From a virus: a stretch of DNA of 52,751 bases. The stretch spans positions 1 to 52,751 of the IMG/VR virus record IMGVR_UViG_3300032579_000020, one strand, 5' to 3'. This document shows positions 1-52,751 of the stretch, piece by piece. Every line of letters begins with the position of its first letter. Position 1 is the stretch's first letter. The notes beneath the pieces are model-generated. The model did no database searches, was not told the DNA's origin, and worked only from the letters and a program-made list of their open reading frames with translations. Both the position numbers and the translations under genes were made by a program.

Positions 1-127
1 AGCCTCAATCTCGCCAGTGGCCTGATTCTGCATCGGCTGAATAACGGGTTCGCGTACCTTTCGCTTGCCCTTCTTTACGATCTGCTCCGCCATGATCGGC
101 ACGTTACCGATCTTGAAAATCTGGTGC
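1..127. repeat. Terminal direct repeat, left copy
   Basis: These 127 bases are identical to the last 127 bases of the window. The repeat lies inside the portal gene, and joining the ends restores one uninterrupted reading frame. That fits a circular or circularly permuted genome whose assembler left a k-mer overlap of 127, a common maximum k-mer size. A true short terminal repeat inside a coding gene is less likely. Confidence 0.95.
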
Positions 128-603
128 CAGAATTCAATGGACTTCTTGTTGAACTTGTCATGCTTCATCGTCCACTTTGCTAAGACGTTAAGCTGACCGG
201 CCATTGCCTCTCCCTTCTCATACGTCTCGGGATTGTCATCATTGATTATTGGCTCGTACTTGAACGGGACATCGCGTGAGAACTGAACGGAAGCACCCTG
301 AGCGGCTAGCTGGCGAACCTGCCGATGGAATAGAGTTGAACCAGACTGAGCAATCTCGCTAGCCGGGTTATCCTCGAAGTCGTTAAGATTAGCGCCCTTC
401 TGTTCCTCGAAGGCTGTAATGCTGCGGTTCTGAGCAGCCTTGTACATATAGTCGCTGACCTTCCAGAGAATCTCATTCATCCTTCGCTGGGAGTAGAAGC
501 GATCATAATGCCGCTTAGATTCAGTCTGGAACTTCTTTACCAGTTCCTCGTTCTTAGTAGCCGGGACTTGATCTTGAGACGGAACAGAATTATCTTCGTC
601 CAT
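1..603 (-). CDS. Portal protein, N-terminal 201 codons (gene continues at the window's right end)
   Basis: The ATG is at 603, and the frame stays open to base 1, then continues in the same frame at 52624 and ends at 51065. The joined protein is 720 residues. The N-terminus (MDEDNSVPSQ) is acidic and followed by a helical segment rich in K, R and E. Identification as portal rests on size, on position between the terminase and the scaffold and capsid genes, and on the mixed helical and beta layout of the remainder. It would form the dodecameric DNA-entry ring at one capsid vertex. It lies 7 bases downstream of the GroES-like gene. No single diagnostic motif is visible, so the call is by context and length. 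Confidence 0.75.
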   Translation of the reverse strand, partial: MDEDNSVPSQDQVPATKNEELVKKFQTESKRHYDRFYSQRRMNEILWKVSDYMYKAAQNRSITAFEEQKGANLNDFEDNPASEIAQSGSTLFHRQVRQLAAQGASVQFSRDVPFKYEPIINDDNPETYEKGEAMAGQLNVLAKWTMKHDKFNKKSIEFWHQIFKIGNVPIMAEQIVKKGKRKVREPVIQPMQNQATGEIEA

Positions 604-610
604 AGTTACC

Positions 611-910
611 TCAGTTAAATGTGGCAAGAACCTTGATGGCTCGCTCGCGAACGGCGAAGTCTTCACCAGTGATTCTGTGCAAATCGTTTGAAATCTCAGG
701 GCAGATAATGAACGAGCCTACATCCTCGTCAGAGAAGTACTTACACATAGGCCCAACTGCTATAATCTCGGCGAAGTTGGTGTTGTCTGCCGTTGCATTA
801 GAGACAACCAAGCCCCCTTGCCAGAAGTACTTCTGACCTTCAAAGTCTTCCTCTTTGCCGTTAATAGCCTTGCGAACAAAGATGTAATCGCCGTTAGGAC
901 GAATCTTCAT
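611..910 (-). CDS. GroES-like co-chaperonin (Cpn10 fold), 99 aa
   Basis: The protein starts MKIRPNGDYIFVR, then has a short mobile-loop-like stretch, GGLVVS, AEIIAVGP and DVGSFI, and ends with EDFAVRE. This order of strands is that of GroES/Cpn10, and the length of 99 residues matches that family (about 95-110). Phage versions such as T4 gp31 replace or supplement host GroES for capsid folding. That role is inferred here from its place between large terminase and portal. I chose ATG 910 because it overlaps the stop of the upstream GIY-YIG gene as ATGA, which suggests coupled translation; an in-frame ATG at 946 would overlap that gene by 40 bases. Confidence 0.7.
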   Translation of the reverse strand: MKIRPNGDYIFVRKAINGKEEDFEGQKYFWQGGLVVSNATADNTNFAEIIAVGPMCKYFSDEDVGSFIICPEISNDLHRITGEDFAVRERAIKVLATFN

Positions 911-1389
911 GCAATCCTTCTTGCTGCGTAATAGTTTTTGCGCCACTGAGACATCTTCAGAATAGTTTCTGGTGAGTGTTTCTTAACAGATGCTTTACCT
1001 GTGCGCGCAGCGGATAGATTGGCCCTGTGAGATTGAGACTTACTCTTACCACGAAGTGCATTACCTATTTTTGCTGCGTGTTCTGGAGATAGTCTCTTAT
1101 TCTTATGTCCGCCACTTTCTTGATTATATCCATGCTTTACGGAATCGTAATATCTAATCCAAGCAATTTCCCTATTATTTAGCATTTCAACGGATACATC
1201 CTCAAGAATGCAAACCTCAAAGCAGTCCTCTCCAAATTTATTAAAAGACCTCTGTAGGTGAGAGTTGTAGTGCCTATTACCTCTGAGTTCCTGAAAGTGG
1301 TGCTTTATTCTAGTTTCAAAATCAACAGTTTGTCCGACATATCTCATGTCAGTAACAACGTTTAGAATGCTGTATATGCAGCTCTTCAT
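907..1389 (-). CDS. GIY-YIG homing endonuclease with NUMOD3-like tail
   Basis: The 160-residue protein begins with a GIY-YIG core: CIYSILN as the GIY strand, RYVGQT as the YIG strand about ten residues later, then an R at about 27 and an H-rich helix. The C-terminal half has short basic motifs (SPEHAAKIGNALRGK, SPETILKMSQ) typical of NUMOD3 DNA-binding repeats of phage homing endonucleases. It sits as a free-standing insertion between large terminase and the GroES-like gene and appears codirectional and coupled to both. Such genes cut intron- or insert-free alleles and spread by repair. No intron ends are evident around it. Confidence 0.88.
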   Translation of the reverse strand: MKSCIYSILNVVTDMRYVGQTVDFETRIKHHFQELRGNRHYNSHLQRSFNKFGEDCFEVCILEDVSVEMLNNREIAWIRYYDSVKHGYNQESGGHKNKRLSPEHAAKIGNALRGKSKSQSHRANLSAARTGKASVKKHSPETILKMSQWRKNYYAARRIA

Positions 1390-1393
1390 CTTT

Positions 1394-3184
1394 TCAGTAA
1401 CCAGTGAACTTATCTAGTCCGTTACACGAGGAGTGTACCATTTTATCGCCAGAATAGTCAAGCCCATCATTTCCATATCCCTCTACATATCTCGGTGGTA
1501 TTTGCAGCATGTATCTTAGCGCGTCAAGCAAATGATCGTTCTTTTCCTTCGGACGCTCCTTTGTATTCTTCTCGAAGCCTAGCTTTGACTTGTACTCTTC
1601 ATATACGTAATGCTCCATCTCTGAGATGAAGTTCTTGCAGTTAGAGAACACGTATAGCTTTGGAGCGCCAAACTCCTTGGTAACATAGTGCTTCCGCTCC
1701 GGGTCTATCTTCATGTATTCCATGACGTATGGAATAGAGTCCTCTGTGTTCTTGCCGGAAGCCTGCTGTAACCGCAGTCCATTTATGGCATATACCCTAG
1801 ATATCGGCATCCCGTATGAAGCATCAGGATAAGTGAATGAGCGCGAATCGAACACAGTCTTATAATACTGCTCGCCCTTCTGTAGTTCCTCGTACCTGTC
1901 GTATGTAGTGCCAGCCTTCTCATTAACCTCAACTCCAACCTTCTTCCTTACATTACCAGAAGCTTCGATGATTCCATTGCAGTTCTGTGAGATAACGCAC
2001 AGGTTCTTGTAATACTCGCGGTATATGAACACTACGCCTTCTGGATTAACTGCGCCCCACAGACAGCCCGTAGGGTTTGTGTAGCCGTGGTCAATAGCCC
2101 TGAACTTAGTCCAAGTCTTAGGAATATCAAACGGCTCAATAACATGTGTAGCACGGTTCCAGTCGTCATAGACTAGACCTGCTGACTCATGCCACTTCCC
2201 ATAGAAACGAGACTGACCCTCACGAAGCTTCTTCACATCGTTGCGGGCGGATGGTTCTTCAATCCACTGTTTGTAGGCAGCCCTCTTTTGTTCTTCAGAA
2301 TAAATCCAGTCAGGCACGTCTTCAAGGGAAGAGTGAAACATCTTGACCCTGTGGCCCTTCGTGACCTCTCCGCTATCAAGTTTGTGTATCCAAGAGCCAG
2401 CTCCAGTGTCGGGGCGTCCGGGTATTTTATGAGGCGTAAGAGAAAAGATGTGCTGTCCGTTTCTGCGGGTACGGGTACGCTCGTTTGCACCATCAAACTT
2501 GTCTTCCTCGCCCTGCTCGTCCCAATGCCAGATATCGAGCGCTTGACCCTCGAACTGGTTTTGATCTTGTTCATAGCAGAAGAACCAAATGTTAGTGCCG
2601 CACTCAAGAGGAAGCACAGGATTTCTGTCCCAATTAATGTACTTCTGTTTCTCTGAATTCTTGGCGTACTGTCCTAGTTCTGAGCGAGGAATCCACTTAG
2701 AAAGCTCAGGCCAGATGATGCGCTTATGCTGCGCCCACTGGTATGTGGCGATGCCAACCTCTTTAGGGCCAGTCCAAGGCTTGTATTCTACGCCATGTTC
2801 AGTGAATATCTTCCAGTCGCGCTTGCAATCCATAGACTGGATTAGCCACTTCACCAAGGCAGAGACGGTCTTTCCATTGCGGTTCGGAGCAACCAGACCA
2901 GTAATAGTGTGGTAAGTATCATTGATAAAATCAGTAATAGCACCACCTGAAGGAGCGAAAAACTGTAAGGCATTGTTGTGTCTCTCATTCTCTAGGTGCG
3001 CCACGATCTGACGGGCCTGCTCGTTCTCTGACAGGTACTTCTTAGAGTAAGTAAGAAGCGTATTTCCTAGAATAAGCAGATACCTGTTAGGGTCGTGTGT
3101 CATATCAAAGAGCTTCTTGTTTCCAAGAAACTCCTTGTATGACATCTTGGCGTAGCCGTCTTCAGTGATGACAGTTACTTGCAT
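1394..3184 (-). CDS. Terminase large subunit (packaging ATPase and nuclease)
   Basis: This 596-residue protein has an N-terminal ATPase and a C-terminal RNase H-like nuclease. The Walker A is a variant, APNRNGKT, at about residues 99-106. Walker B is LDIWHWDE, with D222 and E223. The nuclease half shows FRAIDHGYTNPTG and, near the end, the NDHLLDALRY acidic motif expected of the metal site. It drives ATP-dependent DNA packaging through the portal and cuts the concatemer. The start ATG overlaps the stop of the preceding small zinc-finger gene as TAATG. Length is normal for a podoviral TerL. Confidence 0.93.
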   Translation of the reverse strand: MQVTVITEDGYAKMSYKEFLGNKKLFDMTHDPNRYLLILGNTLLTYSKKYLSENEQARQIVAHLENERHNNALQFFAPSGGAITDFINDTYHTITGLVAPNRNGKTVSALVKWLIQSMDCKRDWKIFTEHGVEYKPWTGPKEVGIATYQWAQHKRIIWPELSKWIPRSELGQYAKNSEKQKYINWDRNPVLPLECGTNIWFFCYEQDQNQFEGQALDIWHWDEQGEEDKFDGANERTRTRRNGQHIFSLTPHKIPGRPDTGAGSWIHKLDSGEVTKGHRVKMFHSSLEDVPDWIYSEEQKRAAYKQWIEEPSARNDVKKLREGQSRFYGKWHESAGLVYDDWNRATHVIEPFDIPKTWTKFRAIDHGYTNPTGCLWGAVNPEGVVFIYREYYKNLCVISQNCNGIIEASGNVRKKVGVEVNEKAGTTYDRYEELQKGEQYYKTVFDSRSFTYPDASYGMPISRVYAINGLRLQQASGKNTEDSIPYVMEYMKIDPERKHYVTKEFGAPKLYVFSNCKNFISEMEHYVYEEYKSKLGFEKNTKERPKEKNDHLLDALRYMLQIPPRYVEGYGNDGLDYSGDKMVHSSCNGLDKFTGY

Positions 3185-3360
3185 TACTCAGCCCACTGCT
3201 TACCGCCTAGGTAGCGCTTGGCATATGTCCAAGGGCACTTAGTGCCGTGCTTCTCAATAGAGTTGCCTGTGCGGCGCTGGCAGAAGTGGCAACGGCCATC
3301 AACGCCATTAGGATTAATAGCGACTAGGTTCTCAACAATCTGTACAAGTTTCAGTTTCAT
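3184..3360 (-). CDS. Small zinc-finger-like protein, 58 aa
   Basis: The ORF starts MKLKLVQIVE and contains RCHFCQRR, then EKHGTKCPW. The C-x2-C plus H/C spacing suggests one zinc-binding finger. It overlaps the end of the upstream HNH gene by 29 bases, and its TAA shares bases with the terminase ATG (TAATG), so it is packed into the packaging operon. The compact fit and Cys/His content argue for a real gene. Function is unknown; a DNA-binding helper of packaging is possible from context only. Confidence 0.65.
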   Translation of the reverse strand: MKLKLVQIVENLVAINPNGVDGRCHFCQRRTGNSIEKHGTKCPWTYAKRYLGGKQWAE

Positions 3361-3733
3361 TTACTAGTTTCTCGTATGCTGATTTGTAATCAGGCTTTTG
3401 TGTTACGTGCTGGTTCTCGATCAGGAAGGCAAAGCGCTGCGGGAACTTGCTTTTAATGAACTCGATAAACGCGTGACCTGCTAGTGCATTCGTGGCGTGA
3501 GCAGCCATTTCATTAGAAAACATATGATGACTAGGGCACAGTGTGAAGATATTAAGCAGGTTGTGCCGTAAGAAAGACGACCTTGAGCGTGGTATGAGAT
3601 GGTGCCCGCAAGTACGAACGCAGGTGCCACAAACAACACAAGCGCGTCCAGTGTGAAGTCTAGTGATTTCCTTATCAGCCTTATCACGCCAGTAGGTATC
3701 ATGTGGCTTTGGCTCTTTCTTTTGTTTCTTCAT
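3332..3733 (-). CDS. HNH endonuclease
   Basis: The domain has two Cys pairs (CVVCG and later C-P-S-H-H) and the HNH pattern GHHLIPRS, RHNLLNI and LCPSHH. I chose ATG 3733 (MKKQKKEPK), with GAAGG five bases upstream; an in-frame GTG at 3757 would add eight residues but has a poorer ribosome site. HNH proteins next to terminase genes often take part in genome cleavage during packaging, whereas others are selfish homing enzymes. The sequence alone does not decide between these. The gene is followed by the small zinc-finger gene, which it overlaps. Confidence 0.85.
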   Translation of the reverse strand: MKKQKKEPKPHDTYWRDKADKEITRLHTGRACVVCGTCVRTCGHHLIPRSRSSFLRHNLLNIFTLCPSHHMFSNEMAAHATNALAGHAFIEFIKSKFPQRFAFLIENQHVTQKPDYKSAYEKLVNETETCTDC

Positions 3734-4129
3734 CGTGCCTTCGGCAGCGCCGCTCACGTCTCGAAGCGAGAGGTTCGCAGCGCATGTTAACTGTCAAATC
3801 GGTTCAAGCTATGAATACACTGCACCATTGAGAACTAATTCATACGCAACCAGCGTCACAGTTCGCAGTGGGTTCGTCACCCATCTTCAGGCCGTATCTA
3901 CCGACCCTAGCTTGCTACTCACGTACTATATGGACCAACGAAGCGGTGTCTGTTCTCTTAAGGGTCTGTCAAATTCGGACTAAGTGATGTTTCCTACAGC
4001 TTAACGCAGACTCAAGGACTCGCGCTCCCGAAGTATCCTGTGGTTCTTAACCATCTCGCCTGCGCCCTTTTTACGGGCTTTGGAGTAACCAACGCGATAT
4101 CTAACCCACCGCTGATAAAGAGTGTATCA
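3734..4129. other. Gene-free interval within the packaging operon
   Basis: About 400 bases lie between the LmbU-like gene and the HNH gene on the minus strand. I see only short ORFs without ribosome sites. A small hairpin (GCCC/GGGC) lies near 4064-4078. I looked for group I intron core elements and tRNA arms and did not find convincing ones. The gap is unusual in an arm where genes otherwise touch or overlap, and it may be a remnant of the HNH gene's insertion or hold an undetected RNA. Confidence 0.5.
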
Positions 4130-4780
4130 TCATACCGATTGGCTGTCAAGTACCTTCTGACCAGCACGCCAGGCATCCTTCGCAATACTAATGATATCAA
4201 CGTCTTGCGCATGTTGCACTGGAAGGGTTTGTGCGTACCTAGGCCACCAAGTATCGAAAGTCTTTGCAGGAGCGTCACTTAACTTTTTGTATTCAGTAGG
4301 GAACTGCCTGTGCAGGAATTCCCTAAGCTGGGTAGAACTCATGTCCTGCTTTTCGGCCATATCGAGGATAGCAGTCCTATCGCCAAGCTCAAACCTAGCA
4401 CAATCTGCATGATGACGCCAAGACAGTCCTTGTCGTCTATCCTTAAGTTCATAGCGCCCACTAACGTAAGCACAATTACGCAGAGTACCATAATCATACT
4501 TTGTTATCTCCAACGCCTGAGTGTACTTCTCGCCGAACTTCTTTTCTCCGAAGTTCAACCAGTCCCCCACATACCACATCATTGCACCACCAAAGACAAA
4601 GACTAGCTTCCCGAACATCTCCCAATCGGCATAGGTTGCATTCTCTTTGAACGCCGCCCCGTTGGTATATAGCTGGTAGCATTTAGTAGCGGCCTCAGGA
4701 AGCTCCATTAGGTGCTTCTTGTTCTTCGCCAGTGTGTTCACTGGAATCATCGGTGTCTGACTGTTCTCTGTAGCTTCCAT
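4130..4780 (-). CDS. LmbU-like DNA-binding family protein, 216 aa
   Basis: The central pattern W-x2-G-D-W-L, F-G-E-K-K-F-G-E-K-Y, then Y-x-T-L-R-N, L-S-W-R-H-H and D-M-S-S-T-Q-L-R-E-F matches a helical family seen in LmbU-type regulators and in many phage and plasmid proteins. In that family the second half contains a helix-turn-helix that binds DNA. ATG 4780 has a strong site (AAAGGGAG) five bases upstream, although this makes an 86-base overlap with the previous gene. Its position ahead of the terminase genes makes a packaging or late regulatory role possible; that is inference. Confidence 0.55.
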   Translation of the reverse strand: MEATENSQTPMIPVNTLAKNKKHLMELPEAATKCYQLYTNGAAFKENATYADWEMFGKLVFVFGGAMMWYVGDWLNFGEKKFGEKYTQALEITKYDYGTLRNCAYVSGRYELKDRRQGLSWRHHADCARFELGDRTAILDMAEKQDMSSTQLREFLHRQFPTEYKKLSDAPAKTFDTWWPRYAQTLPVQHAQDVDIISIAKDAWRAGQKVLDSQSV

Positions 4781-5300
4781 CTTCTCCCTTTACAAGTTCA
4801 ATAGGCTTCTGCTTAAGCTTCTTCATAATCTCATCCACAGTTCCGACTAGAACCCGTGTAGAGTCTCTCGGCTCAAGGCTTGCGACCGTTCGTAGCATTT
4901 TCTCTGCGATAGACGCGAGTGCGAACGCGTTCGACGCTTCGAGCTTTTCTGGCGTGATGTAAGCCAACGCTTCAGCCGCCCTAGACTCCAACATCTTCGT
5001 AAGGAACGCCCGCTTCGACTGCTTTGAAAGCGAAAACTTATTGTCAGGGTCATGCTTCTTCACCAAGTCTCTGATAGTGTTAGACCTAACACCCCAAGCC
5101 TTACCGATGGTTCTAGGCGAGAACCCGAAAGCAGTTAATGCTAGAATCTGTTGAATCCTAGCCTCTAGGTTCTTAATAGCCGGGAACCCCGACGCCTCTT
5201 CTAGCGACATCGTTTGAAGATGTACCCCCTGAGGCTTTAGATTGGAGTCGTCCATGATAGGGTCAGGAGACTCTTGTGGAATGTTTAGTCCTTCATCCAT
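4695..5300 (-). CDS. Helix-turn-helix protein, candidate terminase small subunit
   Basis: This 201-residue protein has an acidic N-terminus, then an HTH-like stretch (LTAFGFSPRTIGKAWGV followed by RSNTIRDLVKKH), a long helical middle (about residues 95-150) and a charged Glu/Thr-rich tail. Small terminases share this plan: N-terminal HTH, helical oligomerisation core and a C-terminal tail that contacts TerL. Its location first in the packaging cluster supports the call. Sequence similarity to a named TerS family cannot be shown by eye. The ATG overlaps the end of the upstream 50-residue ORF. Confidence 0.5.
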   Translation of the reverse strand: MDEGLNIPQESPDPIMDDSNLKPQGVHLQTMSLEEASGFPAIKNLEARIQQILALTAFGFSPRTIGKAWGVRSNTIRDLVKKHDPDNKFSLSKQSKRAFLTKMLESRAAEALAYITPEKLEASNAFALASIAEKMLRTVASLEPRDSTRVLVGTVDEIMKKLKQKPIELVKGEDGSYREQSDTDDSSEHTGEEQEAPNGAS

Positions 5301-5437
5301 ATCAATGTCACGCTGTCCCTGTCGTTAATTGGGGCGCACTCGATGATTCTAAGCAGGGTCCAGCCGTCTGAATCCCGCGAGTTAAGAACCGAAGTAAGCT
5401 CCTGATGAGCAACGAACGAGTCTGTGATATACTTCAT
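5285..5437 (-). CDS. Small protein of 50 aa, first gene of the leftward arm
   Basis: The ORF reads MKYITDSFVAHQE, then LTSVLNSRDSDGWTLL and ends with LIWMKD. The GW-x-L and following hydrophobic strand recall the small DUF4177-type fold, a weak resemblance. The stop overlaps the start of the HTH gene by 16 bases, as is usual in this arm. A sigma70-like minus-strand promoter lies about 85 bases upstream. It is therefore probably the first translated product of the late arm. Function is unknown. Confidence 0.6.
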   Translation of the reverse strand: MKYITDSFVAHQELTSVLNSRDSDGWTLLRIIECAPINDRDSVTLIWMKD

Positions 5438-5523
5438 AAATTAGATGGGCAGGCGATTCGATGATAGCGCTATGTATATGCTACCCTGAACAAACGTCCT
5501 CAACGTCGCCTGACCATGCTTAT

Positions 5524-5552
5524 ACTGTACCAACTTCACGCCATCTCGTCAA
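5524..5552 (-). promoter_or_regulatory. Sigma70-like promoter for the leftward arm
   Basis: Read on the minus strand, TTGACG (5547-5552) and TACAGT (5524-5529) are separated by exactly 17 bases. It is the best-placed minus-strand promoter ahead of the whole packaging and virion arm. The match is by eye; a second, weaker pair (TTGAGG/TATACA, 19-base spacer) lies downstream. Confidence 0.5.
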
Positions 5553-5559
5553 CTACTTT

Positions 5560-5589
5560 TTGTACTCATTTGCGTGACAATGCTATACG
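5560..5589 (+). promoter_or_regulatory. Tandem rightward promoter 1
   Basis: TTGTAC (5560-5565) and TATACG (5584-5589) have an 18-base spacer. A TGC immediately before the -10 gives an extended -10 element. It is divergent from the leftward promoter at 5524-5552 and nearly identical in layout to the next one. Confidence 0.45.
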
Positions 5590-5607
5590 CCTATTTCTGC
5601 ATACGAT

Positions 5608-5637
5608 TTGTAGGTTCTAAATAATGGTGTCTATACG
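5608..5637 (+). promoter_or_regulatory. Tandem rightward promoter 2
   Basis: TTGTAG (5608-5613) and TATACG (5632-5637) again have an 18-base spacer, 48 bases downstream of the first copy. The repeated hexamers and equal spacing make chance less likely. Transcription from here would enter the structured-RNA region beginning near 5850. Confidence 0.45.
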
Positions 5638-5805
5638 TAGGAGAGAGTAACAAAGACAGTGATGGCATAGACAGCAGTGTACGCCAGAGTGACAGTGATG
5701 TAGTGTCTTTTTCTGGTGGCGAAAAGACGTCTTGGAAAGTCTCTATAGGCTGAGTTTGCGGGACTAGTTCTGCGCGCACCGACCACCCCACCGGAGGGGG
5801 CAAGG

Positions 5806-5838
5806 CCCGCCCCCGCGGCCCCTGACTCCCCCCCCCCC
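5806..5838 (-). other. Potential G-quadruplex tract
   Basis: The plus strand has C runs at 5806-5808, 5810-5814, 5819-5822 and 5828-5838 (eleven Cs), so the minus strand carries four G runs of three or more with loops of 5, 4 and 1 bases. It lies between the divergent promoters and the first structured RNA. The 11-base homopolymer is also a likely length-error site in the assembly. Confidence 0.5.
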
Positions 5839-5850
5839 TGCTTTCCCATA

Positions 5851-6500
5851 GGTGTAAGCGTTGCAGGTCAGCCGGTCAAAGCGGCACCTGCGACAAGCGC
5901 CACACCGTTAGGTGCCGGTCAGGATGGAAAGCCCTGACGACGCAAGCAGCTCGACTATTCGAGCCGGTGCCCGCGGCCGTGTTCATTGAAAACCTAGCGG
6001 TCTGTTCGGCGTGGTAAAAGACATTCCCGCCGTGATAACAGAACCAAATAGATTATGAAGCTTGCCCCATTTTCCCCGCGCATGTAGCGCGCAGGGTGGG
6101 GCGGGAGTAGTCCGGCGCGAAACGTTAATACGTGCGCCGGATAGTCAGCGGCGGGAGGATGGCCGATAGCGGCGGATGTCCCTTAGCTGACGCACTCGAA
6201 AGCTTGTAGGCTCTAACCCTAGCCTAGCGTATGTTAGCGGTAAATCCTGTTACAGGCCGCCCCCACCCTTACAGCTAAATGCTAAACTGTGAGCGTGCCT
6301 TGTGACTGATAGCGACGACGCCGGCAATGCCGGACATAAGGTCAACGTATGCGAAGCGTATTGCCTAGACTAGGATTAGAACCTGCAAGCCGTAGAGGCT
6401 AAACACGAGTGTATTACCCTGTAATATGCGCGTGTTTGGTTGCTCCCGCCCGATTAGAGGACGGCGCAAAGTGTAAGCTTTGGCCGCAAACCACTAAACA
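5851..6500 (+). ncRNA. Large structured non-coding RNA candidate A
   Basis: No credible coding ORF fills this stretch, but it is dense with perfect helices. Examples are GCAGGT 5863-5868 with 5886-5891, inside GGTGT 5851-5855 with 5902-5906; GTCAGG 5918-5923 with 5933-5938; GCTCGA 5949-5954 with 5959-5964; GCCCCA 6064-6069 with 6097-6102, enclosing CGCGC 6077-6081 with 6087-6091; the 8-bp TCCGGCGC 6111-6118 with 6134-6141; GTCAGC 6144-6149 with 6186-6191; TAGGCT 6207-6212 with 6221-6226; CCGGC 6321-6325 with 6329-6333; and AACACG 6402-6407 with 6431-6436, enclosing TATTAC/GTAATA. Nested order along the strand suggests one folded transcript of roughly 600-690 nt from the tandem promoters. Large ornate phage RNAs (GOLLD, ROOL) have this size and setting; membership is untested. 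The ends are approximate. Confidence 0.6.
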
Positions 6501-6539
6501 CCAGTAAGCACGCGAAACAAGCGGGGCGGAGTAGGTAAA

Positions 6540-7088
6540 ATGAACGATACGAACGCGGTGGCGGTTGTCGGTTCGCGGACGGTTCTCAAGAGCGGCGTAG
6601 TGAAAGAGACATTCGTGCAAAAGGGCGCGGATGGCAAGATGGCCGCTTTCGAGACTGTCATGGGTAAGCGCGAGACGGGTTTCGATGGCAAGGGCTATTC
6701 CTTCTGGCGCGGGCTGGCTGGAAAGCCGGAGTATAACGAAGCCGGTCAGATGGTGCGCGAAGCCCTTAAGGGCAAGGCCAAGAGCGAATGGGTCGAGGCG
6801 CGTATGAAAGAGCAGAATGAAATCCTCGCGCCCATGATTGCTGCGGAAGAGCAGCGGATGCAAGAGAAGGGCCTCCGCAAGCATGGTGTGCGGATGCACA
6901 ACGACGGCACGCGTGGGCGGGTTGTCTACGCTCTGCCGAAGAAGGCCGCGCTCAAGGCCAGCACGAGCGAAATGGTAGAGGCGCTGATTGCGGCGGGTTA
7001 CAAGATCGAGAAGCCCGTCGCCGCCAAGACGCAGGACGCTCAGGTTACGTCCAGCACGACGACCTATGAGCAGCAGGATCAGAAGTAA
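6540..7088 (+). CDS. Highly charged 182-aa protein of unknown function between structured RNAs A and B
   Basis: The ATG follows GGAGTAGGTAAA, a clear ribosome site. The protein is soluble, rich in K, E, A and G, with predicted helices around residues 70-115 (many E, R and Q) and a Thr/Gln-rich tail. I recognise no domain. Codon use and GC content are higher than in many later genes. It is the only long gene within 2.3 kb of otherwise structured non-coding sequence, so it may act with those RNAs, for example as a binding protein, or be an early host-directed protein. Both ideas are inference from position. Confidence 0.8.
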   Translation: MNDTNAVAVVGSRTVLKSGVVKETFVQKGADGKMAAFETVMGKRETGFDGKGYSFWRGLAGKPEYNEAGQMVREALKGKAKSEWVEARMKEQNEILAPMIAAEEQRMQEKGLRKHGVRMHNDGTRGRVVYALPKKAALKASTSEMVEALIAAGYKIEKPVAAKTQDAQVTSSTTTYEQQDQK

Positions 7089-7090
7089 GT

Positions 7091-8215
7091 TGCGGTAGCG
7101 GGAAAATAAGATGCTATAAAAGGCACCAAGTACCGCAGAAGCGGGGGCGCTATAAACCCCCGCACTCTTAGGCGGGCTTCACGATGCAGGCAACCAATTT
7201 AAGGTGGCGAACGGCGGGCGAGAGCCCTTAAACCTTCAACCGTGCTAAACTTTTAAGCCTGCAATCTATTTGGGAACTAATAAGTTCCGCTAGGCAATCA
7301 ATTTGGTGATACGGTGTGCACCGTGGAATGTACGACATTATGAATCGTTAGAGCGAAAGTAAAGGAGAGTACTCGGCAAGGTCAGGAGTGACGCTGGTGG
7401 CGGGGAAATTCCACTCTGTAAATACGAGCGCGATAGGTGCGGGCGTAGCCCAACGTGGGAATCACCACAAAGACTATCGGTTACAGATAAATCGCGGCAG
7501 GGGCGTTGCTCCGTAAACTGCGAAAAGAATGACGCTAACGGTTTGTTACTTAAATTCTGATAAGGCGTTCTCTAAGCAGAGACATGGCACCAGACAAGGG
7601 CATGACAGGGCGTGAATCCTGTACGTGGGTGAATCAACACCCTATAGTTTTTCTAGACTATACTCGGCAAGGGAAACCAAATCCCGCTTGAAGTGTTGCT
7701 TGTATGGGACTTCACTGGCAAATCCAAGGTAATGAAAGCCTTGGGGGTGTTTGCTTGGGATGCTGAGTATACCGCGAAAGCCGCGTGGAATGGTGGGAAC
7801 AAGTCAAACCTCCAAACCGCTGCCGATTGAGAAACTACCCCGATATTCCTAGTGGCTCCGAGCGTCACAGGCCACATGAGTTGATGGCGACTAGGACAGA
7901 CTGGCTAGAAACCTACCAGACAAACATTCTAAGGGGTATGGAGGACTATACCCTAATGAACAGCATAAGCCTAAAGACGGGCATTAACAGGGCTGGGTTA
8001 TTGTATGCCGCACAAAAGCCATCTGAATGAGATGGAATAGTAATGCGGATTTAGCTTGGCGCTTGCGAAACTCGAAGTTACTAAGAAGATGAAATAAGCG
8101 GCCATGAGACGTGAAAACCGTCAGCTATAATGGGCGGAAGCGCACCTACGGGAGCATGGGTCCGTACAACCAATGCGTGTTATACGACAGTTGCTAATAG
8201 TTGAAACAACACCAA
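7091..8215 (+). ncRNA. Large structured non-coding RNA candidate B (about 1.1 kb)
   Basis: There is no convincing gene for 1.1 kb, but there are many exact helices: TGCGGTA 7091-7097 with 7131-7137; GCGGGGG 7141-7147 with 7157-7163; TGCAGGC 7185-7191 with 7257-7263, enclosing AAGGT 7201-7205 with 7232-7236 and a GAGA tetraloop on GGGC 7216-7219; GGAACT 7273-7278 with 7283-7288; CGATAG 7431-7436 with 7474-7479; an 11-pair helix 7659-7669 with 7761-7771 (one G-U), enclosing CCAAGG 7724-7729 with 7739-7744; GGGTAT 7934-7939 with 7948-7953; CCATCT 8019-8024 with 8030-8035, inside CCGCA 8008-8012 with 8044-8048. Short motifs recur (GGCAAYCNATTT three times, TACTCGGCAAGG twice). One RNA or two adjacent ones is unclear. 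Two ORFs of 74 and 81 codons overlap it but lack ribosome sites. Confidence 0.6.
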
Positions 8216-8232
8216 CTCGACAGGAGAACAAC

Positions 8233-8331
8233 ATGAAAATCGAGTGGCTAATCTACGCGCTGTTCTGTATTGGAATGGCGTTTCTTGCATTCGCCGCAGT
8301 TGCATGGCTGGAGACGCTATGGGTACGATAA
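8233..8331 (+). CDS. Single-pass membrane peptide, 32 aa
   Basis: The start follows CAGGAGAACAAC, a strong ribosome site. The peptide is MKIEWLIYAL, then a continuous hydrophobic segment, ending LETLWVR. One membrane helix fills nearly the whole product. It overlaps the next gene by 13 bases. It is one of several such micro-proteins in this arm; function is unknown. Confidence 0.6.
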   Translation: MKIEWLIYALFCIGMAFLAFAAVAWLETLWVR

Positions 8332-8489
8332 ATAAAGAAGAAAGCGAGGTAATCAACAGGGCGCTAAACTCGGCGCTAGAATTGGCGAAGGAAGGCAAAC
8401 AGGTTAGGCTTTATGTTGATTGGCGCGACGCCGCTCCTGAAAGCAGCCGCACGTGGATGCGACCATTTATACAATTCGAGGCAAAATGA
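8319..8489 (+). CDS. Hypothetical protein, 56 aa
   Basis: Starts MGTINKEESEVINRAL and has a helical first half followed by a strand (QVRLYVDWRD) and a short tail. It is linked to both neighbours: it starts inside the membrane peptide gene, and its TGA overlaps the next ATG as ATGA. No family is recognised. Overlap coupling is the main support. Confidence 0.6.
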   Translation: MGTINKEESEVINRALNSALELAKEGKQVRLYVDWRDAAPESSRTWMRPFIQFEAK

Positions 8490-8683
8490 TAGCGCATAAG
8501 CAGTTCGCCATCGTCCAGTTCAAGAAGAACGGCGAAGGCGTTTGGGTCCACAACGAAGTGATTGCCCGCGGGTTGCTTCGCTACTGCGATGCAGTCGCAT
8601 TGAAGCGCAACTTTGCCAAGACCGAGTTTGGCAAGAACGCTAAACTCCGCATCAAGGCCAACGTGTCCGCTTGGGTGCGGTAA
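8486..8683 (+). CDS. Hypothetical protein, 65 aa
   Basis: Starts MIAHKQFAIVQFKKNG at the ATGA overlap. It is basic (many K and R) with an alternating beta-like N-terminus and a helix around VIARGLLRYC. An earlier in-frame ATG at 8453 would deeply overlap the upstream gene and has no ribosome site. It ends the small operon; a terminator follows. Function is unknown. Confidence 0.65.
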   Translation: MIAHKQFAIVQFKKNGEGVWVHNEVIARGLLRYCDAVALKRNFAKTEFGKNAKLRIKANVSAWVR

Positions 8684-8740
8684 CAATCTTTCAACGTGCC
8701 GCCGTGATGTCTGGAAGCTGGAGAACATTAACTCCACGCC

Positions 8741-8764
8741 AGCCGTTACGGCGGCTTTTTATTT
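8741..8764 (+). terminator. Intrinsic terminator after the 8.2-8.7 kb mini-operon
   Basis: AGCCG (8741-8745) pairs with CGGCT (8752-8756), and the stem runs into TTTTTATTT. The stem is short (5 bp) but GC-rich and sits between genes. Confidence 0.6.
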
Positions 8765-8788
8765 GGTGAAGCGAGCGTAGGTTTAGCC

Positions 8789-9523
8789 ATGAAAAATAAA
8801 ATTGCATATCATTTCGTAGGTGATAAACTCAGAGACGGACGGCCGGTTCCAAAGGACGGTGAATGGCTGGAACACTTTGGGCGTATTGAAATATGTACGT
8901 CTGGTCTTCACGCATCATTCGACGCTTTCGATGCGCTTCAATACGCGCCGGGTAATACTCTTTGCATTGTCGAGGTTGATTGTATCTGCGACACGAGCGC
9001 GGATAAGTTTGTGTGCCGCAAACGCAAGATTGTAAAGCGAGTAAATTCCGAAGAACTACTCAGGAAGTTCGCAATGGACCGCGCCCTTTCTGTGATTGAT
9101 AAGTGGGATGCGCCACCTATTGTCGTGGAGTATTTAAAGACAGGAAATGAGTCGCTGCGGGCCGCAGCTTGGGCCGCAGCTAGGGGCGCAGCTAGGGACG
9201 CAGCTAGGGCCGCAGCTTGGGCCGCAGCTAGGGGCGCAGCTAGGGACGCAGCTTGGTCCGCAGCTTGGGACGCAGCTAGGGCCGCAGCTTGGGCCGCAGC
9301 TTGGTCCGCAGCTTGGGACGCAGCTAGGGCCGCAGCTTGGGCCGCAGCTAGGGACGCAGCTTGGGCCGCAGCTAGGGGCGCAGCTAGGGACGCAGCTAGG
9401 GCCGCAGCTTGGGCCGCAGCTAGGGACGCAGATAGGGCCGCAGCTTGGTCCGCAGCTTGGGACGCAGCTAGAAAAGTATTTAACGAGATGGTTAAAAAGG
9501 CGTTCGATAAAATATCTTATTGA
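8789..9523 (+). CDS. DUF7666-like protein with 26 Ala-rich tetrapeptide repeats
   Basis: The first 100 residues (AYHFVGDKLRDGRPVPKDGEW, then LHASFDAFDALQYAPG and CIVEVDC) form a compact domain resembling the DUF7666 family of phage proteins. Residues about 125-228 are 26 tandem tetrapeptides of the form [A/G/D/S]-A-A-[W/R] (one is DADR), then a basic tail. The repeat should form a long regular helix with Trp and Arg spaced every four residues, which suits binding to nucleic acid or membrane. Function is unknown. The DNA repeat leaves other frames open too; the N-terminal domain identifies this frame as the real one. Confidence 0.82.
   Translation: MKNKIAYHFVGDKLRDGRPVPKDGEWLEHFGRIEICTSGLHASFDAFDALQYAPGNTLCIVEVDCICDTSADKFVCRKRKIVKRVNSEELLRKFAMDRALSVIDKWDAPPIVVEYLKTGNESLRAAAWAAARGAARDAARAAAWAAARGAARDAAWSAAWDAARAAAWAAAWSAAWDAARAAAWAAARDAAWAAARGAARDAARAAAWAAARDADRAAAWSAAWDAARKVFNEMVKKAFDKISY
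9161..9472 (+). repeat. Tandem 12-bp repeat, 26 copies
   Basis: The unit is NNC-GCA-GCT-[T/A]GG, with small variation in the first codon and the last. It is in frame with the Ala-rich protein. Its multiple-of-three length keeps several alternative frames open, which produces long spurious ORFs on both strands. Copy number may vary between relatives through slippage. Confidence 0.95.
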
Positions 9524-9526
9524 TTT

Positions 9527-9636
9527 GGCGACGTATCCAATGTTCAGCGCAAGACAACGCGTACTTGCAATGGTCTGCGGATATGCACGGAGTAGCGTTG
9601 TGCACAACGTGTGTAGGTTCGAATCCTGCCGTCGCC
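9527..9636 (+). tRNA. Atypical tRNA-like element 1 (110 nt)
   Basis: GGCGACG (9527-9533) pairs perfectly with CGTCGCC (9630-9636). Directly before the latter is a good T arm, GTAGG-TTCGAAT-CCTGC. The interior is far too long for a normal tRNA. It can fold as TATCC/GGATA enclosing GCAAG/CTTGC, plus a hairpin CGTTG-TGCA-CAACG. No standard seven-base anticodon loop is placed with confidence; a GCA (Cys) or TGC (Ala) triplet can be drawn. It begins three bases after the preceding stop codon. It could be a tRNA pseudogene, an enlarged tRNA or a tRNA-like part of a longer RNA. Confidence 0.4.
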
Positions 9637-9643
9637 CTCAACT

Positions 9644-9755
9644 TGGTGATAACGTGGCCGAAGTAAAGGCAAGGGCGGAAGCCCTGTATGCAGCCTACCA
9701 TGGAAAAGCGTATTACGACTGCATTGCACACCTTACCGTGTAGCCGTTATCACCA
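9644..9755 (+). ncRNA. Structured element closed by an 11-bp perfect stem
   Basis: TGGTGATAACG (9644-9654) is the exact reverse complement of 9745-9755. Inside is a GGGC-GGAA-GCCC hairpin and no other obvious feature. A 29-codon ORF with a GTG start lies wholly inside (9654-9743) but has a weak ribosome site. The element starts eight bases after the tRNA-like element, so both may be processed from one transcript. It could be a small RNA or a leader structure for the zinc-ribbon genes downstream. Confidence 0.5.
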
Positions 9756-9796
9756 CCCTTTTGCAGTCCAACAACAAACCCCAAGGGATGAAGAAA

Positions 9797-10015
9797 ATGA
9801 GTGCTCGTCGTCATGTTCTCTGCCGTAAGTGCGTGAATCCGTTCTCCACGCACAGCTCCAAGCGCCGTGAATGCTACAAGTGCGTTCCTGAGGCTGGTAT
9901 GCCGGTTCCGTATCTTCCGAAGGCGAAAGCACAGGCTTTCAGCGTCTCGGAAGCCTCGCACATCGTCGTCTCGAACCTGGCGGATAGCCGCCTTGTGAAG
10001 GCGGTGTTCTCGTGA
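9797..10015 (+). CDS. Zinc-ribbon protein, 72 aa
   Basis: Starts MSARRHVLCRKC; CRKC and CYKC, about 19 residues apart, form a four-Cys zinc site. The C-terminal half is basic and Ala-rich. I chose ATG 9797 because AAGGG lies nine bases before it; another ATG at 9788 is too close to that site. Its stop overlaps the next GTG start. Likely a small nucleic-acid-binding protein; the target is unknown. Confidence 0.65.
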   Translation: MSARRHVLCRKCVNPFSTHSSKRRECYKCVPEAGMPVPYLPKAKAQAFSVSEASHIVVSNLADSRLVKAVFS

Positions 10016-10332
10016 AGCAATATTGCAGCGCGTGCCACAACATCACCGTCCACAACCAGCGCAAGAAGAAGGATTTGCTGGTGTGCACGAAGTGCGGAGA
10101 AGGTGCCGGTGCCCGCAAGAAAGCGCTGCAAGGCTTCTACAAGCGTATGTTCGGGCCGCATCTCCGCGTGTCCATCAAGATGATCGAGAAGGACGGCACT
10201 AAGCGGCAGACGTTCTTCATCCGCAACGGAAGCAGCGTCATCGTGACGTACAACGCTGGCAAGGACTGGATGCGTGCTTCGCATTCGTTTGATACGGTGG
10301 CCGCTGCCGCTGACTTCTGCAATCGCGGCTAA
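10012..10332 (+). CDS. Zinc-ribbon protein, 106 aa
   Basis: Starts with GTG at the GTGA overlap. N-terminal CSAC and CTKC pairs form a zinc ribbon (about residues 5-27), followed by a basic helix and a beta-rich C-terminal half ending FCNRG. The arrangement of ribbon plus a small domain is common in phage DNA- or RNA-binding proteins, but I recognise no named family. Structured RNA C follows it directly. Confidence 0.7.
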   Translation: MKQYCSACHNITVHNQRKKKDLLVCTKCGEGAGARKKALQGFYKRMFGPHLRVSIKMIEKDGTKRQTFFIRNGSSVIVTYNAGKDWMRASHSFDTVAAAADFCNRG

Positions 10333-10344
10333 TCTGCGTCAAGG

Positions 10345-10883
10345 GGTTCGGAGTTCGTTCGGGAGTGTATGGTGCTTGCACGTTGCAACATATTAAAAGG
10401 AACGTAGCTGACTGGCGGGAAAGACCGCCTCCATTTGCAATGGCAAAACAACCGTGGGCCAGCGAAGGAGAGTGACTGCTGGCATCTTGCCGCGCACTTG
10501 TTTATCAAGTGGCTGATGAGGCGAAAGCCGAAATGCTAAAGCATACCGTGGAGTCGCCCAAGCGCGGGAATAACTGGCGACCTTCACTCTCTGACACGCC
10601 GGAAAGACGGCGACTATTTTGGCCTATACATTACGGGTAAGCAGAAGTACCCGCATCTAAGCTCCTTTATCGGAGTTTACGGCGGTAGGTAAGCTCTAGC
10701 GTGTATGGGAAGTGAGTGATTGTCTCTGTGTACTAAGTGCCGACACATGCAGTCGTCTGCGGATGATGAGATGTGAACGCCTTAAAACGCAGTCAGTCAC
10801 AAACGTAATCAGCTCTGCGTATTCGCAGATGCGTAGTACTGGACAGTCTGCGCCTCCTGTATAAAGAGGCGCTTGTTTTGTTT
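10345..10883 (+). ncRNA. Large structured non-coding RNA candidate C with its own terminator
   Basis: About 540 nt without a gene but rich in exact stems: GGCGG-GAAAGA-CCGCC (10414-10429); GCCAGC 10458-10463 with 10478-10483; CACTTG 10495-10500 with 10506-10511; a GGC-GAAA-GCC hairpin near 10520; GTCGCC 10553-10558 with 10576-10581; CGCCG-GAAAGA-CGGCG (10597-10612); CGGGTA 10634-10639 with 10648-10653; and TCTGCG-TATT-CGCAGA (10814-10829). Bases 10468-10475 (GAGAGTGA), in the loop of the GCCAGC hairpin, are exactly complementary to 10584-10591, an 8-bp pseudoknot. A canonical terminator closes the unit. Size and a phage location near tRNA-like genes resemble ROOL-type RNAs; this needs a covariance search. 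Confidence 0.65.
10850..10883 (+). terminator. Intrinsic terminator at the 3' end of RNA C
   Basis: GCGCCTC (10850-10856) pairs perfectly with GAGGCGC (10866-10872), followed by TTGTTTTGTTT. The next gene's ribosome site begins five bases later. Confidence 0.8.
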
Positions 10884-10897
10884 GCACAGGAGAAACT

Positions 10898-11167
10898 ATG
10901 GATAAAGACTCACTCGCTCCAATTCTAGGCGCGATGCTTGTGTTCGCCGCCATTGGAGCGTCTATCGTAGCTGGTCAGCGCGACGAGTTGAAAAAGGAAT
11001 GTGATGCTTGGAGGGATAAATATAACCAAGCCGCTCAAACCAACGCGAGCATCCAGCGCGTCCTTCGCTTCTCTGCGCTGCAATGCCCTGAGTTTGCAGA
11101 GTTCATGGTTCGGTGCAACATGAACCAAGACAAAACAAAGCTGGCAATTATAAGGAGTCGGAAATGA
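10898..11167 (+). CDS. Membrane-anchored protein, 89 aa
   Basis: Ribosome site CAGGAGAAACT precedes the ATG. Residues 6-26 are hydrophobic (LAPILGAMLVFAAIGASIVAG), then a charged helical segment, giving an N-terminal membrane anchor with the rest in the cytoplasm or periplasm. Four Cys are scattered. The TGA overlaps the next ATG. Function is unknown; the layout resembles small phage lysis or superinfection proteins, but that is weak. Confidence 0.7.
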   Translation: MDKDSLAPILGAMLVFAAIGASIVAGQRDELKKECDAWRDKYNQAAQTNASIQRVLRFSALQCPEFAEFMVRCNMNQDKTKLAIIRSRK

Positions 11168-11391
11168 AAGACTTCTCCTGCCGCAAGAAGCGCGAAAACT
11201 TCGACGGACGCCACCTAGGAGCTAAGGCGGCAGTCTTCCACAACGCCTGCGTGCGCTTCTGGAAGAAACGCGGGATGGAGATGCCACCTGTTCCTCAGAC
11301 TCCAGACTTAGTTGCAGACCTGTTCACTTGGGCTGCTCATATGGAGGCGGGCGACAGGAACAACGGCTTCCAAGACGCGGTGATGCTGTGA
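11164..11391 (+). CDS. Hypothetical protein, 75 aa
   Basis: Starts MKDFSCRKKRENFDGR with AAGGAG eight bases upstream. It has a basic N-terminus and amphipathic helices (AAVFHNACVRFWKKRG, LFTWAAHMEAG). It joins both neighbours by four-base overlaps. No known family is seen. Confidence 0.65.
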   Translation: MKDFSCRKKRENFDGRHLGAKAAVFHNACVRFWKKRGMEMPPVPQTPDLVADLFTWAAHMEAGDRNNGFQDAVML

Positions 11392-11603
11392 AACACTTGA
11401 TTAAGTATCAAGCGACACAAGTCCGCTGCTCTTGCCACATCGGCGGGACAACCGAGAAGACGCGCTTCACGCTTACCGTCTGCGGAGAGCTTATCTGCCC
11501 GCAACACGAAGGCGAGAAGCTGGCAGATAAAGGGAAGCTTAACGCCGATTGTCCTGAGTGTCTGAAACTGGCGAAGGAGCATTCATGCTGCAAGAAACAT
11601 TGA
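11388..11603 (+). CDS. Cys/His-rich small protein, 71 aa
   Basis: GTG start at a GTGA overlap. Cysteines occur as CSCH, VCGELICPQH, CPEC and CC, enough for one or two zinc sites. The pattern resembles a treble-clef or ribbon but not a named family. The next gene starts inside its last codons. Confidence 0.6.
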   Translation: MKHLIKYQATQVRCSCHIGGTTEKTRFTLTVCGELICPQHEGEKLADKGKLNADCPECLKLAKEHSCCKKH

Positions 11604-11695
11604 GGTTGCTGTTCTGCGGATTTATTTGCGGACTCGGCGGGCTTGCAGCGTGCGCTTTCGCGTATTGGCTGGTATATGGAAGGATTAAGAAATGA
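11585..11695 (+). CDS. Single-pass membrane peptide, 36 aa
   Basis: MLQETLRLLFCG, then a Gly/Ala/Cys-rich hydrophobic helix, ending VYGRIKK. The positive end suggests the C-terminus faces the cytoplasm. AAGGAG lies just upstream, within the preceding gene. It overlaps both neighbours. Confidence 0.55.
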   Translation: MLQETLRLLFCGFICGLGGLAACAFAYWLVYGRIKK

Positions 11696-11868
11696 AGAAG
11701 TCGTGCTACAACTGCAAAAACCAGGAGTGTGCGTTTATCGGAAGGGGGCCGCTTCGGTGTAAGGATTGGAAAAACCCAAAGTGCAAGGGCTGCTCAGGCG
11801 GCGAAGGCAACTTCTGCCCTGACTGCCTGAGCAAGTCGAGCGTTAAGGCGGTTTCGACGCTCAAATGA
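11692..11868 (+). CDS. Cys-rich zinc-binding protein, 58 aa
   Basis: Starts MKKSCYNCKN and carries CYNC, a lone C, RCKDW, CKGC and CPDC, giving nine cysteines in 58 residues. This suggests two zinc sites. It is held between ATGA overlaps in the micro-gene operon. Function is unknown. Confidence 0.6.
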   Translation: MKKSCYNCKNQECAFIGRGPLRCKDWKNPKCKGCSGGEGNFCPDCLSKSSVKAVSTLK

Positions 11869-12173
11869 TGAAGCAACTGCTAGTCCGCGAAGCGCTCAAA
11901 AGCCCATGCCGCTACCGTGTCGCCGCGATTGGATTAAACCGTCGCGGCGTTGTCGTCTGTCAGGCCCACAACATGCCGAGGATGAACTATCCCGGCGGTG
12001 GGCTTCATGCAGAGATAAACCTGCTACGCAAGAACTGCAACATCTCTTCGATTCTCCTTGCTCGTGTATCGAAGACCGGGCTTCTGTGTCCAATCGAGCC
12101 GTGTAAAGCTTGCTCTAAGCTTCTTCACAAGCTTGGCATTAATGTGTACAAGCTACAACAATTTCGCCGCTAA
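11865..12173 (+). CDS. Minimal cytidine-deaminase-fold protein, 102 aa
   Basis: The zinc-dependent deaminase motifs are both present: H48-A-E50 in GGGLHAEINLL, and C75-P-I-E-P-C80-K-A-C83 (the P-C-x2-C motif). In this family H and the two Cys bind zinc, and E shuttles the proton. At 102 residues it is shorter than dCMP deaminases (about 150-180) and also lacks an obvious extra dCMP-binding insert, so the substrate (free nucleoside, nucleotide or nucleic acid) is unknown. An alternative in-frame start is the second Met. Confidence 0.8.
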   Translation: MMKQLLVREALKSPCRYRVAAIGLNRRGVVVCQAHNMPRMNYPGGGLHAEINLLRKNCNISSILLARVSKTGLLCPIEPCKACSKLLHKLGINVYKLQQFRR

Positions 12174-12262
12174 ATTAAATGGAGTCCCGCGTTCCCTTGG
12201 GTACGGACAAAACCTAATCCCACAAAACGCGGCGGCCTTTGAAACAGCCGTACTAACACTCC

Positions 12263-12333
12263 GGCCATGTGACAAAGTAGTGGCAGTGGGCAACGGAATT
12301 ATCCTGTTGGTTCGACTCCAACCTCGGCCGCCA
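12263..12333 (+). tRNA. Atypical tRNA-like element 2
   Basis: A perfect T arm (GTTGG-TTCGACT-CCAAC, 12306-12322) is followed directly by seven acceptor bases, a G and an encoded CCA (12331-12333). The best nearby 5' acceptor strand, GGCCATG (12263-12269), pairs at only five of seven positions, and the interior of 36 bases is too short for normal D and anticodon arms. A longer alternative uses GGCGGCC near 12230. Probably a degenerate or non-canonical tRNA; the anticodon is not assigned. Confidence 0.35.
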
Positions 12334-12389
12334 ATGTTTACAGAGTCATTGCTTAAAATCTGACGACACTGCGGAAAGAACGCGGCGTT

Positions 12390-12418
12390 TCTCCGTTCGT
12401 ATAAACGGAGACCATTTT
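12390..12418 (+). terminator. Hairpin, probable terminator
   Basis: TCTCCGTT (12390-12397) pairs perfectly with AACGGAGA (12404-12411), followed by CCATTTT. The U tract is short, so termination may be partial. It lies between the tRNA-like element and the next ribosome site. Confidence 0.5.
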
Positions 12419-12432
12419 ACAGGAGAAAACAA

Positions 12433-12591
12433 ATGATTCTAATGTTTCGCATTATTTTATGCGTAGTGGCTTCTATTATCGCAGTTGTCGCCTTCGTCTT
12501 AATAGGAGTGCTAACGGGAGAGTGTGCGAGAATTGATAAGAAGTTTGGCGGAAAAGATGGCGTGCTCGGTGCTATTTGGTACTGGATTTAA
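12433..12591 (+). CDS. Small membrane protein, 52 aa
   Basis: AGGAG lies eight bases upstream. The N-terminal 28 residues (MILMFRIILCVVAS onward) form one hydrophobic helix, then a short polar domain ends GAIWYWI. Function is unknown. Confidence 0.6.
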   Translation: MILMFRIILCVVASIIAVVAFVLIGVLTGECARIDKKFGGKDGVLGAIWYWI

Positions 12592-12603
12592 CTGTAGAAC
12601 ACA

Positions 12604-12672
12604 ATGACAATACTCGAATGGATGGGCGTCGCTGCAATGGCGGCGCTTCTTCGTTGGTCGGTGAAGCAATGA
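12604..12672 (+). CDS. Possible 22-aa leader peptide
   Basis: MTILEWMGVAAMAALLRWSVKQ followed by TGA, which overlaps the ATG of the next gene as ATGA. The product is amphipathic or membrane-like. No clear ribosome site is seen, so it may act only to bring ribosomes to the downstream start. Confidence 0.35.
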   Translation: MTILEWMGVAAMAALLRWSVKQ

Positions 12673-13001
12673 AGCGCATCGCCTGCTACGGCTCCCTCAA
12701 GAAAGGCTTCTGGAACCACTCGCGCTTTGGTAATATGACATTCGTCAGGAACTACACAATCAATGGCGTGCAGTTGTATCTTAGCTATGCTCCGTATCCG
12801 TTTGCCATTCAGAACGGCGGCTCCGTTGATGTGGAAATCTATGACGTTGACGAGAAGCTGTACGATATGCTGGACATGATGGAAACCGGAGCTGGCTATC
12901 ACGCAGTCACCATCGGAGACGCCGTGATTTGGGTGTACGACAATCCGCCAACCGGCTCAAAGAAGTTTGAGGGAACAAACTGGAAAGGAGAGCATCTGTG
13001 A
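12669..13001 (+). CDS. AIG2/GGCT-like (gamma-glutamylcyclotransferase fold) protein, 110 aa
   Basis: The N-terminus has ACYGSLKKGFWNHSRF, the family's Y-G-S-L loop that holds the gamma-glutamyl substrate. EIYDVDEKLYDML and GYHAVTI match later strands and helix. The catalytic Glu of the family would be expected in the segment around DMMETGAGYH. Such enzymes release gamma-glutamyl or similar amide-linked groups as cyclic products. The same fold recurs in phage amidoligase clusters, where it is thought to trim or undo amide links; here it opens such a cluster. ATG 12669 is chosen over an upstream ATG because the domain begins here. Confidence 0.72.
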   Translation: MKRIACYGSLKKGFWNHSRFGNMTFVRNYTINGVQLYLSYAPYPFAIQNGGSVDVEIYDVDEKLYDMLDMMETGAGYHAVTIGDAVIWVYDNPPTGSKKFEGTNWKGEHL

Positions 13002-13393
13002 GACTGACAAAGAAACGACTGCACCACGCGAACGACATTGTTGATTGCTGGTCTTCATACAATTATGCGCCAAGCCTTCCGTTCATATGCGCGTATGTAC
13101 AGTACGCATCCGGTGTAGAGCCGACCAACAAAGCTGCGAAGGAAATCGCGCAGAGGGTCGAGCGATATATGTGGGAGTCGAAGCAGTTTTGTGTTGAGTA
13201 TTGCAACCTCACCAAGATGAATGTGTTTTCGCTTTATGGCAGGCGTGATTGCGACCCTGTGTTCGACACGGTATCGTCGTACCCATGGACTGGCGTATCC
13301 AAGAACCGCGGTAAGTGGGGTCCACTAAGTAAAGACGACCTAGAATGCTTCAAGTACTGCCTTTTGGAGAACCGTGACAAGATTCGACGCTGA
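12998..13393 (+). CDS. Hypothetical protein with a YPWTGVSKN motif, 131 aa
   Basis: GTG start at a GTGA overlap with the AIG2-like gene. The protein is Cys-, Tyr- and Trp-rich. Its C-terminal 35 residues (YPWTGVSKN, then WGPL and DL) are clearly similar to the C-terminus of the 165-residue product at 15981-16478, so the two are paralogues or share a domain. No known family is recognised. A terminator follows. Confidence 0.7.
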   Translation: MRLTKKRLHHANDIVDCWSSYNYAPSLPFICAYVQYASGVEPTNKAAKEIAQRVERYMWESKQFCVEYCNLTKMNVFSLYGRRDCDPVFDTVSSYPWTGVSKNRGKWGPLSKDDLECFKYCLLENRDKIRR

Positions 13394-13420
13394 CGAGCCT
13401 TGGTATCTACCGGCTCTTTC

Positions 13421-13451
13421 GACCATAGTCTTACTGGCTATGGTCTTTTTT
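13421..13451 (+). terminator. Strong intrinsic terminator
   Basis: GACCATAG (13421-13428) pairs perfectly with CTATGGTC (13438-13445), followed by six T residues and then GTTTT. It ends the operon before the split tRNA locus. Confidence 0.88.
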
Positions 13452-13472
13452 GTTTTCTGGAAGTGAAGAATT

Positions 13473-13506
13473 GTACCTATAGCTCAACTGGACCGAGCGC
13501 GGTTAT
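13473..13506 (+). tRNA. 5' half of a tRNA (acceptor, D arm, start of anticodon stem)
   Basis: GTACCTA-TA is followed by a canonical D arm, GCTC-AACTGGACC-GAGC, with the conserved GG in the loop, then G and CGGTT. No 3' half follows here; the sequence runs into the end of an antisense HNH gene. Six of seven acceptor bases pair with CGGGTAC at 14138-14144, allowing one wobble, about 600 bases downstream, where a T arm and CCA are found. Confidence 0.5.
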
Positions 13507-13982
13507 CGCGGCAGATTGTCAAACTCCCAATGACAGTTTGGGCAAAGCTGTATTATGTTTTGCGGTGAGTTCACCTCTGAAAGAATTGCAGTGTCAGGGA
13601 ATGAGTTAAGCGGCTTTATATGGCACAGCTCCACGTGCTTATCATATCCACACTTAGCGCAGGGTAGAAGCTTTAGGTCTTTGTTCCATTGTCTAGACAT
13701 CTGCCTAACCTGAGCGTGAACCCACGAACCATGACGCCCAGATAGGTGTAGCGCCGTCCTGTATTGCCCTATAGTCCTGTTCTTTATCTTCCTGTCTAGG
13801 TATTCACGTTGGCACTTGTCACACCTGCTGTGTTTAAACGAGCTTCTCTGACTTCCGCACACAGAGCAAGGGCGAACAAGCTTTCTCTTCGGGAAAAGAA
13901 CATTGTTATATTTAGCGGAGCACGATCTGCAACAAAACGATGGATTGCGCGTCTCTAAACCACAGCACTTACACTTATTCAT
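13503..13982 (-). CDS. HNH endonuclease inserted antisense in a tRNA locus
   Basis: This 159-residue protein has an N-terminal zinc finger (CKCCG, CCRSC), a second Cys pair set (CSVCG, CDKC) and the HNH core: CAKCGYDKHVELCHIKPL, then N-x2-N-I-I-Q-L-CPNCHWEFDN. It is the only minus-strand gene within the rightward arm. Its 3' end overlaps the tRNA 5' half, and its 5' end lies 11 bases from the next tRNA-like element. The position and orientation suggest a free-standing homing endonuclease that landed in a tRNA cluster. Confidence 0.88.
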   Translation of the reverse strand: MNKCKCCGLETRNPSFCCRSCSAKYNNVLFPKRKLVRPCSVCGSQRSSFKHSRCDKCQREYLDRKIKNRTIGQYRTALHLSGRHGSWVHAQVRQMSRQWNKDLKLLPCAKCGYDKHVELCHIKPLNSFPDTAILSEVNSPQNIIQLCPNCHWEFDNLPR

Positions 13983-13992
13983 AGATACTCCC

Positions 13993-14069
13993 GCGTCTGT
14001 ACCAGTCCGTTCTCCTAAAGCGGAAACTGTAACCGGATTATGCAGGTTCGATTCCTGTCAGACGCGCCA
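13993..14069 (+). tRNA. D-armless tRNA-like element, possible tRNA-Arg(CCU)
   Basis: GCGTCTG (13993-13999) pairs perfectly with CAGACGC (14059-14065), followed by a discriminator G and encoded CCA. The T arm is GCAGG-TTCGATT-CCTGT. CCGTT-CTCCTAA-AGCGG (14007-14023) is a proper anticodon arm with U33, anticodon CCU and A37. Only seven bases (TACCAGT) lie where the D arm should be, while the region before the T arm is 18 bases. CAGT (14003-14006) could extend the anticodon stem by pairing with ACTG (14026-14029). Total length (77) is normal, so parts seem rearranged rather than lost. Function as a tRNA is uncertain. Confidence 0.45.
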
Positions 14070-14104
14070 TTATAATAGCATTCTATGTTAATTCGGTCAA
14101 CAAC

Positions 14105-14148
14105 AATGCGTATTCGAGTCGCAAGTTCAATTCTTGCCGGGTACGCCA
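14105..14148 (+). tRNA. 3' half of a tRNA (T arm, acceptor, CCA)
   Basis: A perfect T arm GCAAG-TTCAATT-CTTGC (14121-14137) is followed by CGGGTAC, a G and CCA. No normal 5' part lies immediately upstream. It matches the orphan 5' half at 13473 in the acceptor stem and, with one mismatch, in the anticodon stem (CGGTT with ATTCG). Locally GTATTCG (14110-14116) could also pair with the acceptor to make a mini-helix. Confidence 0.45.
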
Positions 14149-14160
14149 ACTAGTAGAACT

Positions 14161-14232
14161 ATGATTCCATTCATCGTCATCATGCTGGTCATCTACTTCG
14201 TTCTTGTTTGTGAACACGGAGACAATGTATGA
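14161..14232 (+). CDS. Membrane micro-protein, 23 aa
   Basis: MIPFIVIMLVIYFVLV followed by a short acidic end (CEHGDNV). Its TGA overlaps the next ATG (ATGA). Likely a one-helix peptide or a leader for the next gene; ribosome site is weak. Confidence 0.4.
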   Translation: MIPFIVIMLVIYFVLVCEHGDNV

Positions 14233-14501
14233 AGGCAAAGAAGAACAAACGCTGGACAATCAAGCACCAAGAAGACGACTCGTTCAAGCTGTCTCCGCAT
14301 AAGTCGCTGCCGTATCGAGACGGCAAGACACTTGACTGCATCGTAATCAAGAAGGAAGACTCTCTTCGCCATGCAATCATGGAGAAGATTTACAACGAGC
14401 GTGCTGCGGAACACAAGATTCCGGTATTCTTCGAGACGTTCAGGTTTCAGCGCGGGAGCGTTGAGTACGATCTTTGCGTCGCGTGTTGGGAGATTTTATG
14501 A
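14229..14501 (+). CDS. Hypothetical protein, 90 aa
   Basis: Starts MKAKKNKRWTIKHQEDD, a basic N-terminus, then a helix (SLRHAIMEKIYNERAAEH) and a beta-rich C-terminal half ending CVACWEIL. Linked by ATGA overlaps to both neighbours. Function is unknown. Confidence 0.65.
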   Translation: MKAKKNKRWTIKHQEDDSFKLSPHKSLPYRDGKTLDCIVIKKEDSLRHAIMEKIYNERAAEHKIPVFFETFRFQRGSVEYDLCVACWEIL

Positions 14502-14926
14502 ATACACCGAACAGATTCAGATTTAGGGCGTTTGACACTAAGAACAAGCGCATGGTCGAGATTAAAGAAGCAAAAAGCAATACCTCTCTTATTGCTATGT
14601 GTTCTTTCGGCAATCAGGTTGGGTTCATAAACGCAGACGGCTCAACGTTTTGGAGTCCATTCTGCGTGATGATGCAAAGCACCGGCCTATCCGACAAGAA
14701 CGGCAAGGAAATATTCGAGGGTGACATCGTTAGTGTTGACGGGTTTGAGCCAAATCGAATGCTGGTAGAGTGGGTTGAGAGCGCGTGGTGTATGACTCAC
14801 CCGTCACTAAACATGCCGATTGAGTTTACGTTCTTAGAGGACAGCACTGGCAAGCAGTCTGTGGTTGTCGGGAATATCCACGAAAATTATGAGCTTTTGA
14901 AAGGAACAAATGCGAGTATACATTGA
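14498..14926 (+). CDS. YopX-family protein, 142 aa
   Basis: RFRAFDTKNKRM at the start, VMMQSTGLSDKNGKEIFEGDIV in the middle and VVVGNIHENYELL at the end are the three hallmarks of the phage YopX family. The family forms beta-barrel-like assemblies and is common in phages of many hosts; its role is not established. I chose ATG 14498 at the ATGA overlap. Confidence 0.88.
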   Translation: MNTPNRFRFRAFDTKNKRMVEIKEAKSNTSLIAMCSFGNQVGFINADGSTFWSPFCVMMQSTGLSDKNGKEIFEGDIVSVDGFEPNRMLVEWVESAWCMTHPSLNMPIEFTFLEDSTGKQSVVVGNIHENYELLKGTNASIH

Positions 14927-15506
14927 TGGTGACGGGGTTCGGCACGTATCTCACCTGCCTGACGGCGAGAACGAATACGAGGAACAGTTCTTTAAGCCAG
15001 CGCGGCGTCCTCGCTTCACGGAGCGTGGCTACCGTATGTTTTGGGGCGGTGCGGACATCAACCCGAAGCTGTACGGAGAGAAGGCGCAGAAGGAAACACA
15101 CTTCTCGCTTGATGCTGACAGGCAAGACCTTGCAACGTATCGCAAGTGCATTGACCTAGACCTTGGCGCTGTTGGCATATGCCGTGGTTGCCAGTTCCTT
15201 TGGGCAATGTCAGGTGGTAGGTTGATGCAGGACATCGTTCCGCGCCATCCGTCGCCGCATGGAGTCAGGGGTACTGTTGACTTCTTCGTGAACAGCTACC
15301 ACCATCAAGGCTGCATTCTGACCAACGGAAAGCCGCCTGATGGTTTGGAGGTTCTTGCAACGCACGGAGACATCGTTGAGGCGTACGCCGGAACCAACCA
15401 TGATGGAGTTCGCGTCATGGCCGTGCAGTGGCACCCCGAAATGCTGCATGATAACTTTGCTTGCTCTCGCTGGTTTGACAAGAAAATAAAGGAGATGTTC
15501 GGATGA
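14910..15506 (+). CDS. Class-I glutamine amidotransferase-like hydrolase (peptidase C26 type)
   Basis: The 198-residue protein has GGADINPKLYGE, the nucleophile elbow GIC91RGC, the NSYHHQ motif and QWH175PE177, matching the Cys-His-Glu triad of the class-I glutaminase fold and, in particular, the gamma-Glu-X hydrolases (PuuD-like). These cut gamma-glutamyl amides or release ammonia from Gln. It lacks a synthetase partner domain. With the AIG2-like gene before it and the amidoligases after it, it may recycle or trim amide-linked products. It overlaps the YopX gene by 17 bases. Confidence 0.85.
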   Translation: MRVYIDGDGVRHVSHLPDGENEYEEQFFKPARRPRFTERGYRMFWGGADINPKLYGEKAQKETHFSLDADRQDLATYRKCIDLDLGAVGICRGCQFLWAMSGGRLMQDIVPRHPSPHGVRGTVDFFVNSYHHQGCILTNGKPPDGLEVLATHGDIVEAYAGTNHDGVRVMAVQWHPEMLHDNFACSRWFDKKIKEMFG

Positions 15507-16006
15507 ACGGTTCAGTATTCGGAGATAATGTTGTTGCACCCAAGGAAGGCGACATGGTGATGACAAAAACGGCAAATGGCTCATGCACTCACCTTGAGCT
15601 GTACGGATTTTGGTCGGTTAAAGGTTCCCAAGGTTGGAAAAAGATACCGGAAGACAAGAAGATGGTTGACTTTGAAGCGCGAAGACTTGATACAGCAGAG
15701 CAGCTTCTTGGGCTTCAATGTTTTAGCGGAAGCACCAAAATATATGCAGATAAAGATACGCCAGCATCACGCTGTGGATGGCTTGGCTACAAGATAATCT
15801 CCTGCCTAGTAACGGAAGAACAGAATATGCAGGCCATCCTTGAGGACCTAGGGTTCAAGACAGGCTTCGTTTCTGGAACTGGACAGAACACAATGCACCC
15901 AGGAACTACACTGATTCTGATGGCCGCTGACCCTGCCGTTCTCCACAAGCGGTGCCTAGAAGTGACAAGTAAAGGAGTTTATGTCAAAAAAGATAAAGCT
16001 ACCTGA
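15503..16006 (+). CDS. Hypothetical protein, 167 aa
   Basis: Starts MNGSVFGDNVVAPKEG at an ATGA overlap. The middle is mixed alpha/beta (EEQNMQAILEDLGF, TTLILMAADPAVLHKRCLEV). No motif is recognised. It overlaps the next gene by 26 bases. Location inside the amide-bond cluster suggests a role there, as inference. Confidence 0.7.
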   Translation: MNGSVFGDNVVAPKEGDMVMTKTANGSCTHLELYGFWSVKGSQGWKKIPEDKKMVDFEARRLDTAEQLLGLQCFSGSTKIYADKDTPASRCGWLGYKIISCLVTEEQNMQAILEDLGFKTGFVSGTGQNTMHPGTTLILMAADPAVLHKRCLEVTSKGVYVKKDKAT

Positions 16007-16478
16007 GAATCCTCCGCACAAATACGCCATCTTCGTATGGCGCACAAAGCTCGGACGCCACGGACTAACGCTGCCAATGCTGGCGGCGTTTTCTCTTTGG
16101 TACAAAGGTGGTAACTTCGAGGACATCGAAGAGGTCCGCAAAGAGGCGATGCTGATCGGTGACGAGATGTACGAGCATCCTGATTGCGCGTTTCCTGTTT
16201 GCAGGAGAAATGAAAAGCGCGGAAAGATTGGTCCGGGATTTGATGTTGTTGGTGTTGACCCAGTTCCGACCAGAATCCACCACTTCACATGCGGGCGCAT
16301 AGGCGAGCTTGTGTTTGCCCTGAACACTGGCGGTATTCCGATACAACGCAGGCTGGCAATGCCTCGCTATCCTTGGACTGGTGTCTCAAAGAACAACGAC
16401 GCGTGGGGTCCGCTAACTGCGTGGGACTTGACGTTCTTCCGTTGCGTCAAACACTTCATGGAGAAAGGAAGCATGTAA
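15981..16478 (+). CDS. Hypothetical protein with a YPWTGVSKN motif, 165 aa
   Basis: AAGGAG lies upstream within the preceding gene. The N-terminal region is helical and basic; the middle has CAFPVCRR and HHFTCGR, possibly zinc-binding. The last 40 residues (YPWTGVSKN, WGPL, DLTFF) match the C-terminus of the 131-residue product at 12998. Its stop overlaps the next start (TAATG). Confidence 0.7.
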   Translation: MSKKIKLPENPPHKYAIFVWRTKLGRHGLTLPMLAAFSLWYKGGNFEDIEEVRKEAMLIGDEMYEHPDCAFPVCRRNEKRGKIGPGFDVVGVDPVPTRIHHFTCGRIGELVFALNTGGIPIQRRLAMPRYPWTGVSKNNDAWGPLTAWDLTFFRCVKHFMEKGSM

Positions 16479-16702
16479 TGGCCGGTATACGCAAGTTCTT
16501 CGGCGAGGTTGACGAGAAGACGAACGAAGTGAAAGGCGCATTTCGTTTCGGCGCTGTTACCTTCTATCAATACTGTCTTCGCCACATCGAGGGTTTCTTC
16601 CAATGGCGTGAAATCAAATATCACGGTGAAATCGTGCTATGGCCGCACATCATGGGCAAGCCGCTGGACTATGACAAGGACTTATTTGGGAGCAACCAAT
16701 GA
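16478..16702 (+). CDS. Hypothetical protein, 74 aa
   Basis: Starts MAGIRKFFGEVDEKTN. Aromatic-rich (FYQYC, FFQWREI, WPHIMG) with no recognised domain. Joined to both neighbours by overlaps. A longer in-frame extension to 16289 lies wholly inside the previous gene and is rejected. Confidence 0.65.
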   Translation: MAGIRKFFGEVDEKTNEVKGAFRFGAVTFYQYCLRHIEGFFQWREIKYHGEIVLWPHIMGKPLDYDKDLFGSNQ

Positions 16703-16920
16703 AAGTATATCGCAATCTTGTCGTCAGCGTCATTAAGACAGTGGATGGCGTTGCGATGGTGCATGACGGCAGCGGGAACGTATTCGAGGTCAATGAAAAG
16801 GAAATCATTGCATACCCCGAGGCAGAACTTGCTTCATGTGTAGAGCGCGATATGGCCTGCACATACTGCCCTCATAACAAAGACGGGTGTACGCGTGTCA
16901 AAGAAAAGAGCTTTGCATGA
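16699..16920 (+). CDS. Hypothetical protein, 73 aa
   Basis: The first half is an all-beta barrel-like pattern (VSVIKTVDGVAMVHDGSGNVFEV). The second has CVERDMACTYC and a later C, possibly a metal site. ATGA overlaps on both sides. Function is unknown. Confidence 0.65.
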   Translation: MKVYRNLVVSVIKTVDGVAMVHDGSGNVFEVNEKEIIAYPEAELASCVERDMACTYCPHNKDGCTRVKEKSFA

Positions 16921-17315
16921 TATGGAAAACAGGTGAACCCGGCTCGAACTGCTCTAAGTGTGGCGGGAAAGTAGAGGGGCTTCTTGTTGCATCTCAGGGA
17001 ATAATTCGCACCTGCGCCGGATGTTTCATCGAAATCTCGCCTGATGGCCCAATAGCTTGGGAGGCGGCTAATTTCTTCGGGTGCTCTGAAGACAAGTCTA
17101 TTGAGTTTGCTGAACATATCATAAGCGAGCTTGAGACGTATGGAATAATTTTGGGGCGCAGAGAGAGGCTGTGCCCTATTTGCTTTGGTTCTGGAAAGAT
17201 TTATCAGGGCCAGAAATGCAGCCTGTGTAGCGGCAGTGGAACGTTGGACTGTAAGGCGTGCGGAAACAAGGGTTTTAATACTGTGGGGCAAAAATGCCCT
17301 ATCTGCAATCGGTAA
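16917..17315 (+). CDS. DnaJ-type zinc-finger protein, 132 aa
   Basis: It opens with a ribbon (CSKCGGK, CAGC) and ends with repeated CPICFGSG, CSLCSGSG, CKACGNKG and CPIC, the C-x2-C-x-G-x-G zinc repeats of DnaJ. No J domain is present. Such stand-alone repeats bind unfolded peptides or act as adaptors; a substrate-carrier role for the ligases encoded next is possible but unproved. ATG 16917 comes from the ATGA overlap. Confidence 0.75.
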   Translation: MIWKTGEPGSNCSKCGGKVEGLLVASQGIIRTCAGCFIEISPDGPIAWEAANFFGCSEDKSIEFAEHIISELETYGIILGRRERLCPICFGSGKIYQGQKCSLCSGSGTLDCKACGNKGFNTVGQKCPICNR

Positions 17316-17325
17316 GAGGGAAAAG

Positions 17326-18480
17326 ATGAAGAAAAACAAGAAGGTTCTGACGCGTGAGCTGGCTAAGTTGGCGCAAAATCACGGCAATTTATTGATGGGT
17401 GGTGATGTGGAGGCGTTCGCCATCGGTCCTGATGGTGTCGTTATCCCAGCGGATGCCGCCGGGTTCTTCCCGTACTCGCGTGAATACGTCAGGCCTGTTG
17501 GCGAAAGCCAATATCACAAAGTATTTGCGGATGGTGTTCAGGTTGAACTCAATTTCACTCCCGCAACTTGCCGTGACGGCATCGTTCTCTCGATGAATCG
17601 ATCAGTCAATGAGTGTATTCAGTACGCAAGTCGCAAGAGGGCGGCCAAGATGCACGCGCTGTCGGCGGTCAAGATGACTCAGGCGCAGATTGACGTTGGT
17701 CAATACCTGTCCCATGTCATGGGCTGCAACCCGGACTTCTCGGCGTACACCGACACCCCAAACCGTCCCATTGAGGACTACGCTAATCATCCGATTCGCA
17801 CCGCTGGTTATCATGTGCAGTTCGGCAAGTGTGTGAATCCGGAATACGAAAAGAAGTTCGCCAAACTGTGCGACAGAATCGTTGGACTCGTTGCCATGTG
17901 GGGCGACCGCGATGAGTCGCACAGGCTCCGTAAGGGCGACGGCGTTGGACTCGCTGGCTGCTACCGCAATCATCCGGCAGATGCAAACCCACGCTTCGAG
18001 TACCGCACCTGCGGTTCGTTCTGGCTCCGTAAGGCGGCTCTGTCTCACGCGCTGTTCGGAATGGCGCGGATGGTGCATCACATTTGGGAAAGCGGCATGG
18101 CTGACGTTGTGATTGACCAGATCGAAGACGACGAAGCCCGTGCAGCCATCAACAACTGCGACAATGATGCCTGCAAGGCGCTGTTTATGCGGCTGCTTCC
18201 GTTCCTGTCTGATGTGGCGGTCAACATCAAGGACTGGCAGTTGCCAATTTCAAGTTGCAATAACACGGCCTACGCCTCGTACACACCCATACGAGACAAG
18301 GAGCGTACATTCCAGCTTGCTGCGCTGGTGTGGATGCTGGACGGAAACATGAAGTTCGATTCAGAACTGAACGACTTCACCGCCGGAGATTACTATGGCT
18401 GGAATAACTACTCGCACGCGCAACTTAGATACAATGCCGCCTATCGCAAGTTCGAGACCGAGTTCATGGCGAATCTGTAA
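17326..18480 (+). CDS. phiEco32-like COOH-NH2 ligase, type 2 (glutamine-synthetase-like fold)
   Basis: The 384-residue protein starts MKKNKKVLTRELAK after GAGGG. GGDVEAFAIGPDG is the first metal- and ATP-binding strand of this family (commonly G-x-D-P-E-F). Later come VELNFTPA, GYHVQFGKC, GVGLAGCYRNH and ANPRFEYRTCGSFW, matching the order of acidic, His and Arg active-site strands in the phiEco32-like COOH-NH2 ligase domain. These ligases use ATP to join a carboxylate to an amine. The substrate is unknown. A longer in-frame start at 17185 overlaps the zinc-finger gene and is rejected. Confidence 0.8.
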   Translation: MKKNKKVLTRELAKLAQNHGNLLMGGDVEAFAIGPDGVVIPADAAGFFPYSREYVRPVGESQYHKVFADGVQVELNFTPATCRDGIVLSMNRSVNECIQYASRKRAAKMHALSAVKMTQAQIDVGQYLSHVMGCNPDFSAYTDTPNRPIEDYANHPIRTAGYHVQFGKCVNPEYEKKFAKLCDRIVGLVAMWGDRDESHRLRKGDGVGLAGCYRNHPADANPRFEYRTCGSFWLRKAALSHALFGMARMVHHIWESGMADVVIDQIEDDEARAAINNCDNDACKALFMRLLPFLSDVAVNIKDWQLPISSCNNTAYASYTPIRDKERTFQLAALVWMLDGNMKFDSELNDFTAGDYYGWNNYSHAQLRYNAAYRKFETEFMANL

Positions 18481-18496
18481 AAAGACCGGAGGCAGT

Positions 18497-18721
18497 ATGA
18501 AGGAACTCGTTCTGCATATGTACAGAACGCTTCTGAGCAAGAAGTTCAGGAGCGAGTCTCAAGCAAAAGAGGCTTTGACAGCTCGCATCCGTAACGGTCA
18601 GACACGCGAGGAAGCCATCACATCAATGTACGTATCGTATGTTGATGTGTTGCTGGGGATGAAGGCACCACACGCAGACGACCAAGAGGATGTGCTTCAA
18701 CTTGAAAATCGACAGAATTAA
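18497..18721 (+). CDS. Hypothetical protein, 74 aa
   Basis: CGGAGGCAGT precedes the ATG. The product is helical: MKELVLHMYRTLLSKKF, then a turn and EEAITSMYVSYVDVLL. It lies between the two ligases and overlaps the second by 32 bases. Unknown; a small adaptor is possible. Confidence 0.65.
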   Translation: MKELVLHMYRTLLSKKFRSESQAKEALTARIRNGQTREEAITSMYVSYVDVLLGMKAPHADDQEDVLQLENRQN

Positions 18722-20141
18722 GTGCAAGTGCAACTCGCCAGCAATAGGGTTTGTGCTAGATGTGCCGATCTGCAAGCAATGCTTCCGTCGTGACTACACA
18801 AGGTTCGGTGAAGGCTTCGAGCTTCGCAAGAACGTAGTCATTGAAGAGGGCGGAAGCCTTCGCAGGCGCGACGAGGTGCACGAACTCATAGACCCAAAGA
18901 CCGGGCGAAAGATTTACTCACGCAACCGATACGAGATTCGGGGGCAAGGGTTTGTGTCAGAGAAAACTCTGACAAGCGCTGTTGAAAGTCGAGAGGTTAT
19001 TGAAACCCACAGAGGCTTTTATCGAGCAGGAGACCTTGTGTACGACGACTTCGGAAGACCGTTTCCTAAGGAGTATGCTCTAAAGTATTCCCGTAAGTGC
19101 GCGTCTTGTGGCAAGGCGTACACAGTTTCAGGTGGTCAGCAAACCATGTCGGAGACAATGTGCTTCGAATGCCAAGTAAAGAAAGGATGCTCGTGCCAGA
19201 ACTGCGGAAAGCCTTTCACGCCAAACCCTCAGATTAGATCAATGTTAATGCTTGGCATTGACAAGTACATCTATGGTTACTGTCCTGCGTGTGTAGAGAA
19301 AAGCCTGCCGTTTGTGTATCACGGAAAGAAGGAGGTAGAAGGAACAGGCAGGACCGTAGGCGTTGAGGTAGAGTGCGAGCCTACGGTTGGCTCCCAGCTT
19401 GAACTTGCCATGTGGGGCGACAAGGAGCATATGGTGACAGGGATTACCGACGGCTCGCTACGAGGGAAGTTCCCGTGCGAGTTTGTGTCGCCAATTCTGC
19501 ACGAGTCGAACTATGAATGGTGGCTTGGCGAGTTCGGCAAGCGTCTGAACGCAGTTGTTTATATGCGCTGCGGGCTGCACATCCACATCGGAACGCAGGA
19601 GTTCGGGTGGTTCGAGATGAACAACCTGATGCGCTACCTGAAGAAGTACGAGCAGTTCTTCTTTAGCGTGGTGTCTCCGTCTCGCAGGCTTCCAGAGGTT
19701 GTGAACGGAAACAACGCAGGTCTTCCGGTTACACTGCCAGACATCCCTGCATTCCATAGCCGAGAAGATTTGCTGGACTGGTGCTATGGCAGGTCTAGGG
19801 TTAAGCAGAGCATTGGGAGTAACATTCACAAGACCAAGCGGTGCAACGACAGGGGTGCTAAGTACGATGGCAACCTGAACAGGTATCAGTGGGCCAACTT
19901 TCACGGGCACTGGTTCAAGGGTGCTATTGAAATCAGAATTCATCAAGGCACATCCAACGTCCAGAAGATTGCTAACTGGATGGAGTTCTGGTTCAACATC
20001 ATTCCTCACGCTGCCCTGCCGGAAGAGAAGTGGAAGCACCCGCTAAAGGTTATTCCGAAGCACCTAGAGGTGTACTACCTCGATAGAATTGAACGCTTTA
20101 AAAAGCTGGCTAAATCTGGCCTAGTTCAACGTTTGCAATAA
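18690..20141 (+). CDS. Amidoligase_2-family ligase with N-terminal zinc ribbons
   Basis: This 483-residue protein has three Cys-pair sets in the first 200 residues (CKCNS with CKQC; CASCGK with CFEC; CQNCGK with CPAC), then GRTVGVE226VE228CEPT, which carries the acidic metal-binding pair, ITDGSLRG, CEFVSPIL, GLHIHIG, and AIEIRIHQGTSN near the end. This is the amidoligase core, related to glutamate-cysteine ligase and glutamine synthetase. The zinc-rich front is an unusual addition that may recruit a protein or nucleic-acid substrate. It overlaps the previous gene; a TTG start ten bases on is possible. Confidence 0.82.
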   Translation: MCFNLKIDRIKCKCNSPAIGFVLDVPICKQCFRRDYTRFGEGFELRKNVVIEEGGSLRRRDEVHELIDPKTGRKIYSRNRYEIRGQGFVSEKTLTSAVESREVIETHRGFYRAGDLVYDDFGRPFPKEYALKYSRKCASCGKAYTVSGGQQTMSETMCFECQVKKGCSCQNCGKPFTPNPQIRSMLMLGIDKYIYGYCPACVEKSLPFVYHGKKEVEGTGRTVGVEVECEPTVGSQLELAMWGDKEHMVTGITDGSLRGKFPCEFVSPILHESNYEWWLGEFGKRLNAVVYMRCGLHIHIGTQEFGWFEMNNLMRYLKKYEQFFFSVVSPSRRLPEVVNGNNAGLPVTLPDIPAFHSREDLLDWCYGRSRVKQSIGSNIHKTKRCNDRGAKYDGNLNRYQWANFHGHWFKGAIEIRIHQGTSNVQKIANWMEFWFNIIPHAALPEEKWKHPLKVIPKHLEVYYLDRIERFKKLAKSGLVQRLQ

Positions 20142-20158
20142 GAAAGCAGGGTACTTAA

Positions 20159-21712
20159 GTGTGTGGAATTTGGGGCGGATTTAACGGCGAGACCTATAGG
20201 AATATGGTTCTCGCTATTCTGAACATTGAGCGTGGACGCGATTCGTTTGGCTTCACTACGGAGAACGAGAAGGGAGACGGGTACGACATTGGTCACGGAC
20301 TAGGCTCAATCGTTCAGGCAATGAAGGATGAGGGGTTCCCGATGGATGTGTATAGCAAGAAGATGTTTCTCGGGCACACCCGAAACTCGTCGGTTGGTAC
20401 GGTTACTCTTAAGAATGCCCATCCCTTCACCAGCGGGCACATTACTGGTGCGCACAATGGAAGGGTTGCAAACTTCTGGATTCTAAAGAACGAATACAAA
20501 GACCAGCACAAGGAGGTTGACGCCTTCGACGTTGACTCTGAAATCATCTTCTGGCTTCTGAACGAGTTTGGCGTGAATGCGCTGGCTCGGCTTGAAGGAC
20601 GCATCGCTTGCTGGTGGGTGGACGACAGGAAGCCGGGCAAAGTGTTTGCGTGGATTTGGAATCAGGACTTCGCTGTGGCATTGAAGCCATACCCTGCGTT
20701 CTCGTCTGACGACAACCATCTGCGCGTTGCTGGATTCGATGACATCAAGAAGCTGGAAGACACTGGTCAGTTAATCAAGTTCGACATGAAGGAGGCAGAC
20801 AAGGGATTTACTCAGGTGGCGTTTATACCGGGGCACACGGCTCCCATTGTCACGGTCAAAGACAATCGCATTTCATGGCCTTCTGATACAGGTTTCATAC
20901 AGTATCCAAATACCAAGAAGTCCCTTAATGATAAAGAGATGACCTGCATTGGCAGGGTGTGGGACGTGGCTTCGCAGGACTGGATAAAGCCTAAGGCGTT
21001 TTTGAACGCAGTCAATGACGACGGAGTTACAGACAGCGACGAGAAGCATCGCGTTATACTGTCGTCGATACATATCGGAGCCAGCGTGTATCAGTGCGCC
21101 TCGTGCCATGAGATGGTTACAAAGAAGCACACCACACAGAACGCTGCGTGTCAGGACATCCATAGCGGTTGCGGCGGAGTATGCGAGCAGCCAATAGCTG
21201 GCGTCATGTATGACCTAAGACAAGTAGCCTCGTCTGAGATTGCCAAGTTTGTTGGCAAGGTTGAAACAAGGTTTCATCCTCGGGAGATTCGTGCTTTTAT
21301 AAAGAATGATAGAACTATTCTTACCCAAAAGGAGTCAAAACAAACTGAGGCAACCGCAGGGAAACAACTGCACCTTCCAATCGGGGCAGAGATTAGGAGC
21401 ATCTGCGACATCTGCCTTGGTTGCCAGCTTAAGACGCCAGACCTTGTTCTAGCTTCGTGTGCCACGTTCCGACACGTTGACGGAGCCAGTATGTGCAAGA
21501 TGTGCATTTCAGATTGCCAGCTAATTGGAAAGGGACACAGCATCGTCGGGTGCAGGACGTTCAGAGCTAGGATAACTCAGGAGCGACCTCAGTTGAAGGA
21601 GCTGCTCGGAACGACCGTGGATGGATGGGAAAACCCATGTGATAAATGCGCCATTGAGTACTGCTATAAACGTGGAAAGGTATTGGACTGTTCGGAGGCT
21701 ACACCGTTCTAA
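20159..21712 (+). CDS. Class-II glutamine amidotransferase (Ntn hydrolase), 517 aa
   Basis: A GTG start puts Cys at position 2 (M-C-G-I-W-G-G-F), the N-terminal nucleophile after Met removal. GHTRNSS, HPFTSGHITGAHNGRVANF and EIIFWLL match the GATase-II fold seen in PurF, GlmS and AsnB. The region after about residue 240 carries many Cys pairs (CASCHEM, CDICLGCQ, CKMCISDC, CDKCAIEYC) and no synthetase domain. It would supply ammonia from Gln to a partner such as the ATP-grasp or amidoligase encoded beside it. Its stop overlaps the ATP-grasp start (TAATG). Confidence 0.87.
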   Translation: MCGIWGGFNGETYRNMVLAILNIERGRDSFGFTTENEKGDGYDIGHGLGSIVQAMKDEGFPMDVYSKKMFLGHTRNSSVGTVTLKNAHPFTSGHITGAHNGRVANFWILKNEYKDQHKEVDAFDVDSEIIFWLLNEFGVNALARLEGRIACWWVDDRKPGKVFAWIWNQDFAVALKPYPAFSSDDNHLRVAGFDDIKKLEDTGQLIKFDMKEADKGFTQVAFIPGHTAPIVTVKDNRISWPSDTGFIQYPNTKKSLNDKEMTCIGRVWDVASQDWIKPKAFLNAVNDDGVTDSDEKHRVILSSIHIGASVYQCASCHEMVTKKHTTQNAACQDIHSGCGGVCEQPIAGVMYDLRQVASSEIAKFVGKVETRFHPREIRAFIKNDRTILTQKESKQTEATAGKQLHLPIGAEIRSICDICLGCQLKTPDLVLASCATFRHVDGASMCKMCISDCQLIGKGHSIVGCRTFRARITQERPQLKELLGTTVDGWENPCDKCAIEYCYKRGKVLDCSEATPF

Positions 21713-22518
21713 TGAAAAAGATTGTAAAGTATAACTGTATCGAGACGATGAAGAAGATCATCGCTCACATGAAGCAGAAGGTTGATGTTGTTGATTCGCT
21801 GAACGGTGATGCCTTGACTCATCTGATACGTTATGGCAACACTCAACCGTTCGACAACGCTGACCTGACGTATAACTGGCAGTCAGCTATTCTCAACGCC
21901 GCCGACAAGATTGACGCTCGCCGACTGATGAGGGCTGCTGGTGTTATGATTCCGCGCACAGTCCTGCCTGACGATGATGTTGGCATTATGCAACTCATCG
22001 GAAAGTGGATTGCTCGCCCGTCAGAACACTTCGCTGGCTCCAACTTCGAGGTGATTGTTGGGCGCAAGAAGGCACGCGAGTTCTTGGACAACGGCTGGTA
22101 CCTGTCGAAGATATTCAAGAAGGAGCGCGAGCTTAGGATTCACTGCGCCCACGGCAGGGTGCTGCTGATTCACGACAAGGGCATTGATGGCCGCACACTC
22201 AACAGCAACACTAACACAACGGCAGACTGGTCAGTACTTGAGTGGAAAGATTATCCGTTGCTGGCGTGTCAGCAAGCGTTGAAGGCTTGCGATGCCTTGG
22301 GACTGGATTGGGGCGGAGTGGATGTTCTAACGCACGGAGACGACTGTGTTGTGCTCGAAGTCAACACTGCTCCGTCTGTTCCGGGTCAGATAGGCCCGAA
22401 GAAATATGCTCGCTACTTCGACTGGTTGCTGTCGTCTGACAAGCGCCGCGAGCATTACGATTGGAAGAAAATCAAAACAGGCCATGATATGCCTTGGAGA
22501 CACGAAGAGCTAAAATGA
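21712..22518 (+). CDS. ATP-grasp ligase, 268 aa
   Basis: ADKIDARRLMRAAGVMIPRT is the entry to the ATP-grasp domain, WIARPSEHFAGSNF matches the flexible ATP-binding loop, ERELRIHCAHGRVLLIHDKG the middle strands, and VLEVNTAPSVPGQ the metal-binding end with the E-V-N motif. RimK-like and D-Ala-D-Ala-like enzymes of this fold make peptide or amide bonds through acyl-phosphates. It is stitched to the GATase-II gene before it and the HELVH gene after it, which supports a shared pathway. Confidence 0.85.
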   Translation: MKKIVKYNCIETMKKIIAHMKQKVDVVDSLNGDALTHLIRYGNTQPFDNADLTYNWQSAILNAADKIDARRLMRAAGVMIPRTVLPDDDVGIMQLIGKWIARPSEHFAGSNFEVIVGRKKAREFLDNGWYLSKIFKKERELRIHCAHGRVLLIHDKGIDGRTLNSNTNTTADWSVLEWKDYPLLACQQALKACDALGLDWGGVDVLTHGDDCVVLEVNTAPSVPGQIGPKKYARYFDWLLSSDKRREHYDWKKIKTGHDMPWRHEELK

Positions 22519-22862
22519 TTAAGTCGTTCACACTTTTAGGTAAGACGTTCCGCGTAATCAATGACGACAAGCATCTAAAGAAAATCGGACTACTTGGACT
22601 ACTACGCTTCGACGAAGGCATCATATACCTACGAAATGAAGCATTCCAAGAACCATTGCACCAGACACACCAGCACACGTTCCTTCACGAACTTGTGCAC
22701 GCCGTCTTGTATTCAATGGGAGAGGCCGAGCTATGCAAGAACGAGAAGTTCGTTGATGTATTCGCCGGTCTATTGCAGCAGTTTCATAACACAAAAGTAA
22801 ATGGAGTAAAACATGCCAAGGTACTTTTACAGCGAACGACACGCGGTAGTATACAGAACTGA
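22515..22862 (+). CDS. Zinc metallopeptidase-like protein (HELVH), 115 aa
   Basis: H58-E-L-V-H62 in TFLHELVHAVLYSMG is the zincin motif; a downstream Glu/Asp-rich helix (KFVDVFAGLLQQF) could supply the third ligand. Size and motif recall ImmA/IrrE-like and small phage zincins. It may process the product or carrier of the ligases, or cut a host repressor; both are inference. ATG 22515 comes from the ATGA overlap. Confidence 0.72.
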   Translation: MIKSFTLLGKTFRVINDDKHLKKIGLLGLLRFDEGIIYLRNEAFQEPLHQTHQHTFLHELVHAVLYSMGEAELCKNEKFVDVFAGLLQQFHNTKVNGVKHAKVLLQRTTRGSIQN

Positions 22863-23460
22863 CGAAGCGCAAGCCGAACCAACAGATATTGTTGTCGTTG
22901 CCGCTAACAAGCGAGACGCGCTGACGTTAATTCTACAGCAAAAGGACAAACTTGCGGCGGCCTCAATGGTGCCAAACCCGCTTGAGGCAATAGTTAGCCT
23001 GCGATGTCCATTCTGTAAGTGTAGATTCAGTACGGTAATCATTAAGAAGCAACAGAACATTGCAACCTGCCGGTCATGCGGAAGCAAGAGCGTTCCGTTC
23101 ACTAATGGAAACCCTCGTGGTTGGGCAATGAAAGAGCAGGCAAAGAAGTCAAAGACACTTGGCGAGCAGGCGAATGCTGCGTTCTTTGAGCGCAAAGCGC
23201 CTATCCTTCCTCAACCGTGGCGCGACTTCGTTATCCGAGAAGCACAGCAACCAGCTATTCGTGACCTGCAAGGCGATGTGTTCGCCGAGGTTCCGACTCC
23301 TTCGCCTGAAGATCAGCGTCGCAGGGACGATAGAGGAAGGATTAACCCACAAGACCTAAGCGTTAGAGAGCTGGCAAACTTGAGCCGGGCTTTTCTTATT
23401 TACTTTAACAAAGACACTTTACGTTGGGAGTACAATGACAACAAACCGGCTCAGTTCTAA
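22813..23460 (+). CDS. Zinc-ribbon protein, 215 aa
   Basis: AATGGAG precedes the ATG. The first half has a strand-rich part, then CPFCKC and CRSCGSKS, a four-Cys ribbon at about residues 65-96. The rest is polar and helical with a Pro-rich stretch (EVPTPSPED) and a final RAFLIYFNK. Not recognised further. It overlaps the previous gene by 50 bases. Confidence 0.65.
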   Translation: MPRYFYSERHAVVYRTDEAQAEPTDIVVVAANKRDALTLILQQKDKLAAASMVPNPLEAIVSLRCPFCKCRFSTVIIKKQQNIATCRSCGSKSVPFTNGNPRGWAMKEQAKKSKTLGEQANAAFFERKAPILPQPWRDFVIREAQQPAIRDLQGDVFAEVPTPSPEDQRRRDDRGRINPQDLSVRELANLSRAFLIYFNKDTLRWEYNDNKPAQF

Positions 23461-23816
23461 TGAAATCAATAGTAACAATTAAGAGGCAGAAGACTTCCAC
23501 GGGATGGAAGTTTATCGTGTCCGACCTTGGTAACGTAATCAAGGTAATTGACGATGTGAACAAGGCGCGTGGAGCTAAGAAAGCGCATGAGTGTGCCGAC
23601 CAGTACCGAGAGAGTGTGTTGGATAACAGCGAGAACTCAGAGAAAGTTGTCTCGTTCACATGCCGCTGTGGTAGGTCGTGCAGCGCAACGTATATGCTGG
23701 CACACGGAAGTTCTCCTGTGTGTGAGATATGTGCAAAGCAGCAGCAGTCCGCAACGCATACGGACGATGATGAAGCTAGGTTTGACGACCTAGTATCAAT
23801 GGTGGAAGATGGGTAA
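23460..23816 (+). CDS. Zinc-ribbon protein, 118 aa
   Basis: Starts MKSIVTIKRQKTSTGW at a TAATG overlap. CRCGRSC and CEIC form a possible zinc site in the second half; the tail is acidic. Function is unknown. Confidence 0.65.
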   Translation: MKSIVTIKRQKTSTGWKFIVSDLGNVIKVIDDVNKARGAKKAHECADQYRESVLDNSENSEKVVSFTCRCGRSCSATYMLAHGSSPVCEICAKQQQSATHTDDDEARFDDLVSMVEDG

Positions 23817-23983
23817 TGAAACCAGTAATATCTAAATACAAAATCTACGCTAGGCACAATGGACGAACCGTTGATGTCGGAGAGTTCGAGTCTGATGCTC
23901 TTGGTAATGCTATCAATCTAGCAAGGAAGAAGCATCCAGAGCTGTCGTACTACACATTCTATGAGCCGAAGAAAGATGAATGA
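23816..23983 (+). CDS. Hypothetical protein, 55 aa
   Basis: MKPVISKYKIYARHNGR, then VDVGEFESDALGNAINLARKKHP and YYTFYEPKK. A beta-alpha-beta pattern with a helix in the middle. TAATG overlap upstream and ATGA overlap downstream. Unknown. Confidence 0.6.
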   Translation: MKPVISKYKIYARHNGRTVDVGEFESDALGNAINLARKKHPELSYYTFYEPKKDE

Positions 23984-24150
23984 GAAAACTCAAACACGAA
24001 TGGATTTGCCACGGCTGCGCTGTAAAGCGTGGAGCTACGTGGCCTAAGGGTGTTATAGTAACCGCCAGAATGGATACGTGTCCATACTGCAAGATTCGCA
24101 GCGGGCTGACCAAGGTAACCGATTGGAAATGGACGGAGAAGAAGGCGTGA
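23980..24150 (+). CDS. Small zinc-ribbon protein, 56 aa
   Basis: MRKLKHEWICHGCAVKRG, then CPYCKIRSG. Two C-x2-C pairs 21 residues apart make one ribbon. Basic, probably binds nucleic acid. GTGA overlap downstream. Confidence 0.6.
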   Translation: MRKLKHEWICHGCAVKRGATWPKGVIVTARMDTCPYCKIRSGLTKVTDWKWTEKKA

Positions 24151-24329
24151 AGCTTATTATTGGAGGCTCTGACGTTAAGTGCACTAGGTGTGGATATATG
24201 CTTTCAGTTGACAATGAAAACGAACATGGAGATTTACCGTATGTTTTCAAGGCTGACTGCCCGCAGTGCGGGTTGCAACTAACCGTAGAGACTCACGTTG
24301 AGTTGACGTACACTTGCCATGAAACTTGA
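24147..24329 (+). CDS. Small zinc-ribbon protein, 60 aa
   Basis: GTG start at the overlap, then KLIIGGSDVKCTRCGYML and CPQCGLQL. Acidic between the Cys pairs. An upstream ATG at 24129 is possible but overlaps more. Confidence 0.6.
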   Translation: MKLIIGGSDVKCTRCGYMLSVDNENEHGDLPYVFKADCPQCGLQLTVETHVELTYTCHET

Positions 24330-24516
24330 ACGAACAACACAAGGAGCAGATATAGTCTGCCCGTTTTGTGGAGAGTTTCTTTGCGTTGATTTCTGCGATG
24401 AGTTTGACAGGCCAGTAAGCGGTGTCGAACTTGCTTCGTGTCCTAAGTGTCAGAACACTCTTAGCGTTAGCGCCTATATGCAGTACCACGTAAACACGGT
24501 AAACAATGAAACTTGA
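24319..24516 (+). CDS. Small zinc-ribbon protein, 65 aa
   Basis: MKLERTTQGADIVCPFCGEF, then CPKCQNTL. It is similar in plan to the preceding 60-residue product and may be a paralogue. Overlaps both neighbours by about 11 bases. Confidence 0.6.
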   Translation: MKLERTTQGADIVCPFCGEFLCVDFCDEFDRPVSGVELASCPKCQNTLSVSAYMQYHVNTVNNET

Positions 24517-25204
24517 AAAAGGAACGTTCTCTGTAGTACCCTCAAAGCTGCTTGAGATGTGCGAAGACGCTCCACAACAGCTCGCGCTTATCTGGCTATG
24601 GAAGTACAGGAACAGCGAGAACGGAGACTGCTTCCCGTCTATAACAACGCTCTGCAAGCACTGCAAGATGGCGCGAACAACCGTATGCCGTGCGCTAGAT
24701 GGCCTTGAAGCTCTCGGACTTATCTCTAAGGAGAAGCGGTTCCACGAGGACGGCGGCGCTACAAGCAACCTATACAGCGTCTACACGGAGCCTGTCAGGG
24801 TGTGGACACCTAGTAGCGATAAGGTACAGGGGGCCAGTAGCGGTGAGGTACTAGAGGTAGTAGCTAATAGAGACACTAACTATACCAATATAACTAAAAT
24901 AACTTGCGAGCAGCCCAAAGCGGCAGACTCGCGTATAGGTTATAAAGAATGCAAGAGGTGCATTGACGCCTTCTATGCTCATGTTAAGGGATACCCGGCC
25001 ATTGGTAGGGCTGTACGCGCTCTAGCAGCCCCTATACGGGACTTTGGCGAGCAGGAGGTATACGACAGGCTCTTGGCCTATCTGAAGGTCACTGAGGCCC
25101 GTTTCGCTTCATTAGAGCGATTCAAGGCGGTTATCGGTCAATACGAAACAAGGAAGGCGGCGGTGGAGTTCTTTAACCCACACGAGAAGCTGCCGGGGGA
25201 ATGA
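24506..25204 (+). CDS. Winged-helix replication-type protein (HTH_36-like), 232 aa
   Basis: The N-terminal domain has LALIWLWKYRNSENGDCFPS, ITTLCKHCKMARTTVCRALDGLEALGLI and a wing (GGATSNLYSV), the pattern of phage replisome organisers or DnaD/O-like initiators. A polar linker follows, then a second helical domain at about residues 145-225. It lies just upstream of the helicase gene, so an origin-binding or helicase-loading role is likely. The origin itself is not visible. Confidence 0.75.
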   Translation: MKLEKGTFSVVPSKLLEMCEDAPQQLALIWLWKYRNSENGDCFPSITTLCKHCKMARTTVCRALDGLEALGLISKEKRFHEDGGATSNLYSVYTEPVRVWTPSSDKVQGASSGEVLEVVANRDTNYTNITKITCEQPKAADSRIGYKECKRCIDAFYAHVKGYPAIGRAVRALAAPIRDFGEQEVYDRLLAYLKVTEARFASLERFKAVIGQYETRKAAVEFFNPHEKLPGE

Positions 25205-25494
25205 TGAAGACACGAATCACAAAGATTGATGCGGCCAAAGACGCACGCTATAGGACTGCAACAAATGAAGAGTACAAGCCCGGACAGTTCAACGGACTTG
25301 TTGCTCCGCCTATTGAGTATACCGTTCTAGGCGTACTGGCATCTCCTGTTGAGGTTGGCTTTCCAATCTTGCTGGACAGGGAAGAGCGCAACGGAGTAAA
25401 GGTTGATGGAGCGTTTATGTCAAGCCGTGTGCTTGAGTTCGACGGCAAGGTTGCCAAGACGCTTAACTCGGTATATCTAATACAGGATGTATAA
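25201..25494 (+). CDS. Hypothetical protein, 97 aa
   Basis: MMKTRITKIDAAKDARY; the rest is strand-rich (YTVLGVLASPVEVGFPILLDRE). Overlaps both neighbours. Resembles a small beta-barrel, but no family can be named. Confidence 0.65.
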   Translation: MMKTRITKIDAAKDARYRTATNEEYKPGQFNGLVAPPIEYTVLGVLASPVEVGFPILLDREERNGVKVDGAFMSSRVLEFDGKVAKTLNSVYLIQDV

Positions 25495-25727
25495 TGCCAC
25501 CATGTAAAGAGTCATCCCCGTGTGAGGTATGCACGCTAAAGCAACAGGTCGAGCGGCTGCGGGAGCTTGTCCTTGACTGCCAGCGCACATTGGCTGCGTG
25601 GATTGTTCCTGACAGCGGAATAACCGACGCTGCCGTATTGGATACGCTGCTTGAATTACTTGATGGGCAACGCTCACGCAAAGCTCTCGCGGACACCGCG
25701 CCAGATAAGGAGACAAAAGACGAGTAA
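25494..25727 (+). CDS. Hypothetical coiled-coil protein, 77 aa
   Basis: MPPCKESSPCEVCTLKQQ, then a helix (VERLRELVLDCQRTLAAW) and a charged tail. N-terminal CxxC possible. TAATG overlap upstream; the helicase start lies within its 3' end. Confidence 0.6.
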   Translation: MPPCKESSPCEVCTLKQQVERLRELVLDCQRTLAAWIVPDSGITDAAVLDTLLELLDGQRSRKALADTAPDKETKDE

Positions 25728-27051
25728 CCAAATAGAGATGGCATTTCTTGGGGCCATTATATTCGACCCAAGCACAACGTTCGATGCGATTGCAGAGAAC
25801 AACATAACACCAGATTGGTTCGGTAATCCAACAAACAGAGCGCTATTTGAGCATATATGCAAGATGCGCTCAGAGAACAAGCCGATTGATCTGTTGACCG
25901 TAAATGCAGGGTTCCACCGCAATATTCTAGAGCTTAGGTACGTAGAAGAGTGCGTAGACGCCTGCCCGACAATAACGCGGCTTCCAGAATATATTCAAGA
26001 GCTTTGCTCTGAATATAAGAAGCGTAAGCTCACAATGGGACTTGAGGTATTGTTGAGAATGTCGCAAGAGTCCCAGCCTGACGATGTGGTTGCATCCGTG
26101 CATACGCTGCTGGATTCAATACATCAAAGGTCGCATGAGAAGGAGGAAACCTTCTATGAGATTGGAAGCCGCATCATTACGAATTGGGAGAATCCAGAAA
26201 GGCAGGTAGGAGTAAGGCCACGTTGGCTTGGAGTTGAGCGGTTGATCGGCACGTATCCAGACGGTGGACTCATCTATCTATCTGGTCGCCCGTCACAAGG
26301 TAAGACCACAGCAGCTACGAATCAAGCTGGGTATAACATCACCCACGATATTCCTACTGCGCTAGCAACCCTTGAGATGACCCGCGACCGAATCGTGAAG
26401 AGGATGATTGCCGAGATGTCTGGTGTGGCAACCTTCTCGATAGACATGGGCGGTAAAGAGTTCCTTGGCAAGGTCAAGGAAACCGTTGATGACTTCAAGA
26501 AGCTTCCACTATACATCGCAGACTGGTCAATGAACATAGACCAGCTATCCGCTTGGGCACATCAAGAGAAGCGCCGTCACGGCATCAGGATGCTAATGGT
26601 TGACCGCATTGAACTTCTCCGTGCGCCTCGCGGTATCAAAGAGAGCGATATGTTCGCCAAGACATCCGCCAACTCGCTAGGGTTGCAGATGCTAGCCAAA
26701 GAGTTGCGTATTCCAGTGGTCGTACTTACGCAGCTTAACAGGGCTTGTGAGGTTGAGAACCGCGAGCCAGAGATGTACGACCTACGTCAGTCAGGTTCAC
26801 TTGAGCAGGATGCGACCATCGTGATGATGATCTATCGTGACCTCAATAATCCTGACACGACTTGGATTAGGGTAGCCAAGTCGCAGGACACTCGTACCGG
26901 AAAGATACCCATGAAGTTCATGTTAGATATCAACCGCTTGGTTGAGGATATGGATTTCTACCAGTACGTACCGGTGAACACGAAAGACTTCAAAGGCACT
27001 GGTGCATTCGAGCCGTGGAAGAAGCAGAAAACCCTTGCAAACATTGGGTAA
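25663..27051 (+). CDS. DnaB-type replicative helicase
   Basis: The N-terminal domain shows QIEMAFLGAIIFDPSTTFDAI and NRALFEHICKM, the DnaB N-terminal helical fold. The RecA-like motor has Walker A SGRPSQGKTTAA, LATLEMTRDRIVKRM (motif H2 region), MLMVDRIELL (Walker B), VVLTQLNR and LRQSGSLEQDATIVMMI. It is a ring helicase for the replication fork. Starts are uncertain: TTG 25651, ATG 25663, or a short form at 25738 that would lose part of the N domain. No primase is seen nearby. Confidence 0.93.
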   Translation: MGNAHAKLSRTPRQIRRQKTSNQIEMAFLGAIIFDPSTTFDAIAENNITPDWFGNPTNRALFEHICKMRSENKPIDLLTVNAGFHRNILELRYVEECVDACPTITRLPEYIQELCSEYKKRKLTMGLEVLLRMSQESQPDDVVASVHTLLDSIHQRSHEKEETFYEIGSRIITNWENPERQVGVRPRWLGVERLIGTYPDGGLIYLSGRPSQGKTTAATNQAGYNITHDIPTALATLEMTRDRIVKRMIAEMSGVATFSIDMGGKEFLGKVKETVDDFKKLPLYIADWSMNIDQLSAWAHQEKRRHGIRMLMVDRIELLRAPRGIKESDMFAKTSANSLGLQMLAKELRIPVVVLTQLNRACEVENREPEMYDLRQSGSLEQDATIVMMIYRDLNNPDTTWIRVAKSQDTRTGKIPMKFMLDINRLVEDMDFYQYVPVNTKDFKGTGAFEPWKKQKTLANIG

Positions 27052-27056
27052 ACTGC

Positions 27057-27085
27057 TTGACGGCTCAATCAGAAAGTGATACGAT
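27057..27085 (+). promoter_or_regulatory. Sigma70-like promoter inside the replication region
   Basis: TTGACG (27057-27062) and TACGAT (27080-27085) have a 17-base spacer and lie in the gap after the helicase gene. Predicted transcription would begin near 27092, next to the ATG at 27093. Confidence 0.6.
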
Positions 27086-27092
27086 ATTAGCA

Positions 27093-27287
27093 ATGGATGA
27101 AACACCTGTCGGCTGGTTCTCGCACTATGCGGATAAACATTGGTTCGTGCGAGATTCTCGGTCCTCCCCATACGTGAGGGTTATCAACGGCGTCGAGAGC
27201 CGGTTTAACCCAAGCCCCGAACTAGACAAGTACGAGGCTGCTTTCGGAAAAGTAGACACACAACACATGATTATCCCAACGGTATAA
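27093..27287 (+). CDS. Hypothetical protein, 64 aa, possibly leaderless
   Basis: MDETPVGWFSHYADKH, beta-rich with HWFVRDSRSSPYVRV. No ribosome site, and the start lies about eight bases after a -10 element, which fits a leaderless message. A longer frame from 27015 overlaps the helicase. Unknown function. Confidence 0.6.
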   Translation: MDETPVGWFSHYADKHWFVRDSRSSPYVRVINGVESRFNPSPELDKYEAAFGKVDTQHMIIPTV

Positions 27288-27318
27288 TCACAGAACAACA
27301 CAAGGTAAAGATAACAGA

Positions 27319-27750
27319 ATGAATATCACAGTCGCAAATAATGAATTGAAGTGGACGAGCAAAGACGGCCAGAAGCGCATCTTCGCAGTGCTCACAACCA
27401 CAGGTAAGAAGTACAAGGACGACACTGGCTTGTTCGAGACTGGTCAGTCATATGACGTTCTCATGGAAGAACGTGACGGTAAGTTCGGCAAAGAGTACTG
27501 GATTCGGATGGGCGGCGGTCAAAGCTCTAGCGCTGCTCCTGCGGCGGCAGCGCAGGTTGCCTCGGCTACACCGCCTGCAAGCAAGAACGCAGCCTTCGCG
27601 CTATCCTACGCCAAGGACATCATGTGTTCGATGTTTGCTAACGTTCCCGGTCTTGCCGAGAAGACTGACCCGGTTGCTTCTGTCCTGAGTATCGCAGAAG
27701 ACTACCGGAAGTATCTGGACGGTGAACGCACAGACGACCTCCCTTACTAA
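27319..27750 (+). CDS. SSB-like protein, 143 aa
   Basis: An N-terminal beta domain (MNITVANNELKWTSKDG, FAVLTTTGKKY, SYDVLMEERD, YWIRM) looks like a small OB fold. An Ala/Ser linker is followed by a helix and an acidic end, TDDLPY, like the D-D-x-P-F tip by which SSB recruits partners. The setting between helicase and exonuclease supports this. Direct family assignment is uncertain. Confidence 0.55.
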   Translation: MNITVANNELKWTSKDGQKRIFAVLTTTGKKYKDDTGLFETGQSYDVLMEERDGKFGKEYWIRMGGGQSSSAAPAAAAQVASATPPASKNAAFALSYAKDIMCSMFANVPGLAEKTDPVASVLSIAEDYRKYLDGERTDDLPY

Positions 27751-27751
27751 C

Positions 27752-28018
27752 ATGAACGAGATTATCTCAGACGATATGCCTGATATGGAAATGCCAAGGT
27801 ATCAGTGCACTAAACAGGTGCACGCCTTGAAGATTCTCAGTATTGATGGATACCAGATGATTCCGTGTGACATCGGATTTGCTCCAATGATACTAAGCGA
27901 GGAATACGTCAAGAAGCACAACCCTAAAGTCGGCGGCTACTACGTAGTCTACGCGGACGGCTACTGCTCTTTCAGTCCCGCCGAAGCATTCGAGAATGGA
28001 TATACACTAATCAAATGA
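27752..28018 (+). CDS. Hypothetical protein, 88 aa
   Basis: MNEIISDDMPDMEMPRY; the body recalls the phage 'KVGGYYVVYADGY' beta proteins. Acidic N-terminus. ATGA overlap downstream. Function is unknown. Confidence 0.65.
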   Translation: MNEIISDDMPDMEMPRYQCTKQVHALKILSIDGYQMIPCDIGFAPMILSEEYVKKHNPKVGGYYVVYADGYCSFSPAEAFENGYTLIK

Positions 28019-28365
28019 ACGCAGAACAAAAGATTGGTTTGCTGTCAGAGGCTCTGTCTCGCCATGTGCGTAACCTGCGGTTGACTGGCGGGCTATCTAG
28101 CCTGTCAGCAATCGAGGAACAGCACGGCGACCAGTATCGGTGCGAGATTGCATTCAGCGGTCTGCACCAAGAAGCCGTGACTGTCACGAAGAAGAACAAG
28201 GACGAAGCTGGTGATGACATTGCAAAGTGTCTAGCTGTAATCCTAAAGGAAGAGAGCGTTGAGCTGAAGAAGCTTATCGCCAAGAAGCAGGCCGACGTTG
28301 ACATCATTGATGCCGCGGTAGCCAAATCAGAAGCTCCAGAGACTCCGCTTGTAACCATCAAGTAA
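28015..28365 (+). CDS. Hypothetical protein, 116 aa
   Basis: MNAEQKIGLLSEALSRHV; mostly helical with a strand pair in the middle and a long C-terminal helix (KKLIAKKQADVDIIDAA). No family is recognised. Confidence 0.65.
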   Translation: MNAEQKIGLLSEALSRHVRNLRLTGGLSSLSAIEEQHGDQYRCEIAFSGLHQEAVTVTKKNKDEAGDDIAKCLAVILKEESVELKKLIAKKQADVDIIDAAVAKSEAPETPLVTIK

Positions 28366-28409
28366 TTCCGTGTCGGTCAAAGTTCACATTACATTGCATA
28401 GATCACATT

Positions 28410-29096
28410 ATGATTAAGATTCGACCATTGGATATTGCTAAGTGCACGAAGCAAGAGTTGACGTACCTAGCCACTCATCGGTGTAAGCACGGCCATTCCT
28501 ACCTGTCTCACTATACATGCTGGCAGAAGGAACGAGACAATCAGAAAGCTGAACGCATCGGCTTCCTTGATATCGAGACGAGTGACCTTAACGCCGCGCA
28601 CGGCGTCTGTCTCTCATATGCCATCAAGGAACTAGGCGGTAAGGTTGTTGGTAGAACGCTTCGCCCTGACGAGGTTAAGACAGGAACATACGACCTAGAC
28701 CTGATGCGCGAGTGCGTTCGTGATATGGTATCATTCGACAGGCTTGTTGGATATTACTGCATTGACAGGCGTTTTGATCTGCCGTTCCTTCGTTCTCGCT
28801 GCCTAAAGAATCGCGTGTGGTTTCCGAAGTATAAGGACATCGTTGTTAGCGACTGCTACTCGATGGCAAAGAACAAGCTCAAGCTTCGCAGCAACAGGCT
28901 ACAGGCTGTCTGTGAGTTCCTTGATATCCCGAGCAAGGCACATAAGCTTGACCCTCAAAACTGGCTAAGGTGTTTGGCTGGCGATCAGGACGCACTCAAC
29001 TATGTCTGGACGCACAACGTCGAGGATGTTGAGTCTACAGAGGAAGTATGGCGGCGGTTGGTTGAGTTCCAAGCTCCGTCTAAAGTAAGCATCTAA
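28410..29096 (+). CDS. DnaQ-like 3'-5' exonuclease, 228 aa
   Basis: FLDIETSDLNA gives the Exo I D-x-E pair, DRLVGYYCIDRRFDLPFL the Exo II region with its Asp, and HNVEDVESTEEVW the Exo III end with Asp. This is the RNase H-like exonuclease fold of predicted exonucleases found in phages. The first 50 residues hold CKHGHSYLSHYTCW, possibly a zinc knuckle. Without a phage polymerase it may act in repair, host DNA breakdown or with the host polymerase. Confidence 0.82.
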   Translation: MIKIRPLDIAKCTKQELTYLATHRCKHGHSYLSHYTCWQKERDNQKAERIGFLDIETSDLNAAHGVCLSYAIKELGGKVVGRTLRPDEVKTGTYDLDLMRECVRDMVSFDRLVGYYCIDRRFDLPFLRSRCLKNRVWFPKYKDIVVSDCYSMAKNKLKLRSNRLQAVCEFLDIPSKAHKLDPQNWLRCLAGDQDALNYVWTHNVEDVESTEEVWRRLVEFQAPSKVSI

Positions 29097-29105
29097 TCCG
29101 CTATA

Positions 29106-29184
29106 CCGAGTAGGCTCGGAACAAGGTGTGGGGCCAGCAAGTTGAAACGCTTTCCAAGCGTGGAGACCTCTACTGGCCTCTTTT
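29106..29184 (+). terminator. Double hairpin with U tract, terminator or small RNA
   Basis: CCGAG-TAGG-CTCGG (29106-29119) is followed by GGGGCCAG (29130-29137) pairing with 29173-29180, enclosing ACGCTT-TCC-AAGCGT (29147-29161), and then TTTTCT. It fills the gap after the exonuclease gene and may end transcription or be a stable small RNA. Confidence 0.55.
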
Positions 29185-29189
29185 CTATT

Positions 29190-29375
29190 ATGAACGAACA
29201 GATATACGAAGAAGATGTGCAGGGTATTGTTCTGACTGCTATTGACACGGTAGAGCGCGAGCTTCAGAAGCTTGGCATTAAGCTAACCACAAAAGACAAT
29301 GATGCAATCTATGATGCTCTGTTGCTTCCGGTAGAGATGGCGGCAGGTCAACCACTGTACAGGAATCAAAACTGA
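29190..29375 (+). CDS. Hypothetical protein, 61 aa
   Basis: MNEQIYEEDVQGIVLTAIDTVERELQ then a second helix. Helical, acidic, no known family. An upstream frame from 29142 runs through the hairpin and is rejected. TGA overlaps the next ATG by one base. Confidence 0.6.
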   Translation: MNEQIYEEDVQGIVLTAIDTVERELQKLGIKLTTKDNDAIYDALLLPVEMAAGQPLYRNQN

Positions 29376-29560
29376 TGATTACTGTAGAAATTGAATATAC
29401 GAACCAGACTGTGTATAAAGATTTCGTTGATTGGGATGCAGCGTGCGACTACTGCCGAAGAGACGGCGACCACTGCTTGGACTGGAACATCGTTAAAGAT
29501 CATGGAGAACAAACAGACCGAAGGCTACATCTGGCAAACGTGCGACGCGTGTCACCTTGA
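29375..29560 (+). CDS. Hypothetical protein, 61 aa
   Basis: MITVEIEYTNQTVYKDF, then CDYC and HCLDW, a possible single metal site. The end is basic. The next gene starts inside it. Confidence 0.55.
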   Translation: MITVEIEYTNQTVYKDFVDWDAACDYCRRDGDHCLDWNIVKDHGEQTDRRLHLANVRRVSP

Positions 29561-29651
29561 GTTTCCGGTAAGCATGATGCACTGGATTGCAGAGGGTGAC
29601 ATGCTGGTGTGTGAACGGTGTGAAGGAATTGCTATTATATGGACAAGCTGA
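29502..29651 (+). CDS. Small zinc-ribbon protein, 49 aa
   Basis: MENKQTEGYIWQTCDACHLE then VCERCEGIA, one four-Cys ribbon. Overlaps the upstream gene by 59 bases and the next by 13. A TCATGGAG context gives the start. Confidence 0.55.
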   Translation: MENKQTEGYIWQTCDACHLEFPVSMMHWIAEGDMLVCERCEGIAIIWTS

Positions 29652-29947
29652 TAGTAAAAACAATCCGTCGTGAGAACGGTGTCATAGAGAACATCTGCAA
29701 GTGTGGCGTTGGACACCCTGCGTTTGGTAGCGCAGACTACTTGTGGAGAGTTTCGCCTGAGTATAAAGAAGGTGAAGACAATCCACTTGGCGTTCACGGA
29801 TGCTGTGGCTGCTGCGCTAGCAAGGACTGGAAGATTGAAGACATGCGTGCCGGTATAACAATAGGTAACGTTTACCTTATCAGATTGCAGAACTCGCTAA
29901 AGGCGCTTAGGGCGTACAACTTCGGTAACTTATTCGGTGGAGCATAA
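29639..29947 (+). CDS. Hypothetical Cys-rich protein, 102 aa
   Basis: MDKLIVKTIRRENG, CKCGVGHP, then CCGCC and a helical end. Probably binds zinc. Function is unknown. Confidence 0.65.
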   Translation: MDKLIVKTIRRENGVIENICKCGVGHPAFGSADYLWRVSPEYKEGEDNPLGVHGCCGCCASKDWKIEDMRAGITIGNVYLIRLQNSLKALRAYNFGNLFGGA

Positions 29948-30235
29948 ATGGAAATCGAACAACGAGTAATAGCAAAGATTGAGAAGCGTCGTGATGTAGG
30001 CAGGAAGAAGTACGGTGTTACTATGGAGCGCACCGATGTAGACTTCCAGACATGGCTACAACACGCTCAGGACGAGGCGCTAGACTTCGCCATCTATCTT
30101 GAGAAGATGATTAGGATGAACGAGAAACCGGAGTTGCATGATGCTGCTCCAGTAAAAGAGGAAACTTATGGCGGATGGTTCTGGTGCGCGGTGTGCGGGA
30201 GAGTCCACTACAACGGATTATTTTGCACAAAATGA
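29948..30235 (+). CDS. Phage helical protein of the RRDxGRxKYG type with zinc knuckle, 95 aa
   Basis: KRRDVGRKKYGVTMERTD and WLQHAQDEALDFAIYLEKMI are typical of a common phage family whose helices resemble MazG-like pyrophosphohydrolases. The last 20 residues add CAVCGRVHYNGLFC, a zinc knuckle. Enzymatic activity is not shown. Confidence 0.6.
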   Translation: MEIEQRVIAKIEKRRDVGRKKYGVTMERTDVDFQTWLQHAQDEALDFAIYLEKMIRMNEKPELHDAAPVKEETYGGWFWCAVCGRVHYNGLFCTK

Positions 30236-30254
30236 ATCAGCCGAGCGTCAGGTG

Positions 30255-30422
30255 ATGATCGGCAAGATTCTGTGGGTAGAACAGGGAAACGCACTTGAAG
30301 TCAACAAGGCAACGCTGGTCCTTGGTTTCAAGAAGGCGTGGTATCTGATGGAGAATGAAGACATCAAGCGGCTATTAGCCATGCTTGAGAAGAAAGGTTT
30401 AGTTAATGGAACAGTGGCTTAA
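30255..30422 (+). CDS. Hypothetical protein, 55 aa
   Basis: MIGKILWVEQGNALEV, then helical EDIKRLLAMLEKK. A longer frame from 30168 overlaps the upstream gene. A GTG three bases earlier is an alternative start. It overlaps the next gene by 17 bases. Confidence 0.5.
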   Translation: MIGKILWVEQGNALEVNKATLVLGFKKAWYLMENEDIKRLLAMLEKKGLVNGTVA

Positions 30423-30699
30423 AGTACATATTGAGTGGAGTCGTAAGACGTTTGGTGAAGGTATGCGTACGCTTGGCCTGTGCAAGCATATCGCAAGTGA
30501 ACTGGAAGAGATTAAGAAGGCACCTAAAGACCTAGAGGAATGGATAGATGTTCTTGTCTTGGGGTTCGATGGCGCTTGGCGGGCGGGATACACGCCAAAG
30601 GAAATCATTGCTATGCTTGAGTTTAAGCAGGCCAAGAACATGAAGCGAGAGTATCCGAAACCGACCAGCGAGGATGAGCCTAGCTTCCACAAGAAATAA
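30406..30699 (+). CDS. DUF550 dATP/dGTP pyrophosphohydrolase-like protein
   Basis: HIEWSRKTFGEGMRTLG, HIASELEEIKKAPKDLEEWIDV, FDGAWRAGYTPKEII and FKQAKNMKREYP follow the DUF550 consensus almost throughout. Members have a MazG-like four-helix fold with the E-x2-E and E-x2-D metal ligands visible here. They split deoxynucleoside triphosphates to monophosphate and pyrophosphate. No PurZ-like gene is present, so a 2-aminoadenine genome is not indicated; a role in nucleotide pool control is more likely. Confidence 0.85.
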   Translation: MEQWLKVHIEWSRKTFGEGMRTLGLCKHIASELEEIKKAPKDLEEWIDVLVLGFDGAWRAGYTPKEIIAMLEFKQAKNMKREYPKPTSEDEPSFHKK

Positions 30700-30700
30700 T

Positions 30701-31543
30701 ATGGCAACACGTTATCTAAACAGCAGTGAAGGTGGTTCCCACTGGTATCGCGCTGACGGGACACCACAGTATGAAACGCCATCAGCGGACGGCAAGAAGA
30801 TGGTCGGAACAACTCTTGCACACGCGAGGAAGTTTAAGCTTCTCCCGTCTGTGACCACCATCACTAGCATCCGTAACAAGCGCGAACTGAACAACTGGAT
30901 TAAAGAGCAGGCCATCCTTGCCGCACTTACAACAGAGCGCATGGAACACGAAGCAGAACTTGACTTCGTTAGGCGTATCAATACAGAGTCAGAGAAGCAG
31001 GGTAAGGACGCGGCAGAACAAGGGGCAAGGATTCATGCAGTACTCGAAGCATACTTCGGGAACGCCGTCGAACCGGATGGTGGAGATGCTGTTGGCGTTG
31101 CAGCGGTTGTTGGAATGCAGCGCATCCTTACAGACCTTGAACTCGATGTACTGTCCTGTGAGACTCCGTTTGGCAATCCTACCGAAGGTTATGCGGGCTG
31201 CGTTGATATGCACTGCGTTCGACGCACTGATAAGAAACCGTTTGTTCTGGACTTTAAAACCAAGGATGGACTTGATAGGTTCACGGACAAGTATGGCAGG
31301 CCAACAATCCCGAAGTACATGATTGACTACGGTATTCAGGGTGCTGCGTACATTCGTGGCTCTGGTAGGTTCGGGGCTACATTCGTAACCGTACCTATTG
31401 ACCGCTCTACGGGTAACTGCATGGCGATTGCTTGGGATGACAAGGAGATCGAACGGTGCGACAAGATATTCACACTAGAGAAGGAACTGTGGTTCCTGTG
31501 CAATAACTATGACCCGCGTGGCATACAGGAGGATGGAGCATGA
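30701..31543 (+). CDS. RecB/Cas4-like PD-(D/E)XK nuclease, 280 aa
   Basis: TTLAHARKFKLLPSVTTI, then EQGARIHAVLEAYF (motif His), ETPFGNPTEGYAGCVDM and FVLDFKTKDG give the E, D and D-x-K residues of the nuclease core; YGIQGAAYIRG supplies the Q motif. It fits phage recombination or end-processing exonucleases. The last large gene of the rightward arm. ATG 30701 starts the recognised domain. Confidence 0.83.
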   Translation: MATRYLNSSEGGSHWYRADGTPQYETPSADGKKMVGTTLAHARKFKLLPSVTTITSIRNKRELNNWIKEQAILAALTTERMEHEAELDFVRRINTESEKQGKDAAEQGARIHAVLEAYFGNAVEPDGGDAVGVAAVVGMQRILTDLELDVLSCETPFGNPTEGYAGCVDMHCVRRTDKKPFVLDFKTKDGLDRFTDKYGRPTIPKYMIDYGIQGAAYIRGSGRFGATFVTVPIDRSTGNCMAIAWDDKEIERCDKIFTLEKELWFLCNNYDPRGIQEDGA

Positions 31544-31761
31544 CACACCCGAGAGGTTGTTACGTAGAACTTGTTGACGGCAGGACGGCCTGCTACGGAA
31601 GGAGTCGAACCGCGAATGGAATCAAGCTGCACGAAATCTCGATCAATGGCGGAGGAATCGCAGTCGTCGGGGAAAACGAAATCAAGTCGGTTGACGACTC
31701 GCGTCCTGGGTGGTGCGACGCGGAAACGCACGCGCTCCATCAAGAGCAGCGAGCTTTATGA
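31540..31761 (+). CDS. Hypothetical protein, 73 aa
   Basis: MTHPRGCYVELVDGRT; all-beta, like small barrel proteins. ATGA overlap at both ends. Unknown. Confidence 0.6.
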   Translation: MTHPRGCYVELVDGRTACYGRSRTANGIKLHEISINGGGIAVVGENEIKSVDDSRPGWCDAETHALHQEQRAL

Positions 31762-31973
31762 AGACCTATCAGCAAATGAACCATCCCTTAGGGTATACAA
31801 ACGGAAAGCAAAACTACTCGGAGCAAGAAGTCATTGACTTAATCACTCTGATTGATAGTTGCTTTACGACTGTAGAGATCGCGCCCTGTCCGTTCCCTGC
31901 TCAAAGGAAGTGGCAAGAGTGGTGGACGCGAAGGGCTAGAGAGTTGGTTCCACAGATTCCGGCAGACTACTAG
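31758..31973 (+). CDS. Hypothetical protein, 71 aa
   Basis: MKTYQQMNHPLGYTNG then EQEVIDLITLIDSCF and WQEWWTRRARELV. Helical. Last gene of the rightward arm; the convergent terminator follows 30 bases on. Confidence 0.6.
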   Translation: MKTYQQMNHPLGYTNGKQNYSEQEVIDLITLIDSCFTTVEIAPCPFPAQRKWQEWWTRRARELVPQIPADY

Positions 31974-32002
31974 AAGCGTTCGTTAGGCAAGTGTTCTACT
32001 CC

Positions 32003-32051
32003 AAGCGCGGCGGTTAATCCTCTTCGGAGGGTTTTCCGCTGCGCTTTTTTT
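32003..32051 (+). terminator. Terminator of the rightward arm at the convergence point
   Basis: AAGCGCGGCGG (32003-32013) pairs with CCGCTGCGCTT (32036-32046) with one G-U. An inner stem AATCCTC/GAGGGTT has a TTCG loop, and seven Ts follow. The very stable loop and long stem make it strong on the plus strand. The opposite strand lacks a long T run. Confidence 0.85.
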
Positions 32052-32148
32052 GTCTCTTGGTATCAACTGGTTCTACGTCCTTAGAGCCACAAACAGGACA
32101 CTCCCACCCGCTACTAAACACTTCACCGCATTCGCACGACCATTGCAT
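32014..32148 (-). CDS. Zinc-ribbon protein, 44 aa, last gene of the leftward arm
   Basis: MQWSCECGEVFSSGWECPVCG holds the four Cys; a basic tail (KRQKKRSGK) follows. Its ATG comes one base after the TGA of the DUF1353 gene, so the two are likely coupled. The last codons and stop lie inside the rightward terminator hairpin. Confidence 0.6.
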   Translation of the reverse strand: MQWSCECGEVFSSGWECPVCGSKDVEPVDTKRQKKRSGKPSEED

Positions 32149-32149
32149 A

Positions 32150-32560
32150 TCAAGTCAATGAGGCGTAAGCCGCACCCTCCGCAATACTGGCCTTAGTGTG
32201 CCAAGCCCACGTTGTAATCCACCCGAAGTAATGTACTGCCTTGTAGAACGTCTCAGCCTTATCCATAGCGATAGGACCATTAAGGTCTAGAAGGCATTTA
32301 AACTCTTGGTCGCATTCATCCCTAGTAAGCAGTTCCGCCTCGTACAAGGCGTCGTGACACAGGGCTGGTGCCATGTAGTTAGGGTCGAACGGAGCACCAA
32401 CCAAAGACCAAAGGCATCTAGGAATAGAAGCGCCATCAGTGGTGAACCCAGCCTGAATAGTAAGAGTTTTGCCAGACACCGGAAGAACAATGCTGTAGAC
32501 CTCATCTACAACGCACAGTTCTGTACCCGGCACAGGAGACATCTTTGGTTGCTTAATCAT
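32150..32560 (-). CDS. DUF1353-family phage protein, 136 aa
   Basis: FTTDGASIPRCLWSLVGAPFDPNYMAPALCHDALYEA is the core of DUF1353, with the conserved D-G-A-S-I-P and H-D-x-L-Y. The family is widespread near the ends of late operons and often near lysis or tail genes; its biochemistry is not established. A C-terminal helix (YFGWITTWAWHTKA) could sit at a membrane. Confidence 0.85.
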   Translation of the reverse strand: MIKQPKMSPVPGTELCVVDEVYSIVLPVSGKTLTIQAGFTTDGASIPRCLWSLVGAPFDPNYMAPALCHDALYEAELLTRDECDQEFKCLLDLNGPIAMDKAETFYKAVHYFGWITTWAWHTKASIAEGAAYASLT

Positions 32561-32563
32561 GGC

Positions 32564-33568
32564 TTACTTCCATTGACCGCAGCCGCACTGATAACCTTTT
32601 GCAGTGAGTCTAGCCGTGATAGCAAGTCTGTCTGCATCCGACTCAGCATACCACTCACCAGCCCAAGTATTCTTTGCTCCAACGAGGGCAGCAATAGAAT
32701 CAAGTTCTGAGATATAAGCAGCACTAGTTGCATCAGTAAGTGCTTCATTAATAGGGTGACCATCTGTTTCCTTCCATAGCTGAATGTTGGCATCCGACGC
32801 GTGAACCTGCTTTAAGAAGTCTAGACTGGCGCTTCCAGCGATAACAGGAGCATCTGCACCAGCATACTTGCGTACAATGTTGGCAATCTGTACAACCTGA
32901 GCTACCGATAGATTGCGGTTGCACTCTAGGCCAATAAGATACAACGGTGTAATACCGCGAGAACCCTTGTAGCAGCTAACTACGTACTTGATAAATGCGT
33001 CCATGCCGCTCATTGGGATTGTCATTTCAGGGCTGTCGGTAAGCACGTTGATGAAGTAGAACGGAGAGCCACAGGCATGAACCAACCATACAGCCGAGTT
33101 CTCGTCCGATGGAACATGGGTAACTCCATCCTCTTCCACTGTATCGCAGGTGAAGCAGGCAAACGCCGTACTCATATCCTTGAGCTTATCAGCAAAGGCA
33201 ATCATGGCATTACCTCCCCACTTGGCGATTGCTGTTGGCAGGTATCGGCGGTAGTCATTCTCGTAAGACGTTCCGGCACACCTGAAGTAAGCCTGCGTGC
33301 TGTCAGGCCAAGGCGGTCCCATAGTGACCCACGTAGACTGTGGAACAGCAGGCGGGCAGAACATGACGCCACGAACTAGTCCTGTATTCTGGACCACTAC
33401 AGGAGATGCCACAGGTGCAACAGGGGGCGTCGGAGCAACCGGAACGACTACTGGTGCCACCGGATTAACAGGAGCCGCCTCAGGGGCAGCAGGGCCGTTA
33501 TCCTTATTGCTGAATAGATTCTCCACCCAATCCCTAATGCTATAGAACCAGCTAGATACTTTGCTCAT
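32564..33568 (-). CDS. Probable TIM-barrel (glycosidase-like) protein with Pro/Ala linker, 334 aa
   Basis: Residues 1-25 are a polar, amphipathic start (MSKVSSWFYSIRDWVENLF), residues 28-62 a Pro/Ala/Val linker. The rest alternates strands and helices in the manner of a TIM barrel, with GLECNRNLS and AGEWYAES offering candidate acidic residues. Ending CGCGQWK. Position in the tail/lysis end suggests a cell-wall or capsule enzyme, either virion-borne or an endolysin. I do not recognise the exact family. Confidence 0.5.
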   Translation of the reverse strand: MSKVSSWFYSIRDWVENLFSNKDNGPAAPEAAPVNPVAPVVVPVAPTPPVAPVASPVVVQNTGLVRGVMFCPPAVPQSTWVTMGPPWPDSTQAYFRCAGTSYENDYRRYLPTAIAKWGGNAMIAFADKLKDMSTAFACFTCDTVEEDGVTHVPSDENSAVWLVHACGSPFYFINVLTDSPEMTIPMSGMDAFIKYVVSCYKGSRGITPLYLIGLECNRNLSVAQVVQIANIVRKYAGADAPVIAGSASLDFLKQVHASDANIQLWKETDGHPINEALTDATSAAYISELDSIAALVGAKNTWAGEWYAESDADRLAITARLTAKGYQCGCGQWK

Positions 33569-33576
33569 TGTTTTCC

Positions 33577-33858
33577 TTATTTAAGTTTGGCAGACACAGA
33601 AGGCGCGACGCCAGTAATGGAGTTGCCATTACCAGCGCTGTTGTTGTTACCAGCCGAGATGCCGGTTAGAGAGTCTGCAAGCTTTGCAGTAAGAGGAACG
33701 CTCTCTGTAATAACCATGTTTGAGCTAGATTGCTCGTGGAACTGCACTCCAACCTTCTGAGCCATAGGGGCATATACAACAGTGCATCCGGCGAACGGCT
33801 GCATAACGGGGCAGCTAGCCATCAGTAGAAGTGCGAGAAATAAAAGTTTGTTTTTCAT
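33577..33858 (-). CDS. Small secreted or lipoprotein-like protein, 93 aa
   Basis: MKNKLLFLALLLMASC is a signal sequence with a Cys at 16 in a weak lipobox (M-A-S-C). The mature part is polar, Ser/Asn-rich with a GNNNSAGNGNS stretch. It is coupled to the membrane protein upstream (ATGA). It might be an Rz1-like spanin partner or an adsorption-blocking lipoprotein; neither is shown. Confidence 0.6.
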   Translation of the reverse strand: MKNKLLFLALLLMASCPVMQPFAGCTVVYAPMAQKVGVQFHEQSSSNMVITESVPLTAKLADSLTGISAGNNNSAGNGNSITGVAPSVSAKLK

Positions 33859-34112
33859 GTTGCTTTGAATAAGTGAACGAATGCAACGCCAAGTCCAGAA
33901 AGAAGCGCCGCCACTAGTATTGAGCCAAGAATATACTTACAGGCGTTGACAAACGTCTCTACCTGTTTAAGCCTTACGGTGATCGCTGGCTCACCATTGC
34001 CAACCAGAAGAACCTTGTGCATTTCGTGGCACATTGCCTCGATGTTGTCTATCTGGTAAGCCTTGCTGCAATTACCGTGCTCGTCGTGTGACATGGTTTC
34101 TTTCGGGGCCAT
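33855..34112 (-). CDS. Membrane protein, possible holin, 85 aa
   Basis: The N-terminal 55 residues are polar and helical with two Cys and several His. Residues about 59-80 (YILGSILVAALLSGLGVAFVHLF) are one membrane helix. This N-in or N-out single-pass layout resembles XhlA-type phage proteins. It lies beside the signal-bearing protein and near the glycosidase-like gene. Confidence 0.55.
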   Translation of the reverse strand: MAPKETMSHDEHGNCSKAYQIDNIEAMCHEMHKVLLVGNGEPAITVRLKQVETFVNACKYILGSILVAALLSGLGVAFVHLFKAT

Positions 34113-34192
34113 ACAGCACCACTATTTACTTGGTTGTCTGTTCTTGCTGCGCCAGCGAAGTAAGCAAGATGCGTGTGGTTTGATAGTTCATG

Positions 34193-34400
34193 TCACGGCC
34201 CCGCCGAGATGGAGAGCACGCTGGCGTTGCTCCAGAGCGCTCCCTTGATGTGGGGATCGGCATTGGTCAGGTTTTGCAGGATGTACTGCGCCGCGTTGAG
34301 CGCAATCGAGTTGGTCACCGCGTTCGTGCTCGCGCCGTTGGCCGAGAGCATCCAGCCGCGCGGGGAGTTCGTCGCCGACGCGCCAAACGGGATTGCTCAT
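34193..34400 (-). CDS. Frameshifted or short protein with an ADPHIKG ... SAG C-terminus
   Basis: The most protein-like frame here reads MLSANGASTNAVTNS from ATG 34351 to the stop at 34193 (52 residues). The same frame is open upstream to 34400, but the ATG there is in another frame. Moving +1 after the fourth codon (ATG AGC AAT CCC G) would join MSNP to FGASATNSPRG. The ATG at 34400 overlaps the upstream stop (ATGA), so it is a good start. Either a programmed +1 shift at CCC-G, a one-base insertion, or a sequencing error is present. Staying in the ATG frame gives 70 residues of Arg/Gln/His-rich, unlikely protein. Confidence 0.45.
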
Positions 34401-34498
34401 AATGCCCCCATGCGTTGCACCCAATGAAACATGAGCACCGCGCACACCGCGGCAAGGGCAACGGTCGCGAGATAGAACGCTGTATCCGCGCGGCTCAT
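34397..34498 (-). CDS. Single-pass membrane peptide, 33 aa
   Basis: MSRADTAFYLATVALAAV followed by CAVLMFHWVQRMGAL; one hydrophobic helix. It overlaps both neighbours by four bases (ATGA). It may be a small holin or tail-associated membrane peptide; unknown. Confidence 0.55.
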   Translation of the reverse strand: MSRADTAFYLATVALAAVCAVLMFHWVQRMGAL

Positions 34499-34881
34499 GG
34501 CGCGGGTTCCTGCGCGTCTTTGGCTTCCTCTGCCGCCTTGGCCTCGGCGTCAAGCTGCGCCTGCGTTCGGGTGTCGCCCGCGAATGCGTACAGGCCCGCG
34601 AGTGCCACGGCGGTCATGGCCTGCGTGCGCGTCATGCCCGCTCCCTGCGGCGTCGCCAAGAAGGCGTCAATCTGCGCATCGGGAATTGTCACCTGCTCAT
34701 AGCGTCGCACGATGCCGCCCGCGCTTTGGATCTTCAGCGGCGCAACGTTGCCATCCGCTGAAACTCCGAACACTTGGAATGTCCATTCGCCGCGTGTGGG
34801 GTTGTAGGTGATCTGGTCGTCGGGCACTTGCACAGCGACCACCGGCGGGGCGGGGATTGGTTGCGGGAGTTGGATTTGCAT
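34495..34881 (-). CDS. Tail-fibre-associated hypothetical protein, 128 aa
   Basis: Begins with a Pro/Gln/Val-rich segment (MQIQLPQPIPAPP), then a beta part (YNPTRGEWTFQVFGV) and a helical, Ala/Glu-rich end. High-GC like the fibre gene's central part. It could be a fibre chaperone or cap; that is inferred from position. Confidence 0.6.
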   Translation of the reverse strand: MQIQLPQPIPAPPVVAVQVPDDQITYNPTRGEWTFQVFGVSADGNVAPLKIQSAGGIVRRYEQVTIPDAQIDAFLATPQGAGMTRTQAMTAVALAGLYAFAGDTRTQAQLDAEAKAAEEAKDAQEPAP

Positions 34882-34890
34882 TTGTGCTCC

Positions 34891-36846
34891 TTATTTTGAG
34901 ACTTCCACGGTTGCGCAGCCGAGCAGGTTGCTAACTGGTCCTGCGTATCCAAGGTTGCGAAGGAAAACTTGCGCGTATCCGAATGTGAAGTTGTAATTGC
35001 CGGGCGTGGCAAAAGTTTTATTGGTTAGCGGGCGGCTGAAGCGATAATAATCGTACCCGCTGCCGGTGCCTGCATAATCGGATGACTGCAAAGGTATCAA
35101 GCACAGCCCGTCAGGGCCGCTTCCGCCTATATTTTCCCGATATACCTCAACGCAAAGATTGCTGATTGCAGCGCCCACAAGATTGCTGCGCGTAAAAGCG
35201 ATGTTGCCCGACACGTTGATAATATTTGTAGCGTATGCCGGAAGTGGCGTTAGTACGCTGTACGTAGCCGAGTTGACCGCATTAGACGCGAGAATAAATG
35301 TGCCGCCCGTGATGTAGCAAAACCCGGCGCACCATGTTTGAGCTTGCGTCACCGTCACACCGTTAAACGTGCCGCCGATATAGTTACCCGTCGCCGGATT
35401 AATGCTTGCAGTGACCACGCCAGCCCCGTTTGTCCACGCGCTCGTGGTTCCATTGGTTCCGCTTGACGCTCCGCCTGATATGGTTCCGAGGTTTACATTG
35501 CCGCCTGCGTTGACGTTACTTGTGGAGCCGTTAACCGTGACCGAGCGCACGAACTGGTTGCTACCGGCAAAGGCCGCGCTACCAAGATTGGTAGTTGCTG
35601 TATATGCCGTCATAGCATTCCAAAACGCCCCTGTGCTGATAAGCGCATTCGTTGCGCCCCATGTCGCGAACTCGTTGGTGTTGTGCGTGACGATGTTGCC
35701 GAAGGTTGCGATGGTGGTGCTGTTGGTCGTCGCCATGGCGAGCGCGTTGGAGGCCGTCAGGCCGATGTTAGCGATGTTGGCCGTGCTCACCTCGACGCCG
35801 TTGATCGTAAACGCCGGGTCGCCTTGGAGCGAACCGTCCGTCACAATGTTAAGCGCAGGTCCGATTGTGACATACCCGTGCGCGTAAATCCCCAGCCCCG
35901 GTGCCGGAAGATAGGGGATGTTGATGTATCCACCGTATAAATCATCACTGATCGAATCCGACGCTTTGATCGTGAAGTTGTGGACACCGTTGATGGTGTT
36001 GAGCTGCGCCACATTGTTCGAGTCCAGCAGCGCCGCCGTCCCCAGCGCCACGGTGCCCGTCAGCGCCGCCCCGCCGCCAAGCGTGATGCCCGACACGTAA
36101 CTGCCCGTGATGCTTCCGCCGCTGCTGTTGGTTAGGCTGGCTGCGAGCTGATATGCGTCGTCGGCCCTGCCCTGCGCCGTCGCCACCGCCGCTACGCTTG
36201 CAACCGCAACATCTCCTGTTGAACCGTTTACAGTCCTTACATAAGGTCCATTAATCCAGCCACCACCGCCAGAGACGCCAGCGTGATATACAAGCTGACT
36301 AAGGCTTGAGTAGTTAAGGTCAACCCACGCAAGACCGAACGTGGTATTGGTACTCTGATAAGTAGCACTCCACGGAGGATATAAGAACGTGTATTTAGAG
36401 CAATCTATTGGTGCCAAGGTGTTTGTGGGCCATGCGCTATTCTTGTATCCATCGCGGATAAACTGGATAGAACCATGAGATGCGGTCGTTACATTGGTAT
36501 TTGAGTTCTCGCAGAATCCAGCACCGTATAAGAAGTTGCCGTATATGTTGCAGTTTGTCGGGGCAAGCACAGCCTTGTAGGTGCCATTCGCTGCGTCAAT
36601 CACAGTACAAACTGCCTCAAAGTAGTTGCTTGAGTTCTGGTTCTGTTGAACGAAGAAGAATGGAGTACGGTTTGTAAGGGCCACTGAATCTGTATCGTTA
36701 GTAAGCCGAACAGTCCAGCCCTGAAGGTTTCCCTGATAGGCCGTCAACTGCGGGGCCGAAGGGCTGTTGAAGTCAACAGTTACAGGGCGTAGAATCTGTC
36801 CAAAGCACGATGCAGTAAGCAGAAGGAAAGCTAATAGTTTCTTCAC
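34891..36846 (-). CDS. Tail fibre or spike protein with signal-like N-terminus, 651 aa
   Basis: GTG start with GGAG seven bases upstream. The N-terminus MKKLLAFLLLTASCFGQ looks like a signal sequence. Then comes a beta-rich, Asn/Thr/Ser-rich region, a low-complexity middle with repeated short motifs (TAYTATTNLG, VNGSTSNVNAGGN), and a more globular end. This is typical of receptor-binding fibres. Roughly 35640-36230 is much richer in GC than the flanks, suggesting a swapped domain. A strong promoter lies just upstream. Which part binds the host is unknown. Confidence 0.72.
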   Translation of the reverse strand: MKKLLAFLLLTASCFGQILRPVTVDFNSPSAPQLTAYQGNLQGWTVRLTNDTDSVALTNRTPFFFVQQNQNSSNYFEAVCTVIDAANGTYKAVLAPTNCNIYGNFLYGAGFCENSNTNVTTASHGSIQFIRDGYKNSAWPTNTLAPIDCSKYTFLYPPWSATYQSTNTTFGLAWVDLNYSSLSQLVYHAGVSGGGGWINGPYVRTVNGSTGDVAVASVAAVATAQGRADDAYQLAASLTNSSGGSITGSYVSGITLGGGAALTGTVALGTAALLDSNNVAQLNTINGVHNFTIKASDSISDDLYGGYINIPYLPAPGLGIYAHGYVTIGPALNIVTDGSLQGDPAFTINGVEVSTANIANIGLTASNALAMATTNSTTIATFGNIVTHNTNEFATWGATNALISTGAFWNAMTAYTATTNLGSAAFAGSNQFVRSVTVNGSTSNVNAGGNVNLGTISGGASSGTNGTTSAWTNGAGVVTASINPATGNYIGGTFNGVTVTQAQTWCAGFCYITGGTFILASNAVNSATYSVLTPLPAYATNIINVSGNIAFTRSNLVGAAISNLCVEVYRENIGGSGPDGLCLIPLQSSDYAGTGSGYDYYRFSRPLTNKTFATPGNYNFTFGYAQVFLRNLGYAGPVSNLLGCATVEVSK

Positions 36847-36868
36847 TTGGTTCTCCGTAATGTTTGCT

Positions 36869-36897
36869 ATTATGCCAGATTAAGGCACTAGTGTCAA
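36869..36897 (-). promoter_or_regulatory. Near-consensus sigma70 promoter for the tail fibre operon
   Basis: On the minus strand, TTGACA (36892-36897) and CATAAT (36869-36874) have a 17-base spacer. The -35 element overlaps the stop codon of the 2075-residue gene. It would drive the fibre gene and the genes to 32014. Confidence 0.75.
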
Positions 36898-39800
36898 GGT
36901 ATCAGGTGTGATGCGCCGGTAAGCTTGTTCATAGAACCAAGCGGGATGCCAAACGTTTCGCTGAACAGATCGGTTGAGCTGTTAGTGATGCGCGTTATAG
37001 CCTTCCTGCGAGCTTCATCATGGGCCATCCACTGCTTTCCTGTCTTCTGATTCTGGTTCTGTAGGTTGTTCTTTAGGCGTACCGTATCTGTAAGTATGCG
37101 AGCTAGGTTGCTGAACTGAGAACCAAAGGCCATGTCCTGACCTACGCGGTTCTGCGCGCCAGCCATGTATGAGGCATCGCCGGTCTCTAGAGCTGTAAAG
37201 AACCCTGAAATCATTCCAGAGAACATACGGCCAGCCGGTAGCACGTCTGCACTTGAGGCGGCCCAAGTCCACTTGAACCTAGCCACTGCGTCCTTTAGGT
37301 TCTTAGCTTCCTTCTTCTCGTCTTCGTGACCATAGTTCTGTGCCACCCAATTATAGTACTTCTCTTTTGAGAAGTCTGCGCCAGCTAGGATAGCGCCTGA
37401 AGCTACAGCTCCGAATGCTATGGTCTTCACGAAGTCAATCTGCGCGTTCACGTCTTTAGGATGTCTAGCAAGCGTCATTCCGGCGCGCTGCATCTGGTTA
37501 AACATAGCGAGAGGAACGTGTTGATAGCGAGTAGCAAGCCGTCCGGCAGTACCGCGAGATGCCAAATCAACCTTCCAGCCGCGCTCGCCTACAGGTTGCA
37601 GCTTGAACAGCGCCTCTGATGCGGCGTAGTTGACCGCAGCGATCTTATCGTCGCCTTTAAGTTCAGGGTGCATACGCTCAACGAACGAGGCTGCGGCCGT
37701 GATTGTCTGCTTAACCGTGTAGTTGTCAGACCAGCGAATAAGCGCAGTAGAAGCATTACGCATCTTGTTGAGTGCGCTTGTGTCGCCTAGGACGGCCCTA
37801 GCGCCCTGCTGCTCCATGTGCTCGAACAGTTCAGGCGTCTGCATCTGCGACTCTAGGCGGTACTTTAGGTACGCGCCACCTGAGCCATTAAGATAGGTAT
37901 TGATGTCTTGTTGAGGCAGAGAACGAAGCGACTTCATCCAGTCACGCACGGAGAACATAACCGCGATGTTAGGCGTGTTAGCAAACTGCTTGATAGCAAC
38001 GAATGGGTTAGAGAAGCGTGCCACATCTTGGAACCTGAACAAGTTGTTTACGAGCGGCAGGCCATTCTTGTCGTAGATGCCTTCTATGTTGGCTAGATGC
38101 CGCAAGAGTTGCTTTCGGTACTTATCGCCCATCTTTGTCTGTATTGCGTCAATCATTGACTTGTTGTTGATAATCCTGCGCCACTTCGATACCAACTGAG
38201 CATGACCCACGAAGTTTGACGACTCGTTAACCATGTTGTTGAACACAGAGAACGCGTTCTTGACCGTCATGGCGTTCGAGTTTCCGGTTCTTTCCTTGAG
38301 TGGATTCCAGTTGCCGAATCGGTTAAACATACCGTTATCAACCTCGCCGAACTGGTTCTTCATCTCTGGTGGGTGCGACACGAACCGACGCCAGTAGTTG
38401 TCAATGCGCTTGAAGTCTTTCCCGTAGTATTCCTTTGCGATAGGCTCGATTAGCTCGCCCATCTTCTTGGTTACTTCCAGCATCTTGCGTGCGATCATAT
38501 CACCGTGGCTACCTGCCGCGTACTGCACCTGCTTCTCGAAAGCTGCGAAGTTCTTCTCTTTCTCTTCCTTGGTGAATCCGAAGATAACCTTCTTGCCTTC
38601 TTCGGTGGCAAATCCGTTGTTCTTGATAAAGTCTCTATCTGTAGCATTACGCATCTGGATAGCAAGGTTCAGGCGCTCTGCTTCTTGAAGCGAGTGCTGC
38701 TGATGATTGATAACTAGGTCAACCTTTCCCTTGTCGCCGTTCATCTGCTTCCATAGGCTACGAATCTCAGGGAAGATAGCCTTGGCGATATTCTGCACGT
38801 TAGATGCGCGAACGCCTGCATGAACCAAGTCTGTGCTTAGTTCCTTGCCCATCTCTTCACTGAGTCTAGCGAACGCTGTAGAAGCGTTGCTGTACGCGTT
38901 CAGGATGACGTTCTTGAGCTTGTGAACGTTGCTATGCTCAAGCATGGAGCCAACCTTGTCGGCGGCTACCGCTGTCTTCATGGCGTGTACAGCCCAATCA
39001 GGCATGGCGCTGTTAGAACCGAAGATGCGGTCAATAAGTTGCATGCGCGTCTTTACGCCTTCTAGGCTGATAGGCAGTCCGTTCTTCATCATACCAAGAG
39101 CCATATCGCGTAGCTTGCCATAGGAATGACCGATGGGGTCTTCGATGGCTAGGCGGCGAGCTTCTAGGTTGCTGGCTGCTGGATGAGTAGGCGATGCGTC
39201 TAGGTGCGGATTCTCAATCTTCGCATTCTCTAGCTCCTTCATCTTGTCATAGCTGAAGTCCGAGCGTGTGGACGCAAGCTTTACCATTGCTTCCAAAGAA
39301 GCACCAGCAGCGGTCTGCGACTTTGCAATAGAGTCCATCAACTCTGTAAGAGCGTTAGACTGCGGCAGACCGATAAGCTTGGCGATATGCTCCACCATTG
39401 CCTTGAATGCGTTGGCAACATTACCAAGCATCGTTGTAGGCTCTTTGATACTAGATAGGTAATCGTAGGCTTCTTTGTGAGTAAGGGCGTACGAAACGAA
39501 CTCCCACATGGAGCCGCGAACCTGAGCAGCGCCTTGCTTGTTACCGTGTTCATTCTCTAGCTTCAACGCTAGGTCTTCACGGTGAGCGCGCCACAGCTTC
39601 TCAAGCTGCTTCCATCCTGACTGTTGTTCTGGCGTTAGGCTTTCAAGGTTATGAATGCCCTGTAAAATTGCCTTGTGAGTAGCAGCGTGGATTGCCTCGT
39701 GTAAAGGAATCTCAGCGCCATGCTTCTCTAGGTAGTGCAGGTTAATCTCGATGCTGTTTAGTTTGCTGCGATATAGACCAGCAGAGCGATATGGGTCGTT

Positions 39801-42800
39801 TGTGTAAACAACGTCAATCTTGTCGGTTCCGGGGAGCTTGCCGAGAAGTTCCGCAAGCCTATTCATCATGTATCCGTGCTTCTTGTCTTTAGAAGCTTGC
39901 GCCAGAACGTCACGCAGCGAGCCGTGCTTAACCTCTCCGCCGATTGGAACGTTGAGTTTTGTTCCATCAGGAGCAACTACGTCTCGTGGCTTGACTATAG
40001 CGCCAGCAAGCTTCTCTCCAGACACAAGCTTAGGATTCTCACGCGATTTACGCAGTTCTTCTTTAACGGCATCCTGTAATGCGTTGATCTTCTCAACTGC
40101 TTTATCGAGTGTAATCTTCTCGCCAGTATATGGGTCTTTAAGCTTGCCCAAAACCGAACCCTTCTTGTTCTCGTTTTCTTTAAACCTATACGAGTCGTTT
40201 ACAACCTTCTCCCAAGCATCAAGCTGCTGGCGAGCGGTTGCAAGTGTTCCGTCTGCATTCTTTGGCGCTTCAACCTTCTTGAACTCAGCGTCTATCACTG
40301 GTTCCGTTTTATTCGGAAGTTGTTTTGGCTCTTCCTTAGCTGGCAGCTCGGCTTTCTTGCTCTTCTCGTATTCAGCCAGACGCTCATCAACGTGCTTGTA
40401 GAACTCAGCAAGTGCAGCCTTGCGCTGCTCTGGCGTCATCTTCTCTTTAGGGCTTCCAAGCTTCTCGGCAAACTCAGCCAAGAACTCACGACGCATATTA
40501 GCTACATCCTTGCCAGTAGACTTAATTCCGAGACGCTTTGTTACCGCCTCAATCCTCTGATCTACAGGGTCAACGATTGCTTGGATGTGGTCAGGAAGCT
40601 CTGTATTTGGTGCGGCTGCGTTTGGCGCGTCTGGAGTCGTGGTCATCTCTACCGAGTGACTCTTTGGCTCAGTACGGCCAGCTCGCTCTATATCAGCAAC
40701 GGCTAGCGCCTGCACTGTTCCGGTTGGCTCTAACTTGCCAGTTGGACCCTCTTTAGCGCGGCGAACCTTGACATAATCTCCGCGCTCGTTAGTCTCGCCA
40801 GTCATTATCCAAGGCGTTGTCTCGCCCTTCTTACCACTGGCTAGGTGAATCTCTCTGTCTGGTTCAATGGCTACGTCGCGCTCAACACCTTCGCCATCAC
40901 GCATCTTAACGTGAGTGCGAGCAGGTTTAACCGGAGATACAGGCTTCTTTGGAACAGTAACAGCAGGACCGGCGGCAGTACCACTTTCTGGCGGCTTCTT
41001 ATCCTTCGCCGCCTTCTCCTTAGCAGCCTTCTCGTTGGCGCGCTCTTGAGCCTTCTTGGACTTATCGAAGTCACGAGCCTGCTTCTTCTGATCGCGCTCG
41101 AAAGCAACTAGTTCTGGATGCGGCTTTACACCTGCAACGATCTTGGCGTAGTCTTTAAGCTTCGCCTCGTTTACGGTATCTTCAACCGGAGGCAGGTAAA
41201 GCTCTGGATGCTGCTTGTTAATCTCAGCACGCTGCTTGTTGTACTCAGCCATTACATCAGCGTGGTACTTCATCTTCTCTGGAATAGTAGCGTCTTGAGG
41301 CAGTGGTTTCCACTTGCCCATAGACTTAGCATCTCGACGCTCTGTATCCTTAGCTGCGGCTTCTTCTACAAATTGTGCTAGGCGACCTTCAGAGTGCTTA
41401 ACACCATGCTTGTCAGCAATGTCATTAAGCTCTAGCTGAATAGCCCGCTTGTTGTCCTTCCAGTCCATACCGGCATCAGCAAGCTCGGAAACGCGTGCAT
41501 CCGAATGAGCCTTCATCTCTTTCCAAGCGTTTAGCGAGGAATTAGTAGCATGAAGCTCCGCCTGCTGTGCTGCCTCTTCTGGCGTAGTATTGAAGAACTC
41601 GAACAGTCCGGCCTTGGACTTCTCGATAATGTTGACATCCTGCTGTCCAGTGATGTCTCGGAACTCCTGATTAATCTCGTCGCGCTTCTCTTTAATCTCG
41701 GAAGCCGTCATGTCGTCAAGATCAACCGGAGAAATCATGTGCTTCTCTCGAAGCATATTAATGGCGTTCTCGCTCTTTGTGGCGAGTTCATTCTGAGACT
41801 TAGCAACCTCTGCCGACTCAGTAACCTGACGCTTGCTGGTAGCATCAGCTTCCTTGGCAAGCTTAGTCTGCGCCTCACGAACCTCGCCTACACCACGAGC
41901 AACCCCACCAACAATACCCATGCCAAGTGCCATAGGAATAGAGTCCTTGGCTACCTGCCACTCACGCTGCACCAAGTCCCACCCCTCAAGTACGGCATAC
42001 TTCGGGTCGTTAAGCTTCTCAGAAGTAGCACCAATAACACCACGCTCGATGTCTCGCATCTTCTGCGTGCGCGAAGCATCGTTCATCTGCCAGCGTGAAG
42101 CTAGGTCAGACGCAACCATTGCGCCTTCCATCTTGGCTGCACCAGCTACGGTCTCTTTGAACGCGTTCTTGATTCCGTTCTTAACGCCAGCGCCAGCAGC
42201 CTCCATAAAGGCTGGCTTTAGATACTGCTTAAGAGCCTTAGGCATACCAACAGAGAACACGGATGCGCCCAATAGACCAGCGGTGTCCGTAGCGTGGTCT
42301 AGGATGTCCATATCCACGCCAGGGTTCTGCTTAATCATCTCAGTCTTGAGTTCTCCAGAGATTTGACGACCCCATGTGGCGTAGTTGATTACACCAGAAC
42401 CAACTATGTTGGCTGCATTGGCAACGCCATGAGCGCCCTTCCAGCCAAGCCTAGCTGCGTCCAGCATACCCTTCAATGTTCTGGTGGAGCGCGCAGCTTC
42501 AATAGCCGCAAGCGTTTCGCCGCTAAACTCTGCTGTGCCGGTTAGGTGCAGAGCCGCCTGAATCGCAGCTTCCTTACCAACCTCCATAGCCATAGACTTC
42601 AGAATTGTAGGATTTGCAGTCCCAAGGAAGAACTGCTTCATCATACTGTCTGCCTTGATCGGGTCGCTCTCCTGCATACTAACGTGTTTATCTGTTAGTT
42701 CTGCAATATACTTATGAAGCTCGCGCCGTTGTTCAGGGTCTTTAACGTTGTCAGCGATAGAGTTCTGCGTAGATGCAAGTAGGTCTGTTCCTTTAGAACG

Positions 42801-43121
42801 GCCATACTGCTCCCACCAGTCGGCCAGCAGGCCACGGTCAGGATTGCCGTCTGCGGCTTGCTGCTCCTGCATATTGACTACAGCAGCTCTTGCGGCAGTA
42901 ATCTGCTCAAGCATTGACTCAGGTGTGGACTTAGGTGGTGCAGCAATAGGCGCAGGCGGTGCTTTAGGCGTCACTCTGAACTGATTGTATCCGCCTTCGT
43001 CAACGCCTAGACCCATATCCTGCAAGGCAGACATTGCCTGCTTAGACGAGGATTGAACTAAATCTGCCGTTGAATCGCTATCAGAACTACCAGTGTTTAG
43101 GAAGTCTGTATTAATAGGCAT
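36894..43121 (-). CDS. Giant internal virion (polyvalent-type) protein, 2075 aa
   Basis: The N-terminal 500 residues are helical with hydrophobic patches (GLLGASVFSVGMP, MALGMGIVGGVARG), then long charged helices and a K/E/P-rich linker (about residues 690-850). A zincin motif H1141-E-A-I-H1145 follows in LHEAIHAATHK. The C-terminal third (NPFVAIKQFANTPNIAV, YQHVPLAMFNQM, and VASGAILAGADF) resembles the membrane-active ends of ejected podoviral proteins. Such proteins enter the cell with the DNA and can form a conduit and cut host targets. No transglycosylase motif was found with certainty. Ends overlap the fibre promoter. Confidence 0.78.
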   Translation of the reverse strand: MPINTDFLNTGSSDSDSTADLVQSSSKQAMSALQDMGLGVDEGGYNQFRVTPKAPPAPIAAPPKSTPESMLEQITAARAAVVNMQEQQAADGNPDRGLLADWWEQYGRSKGTDLLASTQNSIADNVKDPEQRRELHKYIAELTDKHVSMQESDPIKADSMMKQFFLGTANPTILKSMAMEVGKEAAIQAALHLTGTAEFSGETLAAIEAARSTRTLKGMLDAARLGWKGAHGVANAANIVGSGVINYATWGRQISGELKTEMIKQNPGVDMDILDHATDTAGLLGASVFSVGMPKALKQYLKPAFMEAAGAGVKNGIKNAFKETVAGAAKMEGAMVASDLASRWQMNDASRTQKMRDIERGVIGATSEKLNDPKYAVLEGWDLVQREWQVAKDSIPMALGMGIVGGVARGVGEVREAQTKLAKEADATSKRQVTESAEVAKSQNELATKSENAINMLREKHMISPVDLDDMTASEIKEKRDEINQEFRDITGQQDVNIIEKSKAGLFEFFNTTPEEAAQQAELHATNSSLNAWKEMKAHSDARVSELADAGMDWKDNKRAIQLELNDIADKHGVKHSEGRLAQFVEEAAAKDTERRDAKSMGKWKPLPQDATIPEKMKYHADVMAEYNKQRAEINKQHPELYLPPVEDTVNEAKLKDYAKIVAGVKPHPELVAFERDQKKQARDFDKSKKAQERANEKAAKEKAAKDKKPPESGTAAGPAVTVPKKPVSPVKPARTHVKMRDGEGVERDVAIEPDREIHLASGKKGETTPWIMTGETNERGDYVKVRRAKEGPTGKLEPTGTVQALAVADIERAGRTEPKSHSVEMTTTPDAPNAAAPNTELPDHIQAIVDPVDQRIEAVTKRLGIKSTGKDVANMRREFLAEFAEKLGSPKEKMTPEQRKAALAEFYKHVDERLAEYEKSKKAELPAKEEPKQLPNKTEPVIDAEFKKVEAPKNADGTLATARQQLDAWEKVVNDSYRFKENENKKGSVLGKLKDPYTGEKITLDKAVEKINALQDAVKEELRKSRENPKLVSGEKLAGAIVKPRDVVAPDGTKLNVPIGGEVKHGSLRDVLAQASKDKKHGYMMNRLAELLGKLPGTDKIDVVYTNDPYRSAGLYRSKLNSIEINLHYLEKHGAEIPLHEAIHAATHKAILQGIHNLESLTPEQQSGWKQLEKLWRAHREDLALKLENEHGNKQGAAQVRGSMWEFVSYALTHKEAYDYLSSIKEPTTMLGNVANAFKAMVEHIAKLIGLPQSNALTELMDSIAKSQTAAGASLEAMVKLASTRSDFSYDKMKELENAKIENPHLDASPTHPAASNLEARRLAIEDPIGHSYGKLRDMALGMMKNGLPISLEGVKTRMQLIDRIFGSNSAMPDWAVHAMKTAVAADKVGSMLEHSNVHKLKNVILNAYSNASTAFARLSEEMGKELSTDLVHAGVRASNVQNIAKAIFPEIRSLWKQMNGDKGKVDLVINHQQHSLQEAERLNLAIQMRNATDRDFIKNNGFATEEGKKVIFGFTKEEKEKNFAAFEKQVQYAAGSHGDMIARKMLEVTKKMGELIEPIAKEYYGKDFKRIDNYWRRFVSHPPEMKNQFGEVDNGMFNRFGNWNPLKERTGNSNAMTVKNAFSVFNNMVNESSNFVGHAQLVSKWRRIINNKSMIDAIQTKMGDKYRKQLLRHLANIEGIYDKNGLPLVNNLFRFQDVARFSNPFVAIKQFANTPNIAVMFSVRDWMKSLRSLPQQDINTYLNGSGGAYLKYRLESQMQTPELFEHMEQQGARAVLGDTSALNKMRNASTALIRWSDNYTVKQTITAAASFVERMHPELKGDDKIAAVNYAASEALFKLQPVGERGWKVDLASRGTAGRLATRYQHVPLAMFNQMQRAGMTLARHPKDVNAQIDFVKTIAFGAVASGAILAGADFSKEKYYNWVAQNYGHEDEKKEAKNLKDAVARFKWTWAASSADVLPAGRMFSGMISGFFTALETGDASYMAGAQNRVGQDMAFGSQFSNLARILTDTVRLKNNLQNQNQKTGKQWMAHDEARRKAITRITNSSTDLFSETFGIPLGSMNKLTGASHLIP

Positions 43122-43123
43122 TG

Positions 43124-44560
43124 TTATTTACCGGATAGAGCCTTTTGCAGGTCGGCATCATTCTTCAGCGCATCTGGATTGTTCTTGTTGGCAATCATCA
43201 TAGCCTGTGCAACGCTATATATAGGGTGCTTCTTGTAAGTATCACCATTCAGCGGTGTCTTCGTCTGCTCTGTAAATTTATGCTCTTTAGGCAACTTCAT
43301 AATTCGATTAGCCAGCGCAAGAACGTCGGCGTCATTTAGCGACGCCTTATCGGCTTCCTTGCCCTTGAGATAGTCCATTGTTTGCTTCATGGCTGCGGCT
43401 TCAACAATTTTGTTGTTCTGACCCTTAGGCTGCATATTCGCAGCGGCGATACCTTCGTTCTTCAGGTGGCCGCGAGCCATCTCCTGACCGAACTGCTGGT
43501 TCTTCATTTGGTCGAGCTTCATGCCGTACTGGTCTGCTGAGTTGATTGGCCCTGCCTTGTCGTTCCAAGTGCGATGGGCGCTAAGACCACCGGCCCCCTG
43601 ATTGAACTGTTCCCAAGAAGGTGAGGCCGATTTAGACTGTGCAAGCCAGTTGACGTCAGACTTCTCGTTTCGAGCGCCATTAGCAAGCTGCTGTTGAAGC
43701 TGTTCGTATGTCTGACCAGTCGCCTGCGCCGGTGGAACGTTTGTGAACCCAAAGCCATTAGCGCCGTTCTGGCCAGCGGTAAAACCTCTAACACTACCTC
43801 CGCCAGTCTTTGCGCGCTGCAATGCCTGCTGGTAAGCAGCTTGAGCGTCATGAGACATGGAGCGAGGGTCTTGTGCGAATGGTCGGCTGTTAGTTACATC
43901 ACCATAGCCAGTCGACCCGATCTGATTCCCGGTAGGTCCATTGACGGTGCTGTAATCGTTCTGTCCGCCATGAGCATAGTATGCGTGGCGATCATTCAGA
44001 GTACCATACATTGTCTTGTTCTGAGCTGTAGTAGAACTGCCGATCTGAGGGCCAAGTTGACCATACGCCGTGATGTTTGATTGAATTGGAAGCTGCTTTG
44101 CCTGCTGCTGCTGTGACGTATTTTGCCAAATAGGTTGCTGTACGCTATCGGTTGTAATCTTGGCCGCCTGAGCATCGCCAAAGAGTGAGCTACGTGCAGC
44201 ACCGGCTAGTCCATTTGCCATCCAGTTCAACCCGCCAGCAATTCCGCCGTTCTGCGGCGTGAACTTATCAATACCAACAGCACGACCGAAGCGACCAAAG
44301 GCACCTTGGTCAGACCAGAATGGAGCGCCTCCATTCTGCGGTTCGGCAGGTAGTACTTGCCGAGAATTGCTCTGAGGAAACATATTGATAGATTGAGCAG
44401 GTTGCTGCTGACCAGCAGCAGAGTAGGCTGCGCCTGAATTTGTTAGGGTAGCTGGCTTATTGGCAGCCATCCACTTCTCGTATTCGTCACCAGCAATGTT
44501 GTTATTCATGCCAGCGCCGTAGTTCCAACCAGCCTGCGAAGCGTAAGGGTTATCAGCCAT
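43124..44560 (-). CDS. Gln/Asn-rich internal virion protein, 478 aa
   Basis: Low complexity, rich in Q, N, G, A and S over the first 380 residues, with many short Gln runs (QQQPAQS, TSQQQQAKQ). The last 100 residues are charged and helical (MKQTMDYLKGKEADKASL). Stands directly before the giant protein gene and has its own promoter, so both are probably core or ejection proteins. Function is inferred from place. Confidence 0.6.
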   Translation of the reverse strand: MADNPYASQAGWNYGAGMNNNIAGDEYEKWMAANKPATLTNSGAAYSAAGQQQPAQSINMFPQSNSRQVLPAEPQNGGAPFWSDQGAFGRFGRAVGIDKFTPQNGGIAGGLNWMANGLAGAARSSLFGDAQAAKITTDSVQQPIWQNTSQQQQAKQLPIQSNITAYGQLGPQIGSSTTAQNKTMYGTLNDRHAYYAHGGQNDYSTVNGPTGNQIGSTGYGDVTNSRPFAQDPRSMSHDAQAAYQQALQRAKTGGGSVRGFTAGQNGANGFGFTNVPPAQATGQTYEQLQQQLANGARNEKSDVNWLAQSKSASPSWEQFNQGAGGLSAHRTWNDKAGPINSADQYGMKLDQMKNQQFGQEMARGHLKNEGIAAANMQPKGQNNKIVEAAAMKQTMDYLKGKEADKASLNDADVLALANRIMKLPKEHKFTEQTKTPLNGDTYKKHPIYSVAQAMMIANKNNPDALKNDADLQKALSGK

Positions 44561-44584
44561 GTGTCACCATTCCTATCTGTGTAA

Positions 44585-44613
44585 ATTGTAGCAGTGTTAT
44601 AGAACTAAATCAA
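44585..44613 (-). promoter_or_regulatory. Sigma70-like promoter before the internal virion genes
   Basis: TTGATT (44608-44613) and TACAAT (44585-44590) on the minus strand have a 17-base spacer, in the 56-base gap before the 478-residue gene. Confidence 0.55.
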
Positions 44614-44616
44614 GTA

Positions 44617-45264
44617 TCAAGCGCTTCCGGCAATGAAGAACGTTCCAAAGTTTAGATTTATGTTATTAGACGTAAGCGTATATCCTGATGTTAGGTCGCC
44701 TTCAAGCGATACAGCAGAAACAACTTCACCGAAGTTCCAGCTATACCCGAGGATATTTCCGTCATAGTACCACTCTTCTAAAGTCACCTTGCCAGATGTA
44801 ATTACAACGTGGCCTAGTGTGACGTATACGTGATCGTCGTCGTCAGCTTGATCTGTTTCATTAGTTGTGTTCTCAACATAGCAAGACCCGGCACTCCCGC
44901 CGTTATCAAGCTGTGCGTAAATCCAGTTTCCACCCTCAGACAAGGAAAGATTGTCCGTGCCAGAGATAAGGATTGCCGTACGAGAGTGGCCTATTGTTCC
45001 GCCGTCTTCAAGGGTGAACGCAGTGACCGTTACCATGATATTCGGAATCAACGATACGCCTGTAACATTAGTGCCTGTATAGATGTACTTGTCGAAGCAT
45101 CCAACCTTCTTAACTTGAGTATCTGGAGTTGTCTCTGCGTGAAACCCTTCTCCGTATGTAGACACGTCACCTTGATCTTCCATTGCAGACGTGTTCTGCA
45201 TTGCTGTCTGGATGGCAAAGTTTGCAGCTTCTAATGCCTGCTGTGGAGTTGTGTTTGTTTGCAT
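44617..45264 (-). CDS. Structural protein, 215 aa
   Basis: A helical N-terminus (QQALEAANFAIQTAMQN) is followed by all-beta sequence rich in T, G, N and D (NIMVTVTAFTLEDGGT, DDDDHVYVTLGHVVI). This is a tail or collar protein plan. Only one base separates it from the upstream 658-residue gene. No family is recognised. Confidence 0.6.
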   Translation of the reverse strand: MQTNTTPQQALEAANFAIQTAMQNTSAMEDQGDVSTYGEGFHAETTPDTQVKKVGCFDKYIYTGTNVTGVSLIPNIMVTVTAFTLEDGGTIGHSRTAILISGTDNLSLSEGGNWIYAQLDNGGSAGSCYVENTTNETDQADDDDHVYVTLGHVVITSGKVTLEEWYYDGNILGYSWNFGEVVSAVSLEGDLTSGYTLTSNNINLNFGTFFIAGSA

Positions 45265-45265
45265 A

Positions 45266-47242
45266 TTAAATCTTTGTAGGCTGACCGGTGATTGTCATAA
45301 ACGTGGCGCGGAAGTGCCTGCCGCCGTTGATTGATTCAATCCTAGTGTTACCACTTCCCGAGCAGAATGCAGAAGCGTCAGCCAGAGAGTTCGTCTGCTT
45401 TAGTCCGCAGGTTACATTTACGCGCCAAGACACGCCACCTACAGTGTAATCCTTCGTTGCCATCCAGTTTGTCTCGCAGTTGCCCCAATTAGTAGCTGGT
45501 GGAGTGGGATAGCGCGGCGGCGTAGCGTATAGCCTAGCTGACCACAGCCCGTTAAACTTTGTAGGAGTCAACTGAACTGTGTTTAATAGAGCGCCAGCGT
45601 ATCCAGTTGTATCTGCAATCGCCGCCTCAACGTCGGTAATGGAGTACCCGTCCATCGTGCGAACGTAAGCTGTGCCATACTGCTCGGCGTGGGAAATCCA
45701 GCCACTATCAAGTGGAACTGCTGTCGAGGTCTCAACCTCATTGTCATACAGGCCAAACTCGTTCTTGTCAGAGATTACCCTGACTGCTGTTCCGGCTGAA
45801 GCTGTGGTTGGTGCAGTAGTAGCGGCGGATTGGTTTCTGTCCTCTGCGAGTACGATCTTCTCTGTACTATCAATGGTGGTTGATGTCTTAACTGATGCAA
45901 CCGGATTGGCCGTGATAGTGGCAACCTCGTTATCGAACCGCTGGAACTCATTCTCTGTAGACATCTGCTTGATGATTGTACCAGCCGAGAACGCAGGCAA
46001 ATCTGGCCTAGTCTCCGAGTTCTTGCTTTTATTTACAGCGATTGACTGGAACAGGTCTGTCTTTAGGAAGCCGCTATGGTTGCTCTGCTCCTGCACAGCA
46101 ATAGTGTTGGCGTCTTTCTCTTCCTTGGTATTGTCGAAGATGCCGAACTCATTCTTCTTGGAAGATGTTGTGACTATCTTGCCGGGTGTTTGCTCAGACT
46201 CCTGAGTTAGAGCTGCTGTACTATTCCTATCTTCAACAACTGTTGAAGTTTGGAACGCCTCGATTGTCTTGGTGCTTGTAGCGCCAGTAACGGCGATTGC
46301 CGTCTTAATCTCTGTGGTGTTATCAAATACGCCAGATTCAGTTCTCTTGTAAGATGCACTCTCGATAGAGCCAGCAGTTTGTGTTGTTACCATGCCTACA
46401 GCGTTCTGCACGTTGCGATCTGTAACAGACGCAGTAGAGTCGAAGGCTGTTGCAGAGGAAGACTTATCTGCACCGTCAACCTCTTGAGCTACGGACTTCT
46501 CAATAGTGACGTTGTATAGGCTTGTCTCAGCCTCCCACGATACAGTCTTCTTGTACGTAAAGCCTGGTGCCCAATTATAACCACCTACCCCTATGATGAG
46601 TCCAGATGCTTCGGGGTCAACAACCTGAAAGTAGTAGTCAGTGAATACGTCATTATAGATATCAATGGATGTCTCGACATCTACTTGAGACAGATTAATT
46701 CCTTCTTTGGCGCAGTACAGTAGGCAGATAGCCGAGCCGTCGTCATCTTGCACCATGCGAACGCGAACGCACTTCCAAGTTCCTTCAAACTTTCCGATGT
46801 TTGTTACTTGGTTGGTGAACTCCGTTGGAGCAGTGGCAACGAAAGCCTGAACCTGAGTGGGGTCAACATGACGGTGGCGGAGGATTGAGAACTTAATGTC
46901 TGAGTCTAGGCGGGATGGTGTTCCAAGCTCAACACGCGTCCAGTCCCACGCTGAATACAGCGAGAACCGATAGTGCGCCTGAACCTTACACCCTTCCTCG
47001 TCCTTTAGCCAGTCAAGTTTGGAGAACCGCCACGTACCGGACAGCTTGTTAAACCCAACAGTCACGTCGTGGATTACAAGCAGCTTGGATTCAAGGTAAG
47101 CGCGGCACTCTTCAGATGCTCCGGTTGGAATCTGAGACCATTCGATTATAGCTGTACGGTCTTTGTATAGCGGCGCTCCGCCATCCTTGACGAGTATAGC
47201 CCTCTCGAACTTGAGTAGACCGTCCAGATCGAAGTCGCTCAT
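45266..47242 (-). CDS. Structural (tail) protein with internal repeats, 658 aa
   Basis: The first 250 residues form a mixed beta region with many W and Y. From about 255 to 545, a unit recurs at least four times around the motif [N/T]E-[F/S]-G-x-[F/Y]-D-N: ESGVFDN, NEFGIFDN, NEFQRFDN, NEFGLYDN, each followed by an acidic, Ala/Thr-rich stretch. The C-terminal 110 residues are Trp- and Cys-rich. Likely part of the tail, perhaps a tubular or fibre-like protein; the repeats may be trimeric beta units. Confidence 0.62.
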   Translation of the reverse strand: MSDFDLDGLLKFERAILVKDGGAPLYKDRTAIIEWSQIPTGASEECRAYLESKLLVIHDVTVGFNKLSGTWRFSKLDWLKDEEGCKVQAHYRFSLYSAWDWTRVELGTPSRLDSDIKFSILRHRHVDPTQVQAFVATAPTEFTNQVTNIGKFEGTWKCVRVRMVQDDDGSAICLLYCAKEGINLSQVDVETSIDIYNDVFTDYYFQVVDPEASGLIIGVGGYNWAPGFTYKKTVSWEAETSLYNVTIEKSVAQEVDGADKSSSATAFDSTASVTDRNVQNAVGMVTTQTAGSIESASYKRTESGVFDNTTEIKTAIAVTGATSTKTIEAFQTSTVVEDRNSTAALTQESEQTPGKIVTTSSKKNEFGIFDNTKEEKDANTIAVQEQSNHSGFLKTDLFQSIAVNKSKNSETRPDLPAFSAGTIIKQMSTENEFQRFDNEVATITANPVASVKTSTTIDSTEKIVLAEDRNQSAATTAPTTASAGTAVRVISDKNEFGLYDNEVETSTAVPLDSGWISHAEQYGTAYVRTMDGYSITDVEAAIADTTGYAGALLNTVQLTPTKFNGLWSARLYATPPRYPTPPATNWGNCETNWMATKDYTVGGVSWRVNVTCGLKQTNSLADASAFCSGSGNTRIESINGGRHFRATFMTITGQPTKI

Positions 47243-47245
47243 AGA

Positions 47246-47695
47246 TTATCCAAAGTTTGCTGGTTCAATAGGGCCGTTGACAGCGCCGGGGCGATGATAG
47301 AACGGGTTGAAGTCGCCTTCTGGATAGTTCATAAGCGGATACTTATGATTGCCTAGGCGACCATACACCGGCTGTTCCTGCATCGCGGCAGTATGAGAAC
47401 TCTTCAGTGCCTTCTGGTAGAACGGGAGCGACTCACGCTTGTTCTGGTGCGTCCACTCAAAGCATGAAGTAAGATAGTGGTCAAGACCTTCTTGAAAGGT
47501 ATTGAAGTGCTGCGGATTAATATCGAGCGAGTCTGTAGTCTCTACTGCGTTAGGCATAGCCTGCTGTAGATTGGTGGTCAAGTCGTTGATAACCATGTTA
47601 AAAGCCATGATGAAGTCATCGTGGAATTTCTGGTTGGCGGTTGACACGCCGAAGTTACGTATCTTGTTGTTGAACAGAGCCTCGACACTAATCAT
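47246..47695 (-). CDS. Head-to-tail connector candidate, 149 aa
   Basis: MISVEALFNNKIRNFG, then a mostly helical N-terminal 90 residues and a loop-rich, Pro- and Tyr-rich C-terminal part. Size and location between capsid and tail genes fit an adaptor such as those binding the portal. No motif confirms it. Confidence 0.5.
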   Translation of the reverse strand: MISVEALFNNKIRNFGVSTANQKFHDDFIMAFNMVINDLTTNLQQAMPNAVETTDSLDINPQHFNTFQEGLDHYLTSCFEWTHQNKRESLPFYQKALKSSHTAAMQEQPVYGRLGNHKYPLMNYPEGDFNPFYHRPGAVNGPIEPANFG

Positions 47696-47713
47696 GTAAG
47701 CTCCTTAAAGGGT

Positions 47714-47736
47714 GGTGGGTTTTATGCTTCCCCACC
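47714..47736 (-). terminator. Hairpin between two late genes
   Basis: GGTGGG (47714-47719) pairs with CCCACC (47731-47736) across a short A/T-rich loop. On the minus strand the stem is followed by ACCCTTT, so a weak terminator or processing site is possible. Confidence 0.4.
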
Positions 47737-47743
47737 AGAAGAA

Positions 47744-48091
47744 TTAGCCAGCGGAAACCTGCAACGCAGTACCAGTCAAGAACAACTGACCAGCTACGTG
47801 CGGGTCTGCCGCAGGGATAGCGCCAGTAAGCTTTACAGTAGCGTTAGACAGCGTAACAGCGCCGGATGCGGTAACTGCGGCAAGCGTAGTCGCGCCAGTA
47901 ACAGCAAGCGTGCCGCCAACGGTCTCGTTGGTAGTAACTGCGAGGGCTGCTGGCATGGTTACATTGCCAGTAGAACTAACCTGGCTAGCAGCGGTGATAG
48001 CACCAGCAACGATCAAGTTGCCAGCGTCATCAACGCTAATAGCCTCGGTGGCATTGTCTGCCTGAATCAATTTCCAAATCTTATTGGACAT
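47744..48091 (-). CDS. Beta-helix-like small virion protein, 115 aa
   Basis: After MSNKIWKLIQADNATEA, the sequence has regular short repeats (GNLIVAGAITAAS, GNVTMPAALAV, GTLAVTGATTLAAV, GAVTLSNATVKL) typical of a triple beta-helix. The end DPHVAGQLFLTG ... SAG is shared with the small ORF at 34193. It could be a minor capsid spike or fibre. Confidence 0.6.
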   Translation of the reverse strand: MSNKIWKLIQADNATEAISVDDAGNLIVAGAITAASQVSSTGNVTMPAALAVTTNETVGGTLAVTGATTLAAVTASGAVTLSNATVKLTGAIPAADPHVAGQLFLTGTALQVSAG

Positions 48092-48108
48092 TTAGGCTCC
48101 TAAGTTAA

Positions 48109-48137
48109 GGGGAGCAGGGTTTGACCCTGAACTCCCC
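48109..48137 (-). terminator. Strong hairpin after the major capsid gene
   Basis: GGGGAG-CAGGGT (48109-48120) pairs with ACCCTG-AA-CTCCCC (48124-48137) around a three-base loop: twelve pairs with a two-base bulge. It lacks a long T tract on the minus strand. It likely limits read-through or protects the capsid message. Confidence 0.65.
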
Positions 48138-48145
48138 GATGTTGG

Positions 48146-49123
48146 TTAGCCGATGATACCGGCGCGGAGAATGGTCGGACGACCACAACCCACACCCATA
48201 GCAAACCGGACACGCTGCCGGACAATATCCGGGCCATCGTTCCAAGTCTCGATGGACGGACGCACGCGCCACAGGAATTGCAGCTCGTTGTCAGAACTCT
48301 TCGGGTCGCCCGCCCAATAGAAGATGTACGGGCTGGTCAGATGGTTGTATACCTGATACTCGAACCGACCACGGAAGAAGTTCGCAGCATTCATGGCATC
48401 CGTTGGGCGAAGATCGCTCTTGAGGATTGTCCAGATCGCCTGCTCGTCAATAGGACGAACGATGATCTTCTTCATGGTCAGAGGACTGAGCTTATCACGC
48501 TCATCACGGTTGGTGGCAAAGTTGATTGCCGCAGCGTACAACGAGGTCGGTGTAATCGCCGAGGTAGCTTCAACATTGCTCCAAGTACCGGCAGGAGCAT
48601 AAGCGTTAGGACGGCCAGAGTCAATCAGGTACATACCGTCTTCGCAAACGAACGGGGCACCAGAAGTGCCGAGCGCACGGTTGAACACGTCTGCCATAAC
48701 CAGCTCAACGGTATCCGTGGCAGACCGCAGGAGTTCCTGCTGCTTGTCATTGATCGAACCGTAGAGTTCAAGTTCCTGCAACTCGCGCTCAACAGCGATG
48801 CCGCCACGGAAGACGTTCGTGGTGATGCCGTAACCGAAGCCAAGACCCTTCTCGTCATACGGGAGCATATCCACGTCACGGTTCTGAGACACAAGGCCCA
48901 TGCCGAAGTGACTCTGGAACTTCATCGTCTGGTGGTCGGTATTGCGGACACGGAAGTACTGGTCGCCCTGCATGGGCATTTCCCAGCGCCGTTTGAAAAC
49001 TTCGTCCAGACCTTTCTGAAGGACTGCACCGAAATTATCCTTAACCAGCACGCCTGGGTGCGAGGCTGAAACGCTGCGCGCACCATGCACCAGCGGTGTA
49101 TTACCAAGATCAACAGTACTCAT
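48146..49123 (-). CDS. Major capsid protein, 325 aa
   Basis: Position after scaffold and decoration genes, size 325, and the hairpin just downstream fit the most expressed virion protein. Sequence features are an N-terminal arm (VDLGNTPLVHGARSV), a long helix (DKQQELLRSATDTVELVMADVFNRAL) and a beta-rich end with FEYQVYNHLTSPYIFYWAGD and RQRVRFAMGVG, consistent with an HK97-like fold. Direct family motif is not certain. The start overlaps the end of the decoration gene by one base. Confidence 0.75.
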   Translation of the reverse strand: MSTVDLGNTPLVHGARSVSASHPGVLVKDNFGAVLQKGLDEVFKRRWEMPMQGDQYFRVRNTDHQTMKFQSHFGMGLVSQNRDVDMLPYDEKGLGFGYGITTNVFRGGIAVERELQELELYGSINDKQQELLRSATDTVELVMADVFNRALGTSGAPFVCEDGMYLIDSGRPNAYAPAGTWSNVEATSAITPTSLYAAAINFATNRDERDKLSPLTMKKIIVRPIDEQAIWTILKSDLRPTDAMNAANFFRGRFEYQVYNHLTSPYIFYWAGDPKSSDNELQFLWRVRPSIETWNDGPDIVRQRVRFAMGVGCGRPTILRAGIIG

Positions 49124-49674
49124 TATGCAGCCCTCCCGTCAAGAATCGCACGGCTAAACTTCACATCAACAAGACCGTTGATGATAGAAGCGCCAAGTGC
49201 AACATCCGCGGCGTTGCTATTAGACGGCTTACGGGCGATGGTCGCCACGCCGTTCGTGGTGGTGGTGATAACATTCCAGTTACCGTTAGTACCCTTGACG
49301 AGCACATAAGTACTGCCGACTGCGAAGTTGGACGGCACGGAGTTGGTATCCGTAGCATCATAAACCTGCAAGCGAACAATCGTATTGTGGTCGAACAGTG
49401 TAACAGCGACAGGGGTCGTGGTGCTTGGTGCTGTATAATCCTTGAGAATCATACCATGAACCGCGCCTGCCGTGGTGCTATCAACCGCAGCGGGCTTCAC
49501 TGTGCCAGCAGTAGTAATACGGATAAGATCGCCAGCGGAAAAACTATCGCTGCCGTTACCCATATAATCCAAGTCGTTGATGAGAATGTCATCATCGGCC
49601 GGGAAGATTACTCTTGGCGTAAGTGACTTTGCAGCATAGCTGACGCCATGCACAAACACTTCTGTATTAGCCAT
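49123..49674 (-). CDS. Capsid decoration or stabilisation protein candidate, 183 aa
   Basis: Beta-rich and Thr/Asn/Ala-rich throughout (MANTEVFVHGVSYAAKSL, DLIRITTAGTVKPAAVD, STYVLVKGTNGNWNV). Gly/Ser loops between strands suggest a small beta-barrel that sits on the capsid surface. Placement just ahead of the major capsid gene supports this. No family name can be assigned by eye. Confidence 0.6.
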   Translation of the reverse strand: MANTEVFVHGVSYAAKSLTPRVIFPADDDILINDLDYMGNGSDSFSAGDLIRITTAGTVKPAAVDSTTAGAVHGMILKDYTAPSTTTPVAVTLFDHNTIVRLQVYDATDTNSVPSNFAVGSTYVLVKGTNGNWNVITTTTNGVATIARKPSNSNAADVALGASIINGLVDVKFSRAILDGRAA

Positions 49675-49686
49675 TTTCGTTCCTTA

Positions 49687-50091
49687 TTAAACTTCGAGCG
49701 GCTTGACCTTATCAAGACCCGAAGTGGGTTTCTTTGGATTCCTTGTTACAGTCAGGTTTTCATTCGAAACCACTGTAGACAGTTGTTCCTCGCTCTGCTT
49801 GGATTCAGCAGCGCGCTGGGCATCCCATTCTTTACGCGGGACACGAACAACCGGGTCTCCCTTGTGGTGCGCTACGCCTCCCTTGATGTTCACAAACTCC
49901 TGCCGCTTTGCCGCCATCTCCCATTCGGAGGTTTCAGGCGCGGCATACATATGAACATACTCAGGATTTTCGTCGTTGAACTTTTTGAGAATTGCAGCCC
50001 GTTCTAGGTGTTGCTCGCACACCACAATCACTTCGGGCGCTGGCTTGCGAACAGCCGGAACATCAGTATCGAGTACAGTATTTTTAGCCAT
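49687..50091 (-). CDS. Hypothetical protein in the head operon, 134 aa
   Basis: Charged and largely unstructured ends, with a middle containing VVCEQHLERAAILKKFNDE and YMYAAPETSEWE-like aromatic stretch, then Arg/Glu-rich KEWDAQRAAESKQSEEQ. May assist head assembly; unknown. Confidence 0.6.
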   Translation of the reverse strand: MAKNTVLDTDVPAVRKPAPEVIVVCEQHLERAAILKKFNDENPEYVHMYAAPETSEWEMAAKRQEFVNIKGGVAHHKGDPVVRVPRKEWDAQRAAESKQSEEQLSTVVSNENLTVTRNPKKPTSGLDKVKPLEV

Positions 50092-50102
50092 TGTCTTATC
50101 CG

Positions 50103-50759
50103 TTATTTCTTAGGTTTCATGTCTAGGTCGGGATAGAGCTTGCTCCATAGGTCGCTCTTTGTAACGTCGTCAGACTTGTTCTGAACTGTACGTTGCCCAC
50201 CGGGCGCACCGCGGTATGACTGCCGAGGCGCACTCTTCTTCGCCATAATCACAAGCTGCTGGTCCGAGAAACCCTGTAGGTCAGGGTCTTTGCGGAACTC
50301 AGCGATCTTGTCTTTGAACGCGATCACTTCAGGATTAGACTTTCCAATCTGCTCCTGATAGAAGCGATCACGCGCTTCAAGAACACTTGCGAACTGACTC
50401 TGCTGCTCTGCTAGCTTCTGTTTCATCAGACCTAGAATAGCAGAAGGGTCATCCCTAAGCTTCGCGGCGATGCTCTCGTCATCAAGAACATCCTTAACAA
50501 CAGGCTGGTTCTGCTGAGTAAGCACGGACATCTGGCCTTTAACTTCAGCCAACTGCCGTGATACCTCATGGAACTCTCGCTGACGCTCCTGTAGAGCCTT
50601 CTCTGTATCAGCTAGCCTTTTCTCTTGAATCGAGGGAGTGTCTTTCGACGCCTCTTCTTCTTGAGTATCCTCTACAACTTCAACTTCATCTGATGGGGAA
50701 GTAGCGGAATCCTTTTCAGGCGCTTCAACTTCCGAGTCATCATTCTCGTCTCGCATCAC
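50103..50759 (-). CDS. Scaffolding protein candidate, 218 aa
   Basis: Very acidic N-terminus (about residues 1-45), then a long coiled coil (RLADTEKALQERQREFHEVSRQ onward to about residue 135) and a basic C-terminal tail (KSAPRQSYRGAPGGQR). This acid-coil-basic plan, placed between portal and capsid, is characteristic of capsid scaffolds, whose basic tail binds the shell. Confidence 0.75.
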   Translation of the reverse strand: MMRDENDDSEVEAPEKDSATSPSDEVEVVEDTQEEEASKDTPSIQEKRLADTEKALQERQREFHEVSRQLAEVKGQMSVLTQQNQPVVKDVLDDESIAAKLRDDPSAILGLMKQKLAEQQSQFASVLEARDRFYQEQIGKSNPEVIAFKDKIAEFRKDPDLQGFSDQQLVIMAKKSAPRQSYRGAPGGQRTVQNKSDDVTKSDLWSKLYPDLDMKPKK

Positions 50760-50783
50760 TATCTCCTGTGTAACTGGTTATAT

Positions 50784-51068
50784 TTAACCATTTTGCGGAA
50801 GCGAAGTCAATTCATTTTCTTGACCAGCTTCTAGCGTTGACTTAACTTGAGCAGAAAGACTAACGACCTTGAGCAACTCAAGCCTCGCGTATCTATACTG
50901 TTCATCCATTGTGTCTTCCTTGATTATCTTGTCTTCAAGCATATTGATACGACCCCAAATCAATGGTAGCACGTACCGCTTGAATGGTTCGGAAGAAAGT
51001 GTGTCATACGAGTTCAGCAAGAACTGCCTATCGTAATCCTCTAAAGTGTTGTAGCGCTTCTCGTTCAC
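50784..51068 (-). CDS. Hypothetical helical protein in the head operon, 94 aa
   Basis: GTG start at a GTGA overlap with the portal stop. MNEKRYNTLEDYDRQFLL, then two helices and an acidic end. It might be a portal- or scaffold-associated factor. Unknown. Confidence 0.6.
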   Translation of the reverse strand: MNEKRYNTLEDYDRQFLLNSYDTLSSEPFKRYVLPLIWGRINMLEDKIIKEDTMDEQYRYARLELLKVVSLSAQVKSTLEAGQENELTSLPQNG

Positions 51069-52751
51069 GCGCCACCGCCCATAGCACCAGCGATAGCGTT
51101 GCCGCTAACCTGACCGGCGGTTTGGTTGCCAGAAGCGCCCTGCTGCTGCGCCTGAGCCTGAGCGGAAGCAGCTTCCATCTGCTGCATGAGGAACTCTGTC
51201 TCTGCGATGTGGTGGTCCAGCAGAGTAACCTGAGGCATCTGTTCCTCGATACCATTGTAGCGCAGGCGCTCACCCTTATGTTCCGCAAGGTGGACGCCGT
51301 GGTTCTGGTTGGGCTGCGGGCGAACGTAGATGCCACCGAGCAGTGAAGTGTTCTCGTTGCGAGCAACAACCTCTGCGTCCTTATCTACACGGCCTGTAAC
51401 GATCTTGCCGTAGTCGAACTTGTATCGTTTGAACCAAGCGCGAGCCAGTTCAGACACATCAATAACCTGCAAGAACGCAGGGTTCTGGCCGAACGTTCGG
51501 ATGGCCTCATTGATCTTCTGTGACTCGACAACATCATCCTCGAACTCGTCAACGATGTCAACCTCTACGTCGAACTCGCCATAGATTGTCGAAGGACGAA
51601 TAACGCTGGTCTGCTGTTCGCCGGTAATGCGGACAACCTGTAGCGGGTCTGAGAAGTTCTGCCAGTAGCTCTTGAGCTTCTTGGCATAGAATCCAAGGTA
51701 CTGCTCAAGGATGTAGCGAATAGAAATCATGTGCGGCTGAACAGAGTTCTTATACGTGTTAGAAGCCTCAGTTGCCGACGTGCGTGCGCCGAAACTCTCG
51801 CCCATGAACGGCTTGTCAGTAGCAAGCGCAGACATCGTATCGTCACGGATGTAGTTAAGGAAGTTGGTGGTAATCTGCGTAGTATCGCGGATTTGGAACT
51901 CTTCTAGAGAATTCTGACTATCGCAGATGAACACCTTACCGGGAGTGAACTCAAACTTCTTACCGCGCACCTGACCCTCAAGCATCTTGAGCGGAGGGCG
52001 ATTAACAAGAGTGCAGTTATCAATAGCCTGATTCTTTAGCGTGCATTCGACGGAGTAGTTAGACCTGATGATCTGAGCTGGTGAAGTGTGATACAGGATG
52101 TCAGGGTCGTCAGGTAGACAGTGAATCATCTCAACAGGGAATTCACCATCAGGGTCAGAGTTCTCTTCTAGTCGGATGCACAGAGAGTTGTTAATGTCAT
52201 TGCCTACGAAAGTGCCCCACCAAATATTTGGCTGGTTCTTTGTATCCCATGTGCCGTTCTCAATAGGAGAGCGCATGAATACATCCCACACAAGGAACTG
52301 ACCAGTATAGGAATCCCCAGCTAGTGCCTCATTATTGGCAAGCTTGAACCGCGTAAGAGGTTCTCCGCTAACGCCATCCCACCGATACTTACCCCACAGT
52401 TCAGTGCCAGCCAAAGACTGCACCGCTTCTGCGTCATAGTACGAAGCGCGTGCGCCATCCAAAAGCTCAGAGTAGTTCTTCAGGCCGGGGATAACAATGC
52501 AGTTCTGTCCCTGAATACTACCGATATACATATCAGCGTACAGTGTTTCAGTAGGAAGAATGCGAACGGAGGGATAGTTGTCTACTGTGAACTCCTGCTC
52601 GTATTCCTTAAAGCCAACAATCTGAGCCTCAATCTCGCCAGTGGCCTGATTCTGCATCGGCTGAATAACGGGTTCGCGTACCTTTCGCTTGCCCTTCTTT
52701 ACGATCTGCTCCGCCATGATCGGCACGTTACCGATCTTGAAAATCTGGTGC
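51065..52751 (-). CDS. Portal protein, C-terminal part (5' end lies at 1-603)
   Basis: The frame is open from the right edge; joined at 52624/1 it continues the 603-base N-terminal part, giving 720 residues. The region has mixed beta and helix, GVSGEPLTRFKLANNEA, a long helical stretch (TSATEASNTYKNSVQPHMISIRYILEQYLG), the wing or clip area and a Gln/Ala-rich, unstructured C-terminus (SAQAQAQQQGASGN). The helical stretch before residue 500 is what a portal stem would show. The apparent Met start at 52726 is internal and is not the gene's start. Confidence 0.78.
   Translation of the reverse strand, partial: HQIFKIGNVPIMAEQIVKKGKRKVREPVIQPMQNQATGEIEAQIVGFKEYEQEFTVDNYPSVRILPTETLYADMYIGSIQGQNCIVIPGLKNYSELLDGARASYYDAEAVQSLAGTELWGKYRWDGVSGEPLTRFKLANNEALAGDSYTGQFLVWDVFMRSPIENGTWDTKNQPNIWWGTFVGNDINNSLCIRLEENSDPDGEFPVEMIHCLPDDPDILYHTSPAQIIRSNYSVECTLKNQAIDNCTLVNRPPLKMLEGQVRGKKFEFTPGKVFICDSQNSLEEFQIRDTTQITTNFLNYIRDDTMSALATDKPFMGESFGARTSATEASNTYKNSVQPHMISIRYILEQYLGFYAKKLKSYWQNFSDPLQVVRITGEQQTSVIRPSTIYGEFDVEVDIVDEFEDDVVESQKINEAIRTFGQNPAFLQVIDVSELARAWFKRYKFDYGKIVTGRVDKDAEVVARNENTSLLGGIYVRPQPNQNHGVHLAEHKGERLRYNGIEEQMPQVTLLDHHIAETEFLMQQMEAASAQAQAQQQGASGNQTAGQVSGNAIAGAMGGGA
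52625..52751. repeat. Terminal direct repeat, right copy
   Basis: Exact copy of bases 1-127. Count only once in genome size: the unique length is 52,624 bp. Confidence 0.95.

Follow-up and report, generated by a model that had tools for sequence, protein, structure and literature searches.

Related systems

To our knowledge, few large structured RNAs have been described in phages, and what they do is poorly understood. ROOL RNA assembles into a homo-octameric nanocage, and tRNA genes are a frequent but not obligatory feature in or near GOLLD RNAs. In size and ornateness, the candidate described here comes closest to GOLLD, ROOL, and OLE, and RNAs of the OLE type bind dedicated proteins (PMC12286853). 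The nearest kind by position is the put RNA of phage HK022, which acts on the early genes (PMC9378689).

The candidate lies in a stretch of 52,751 bases (IMG/VR record IMGVR_UViG_3300032579_000020), referred to below as the window. The first and last 127 bases of this record (1-127 and 52625-52751) are identical, and the portal gene, assigned by position and without a family match, spans the end-to-end join as pieces of 222 and 553 amino acids. Given the identical ends and the gene across the join, the record very probably represents a complete, circularly assembled phage genome of 52,624 bp. On the minus strand is the gene for the terminase large subunit; the plus strand carries the replication genes, including a DnaB-type helicase. 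These late (minus) and early (plus) arms, labeled according to their gene content, part between 5301 and 6540, and the cumulative GC-skew minimum of the genome falls at the divergence point (5604).

The initial annotation proposed a large structured RNA at 5851-6500 and suggested GOLLD and ROOL among the families to be compared. The candidate does resemble these RNAs in being several hundred nucleotides long, non-coding, phage-borne, and, by prediction, elaborately multi-branched. However, an Rfam 15 search for GOLLD, ROOL, and other families gave no hit at the gathering score and no relevant one at E ≤ 5, and ARAGORN detected within the window none of the tRNA genes that often accompany GOLLD. 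OLE, group I and group II introns, tmRNA, RNase P, and other Rfam RNAs likewise gave no Rfam match, so that assignment to GOLLD, ROOL, OLE, introns, tRNA, or tmRNA is unsupported. With OLE, the candidate shares the arrangement of a large folded RNA adjoining the gene for a possible protein partner, but OLE belongs to a bacterial operon and the candidate to a phage, and the neighboring product is a basic orphan protein. The phi29 pRNA is also a structured phage RNA, and the candidate is close to packaging genes; it differs in the lack of an Rfam match, and the present phage possesses a conventional terminase large subunit. Finally, HK022 put is comparable in that this RNA element lies where an early phage transcript begins, but the fold predicted here is far larger and the two have no sequence relation.

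Non-coding status and fold stability

The contention that no gene fits this region is borne out. All six frames are rich in stops, and the longest stretch of 5851-6539 without one measures 62 codons; shuffled versions of these bases have a median of 104. The plus-strand fold attains z-scores of −8.6 (n = 20), −7.3 (n = 40), and −8.1 (n = 30) against dinucleotide shuffles. After GC correction, the region ranks first in predicted stability among all 678-nt segments scanned genome-wide. Pairs with probability >0.95 account for 40% of its bases, versus 12 ± 6% in shuffles, and coding segments reach at most 29% (n = 26). The excess of unpaired A relative to shuffles is not significant.

The candidate RNA is about 480-680 nt long, and the folded unit runs from about 5840 to 6538. 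The predicted fold covers the proposed 5851-6500 and extends slightly past 6500. The absence of a protein frame and an unusually stable predicted fold, which together we take to mark a large structured non-coding RNA, are both found here. We consider it quite probable that 5840-6538 forms a real structured RNA, a model that is well supported by features of the single sequence: its stability and pair certainty, the lack of coding capacity, the tandem promoters aimed at the region, and its location where the early arm begins. On these grounds the proposal of a large structured RNA is supported in part, although the candidate belongs to none of the families suggested for it.

Architecture of the predicted fold

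The predicted plus-strand fold divides into a 5′ domain (5840-6061) and a main domain (6062-6538). The 5′ domain comprises local hairpins at 5860-5894, 5918-5938, 5949-5964, and 6001-6042, with helix probabilities of 0.9-1.0 and weaker closing pairs. The main domain is closed by 6062-6066/6534-6538 and 6074-6079/6521-6526; this stem has a probability of 0.7-0.8 when folded alone and 0.2-0.9 in longer transcripts. Within it lies a five-way junction (6099-6451) with an 11-bp closing helix (6099-6109/6441-6451) and arms at 6110-6142, 6144-6191, 6195-6397, and 6398-6440, which are separated by only 0-3 unpaired bases in the predicted fold. The closing helix of the junction and the tested arm stems remain at 0.93-1.0 in all contexts, including transcripts lengthened by ~200 nt on the 5′ side and 560 nt on the 3′ side. 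The core helices thus hold their probabilities in longer transcripts, whereas the outermost closing stem does not.

Both helices singled out in the initial annotation are present and are predicted to be parts of this tightly packed junction. The GC-rich helix pairs 6111-6118 (TCCGGCGC) perfectly with 6134-6141 (GCGCCGGA) over 8 bp at a probability of 0.99, and the segment that it closes (6111-6141) includes an inner ACGU hairpin. The two-layer hairpin is recovered at 6398-6440 as 6398-6407/6431-6440 (0.97) plus 6409-6417/6421-6429 (0.99). The long arm (6195-6397) is built of stems 6202-6210/6382-6390, 6212-6216/6376-6380, 6218-6222/6370-6374, and 6224-6227/6365-6368, parted by 1×1 C-A mismatches, with a branched tip beyond. 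A 3′ hairpin (6454-6497) carries a GUAA tetraloop of the GNRA type. We note that the apical loops CUAU (5955-5958) and AUAG (6166-6169) are complementary; a loop-loop contact is possible, but chance may explain the match.

Promoter-like elements and strand of transcription

Tandem plus-strand promoters were originally placed just upstream of the RNA. Two near-identical promoter-like elements do lie upstream on the plus strand, P1 (5560-5589, TTGTAC-N18-TATACG) and, 48 bp after it, P2 (5608-5637, TTGTAG-N18-TATACG), but they are 210-290 nt away and do not immediately adjoin the fold. Their position corresponds to that of the GC-skew minimum (5604). TTGTA-N19-TATACG has no other exact match in the genome, and a tandem of this type occurs in 0 of 3000 shuffles of 5301-5850, an exact value that should not be over-read since the test was devised after the elements had been seen. 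A generic sigma-70 scan listed no plus-strand promoter upstream of the region; P1 and P2 were found by direct search. A very C-rich stretch with a C run near its end can be read from the plus-strand sequence (5776-5838); it separates the promoters from the folded RNA. Just 3′ of the tandem promoters, GACAGTGATG is present at 5655-5664 and again at 5691-5700, 36 bp apart. Back to back with P1 and P2, and facing the late arm, is a leftward promoter-like site (5524-5552, minus strand, TTGACG-N17-TACAGT with a preceding TG), identified by consensus match only.

Folding alone leaves the strand unfixed. The minus strand folds nearly as well (z of −5.9 to −6.7), four 1×1 C-A mismatches on the plus strand become G-U pairs on the minus strand, and counts of G-U versus A-C give mixed strand evidence. 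From the promoters and the gene order, we infer that the RNA is read from the plus strand. Leftward transcription, with the region serving as leader of the late arm, would be consistent with a minus-strand MFE equal to that of the plus strand (−290.6 vs −290.2) and with a long arm that is rendered gap-free by G-U pairs. However, the tandem elements aim rightward at the region, and the leftward site itself (5552-5524) lies beyond it, which makes this arrangement very unlikely.

The similar folding of the two strands, together with the nearby GC-skew minimum, would also be expected of a DNA-level element such as a replication origin or packaging site, in which inverted repeats act as DNA and mimic RNA helices. 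The location upstream of the helix-turn-helix (HTH) protein and terminase large subunit genes fits this possibility. On the other hand, the region is GC-rich and contains neither iterons nor an AT-rich unwinding tract, and the HTH protein is not confirmed as a small terminase. Nested multi-branch architectures with near-certain helices are typical of RNA, and skew minima mark divergent transcription too. A role as a DNA element is therefore improbable.

The 182-residue ORF and a proposed early leader

Directly 3′ of the RNA, the plus strand carries an ORF (ORF182, 6540-7088) for a basic protein of 182 residues (pI 9.5). It is an orphan with no PHROG or Pfam match, and AlphaFold models of this protein and of the HTH protein are too weak to name either. 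The GGAG Shine-Dalgarno sequence of ORF182 sits within the 3′ closing-stem region of the RNA, and its start has a mean unpaired probability of 0.28, the lowest of 20 plus-strand gene starts (0.32-0.67 for the others). No terminator-like site was found between the RNA and ORF182, so the RNA most simply shares the ORF182 transcript. A dedicated anti-start sequence in the leader (5981-5987 vs 6539-6545) was considered and rejected as within chance, and complementarity between the leader and the start region is at chance level overall (shuffle fractions 0.08-0.5).

Our preferred reading, to which we assign a probability of roughly 0.45, is that the RNA is a large, structured early leader acting mainly in cis. 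Transcription would start at the tandem promoters (5560-5637) and proceed rightward across the C-rich spacer, after which the transcript would form the folded module, in which one long arm extends from a compact five-way junction. This module would constitute the 5′ head of one continuous early transcript, its 3′ closing strand leading straight into the Shine-Dalgarno sequence and start of ORF182. The fold may protect or gate the early transcript and keep the ORF182 start buried; opening or binding of the fold, perhaps by the basic ORF182 product itself, would then expose the start. Plus-strand transcription, a single continuous transcript, and cis action are the elements that we infer in this scheme. 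It is favored by the stability of the fold, the robustness of the junction, the absence of an ORF, the tandem promoters, the skew minimum, the buried ORF182 start, the lack of a terminator ahead of it, and a positional parallel in phage Pag-Yong1 described below. The absence of homologs, the comparable folding of the reverse strand, and the chance-level complementarity of leader and start argue against it, and simple translational control would require a much smaller fold.

That excess of size and complexity over usual cis leaders is instead what would be expected of a stand-alone, trans-acting RNA of the GOLLD/ROOL/OLE kind, cut or terminated from the early transcript and working as an RNA or RNP particle, perhaps with the adjacent basic protein as partner. 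This main rival to the cis leader is possible, if on balance unlikely. The very high pair certainty, the five-way junction, and the basic orphan next door agree with it, as does the precedent of OLE-type RNAs with dedicated protein partners (PMC12286853), but the missing terminator-like site, the ORF182 ribosome-binding site inside the closing stem, and the lack of an Rfam match do not. A bolder and rather unlikely reading is that the RNA is the first representative of a new class of large, ornate RNAs in phages, encoded where the early operon begins and acting as a discrete RNA or RNP with the 182-residue protein.

The region directly follows the early promoters, as does HK022 put (PMC9378689), and the early arm beyond it is long (26 kb) and mostly one-directional. 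The nascent RNA could accordingly be imagined to bind host RNA polymerase and suppress pausing or termination along this arm. The region matches no known element in sequence, however, and outside ORFs the 5000-9000 interval contains a single strong plus-strand terminator-like hairpin (8741-8756). Put-type elements are simple hairpins, far smaller than the fold predicted here, and we rate a processivity function as highly improbable. As a separate observation, the hairpin at 8741 is followed by a T run (8741-8770, plus strand), and this site may be the end of the first early transcript.

Placed where the early operon of a very probably complete genome begins, and with the ribosome-binding site of the small basic protein gene running into its closing stem, the predicted RNA would link a large RNA to a testable stage of infection. 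Its confirmation would establish a further family and offer a clear assay of the function of large RNAs in phages.

Relatives and genome context

BLAST searches of phages and plasmids gave no homolog of the RNA, and comparison with 26 distant virus records produced matches at chance level only. No true relative of ORF182 was found in viral or genome contigs. The same holds for the terminase (as a single protein, in a paired alignment, and against genomes) and for queries with the capsid (single and paired), the DnaB pair, the portal, and a tail protein. Since the collections searched may leave out near-identical records, this absence of homologs is not proof of uniqueness.

The nearest recognizable match to the capsid protein is that of Planktothrix phage Pag-Yong1, at 25% identity. 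The divergence region of this phage (39496-41616) is gene-sparse over about 2 kb, with a GC-skew extreme at 41128. It contains a 300-nt structured stretch (39501-39800; z of −5.4 vs a background of −0.6 ± 1.2) that immediately precedes the opposite arm's first gene and folds on the strand of the adjacent arm. We regard this likeness as one of position, in a very distant phage, and not as homology. Six distant phages, which have the capsid fold alone in common with the present one, possess non-coding gaps that appear structured by z-score. These gaps are AT-rich and contain terminator-like hairpins and small genes; they are not comparable and were dropped as support.

Several other features of the genome deserve mention. 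A second gene-poor stretch lies 3′ of ORF182 (7089-8233) and contains TACTCGGCAAGG twice (7370 and 7661); its fold is no better than a z of about −2.5, which is not exceptional. Genes for a GIY-YIG homing endonuclease and an HNH endonuclease flank the terminase large subunit gene (907-1389 and 3332-3757). A cluster at 14910-22518 comprises glutamine amidotransferase, COOH-NH2 ligase/amidoligase, and S6 glutaminyl-transferase-like genes, auxiliary functions that are unusual for a phage. Finally, 8789-9523 encodes a DUF7666 protein whose C-terminal half is a repeat rich in Ala, Arg, Trp, and Asp (AAWAAARDAAR...).

Follow-up and report, generated by a model that had tools for sequence, protein, structure and literature searches.

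A very divergent copy, recognised by its sequence, of the phage gene set for making and cutting amide bonds

Introduction

The described gene clusters that most resemble the locus reported here are those of the phages LUZ24 and phiEco32. In LUZ24 (Bruynoghevirus), gp16-gp22 follow the order ligase, small gene, Amidoligase_2, class-II glutamine amidotransferase (GATase-II) with a CxxC tail and RimK-like ATP-grasp, and a gamma-glutamyl cyclotransferase (GGCT) is present as well. The clusters of phiEco32 (gp77-gp86, Kuravirus) and of Grimontviridae (7-11, GAP52, BUCT695) hold the same five core enzymes as our locus plus GGCT, and the COOH-NH2 ligase of the phage amidoligase cluster is carried by 233 phage records. 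The hypothesis of a peptide tag or metabolite has been in print since 2009 (Iyer et al., as cited in PMC10580990), with no biochemical product reported for any such cluster in the literature examined. In directed evolution of a LUZ24-genus phage, the amidoligase gene and the GATase-II gene each acquired missense changes (PMC11450229), so these genes can matter for infection.

We have analysed IMG/VR record IMGVR_UViG_3300032579_000020 over 52,751 nucleotides ("the window"). As judged from its sequence, the locus at 12669-22862 is a divergent copy of the gene set that makes and cuts amide bonds in many bacteriophages, LUZ24 and phiEco32 among them. The cluster is not new; it is a very divergent member of an already known, uncharacterised kind.

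Organisation of the locus

All seven enzymes predicted by an earlier sequence-only reading were found in place by Pfam or phrog profile matches, the HExxH protein by a weak match only (Table 1). Six of the seven can be assigned to a family and keep their catalytic residues: GGCT, Peptidase_C26, phiEco32-type COOH-NH2 ligase, Amidoligase_2, class-II glutaminase and RimK-like ATP-grasp. That reading had placed all of them in a single operon, which did not hold, as the GGCT gene is set apart by a terminator-like hairpin, an antisense HNH gene and a tRNA-like gene, lying in this order 3' of 12669-13393. Tight packing is limited to 14229-22862, where overlaps measure 1-32 bases and gaps do not exceed 17.

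Table 1. Features of the amidoligase locus in the window
Feature	Position	Strand	Match or remark
Gamma-glutamyl cyclotransferase, AIG2/GGCT family	12669..13001	+	PF06094 4e-14; PDB 1v30 1e-13; separate transcription unit
Orphan protein with YPWTGVSKN..WGPL module	12998..13393	+	membership unsupported
Terminator-like hairpin	13421-13445		10-bp stem, T6 tail
HNH gene	13503-13982	-	strand opposite to cluster
tRNA-Arg, D-arm rearranged	13993-14069
Peptidase_C26, class-I GATase-like gamma-glutamyl hydrolase	14910..15506	+	PF07722 6e-22; PF00117 3e-8; phrog_7218 5e-24
Orphan protein with YPWTGVSKN..WGPL module	15981..16478	+	membership unsupported
DnaJ-type CxxCxGxG zinc protein	16917..17315	+	PF00684 8e-4 (below cut-off)
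COOH-NH2 ligase, phiEco32 type, GCS/GS fold	17326..18480	+	phrog_3815 4e-22; PF14395 3e-4 (below cut-off)
74-aa ORF in the position of the LUZ24 gp17 family, non-homologous to it	18497..18721	+
Amidoligase_2 with N-terminal Cys-rich extension (5 CxxC)	18690..20141	+	PF12224 1e-7
Class-II (Ntn) glutamine amidotransferase domain, Cys-rich tail	20159..21712	+	PF13522 3e-17
RimK-like ATP-grasp ligase	21712..22518	+	phrog_2599 7e-23; PF08443 2e-4
HExxH putative metalloprotease, doubtful member	22515..22862	+	PF14247 0.002; weak Pfam matches only, 2e-3 or worse

Just upstream of the main operon lie a CCA-ended minihelix and the rearranged tRNA-Arg, the latter being one of a covarying five-member phage family. 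tRNA-Arg genes are frequent near amidoligase clusters. A link between the rearranged tRNA and the cluster was considered and rejected, as this tRNA also occurs in phages in which the cluster GATase-II was not found, and it is probably unrelated to the cluster. It is very improbable, in our estimation, that an aminoacyl-tRNA, built on this tRNA and/or on the minihelix, donates an amino acid to an arginine-containing amide product.

The accessory genes had been proposed as parts of the system as well. No homologue of the DnaJ-type protein, the metalloprotease or any of the small proteins lies near another cluster, and therefore nothing links them to the system. For the DnaJ-type protein, no homologue was detected in 96 related phage loci. 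The HExxH protein (HELVH at residue 58) does lie where a metalloprotease had been predicted, yet it matches that assignment weakly, and its weak homologues in two IMG/VR loci (L067 and L079) stand ~9 kb from the clusters there. The two orphan proteins share their module with each other (BLASTP 4e-9 over 29 aa).

Catalytic residues and enzyme models

Loss of catalytic residues had been named as a result that would refute the reading as an amide-bond cluster; on alignment such losses were confined to the COOH-NH2 ligase, in a few positions that its family keeps invariant. In this 384-aa protein, which carries ~95 extra C-terminal residues, D27, E29, D69, E74, C134, R158, H163, R214, E225 and R227 are all retained, while the invariant K52 is replaced by R and the second His of the HxH motif, present in 16/16 reference phages and not shown to be essential, is Q165. 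Its model (pTM 0.80) gave Foldseek matches to YbdK, GshA, glutathione synthetase, plant glutamate-cysteine ligase (GCL) and GS. As in clusters of the phiEco32/LUZ24 type, the ligase gene is adjacent to Amidoligase_2, which keeps the residues of the GxExExE, DxSLR, HxH and GSIEIR (GSIEFR in the family) motifs and all 19 invariant positions of a 15-sequence alignment; YbdK (E 2e-4) was the best Foldseek match of its low-confidence model.

The class-II GATase and the RimK-like ATP-grasp belong to one gene run. The former retains the Cys2 nucleophile, R75, the N100-G101 oxyanion pair and D126, and its profile matches GlmS/PurF structures. The latter retains K66, E140, R142, K156, D204, E216 and N218, and its nearest kin (up to 36% identity) are in the IMG/VR loci L018-L026, which share its deviation from most of the family in the glycine loop. 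Of the two glutamine amidotransferases first predicted, the class-II enzyme was borne out, whereas the supposed class-I enzyme is nearer to gamma-glutamyl hydrolases (PF07722 against PF00117, Table 1), with NCBIfam and PDB matches that are PuuD-like; its GICRG Cys, SYHHQ motif and WHPE His/Glu are retained (motifs at 89, 129 and 174). In GGCT, the YGSL substrate loop (residues 7-10) and the catalytic-type Glu (METG, E72) are likewise kept. The Cys-rich extensions described as additions in this phage are both real, but alignments show the GATase-II tail to be usual in the family, and we discarded it as a novelty; the Amidoligase_2 head is uncommon, yet it also occurs in L027 and L043.

Comparison with other clusters

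The earlier comparison with phiEco32-like clusters was right and could have been put more strongly, as LUZ24, phiEco32, 7-11 and many others have the identical core set. It stands here in the LUZ24 order, which is rearranged in phiEco32, Salmonella 7-11, Zobellviridae and dozens of IMG/VR contigs. Compared with LUZ24, the window has the additional Peptidase_C26 and the N-terminal Amidoligase_2 extension, lacks a gp17 homologue and carries GGCT in a separate upstream unit, at an identity of ~19-24%. The phiEco32 and Grimontviridae clusters differ in having the gp17-type gene and two further conserved genes upstream, and Peptidase_C26 is absent from their whole records.

Among 96 loci drawn with ATP-grasp as the sampling gene, Amidoligase_2 was present in 74, GATase-II in 84, the ligase in 70, Peptidase_C26 in 42 and GGCT in 41. 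Exactly the six enzyme families of the window occur in five or six sampled loci (L018, L022 and L024-L026, with L047 similar). Like the window these five are without the gp17-like gene, but they have another gene order and no Cys-rich extensions. Long COOH-NH2 ligases are found in L027, L029, L043 and L085, in whose records Peptidase_C26 was not found, and the window ligase groups with those of L027, L029 and L085 (support 91/93). The gp17-like gene (~190 aa) lies between the two ligases in 16/16 reference phages and is absent from a minority of IMG/VR loci; neither HMM nor hhalign searches matched it to any small ORF of the window. It is a common gene of the cluster and not a defining one.

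Searches of phage records by DNA and single-protein IMG/VR scans with ligase, GATase-II and helicase queries returned no close phage relatives, and the terminase is at most ~25% identical to the listed phage records. A bacterial source was also considered and rejected: 26 GTDB loci with kin of the ATP-grasp were mostly lone RimK-like genes, and fuller clusters appeared only on short, possibly phage, MAG contigs.

A chance neighbourhood of unrelated auxiliary genes would agree with the lack of kin of the small, HExxH and DnaJ-type proteins near other clusters. Nonetheless, dozens of phages unrelated to one another carry the enzyme core; its genes occur together in dozens of independent phage records, so it is not a chance assembly, and we give this explanation, refuted for the core, a negligible probability.

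Proposed function

We consider it an even chance that the cluster performs gamma-glutamyl or amide ligation followed by deglutamylation, giving, early in infection, either a small product (an amide or a peptide) or a host molecule that bears an amide modification. The class-II GATase would cleave glutamine into ammonia and glutamate. With ATP, the two GCS-fold ligases would convert a carboxylate, probably the Glu gamma-carboxylate, into an acyl-phosphate and join it to an amine, and the RimK-like ATP-grasp may append one more amino acid, again probably Glu. GGCT and the Peptidase_C26 enzyme would later strip gamma-glutamyl groups, and the gamma-glutamyl would therefore be a carrier or protecting group. 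Such use of gamma-glutamyl is made in the butirosin (BtrG) and putrescine (PuuD) pathways. The product may aid takeover or exclude rivals. Support comes from the enzyme families, the intact catalytic residues, the GCS/GS-like ligase model and the conserved co-occurrence, while the lost His165 of the ligase family, the divergent ATP-grasp glycine loop and the missing gp17-like gene count against it.

Both gamma-glutamyl-cutting families are present in the window genome, and at least one was found in 59/64 records with ligase, Amidoligase_2, GATase-II and ATP-grasp all present (nearly all such records sampled). Alternation of the two was examined as a sign of one shared deglutamylation step; the signal (Fisher p=0.002, 64 records) did not survive the thinning of relatives at 50% identity (p=0.47), so it is no proof of such a step.

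Three observations would suit a peptide tag, with a protein of the host or of the virion modified by amide linkage. Of the solved structures related to the ATP-grasp profile the nearest is RimK, which attaches Glu to ribosomal protein S6; PafA (the Pup ligase) and Dop are further matches of the ligase model; and the zinc domains on Amidoligase_2 and GATase-II could bind a macromolecule. Yet no small conserved Pup-like substrate protein is common to the clusters and the gp17-like protein, present in most, is absent here, which leaves protein modification rather improbable. Iyer et al. 2009 (cited for phiEco32 in PMC10580990) proposed that peptidoglycan or some other polymer of the surface is decorated with amino acids or amides, which would block superinfecting phages. 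ATP-grasp and GCS-fold ligases do include peptide ligases of wall-like polymers (PMC4431377), and in 7-11 and GAP52 a few genes separate the cluster from an endolysin gene; the window cluster, however, has no wall-specific enzyme, transporter or carrier, and no published test was found. We regard surface modification as unlikely, though deserving of some weight. Finally, every reaction involves Glu or Gln, and auxiliary metabolism has been claimed for Phage-ZRK32 with its amidoligase, GATase, ATP-grasp and GGCT genes (PMC10945688). That the phage boosts the turnover of glutamate, ammonia or glutathione to serve its replication is nonetheless a quite improbable reading, as two dedicated ligases and an ATP-grasp far exceed the needs of turnover, no host-like glutathione pair is present and the evidence from ZRK32 concerns growth promotion and not enzymology (PMC10945688).

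The phage amidoligase cluster is common, yet without a known product in the literature searched. A divergent member in a phage unrelated by terminase to LUZ24 and phiEco32 shows the enzyme set to be mobile among phage lineages. The dispensable part is the gp17-like gene, whereas the ligases, the ammonia source, the ATP-grasp and at least one gamma-glutamyl-cutting enzyme usually stay; seeing which parts can be dropped and which are retained narrows what an experiment must include.

Gene content and layout

The window is an IMG/VR virus record of 52,751 bases. Gene calling and profile searches showed that its 12.7-22.9 kb stretch encodes a gamma-glutamyl cyclotransferase (GGCT), a Peptidase_C26 protein, a DnaJ-type zinc protein, a COOH-NH2 ligase, an Amidoligase_2, a class-II glutamine amidotransferase (GATase-II), a RimK-like ATP-grasp and an HExxH protein, which bears out the enzymes and coordinates of the sequence-only reading. 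Its single operon holds for the tightly packed main block, yet not for GGCT and its neighbour, which are closed by a strong terminator-like hairpin and separated from the main operon by an antisense HNH gene. Its "class-I amidotransferase", the Peptidase_C26 protein, is by profile scores nearer to γ-glutamyl hydrolases (PF07722 6e-22 vs PF00117 3e-8), with PuuD-type and similar proteins among the best matches, although it may have a class-I amidotransferase role.

Coordinates of features in the window and of rearranged tRNA-Arg genes in other phage loci
Feature	Location	Strand	Remarks
GIY-YIG-type homing endonuclease	907-1389	-	adjoins terminase gene
Small zinc deaminase	11865-12173	+	upstream of cluster; PF00383 3e-9, weaker Bd3614-like match 6e-5
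GGCT gene and neighbour	12669-13393		outside main operon
Orphan proteins	12998-13393; 15981-16478		common 29-residue module YPWTGVSKN..WGPL..DL..F; otherwise different
Terminator-like hairpin	13421-13445		T6 tail
HNH endonuclease	13503-13982	-	within cluster region
Rearranged tRNA-Arg	13993-14069	+	CCT anticodon, encoded CCA
Minihelix	14107-14149	+	CCA-ended
Main operon	14229-22862		tightly packed
Late block	32-52 kb	-	includes 2075-aa protein, 36894-43121
Rearranged tRNA-Arg, L040	3692-3773		TCT, encoded CCA
Rearranged tRNA-Arg, L124	10526-10607		TCT, encoded CCA
Rearranged tRNA-Arg, L126	2710-2791		TCT, encoded CCA
Rearranged tRNA-Arg, L127	3630-3707	-	TCT, CTA instead of CCA

A divergent member of a known system

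The cluster is a real, intact-looking and very divergent member of a known, still unexplained phage system. Aligned with proteins of 16 phage records, the enzymes keep their active-site residues, taken as catalytic from what is generally known of the families; the COOH-NH2 ligase, however, has H165→Q and K52→R, both at positions conserved in 16/16 reference phages. This ligase retains D27, E29, D69, E74, C134, R158, H163, R214, E225 and R227; Amidoligase_2 retains 19/19 invariant positions of a 15-sequence alignment; GATase-II keeps C2, R75, N100, G101 and D126; ATP-grasp keeps K66, E140, R142, K156, D204, E216 and N218, with a glycine loop altered as in its nearest kin (L018-L026); Peptidase_C26 keeps Cys, His, Glu and an SYHHQ motif, and GGCT its YGSL loop and Glu72. 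When the COOH-NH2 ligase was modelled with AlphaFold (pLDDT 77.6, pTM 0.80), its PDB matches, at E 3e-5 to 1e-3, were YbdK, glutathione synthetase, plant glutamate-cysteine ligase and glutamine synthetase; the model of Amidoligase_2 was poor (pTM 0.58), with YbdK as sole match below 1e-3.

The cluster is not new. The COOH-NH2 ligase was found by tblastn in 233 phage records, and LUZ24 gp16-gp22 comprises, in order, ligase, small gene, Amidoligase_2, GATase-II, small gene, ATP-grasp and GGCT. This set also occurs in phiEco32, as the proposed likeness to phiEco32-like clusters implied, in GAP52, 7-11, LAh_9, BUCT695 and Zobellviridae, and in Rhizobium, Erwinia, Pantoea and Vibrio phages. An IMG/VR alignment search added 80 further loci (372 relatives in all). 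Over 96 loci sampled via ATP-grasp, the counts, lower bounds since many contigs are fragmentary, were 42 for Peptidase_C26, 70 for the ligase, 58 for the gp17-like gene (~190 aa, between the two ligases in LUZ24-type clusters), 74 for Amidoligase_2, 84 for GATase-II and 41 for GGCT. All seven families co-occur in 8 loci, and 6 show the window's combination, in which only the gp17-like gene is absent, although one of them (L047) has a sub-threshold gp17-like match; HMM and hhalign searches over small ORFs did not find this gene in the window.

The window's ligase carries ~95 extra C-terminal residues and groups in the tree with the long ligases of L027, L029 and L085 (support 91/93, long branch), whereas its ATP-grasp is closest to L018-L026; the set is therefore a mosaic. 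Two Cys-rich extensions had been viewed as additions: the Amidoligase_2 head is indeed absent from 16/16 reference phages but present in L027 and L043, while the GATase-II tail exists as a family trait (C419 and C422 kept in 14/17 comparators, C449 in 13/17). Among the 96 loci, neither the DnaJ-type protein nor any of the small proteins had a homologue, and the HExxH protein had only weak ones distant from clusters, so the membership once proposed for them is unsupported. The phage itself appears to be an orphan lineage, since its late block has hardly any PHROG matches and its terminase reaches at most ~25% identity among the phage records listed.

A rearranged tRNA-Arg beside the cluster

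ARAGORN detected no tRNA in the window and the fast whole-window Rfam scan missed the tRNA-like gene, yet with the stretch searched alone the Rfam tRNA model scored 13993-14066 at 32.8 bits (gathering score 29). The gene shows an acceptor stem of 7 bp, a T-arm and encoded CCA, but its Arg anticodon arm (CCT) lies within a 4-bp stem and is followed by a D-loop-like TAACCGGATTAT. An IMG/VR pattern scan added four copies, that of L040 included, each with the Arg anticodon TCT; ARAGORN misses 5/5. A covariance model from three IMG/VR copies, the window left out, gave 68.8 bits (E 2e-17) for the window, 64 for L127 and ≤35 for ordinary tRNAs. In the window, every one of the 21 pairs is standard, and the enclosing stem shows covariation (CAGT/ACTG vs CTCA/TGAG). 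The five genes form a phage tRNA-Arg family, and covarying stems support its rearranged fold, with a D-type stem around the anticodon arm and a GG-containing D-loop-like segment afterwards. Three of the five adjoin ordinary tRNA genes, in records where the cluster GATase-II was not found; we therefore regard the association with the amidoligase cluster as coincidence. Directly following is a minihelix (acceptor and T-arm, without anticodon), possibly a decayed tRNA, which folds better than 198/200 shuffles.

Ordinary tRNA-Arg genes (mostly TCT) recur in or near amidoligase clusters of L003, L006, L028, L030, L039, L052, L041, L061 and L083; in the last three they separate Peptidase_C26 from the cluster genes that come next, with a second ATP-grasp nearby.

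Possible function

The only linkage chemistry common to the assembled families is that of glutamine/glutamate and amide bonds. In the reading we favour, the two GCS-fold ligases would perform γ-glutamyl or amide ligation, ATP-grasp would make a further addition, GATase-II would supply ammonia, and GGCT and Peptidase_C26 would remove γ-glutamyl groups, as likewise happens in the butirosin and putrescine pathways. At least one of these two deglutamylating families is present in 59/64 records with all four core enzymes; an apparent alternation between them in the 64 records was lost once relatives were thinned.

The published hypotheses are nitrogen metabolism (PMC10945688) and a modified wall that keeps off superinfection (Iyer et al. 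2009 as cited in PMC10580990). When a LUZ24-genus phage was put through directed evolution, missense changes arose in its amidoligase and GATase-II genes, with the same genes hit in two isolates from one lineage (PMC11450229), which suggests that these genes have some role in infection.
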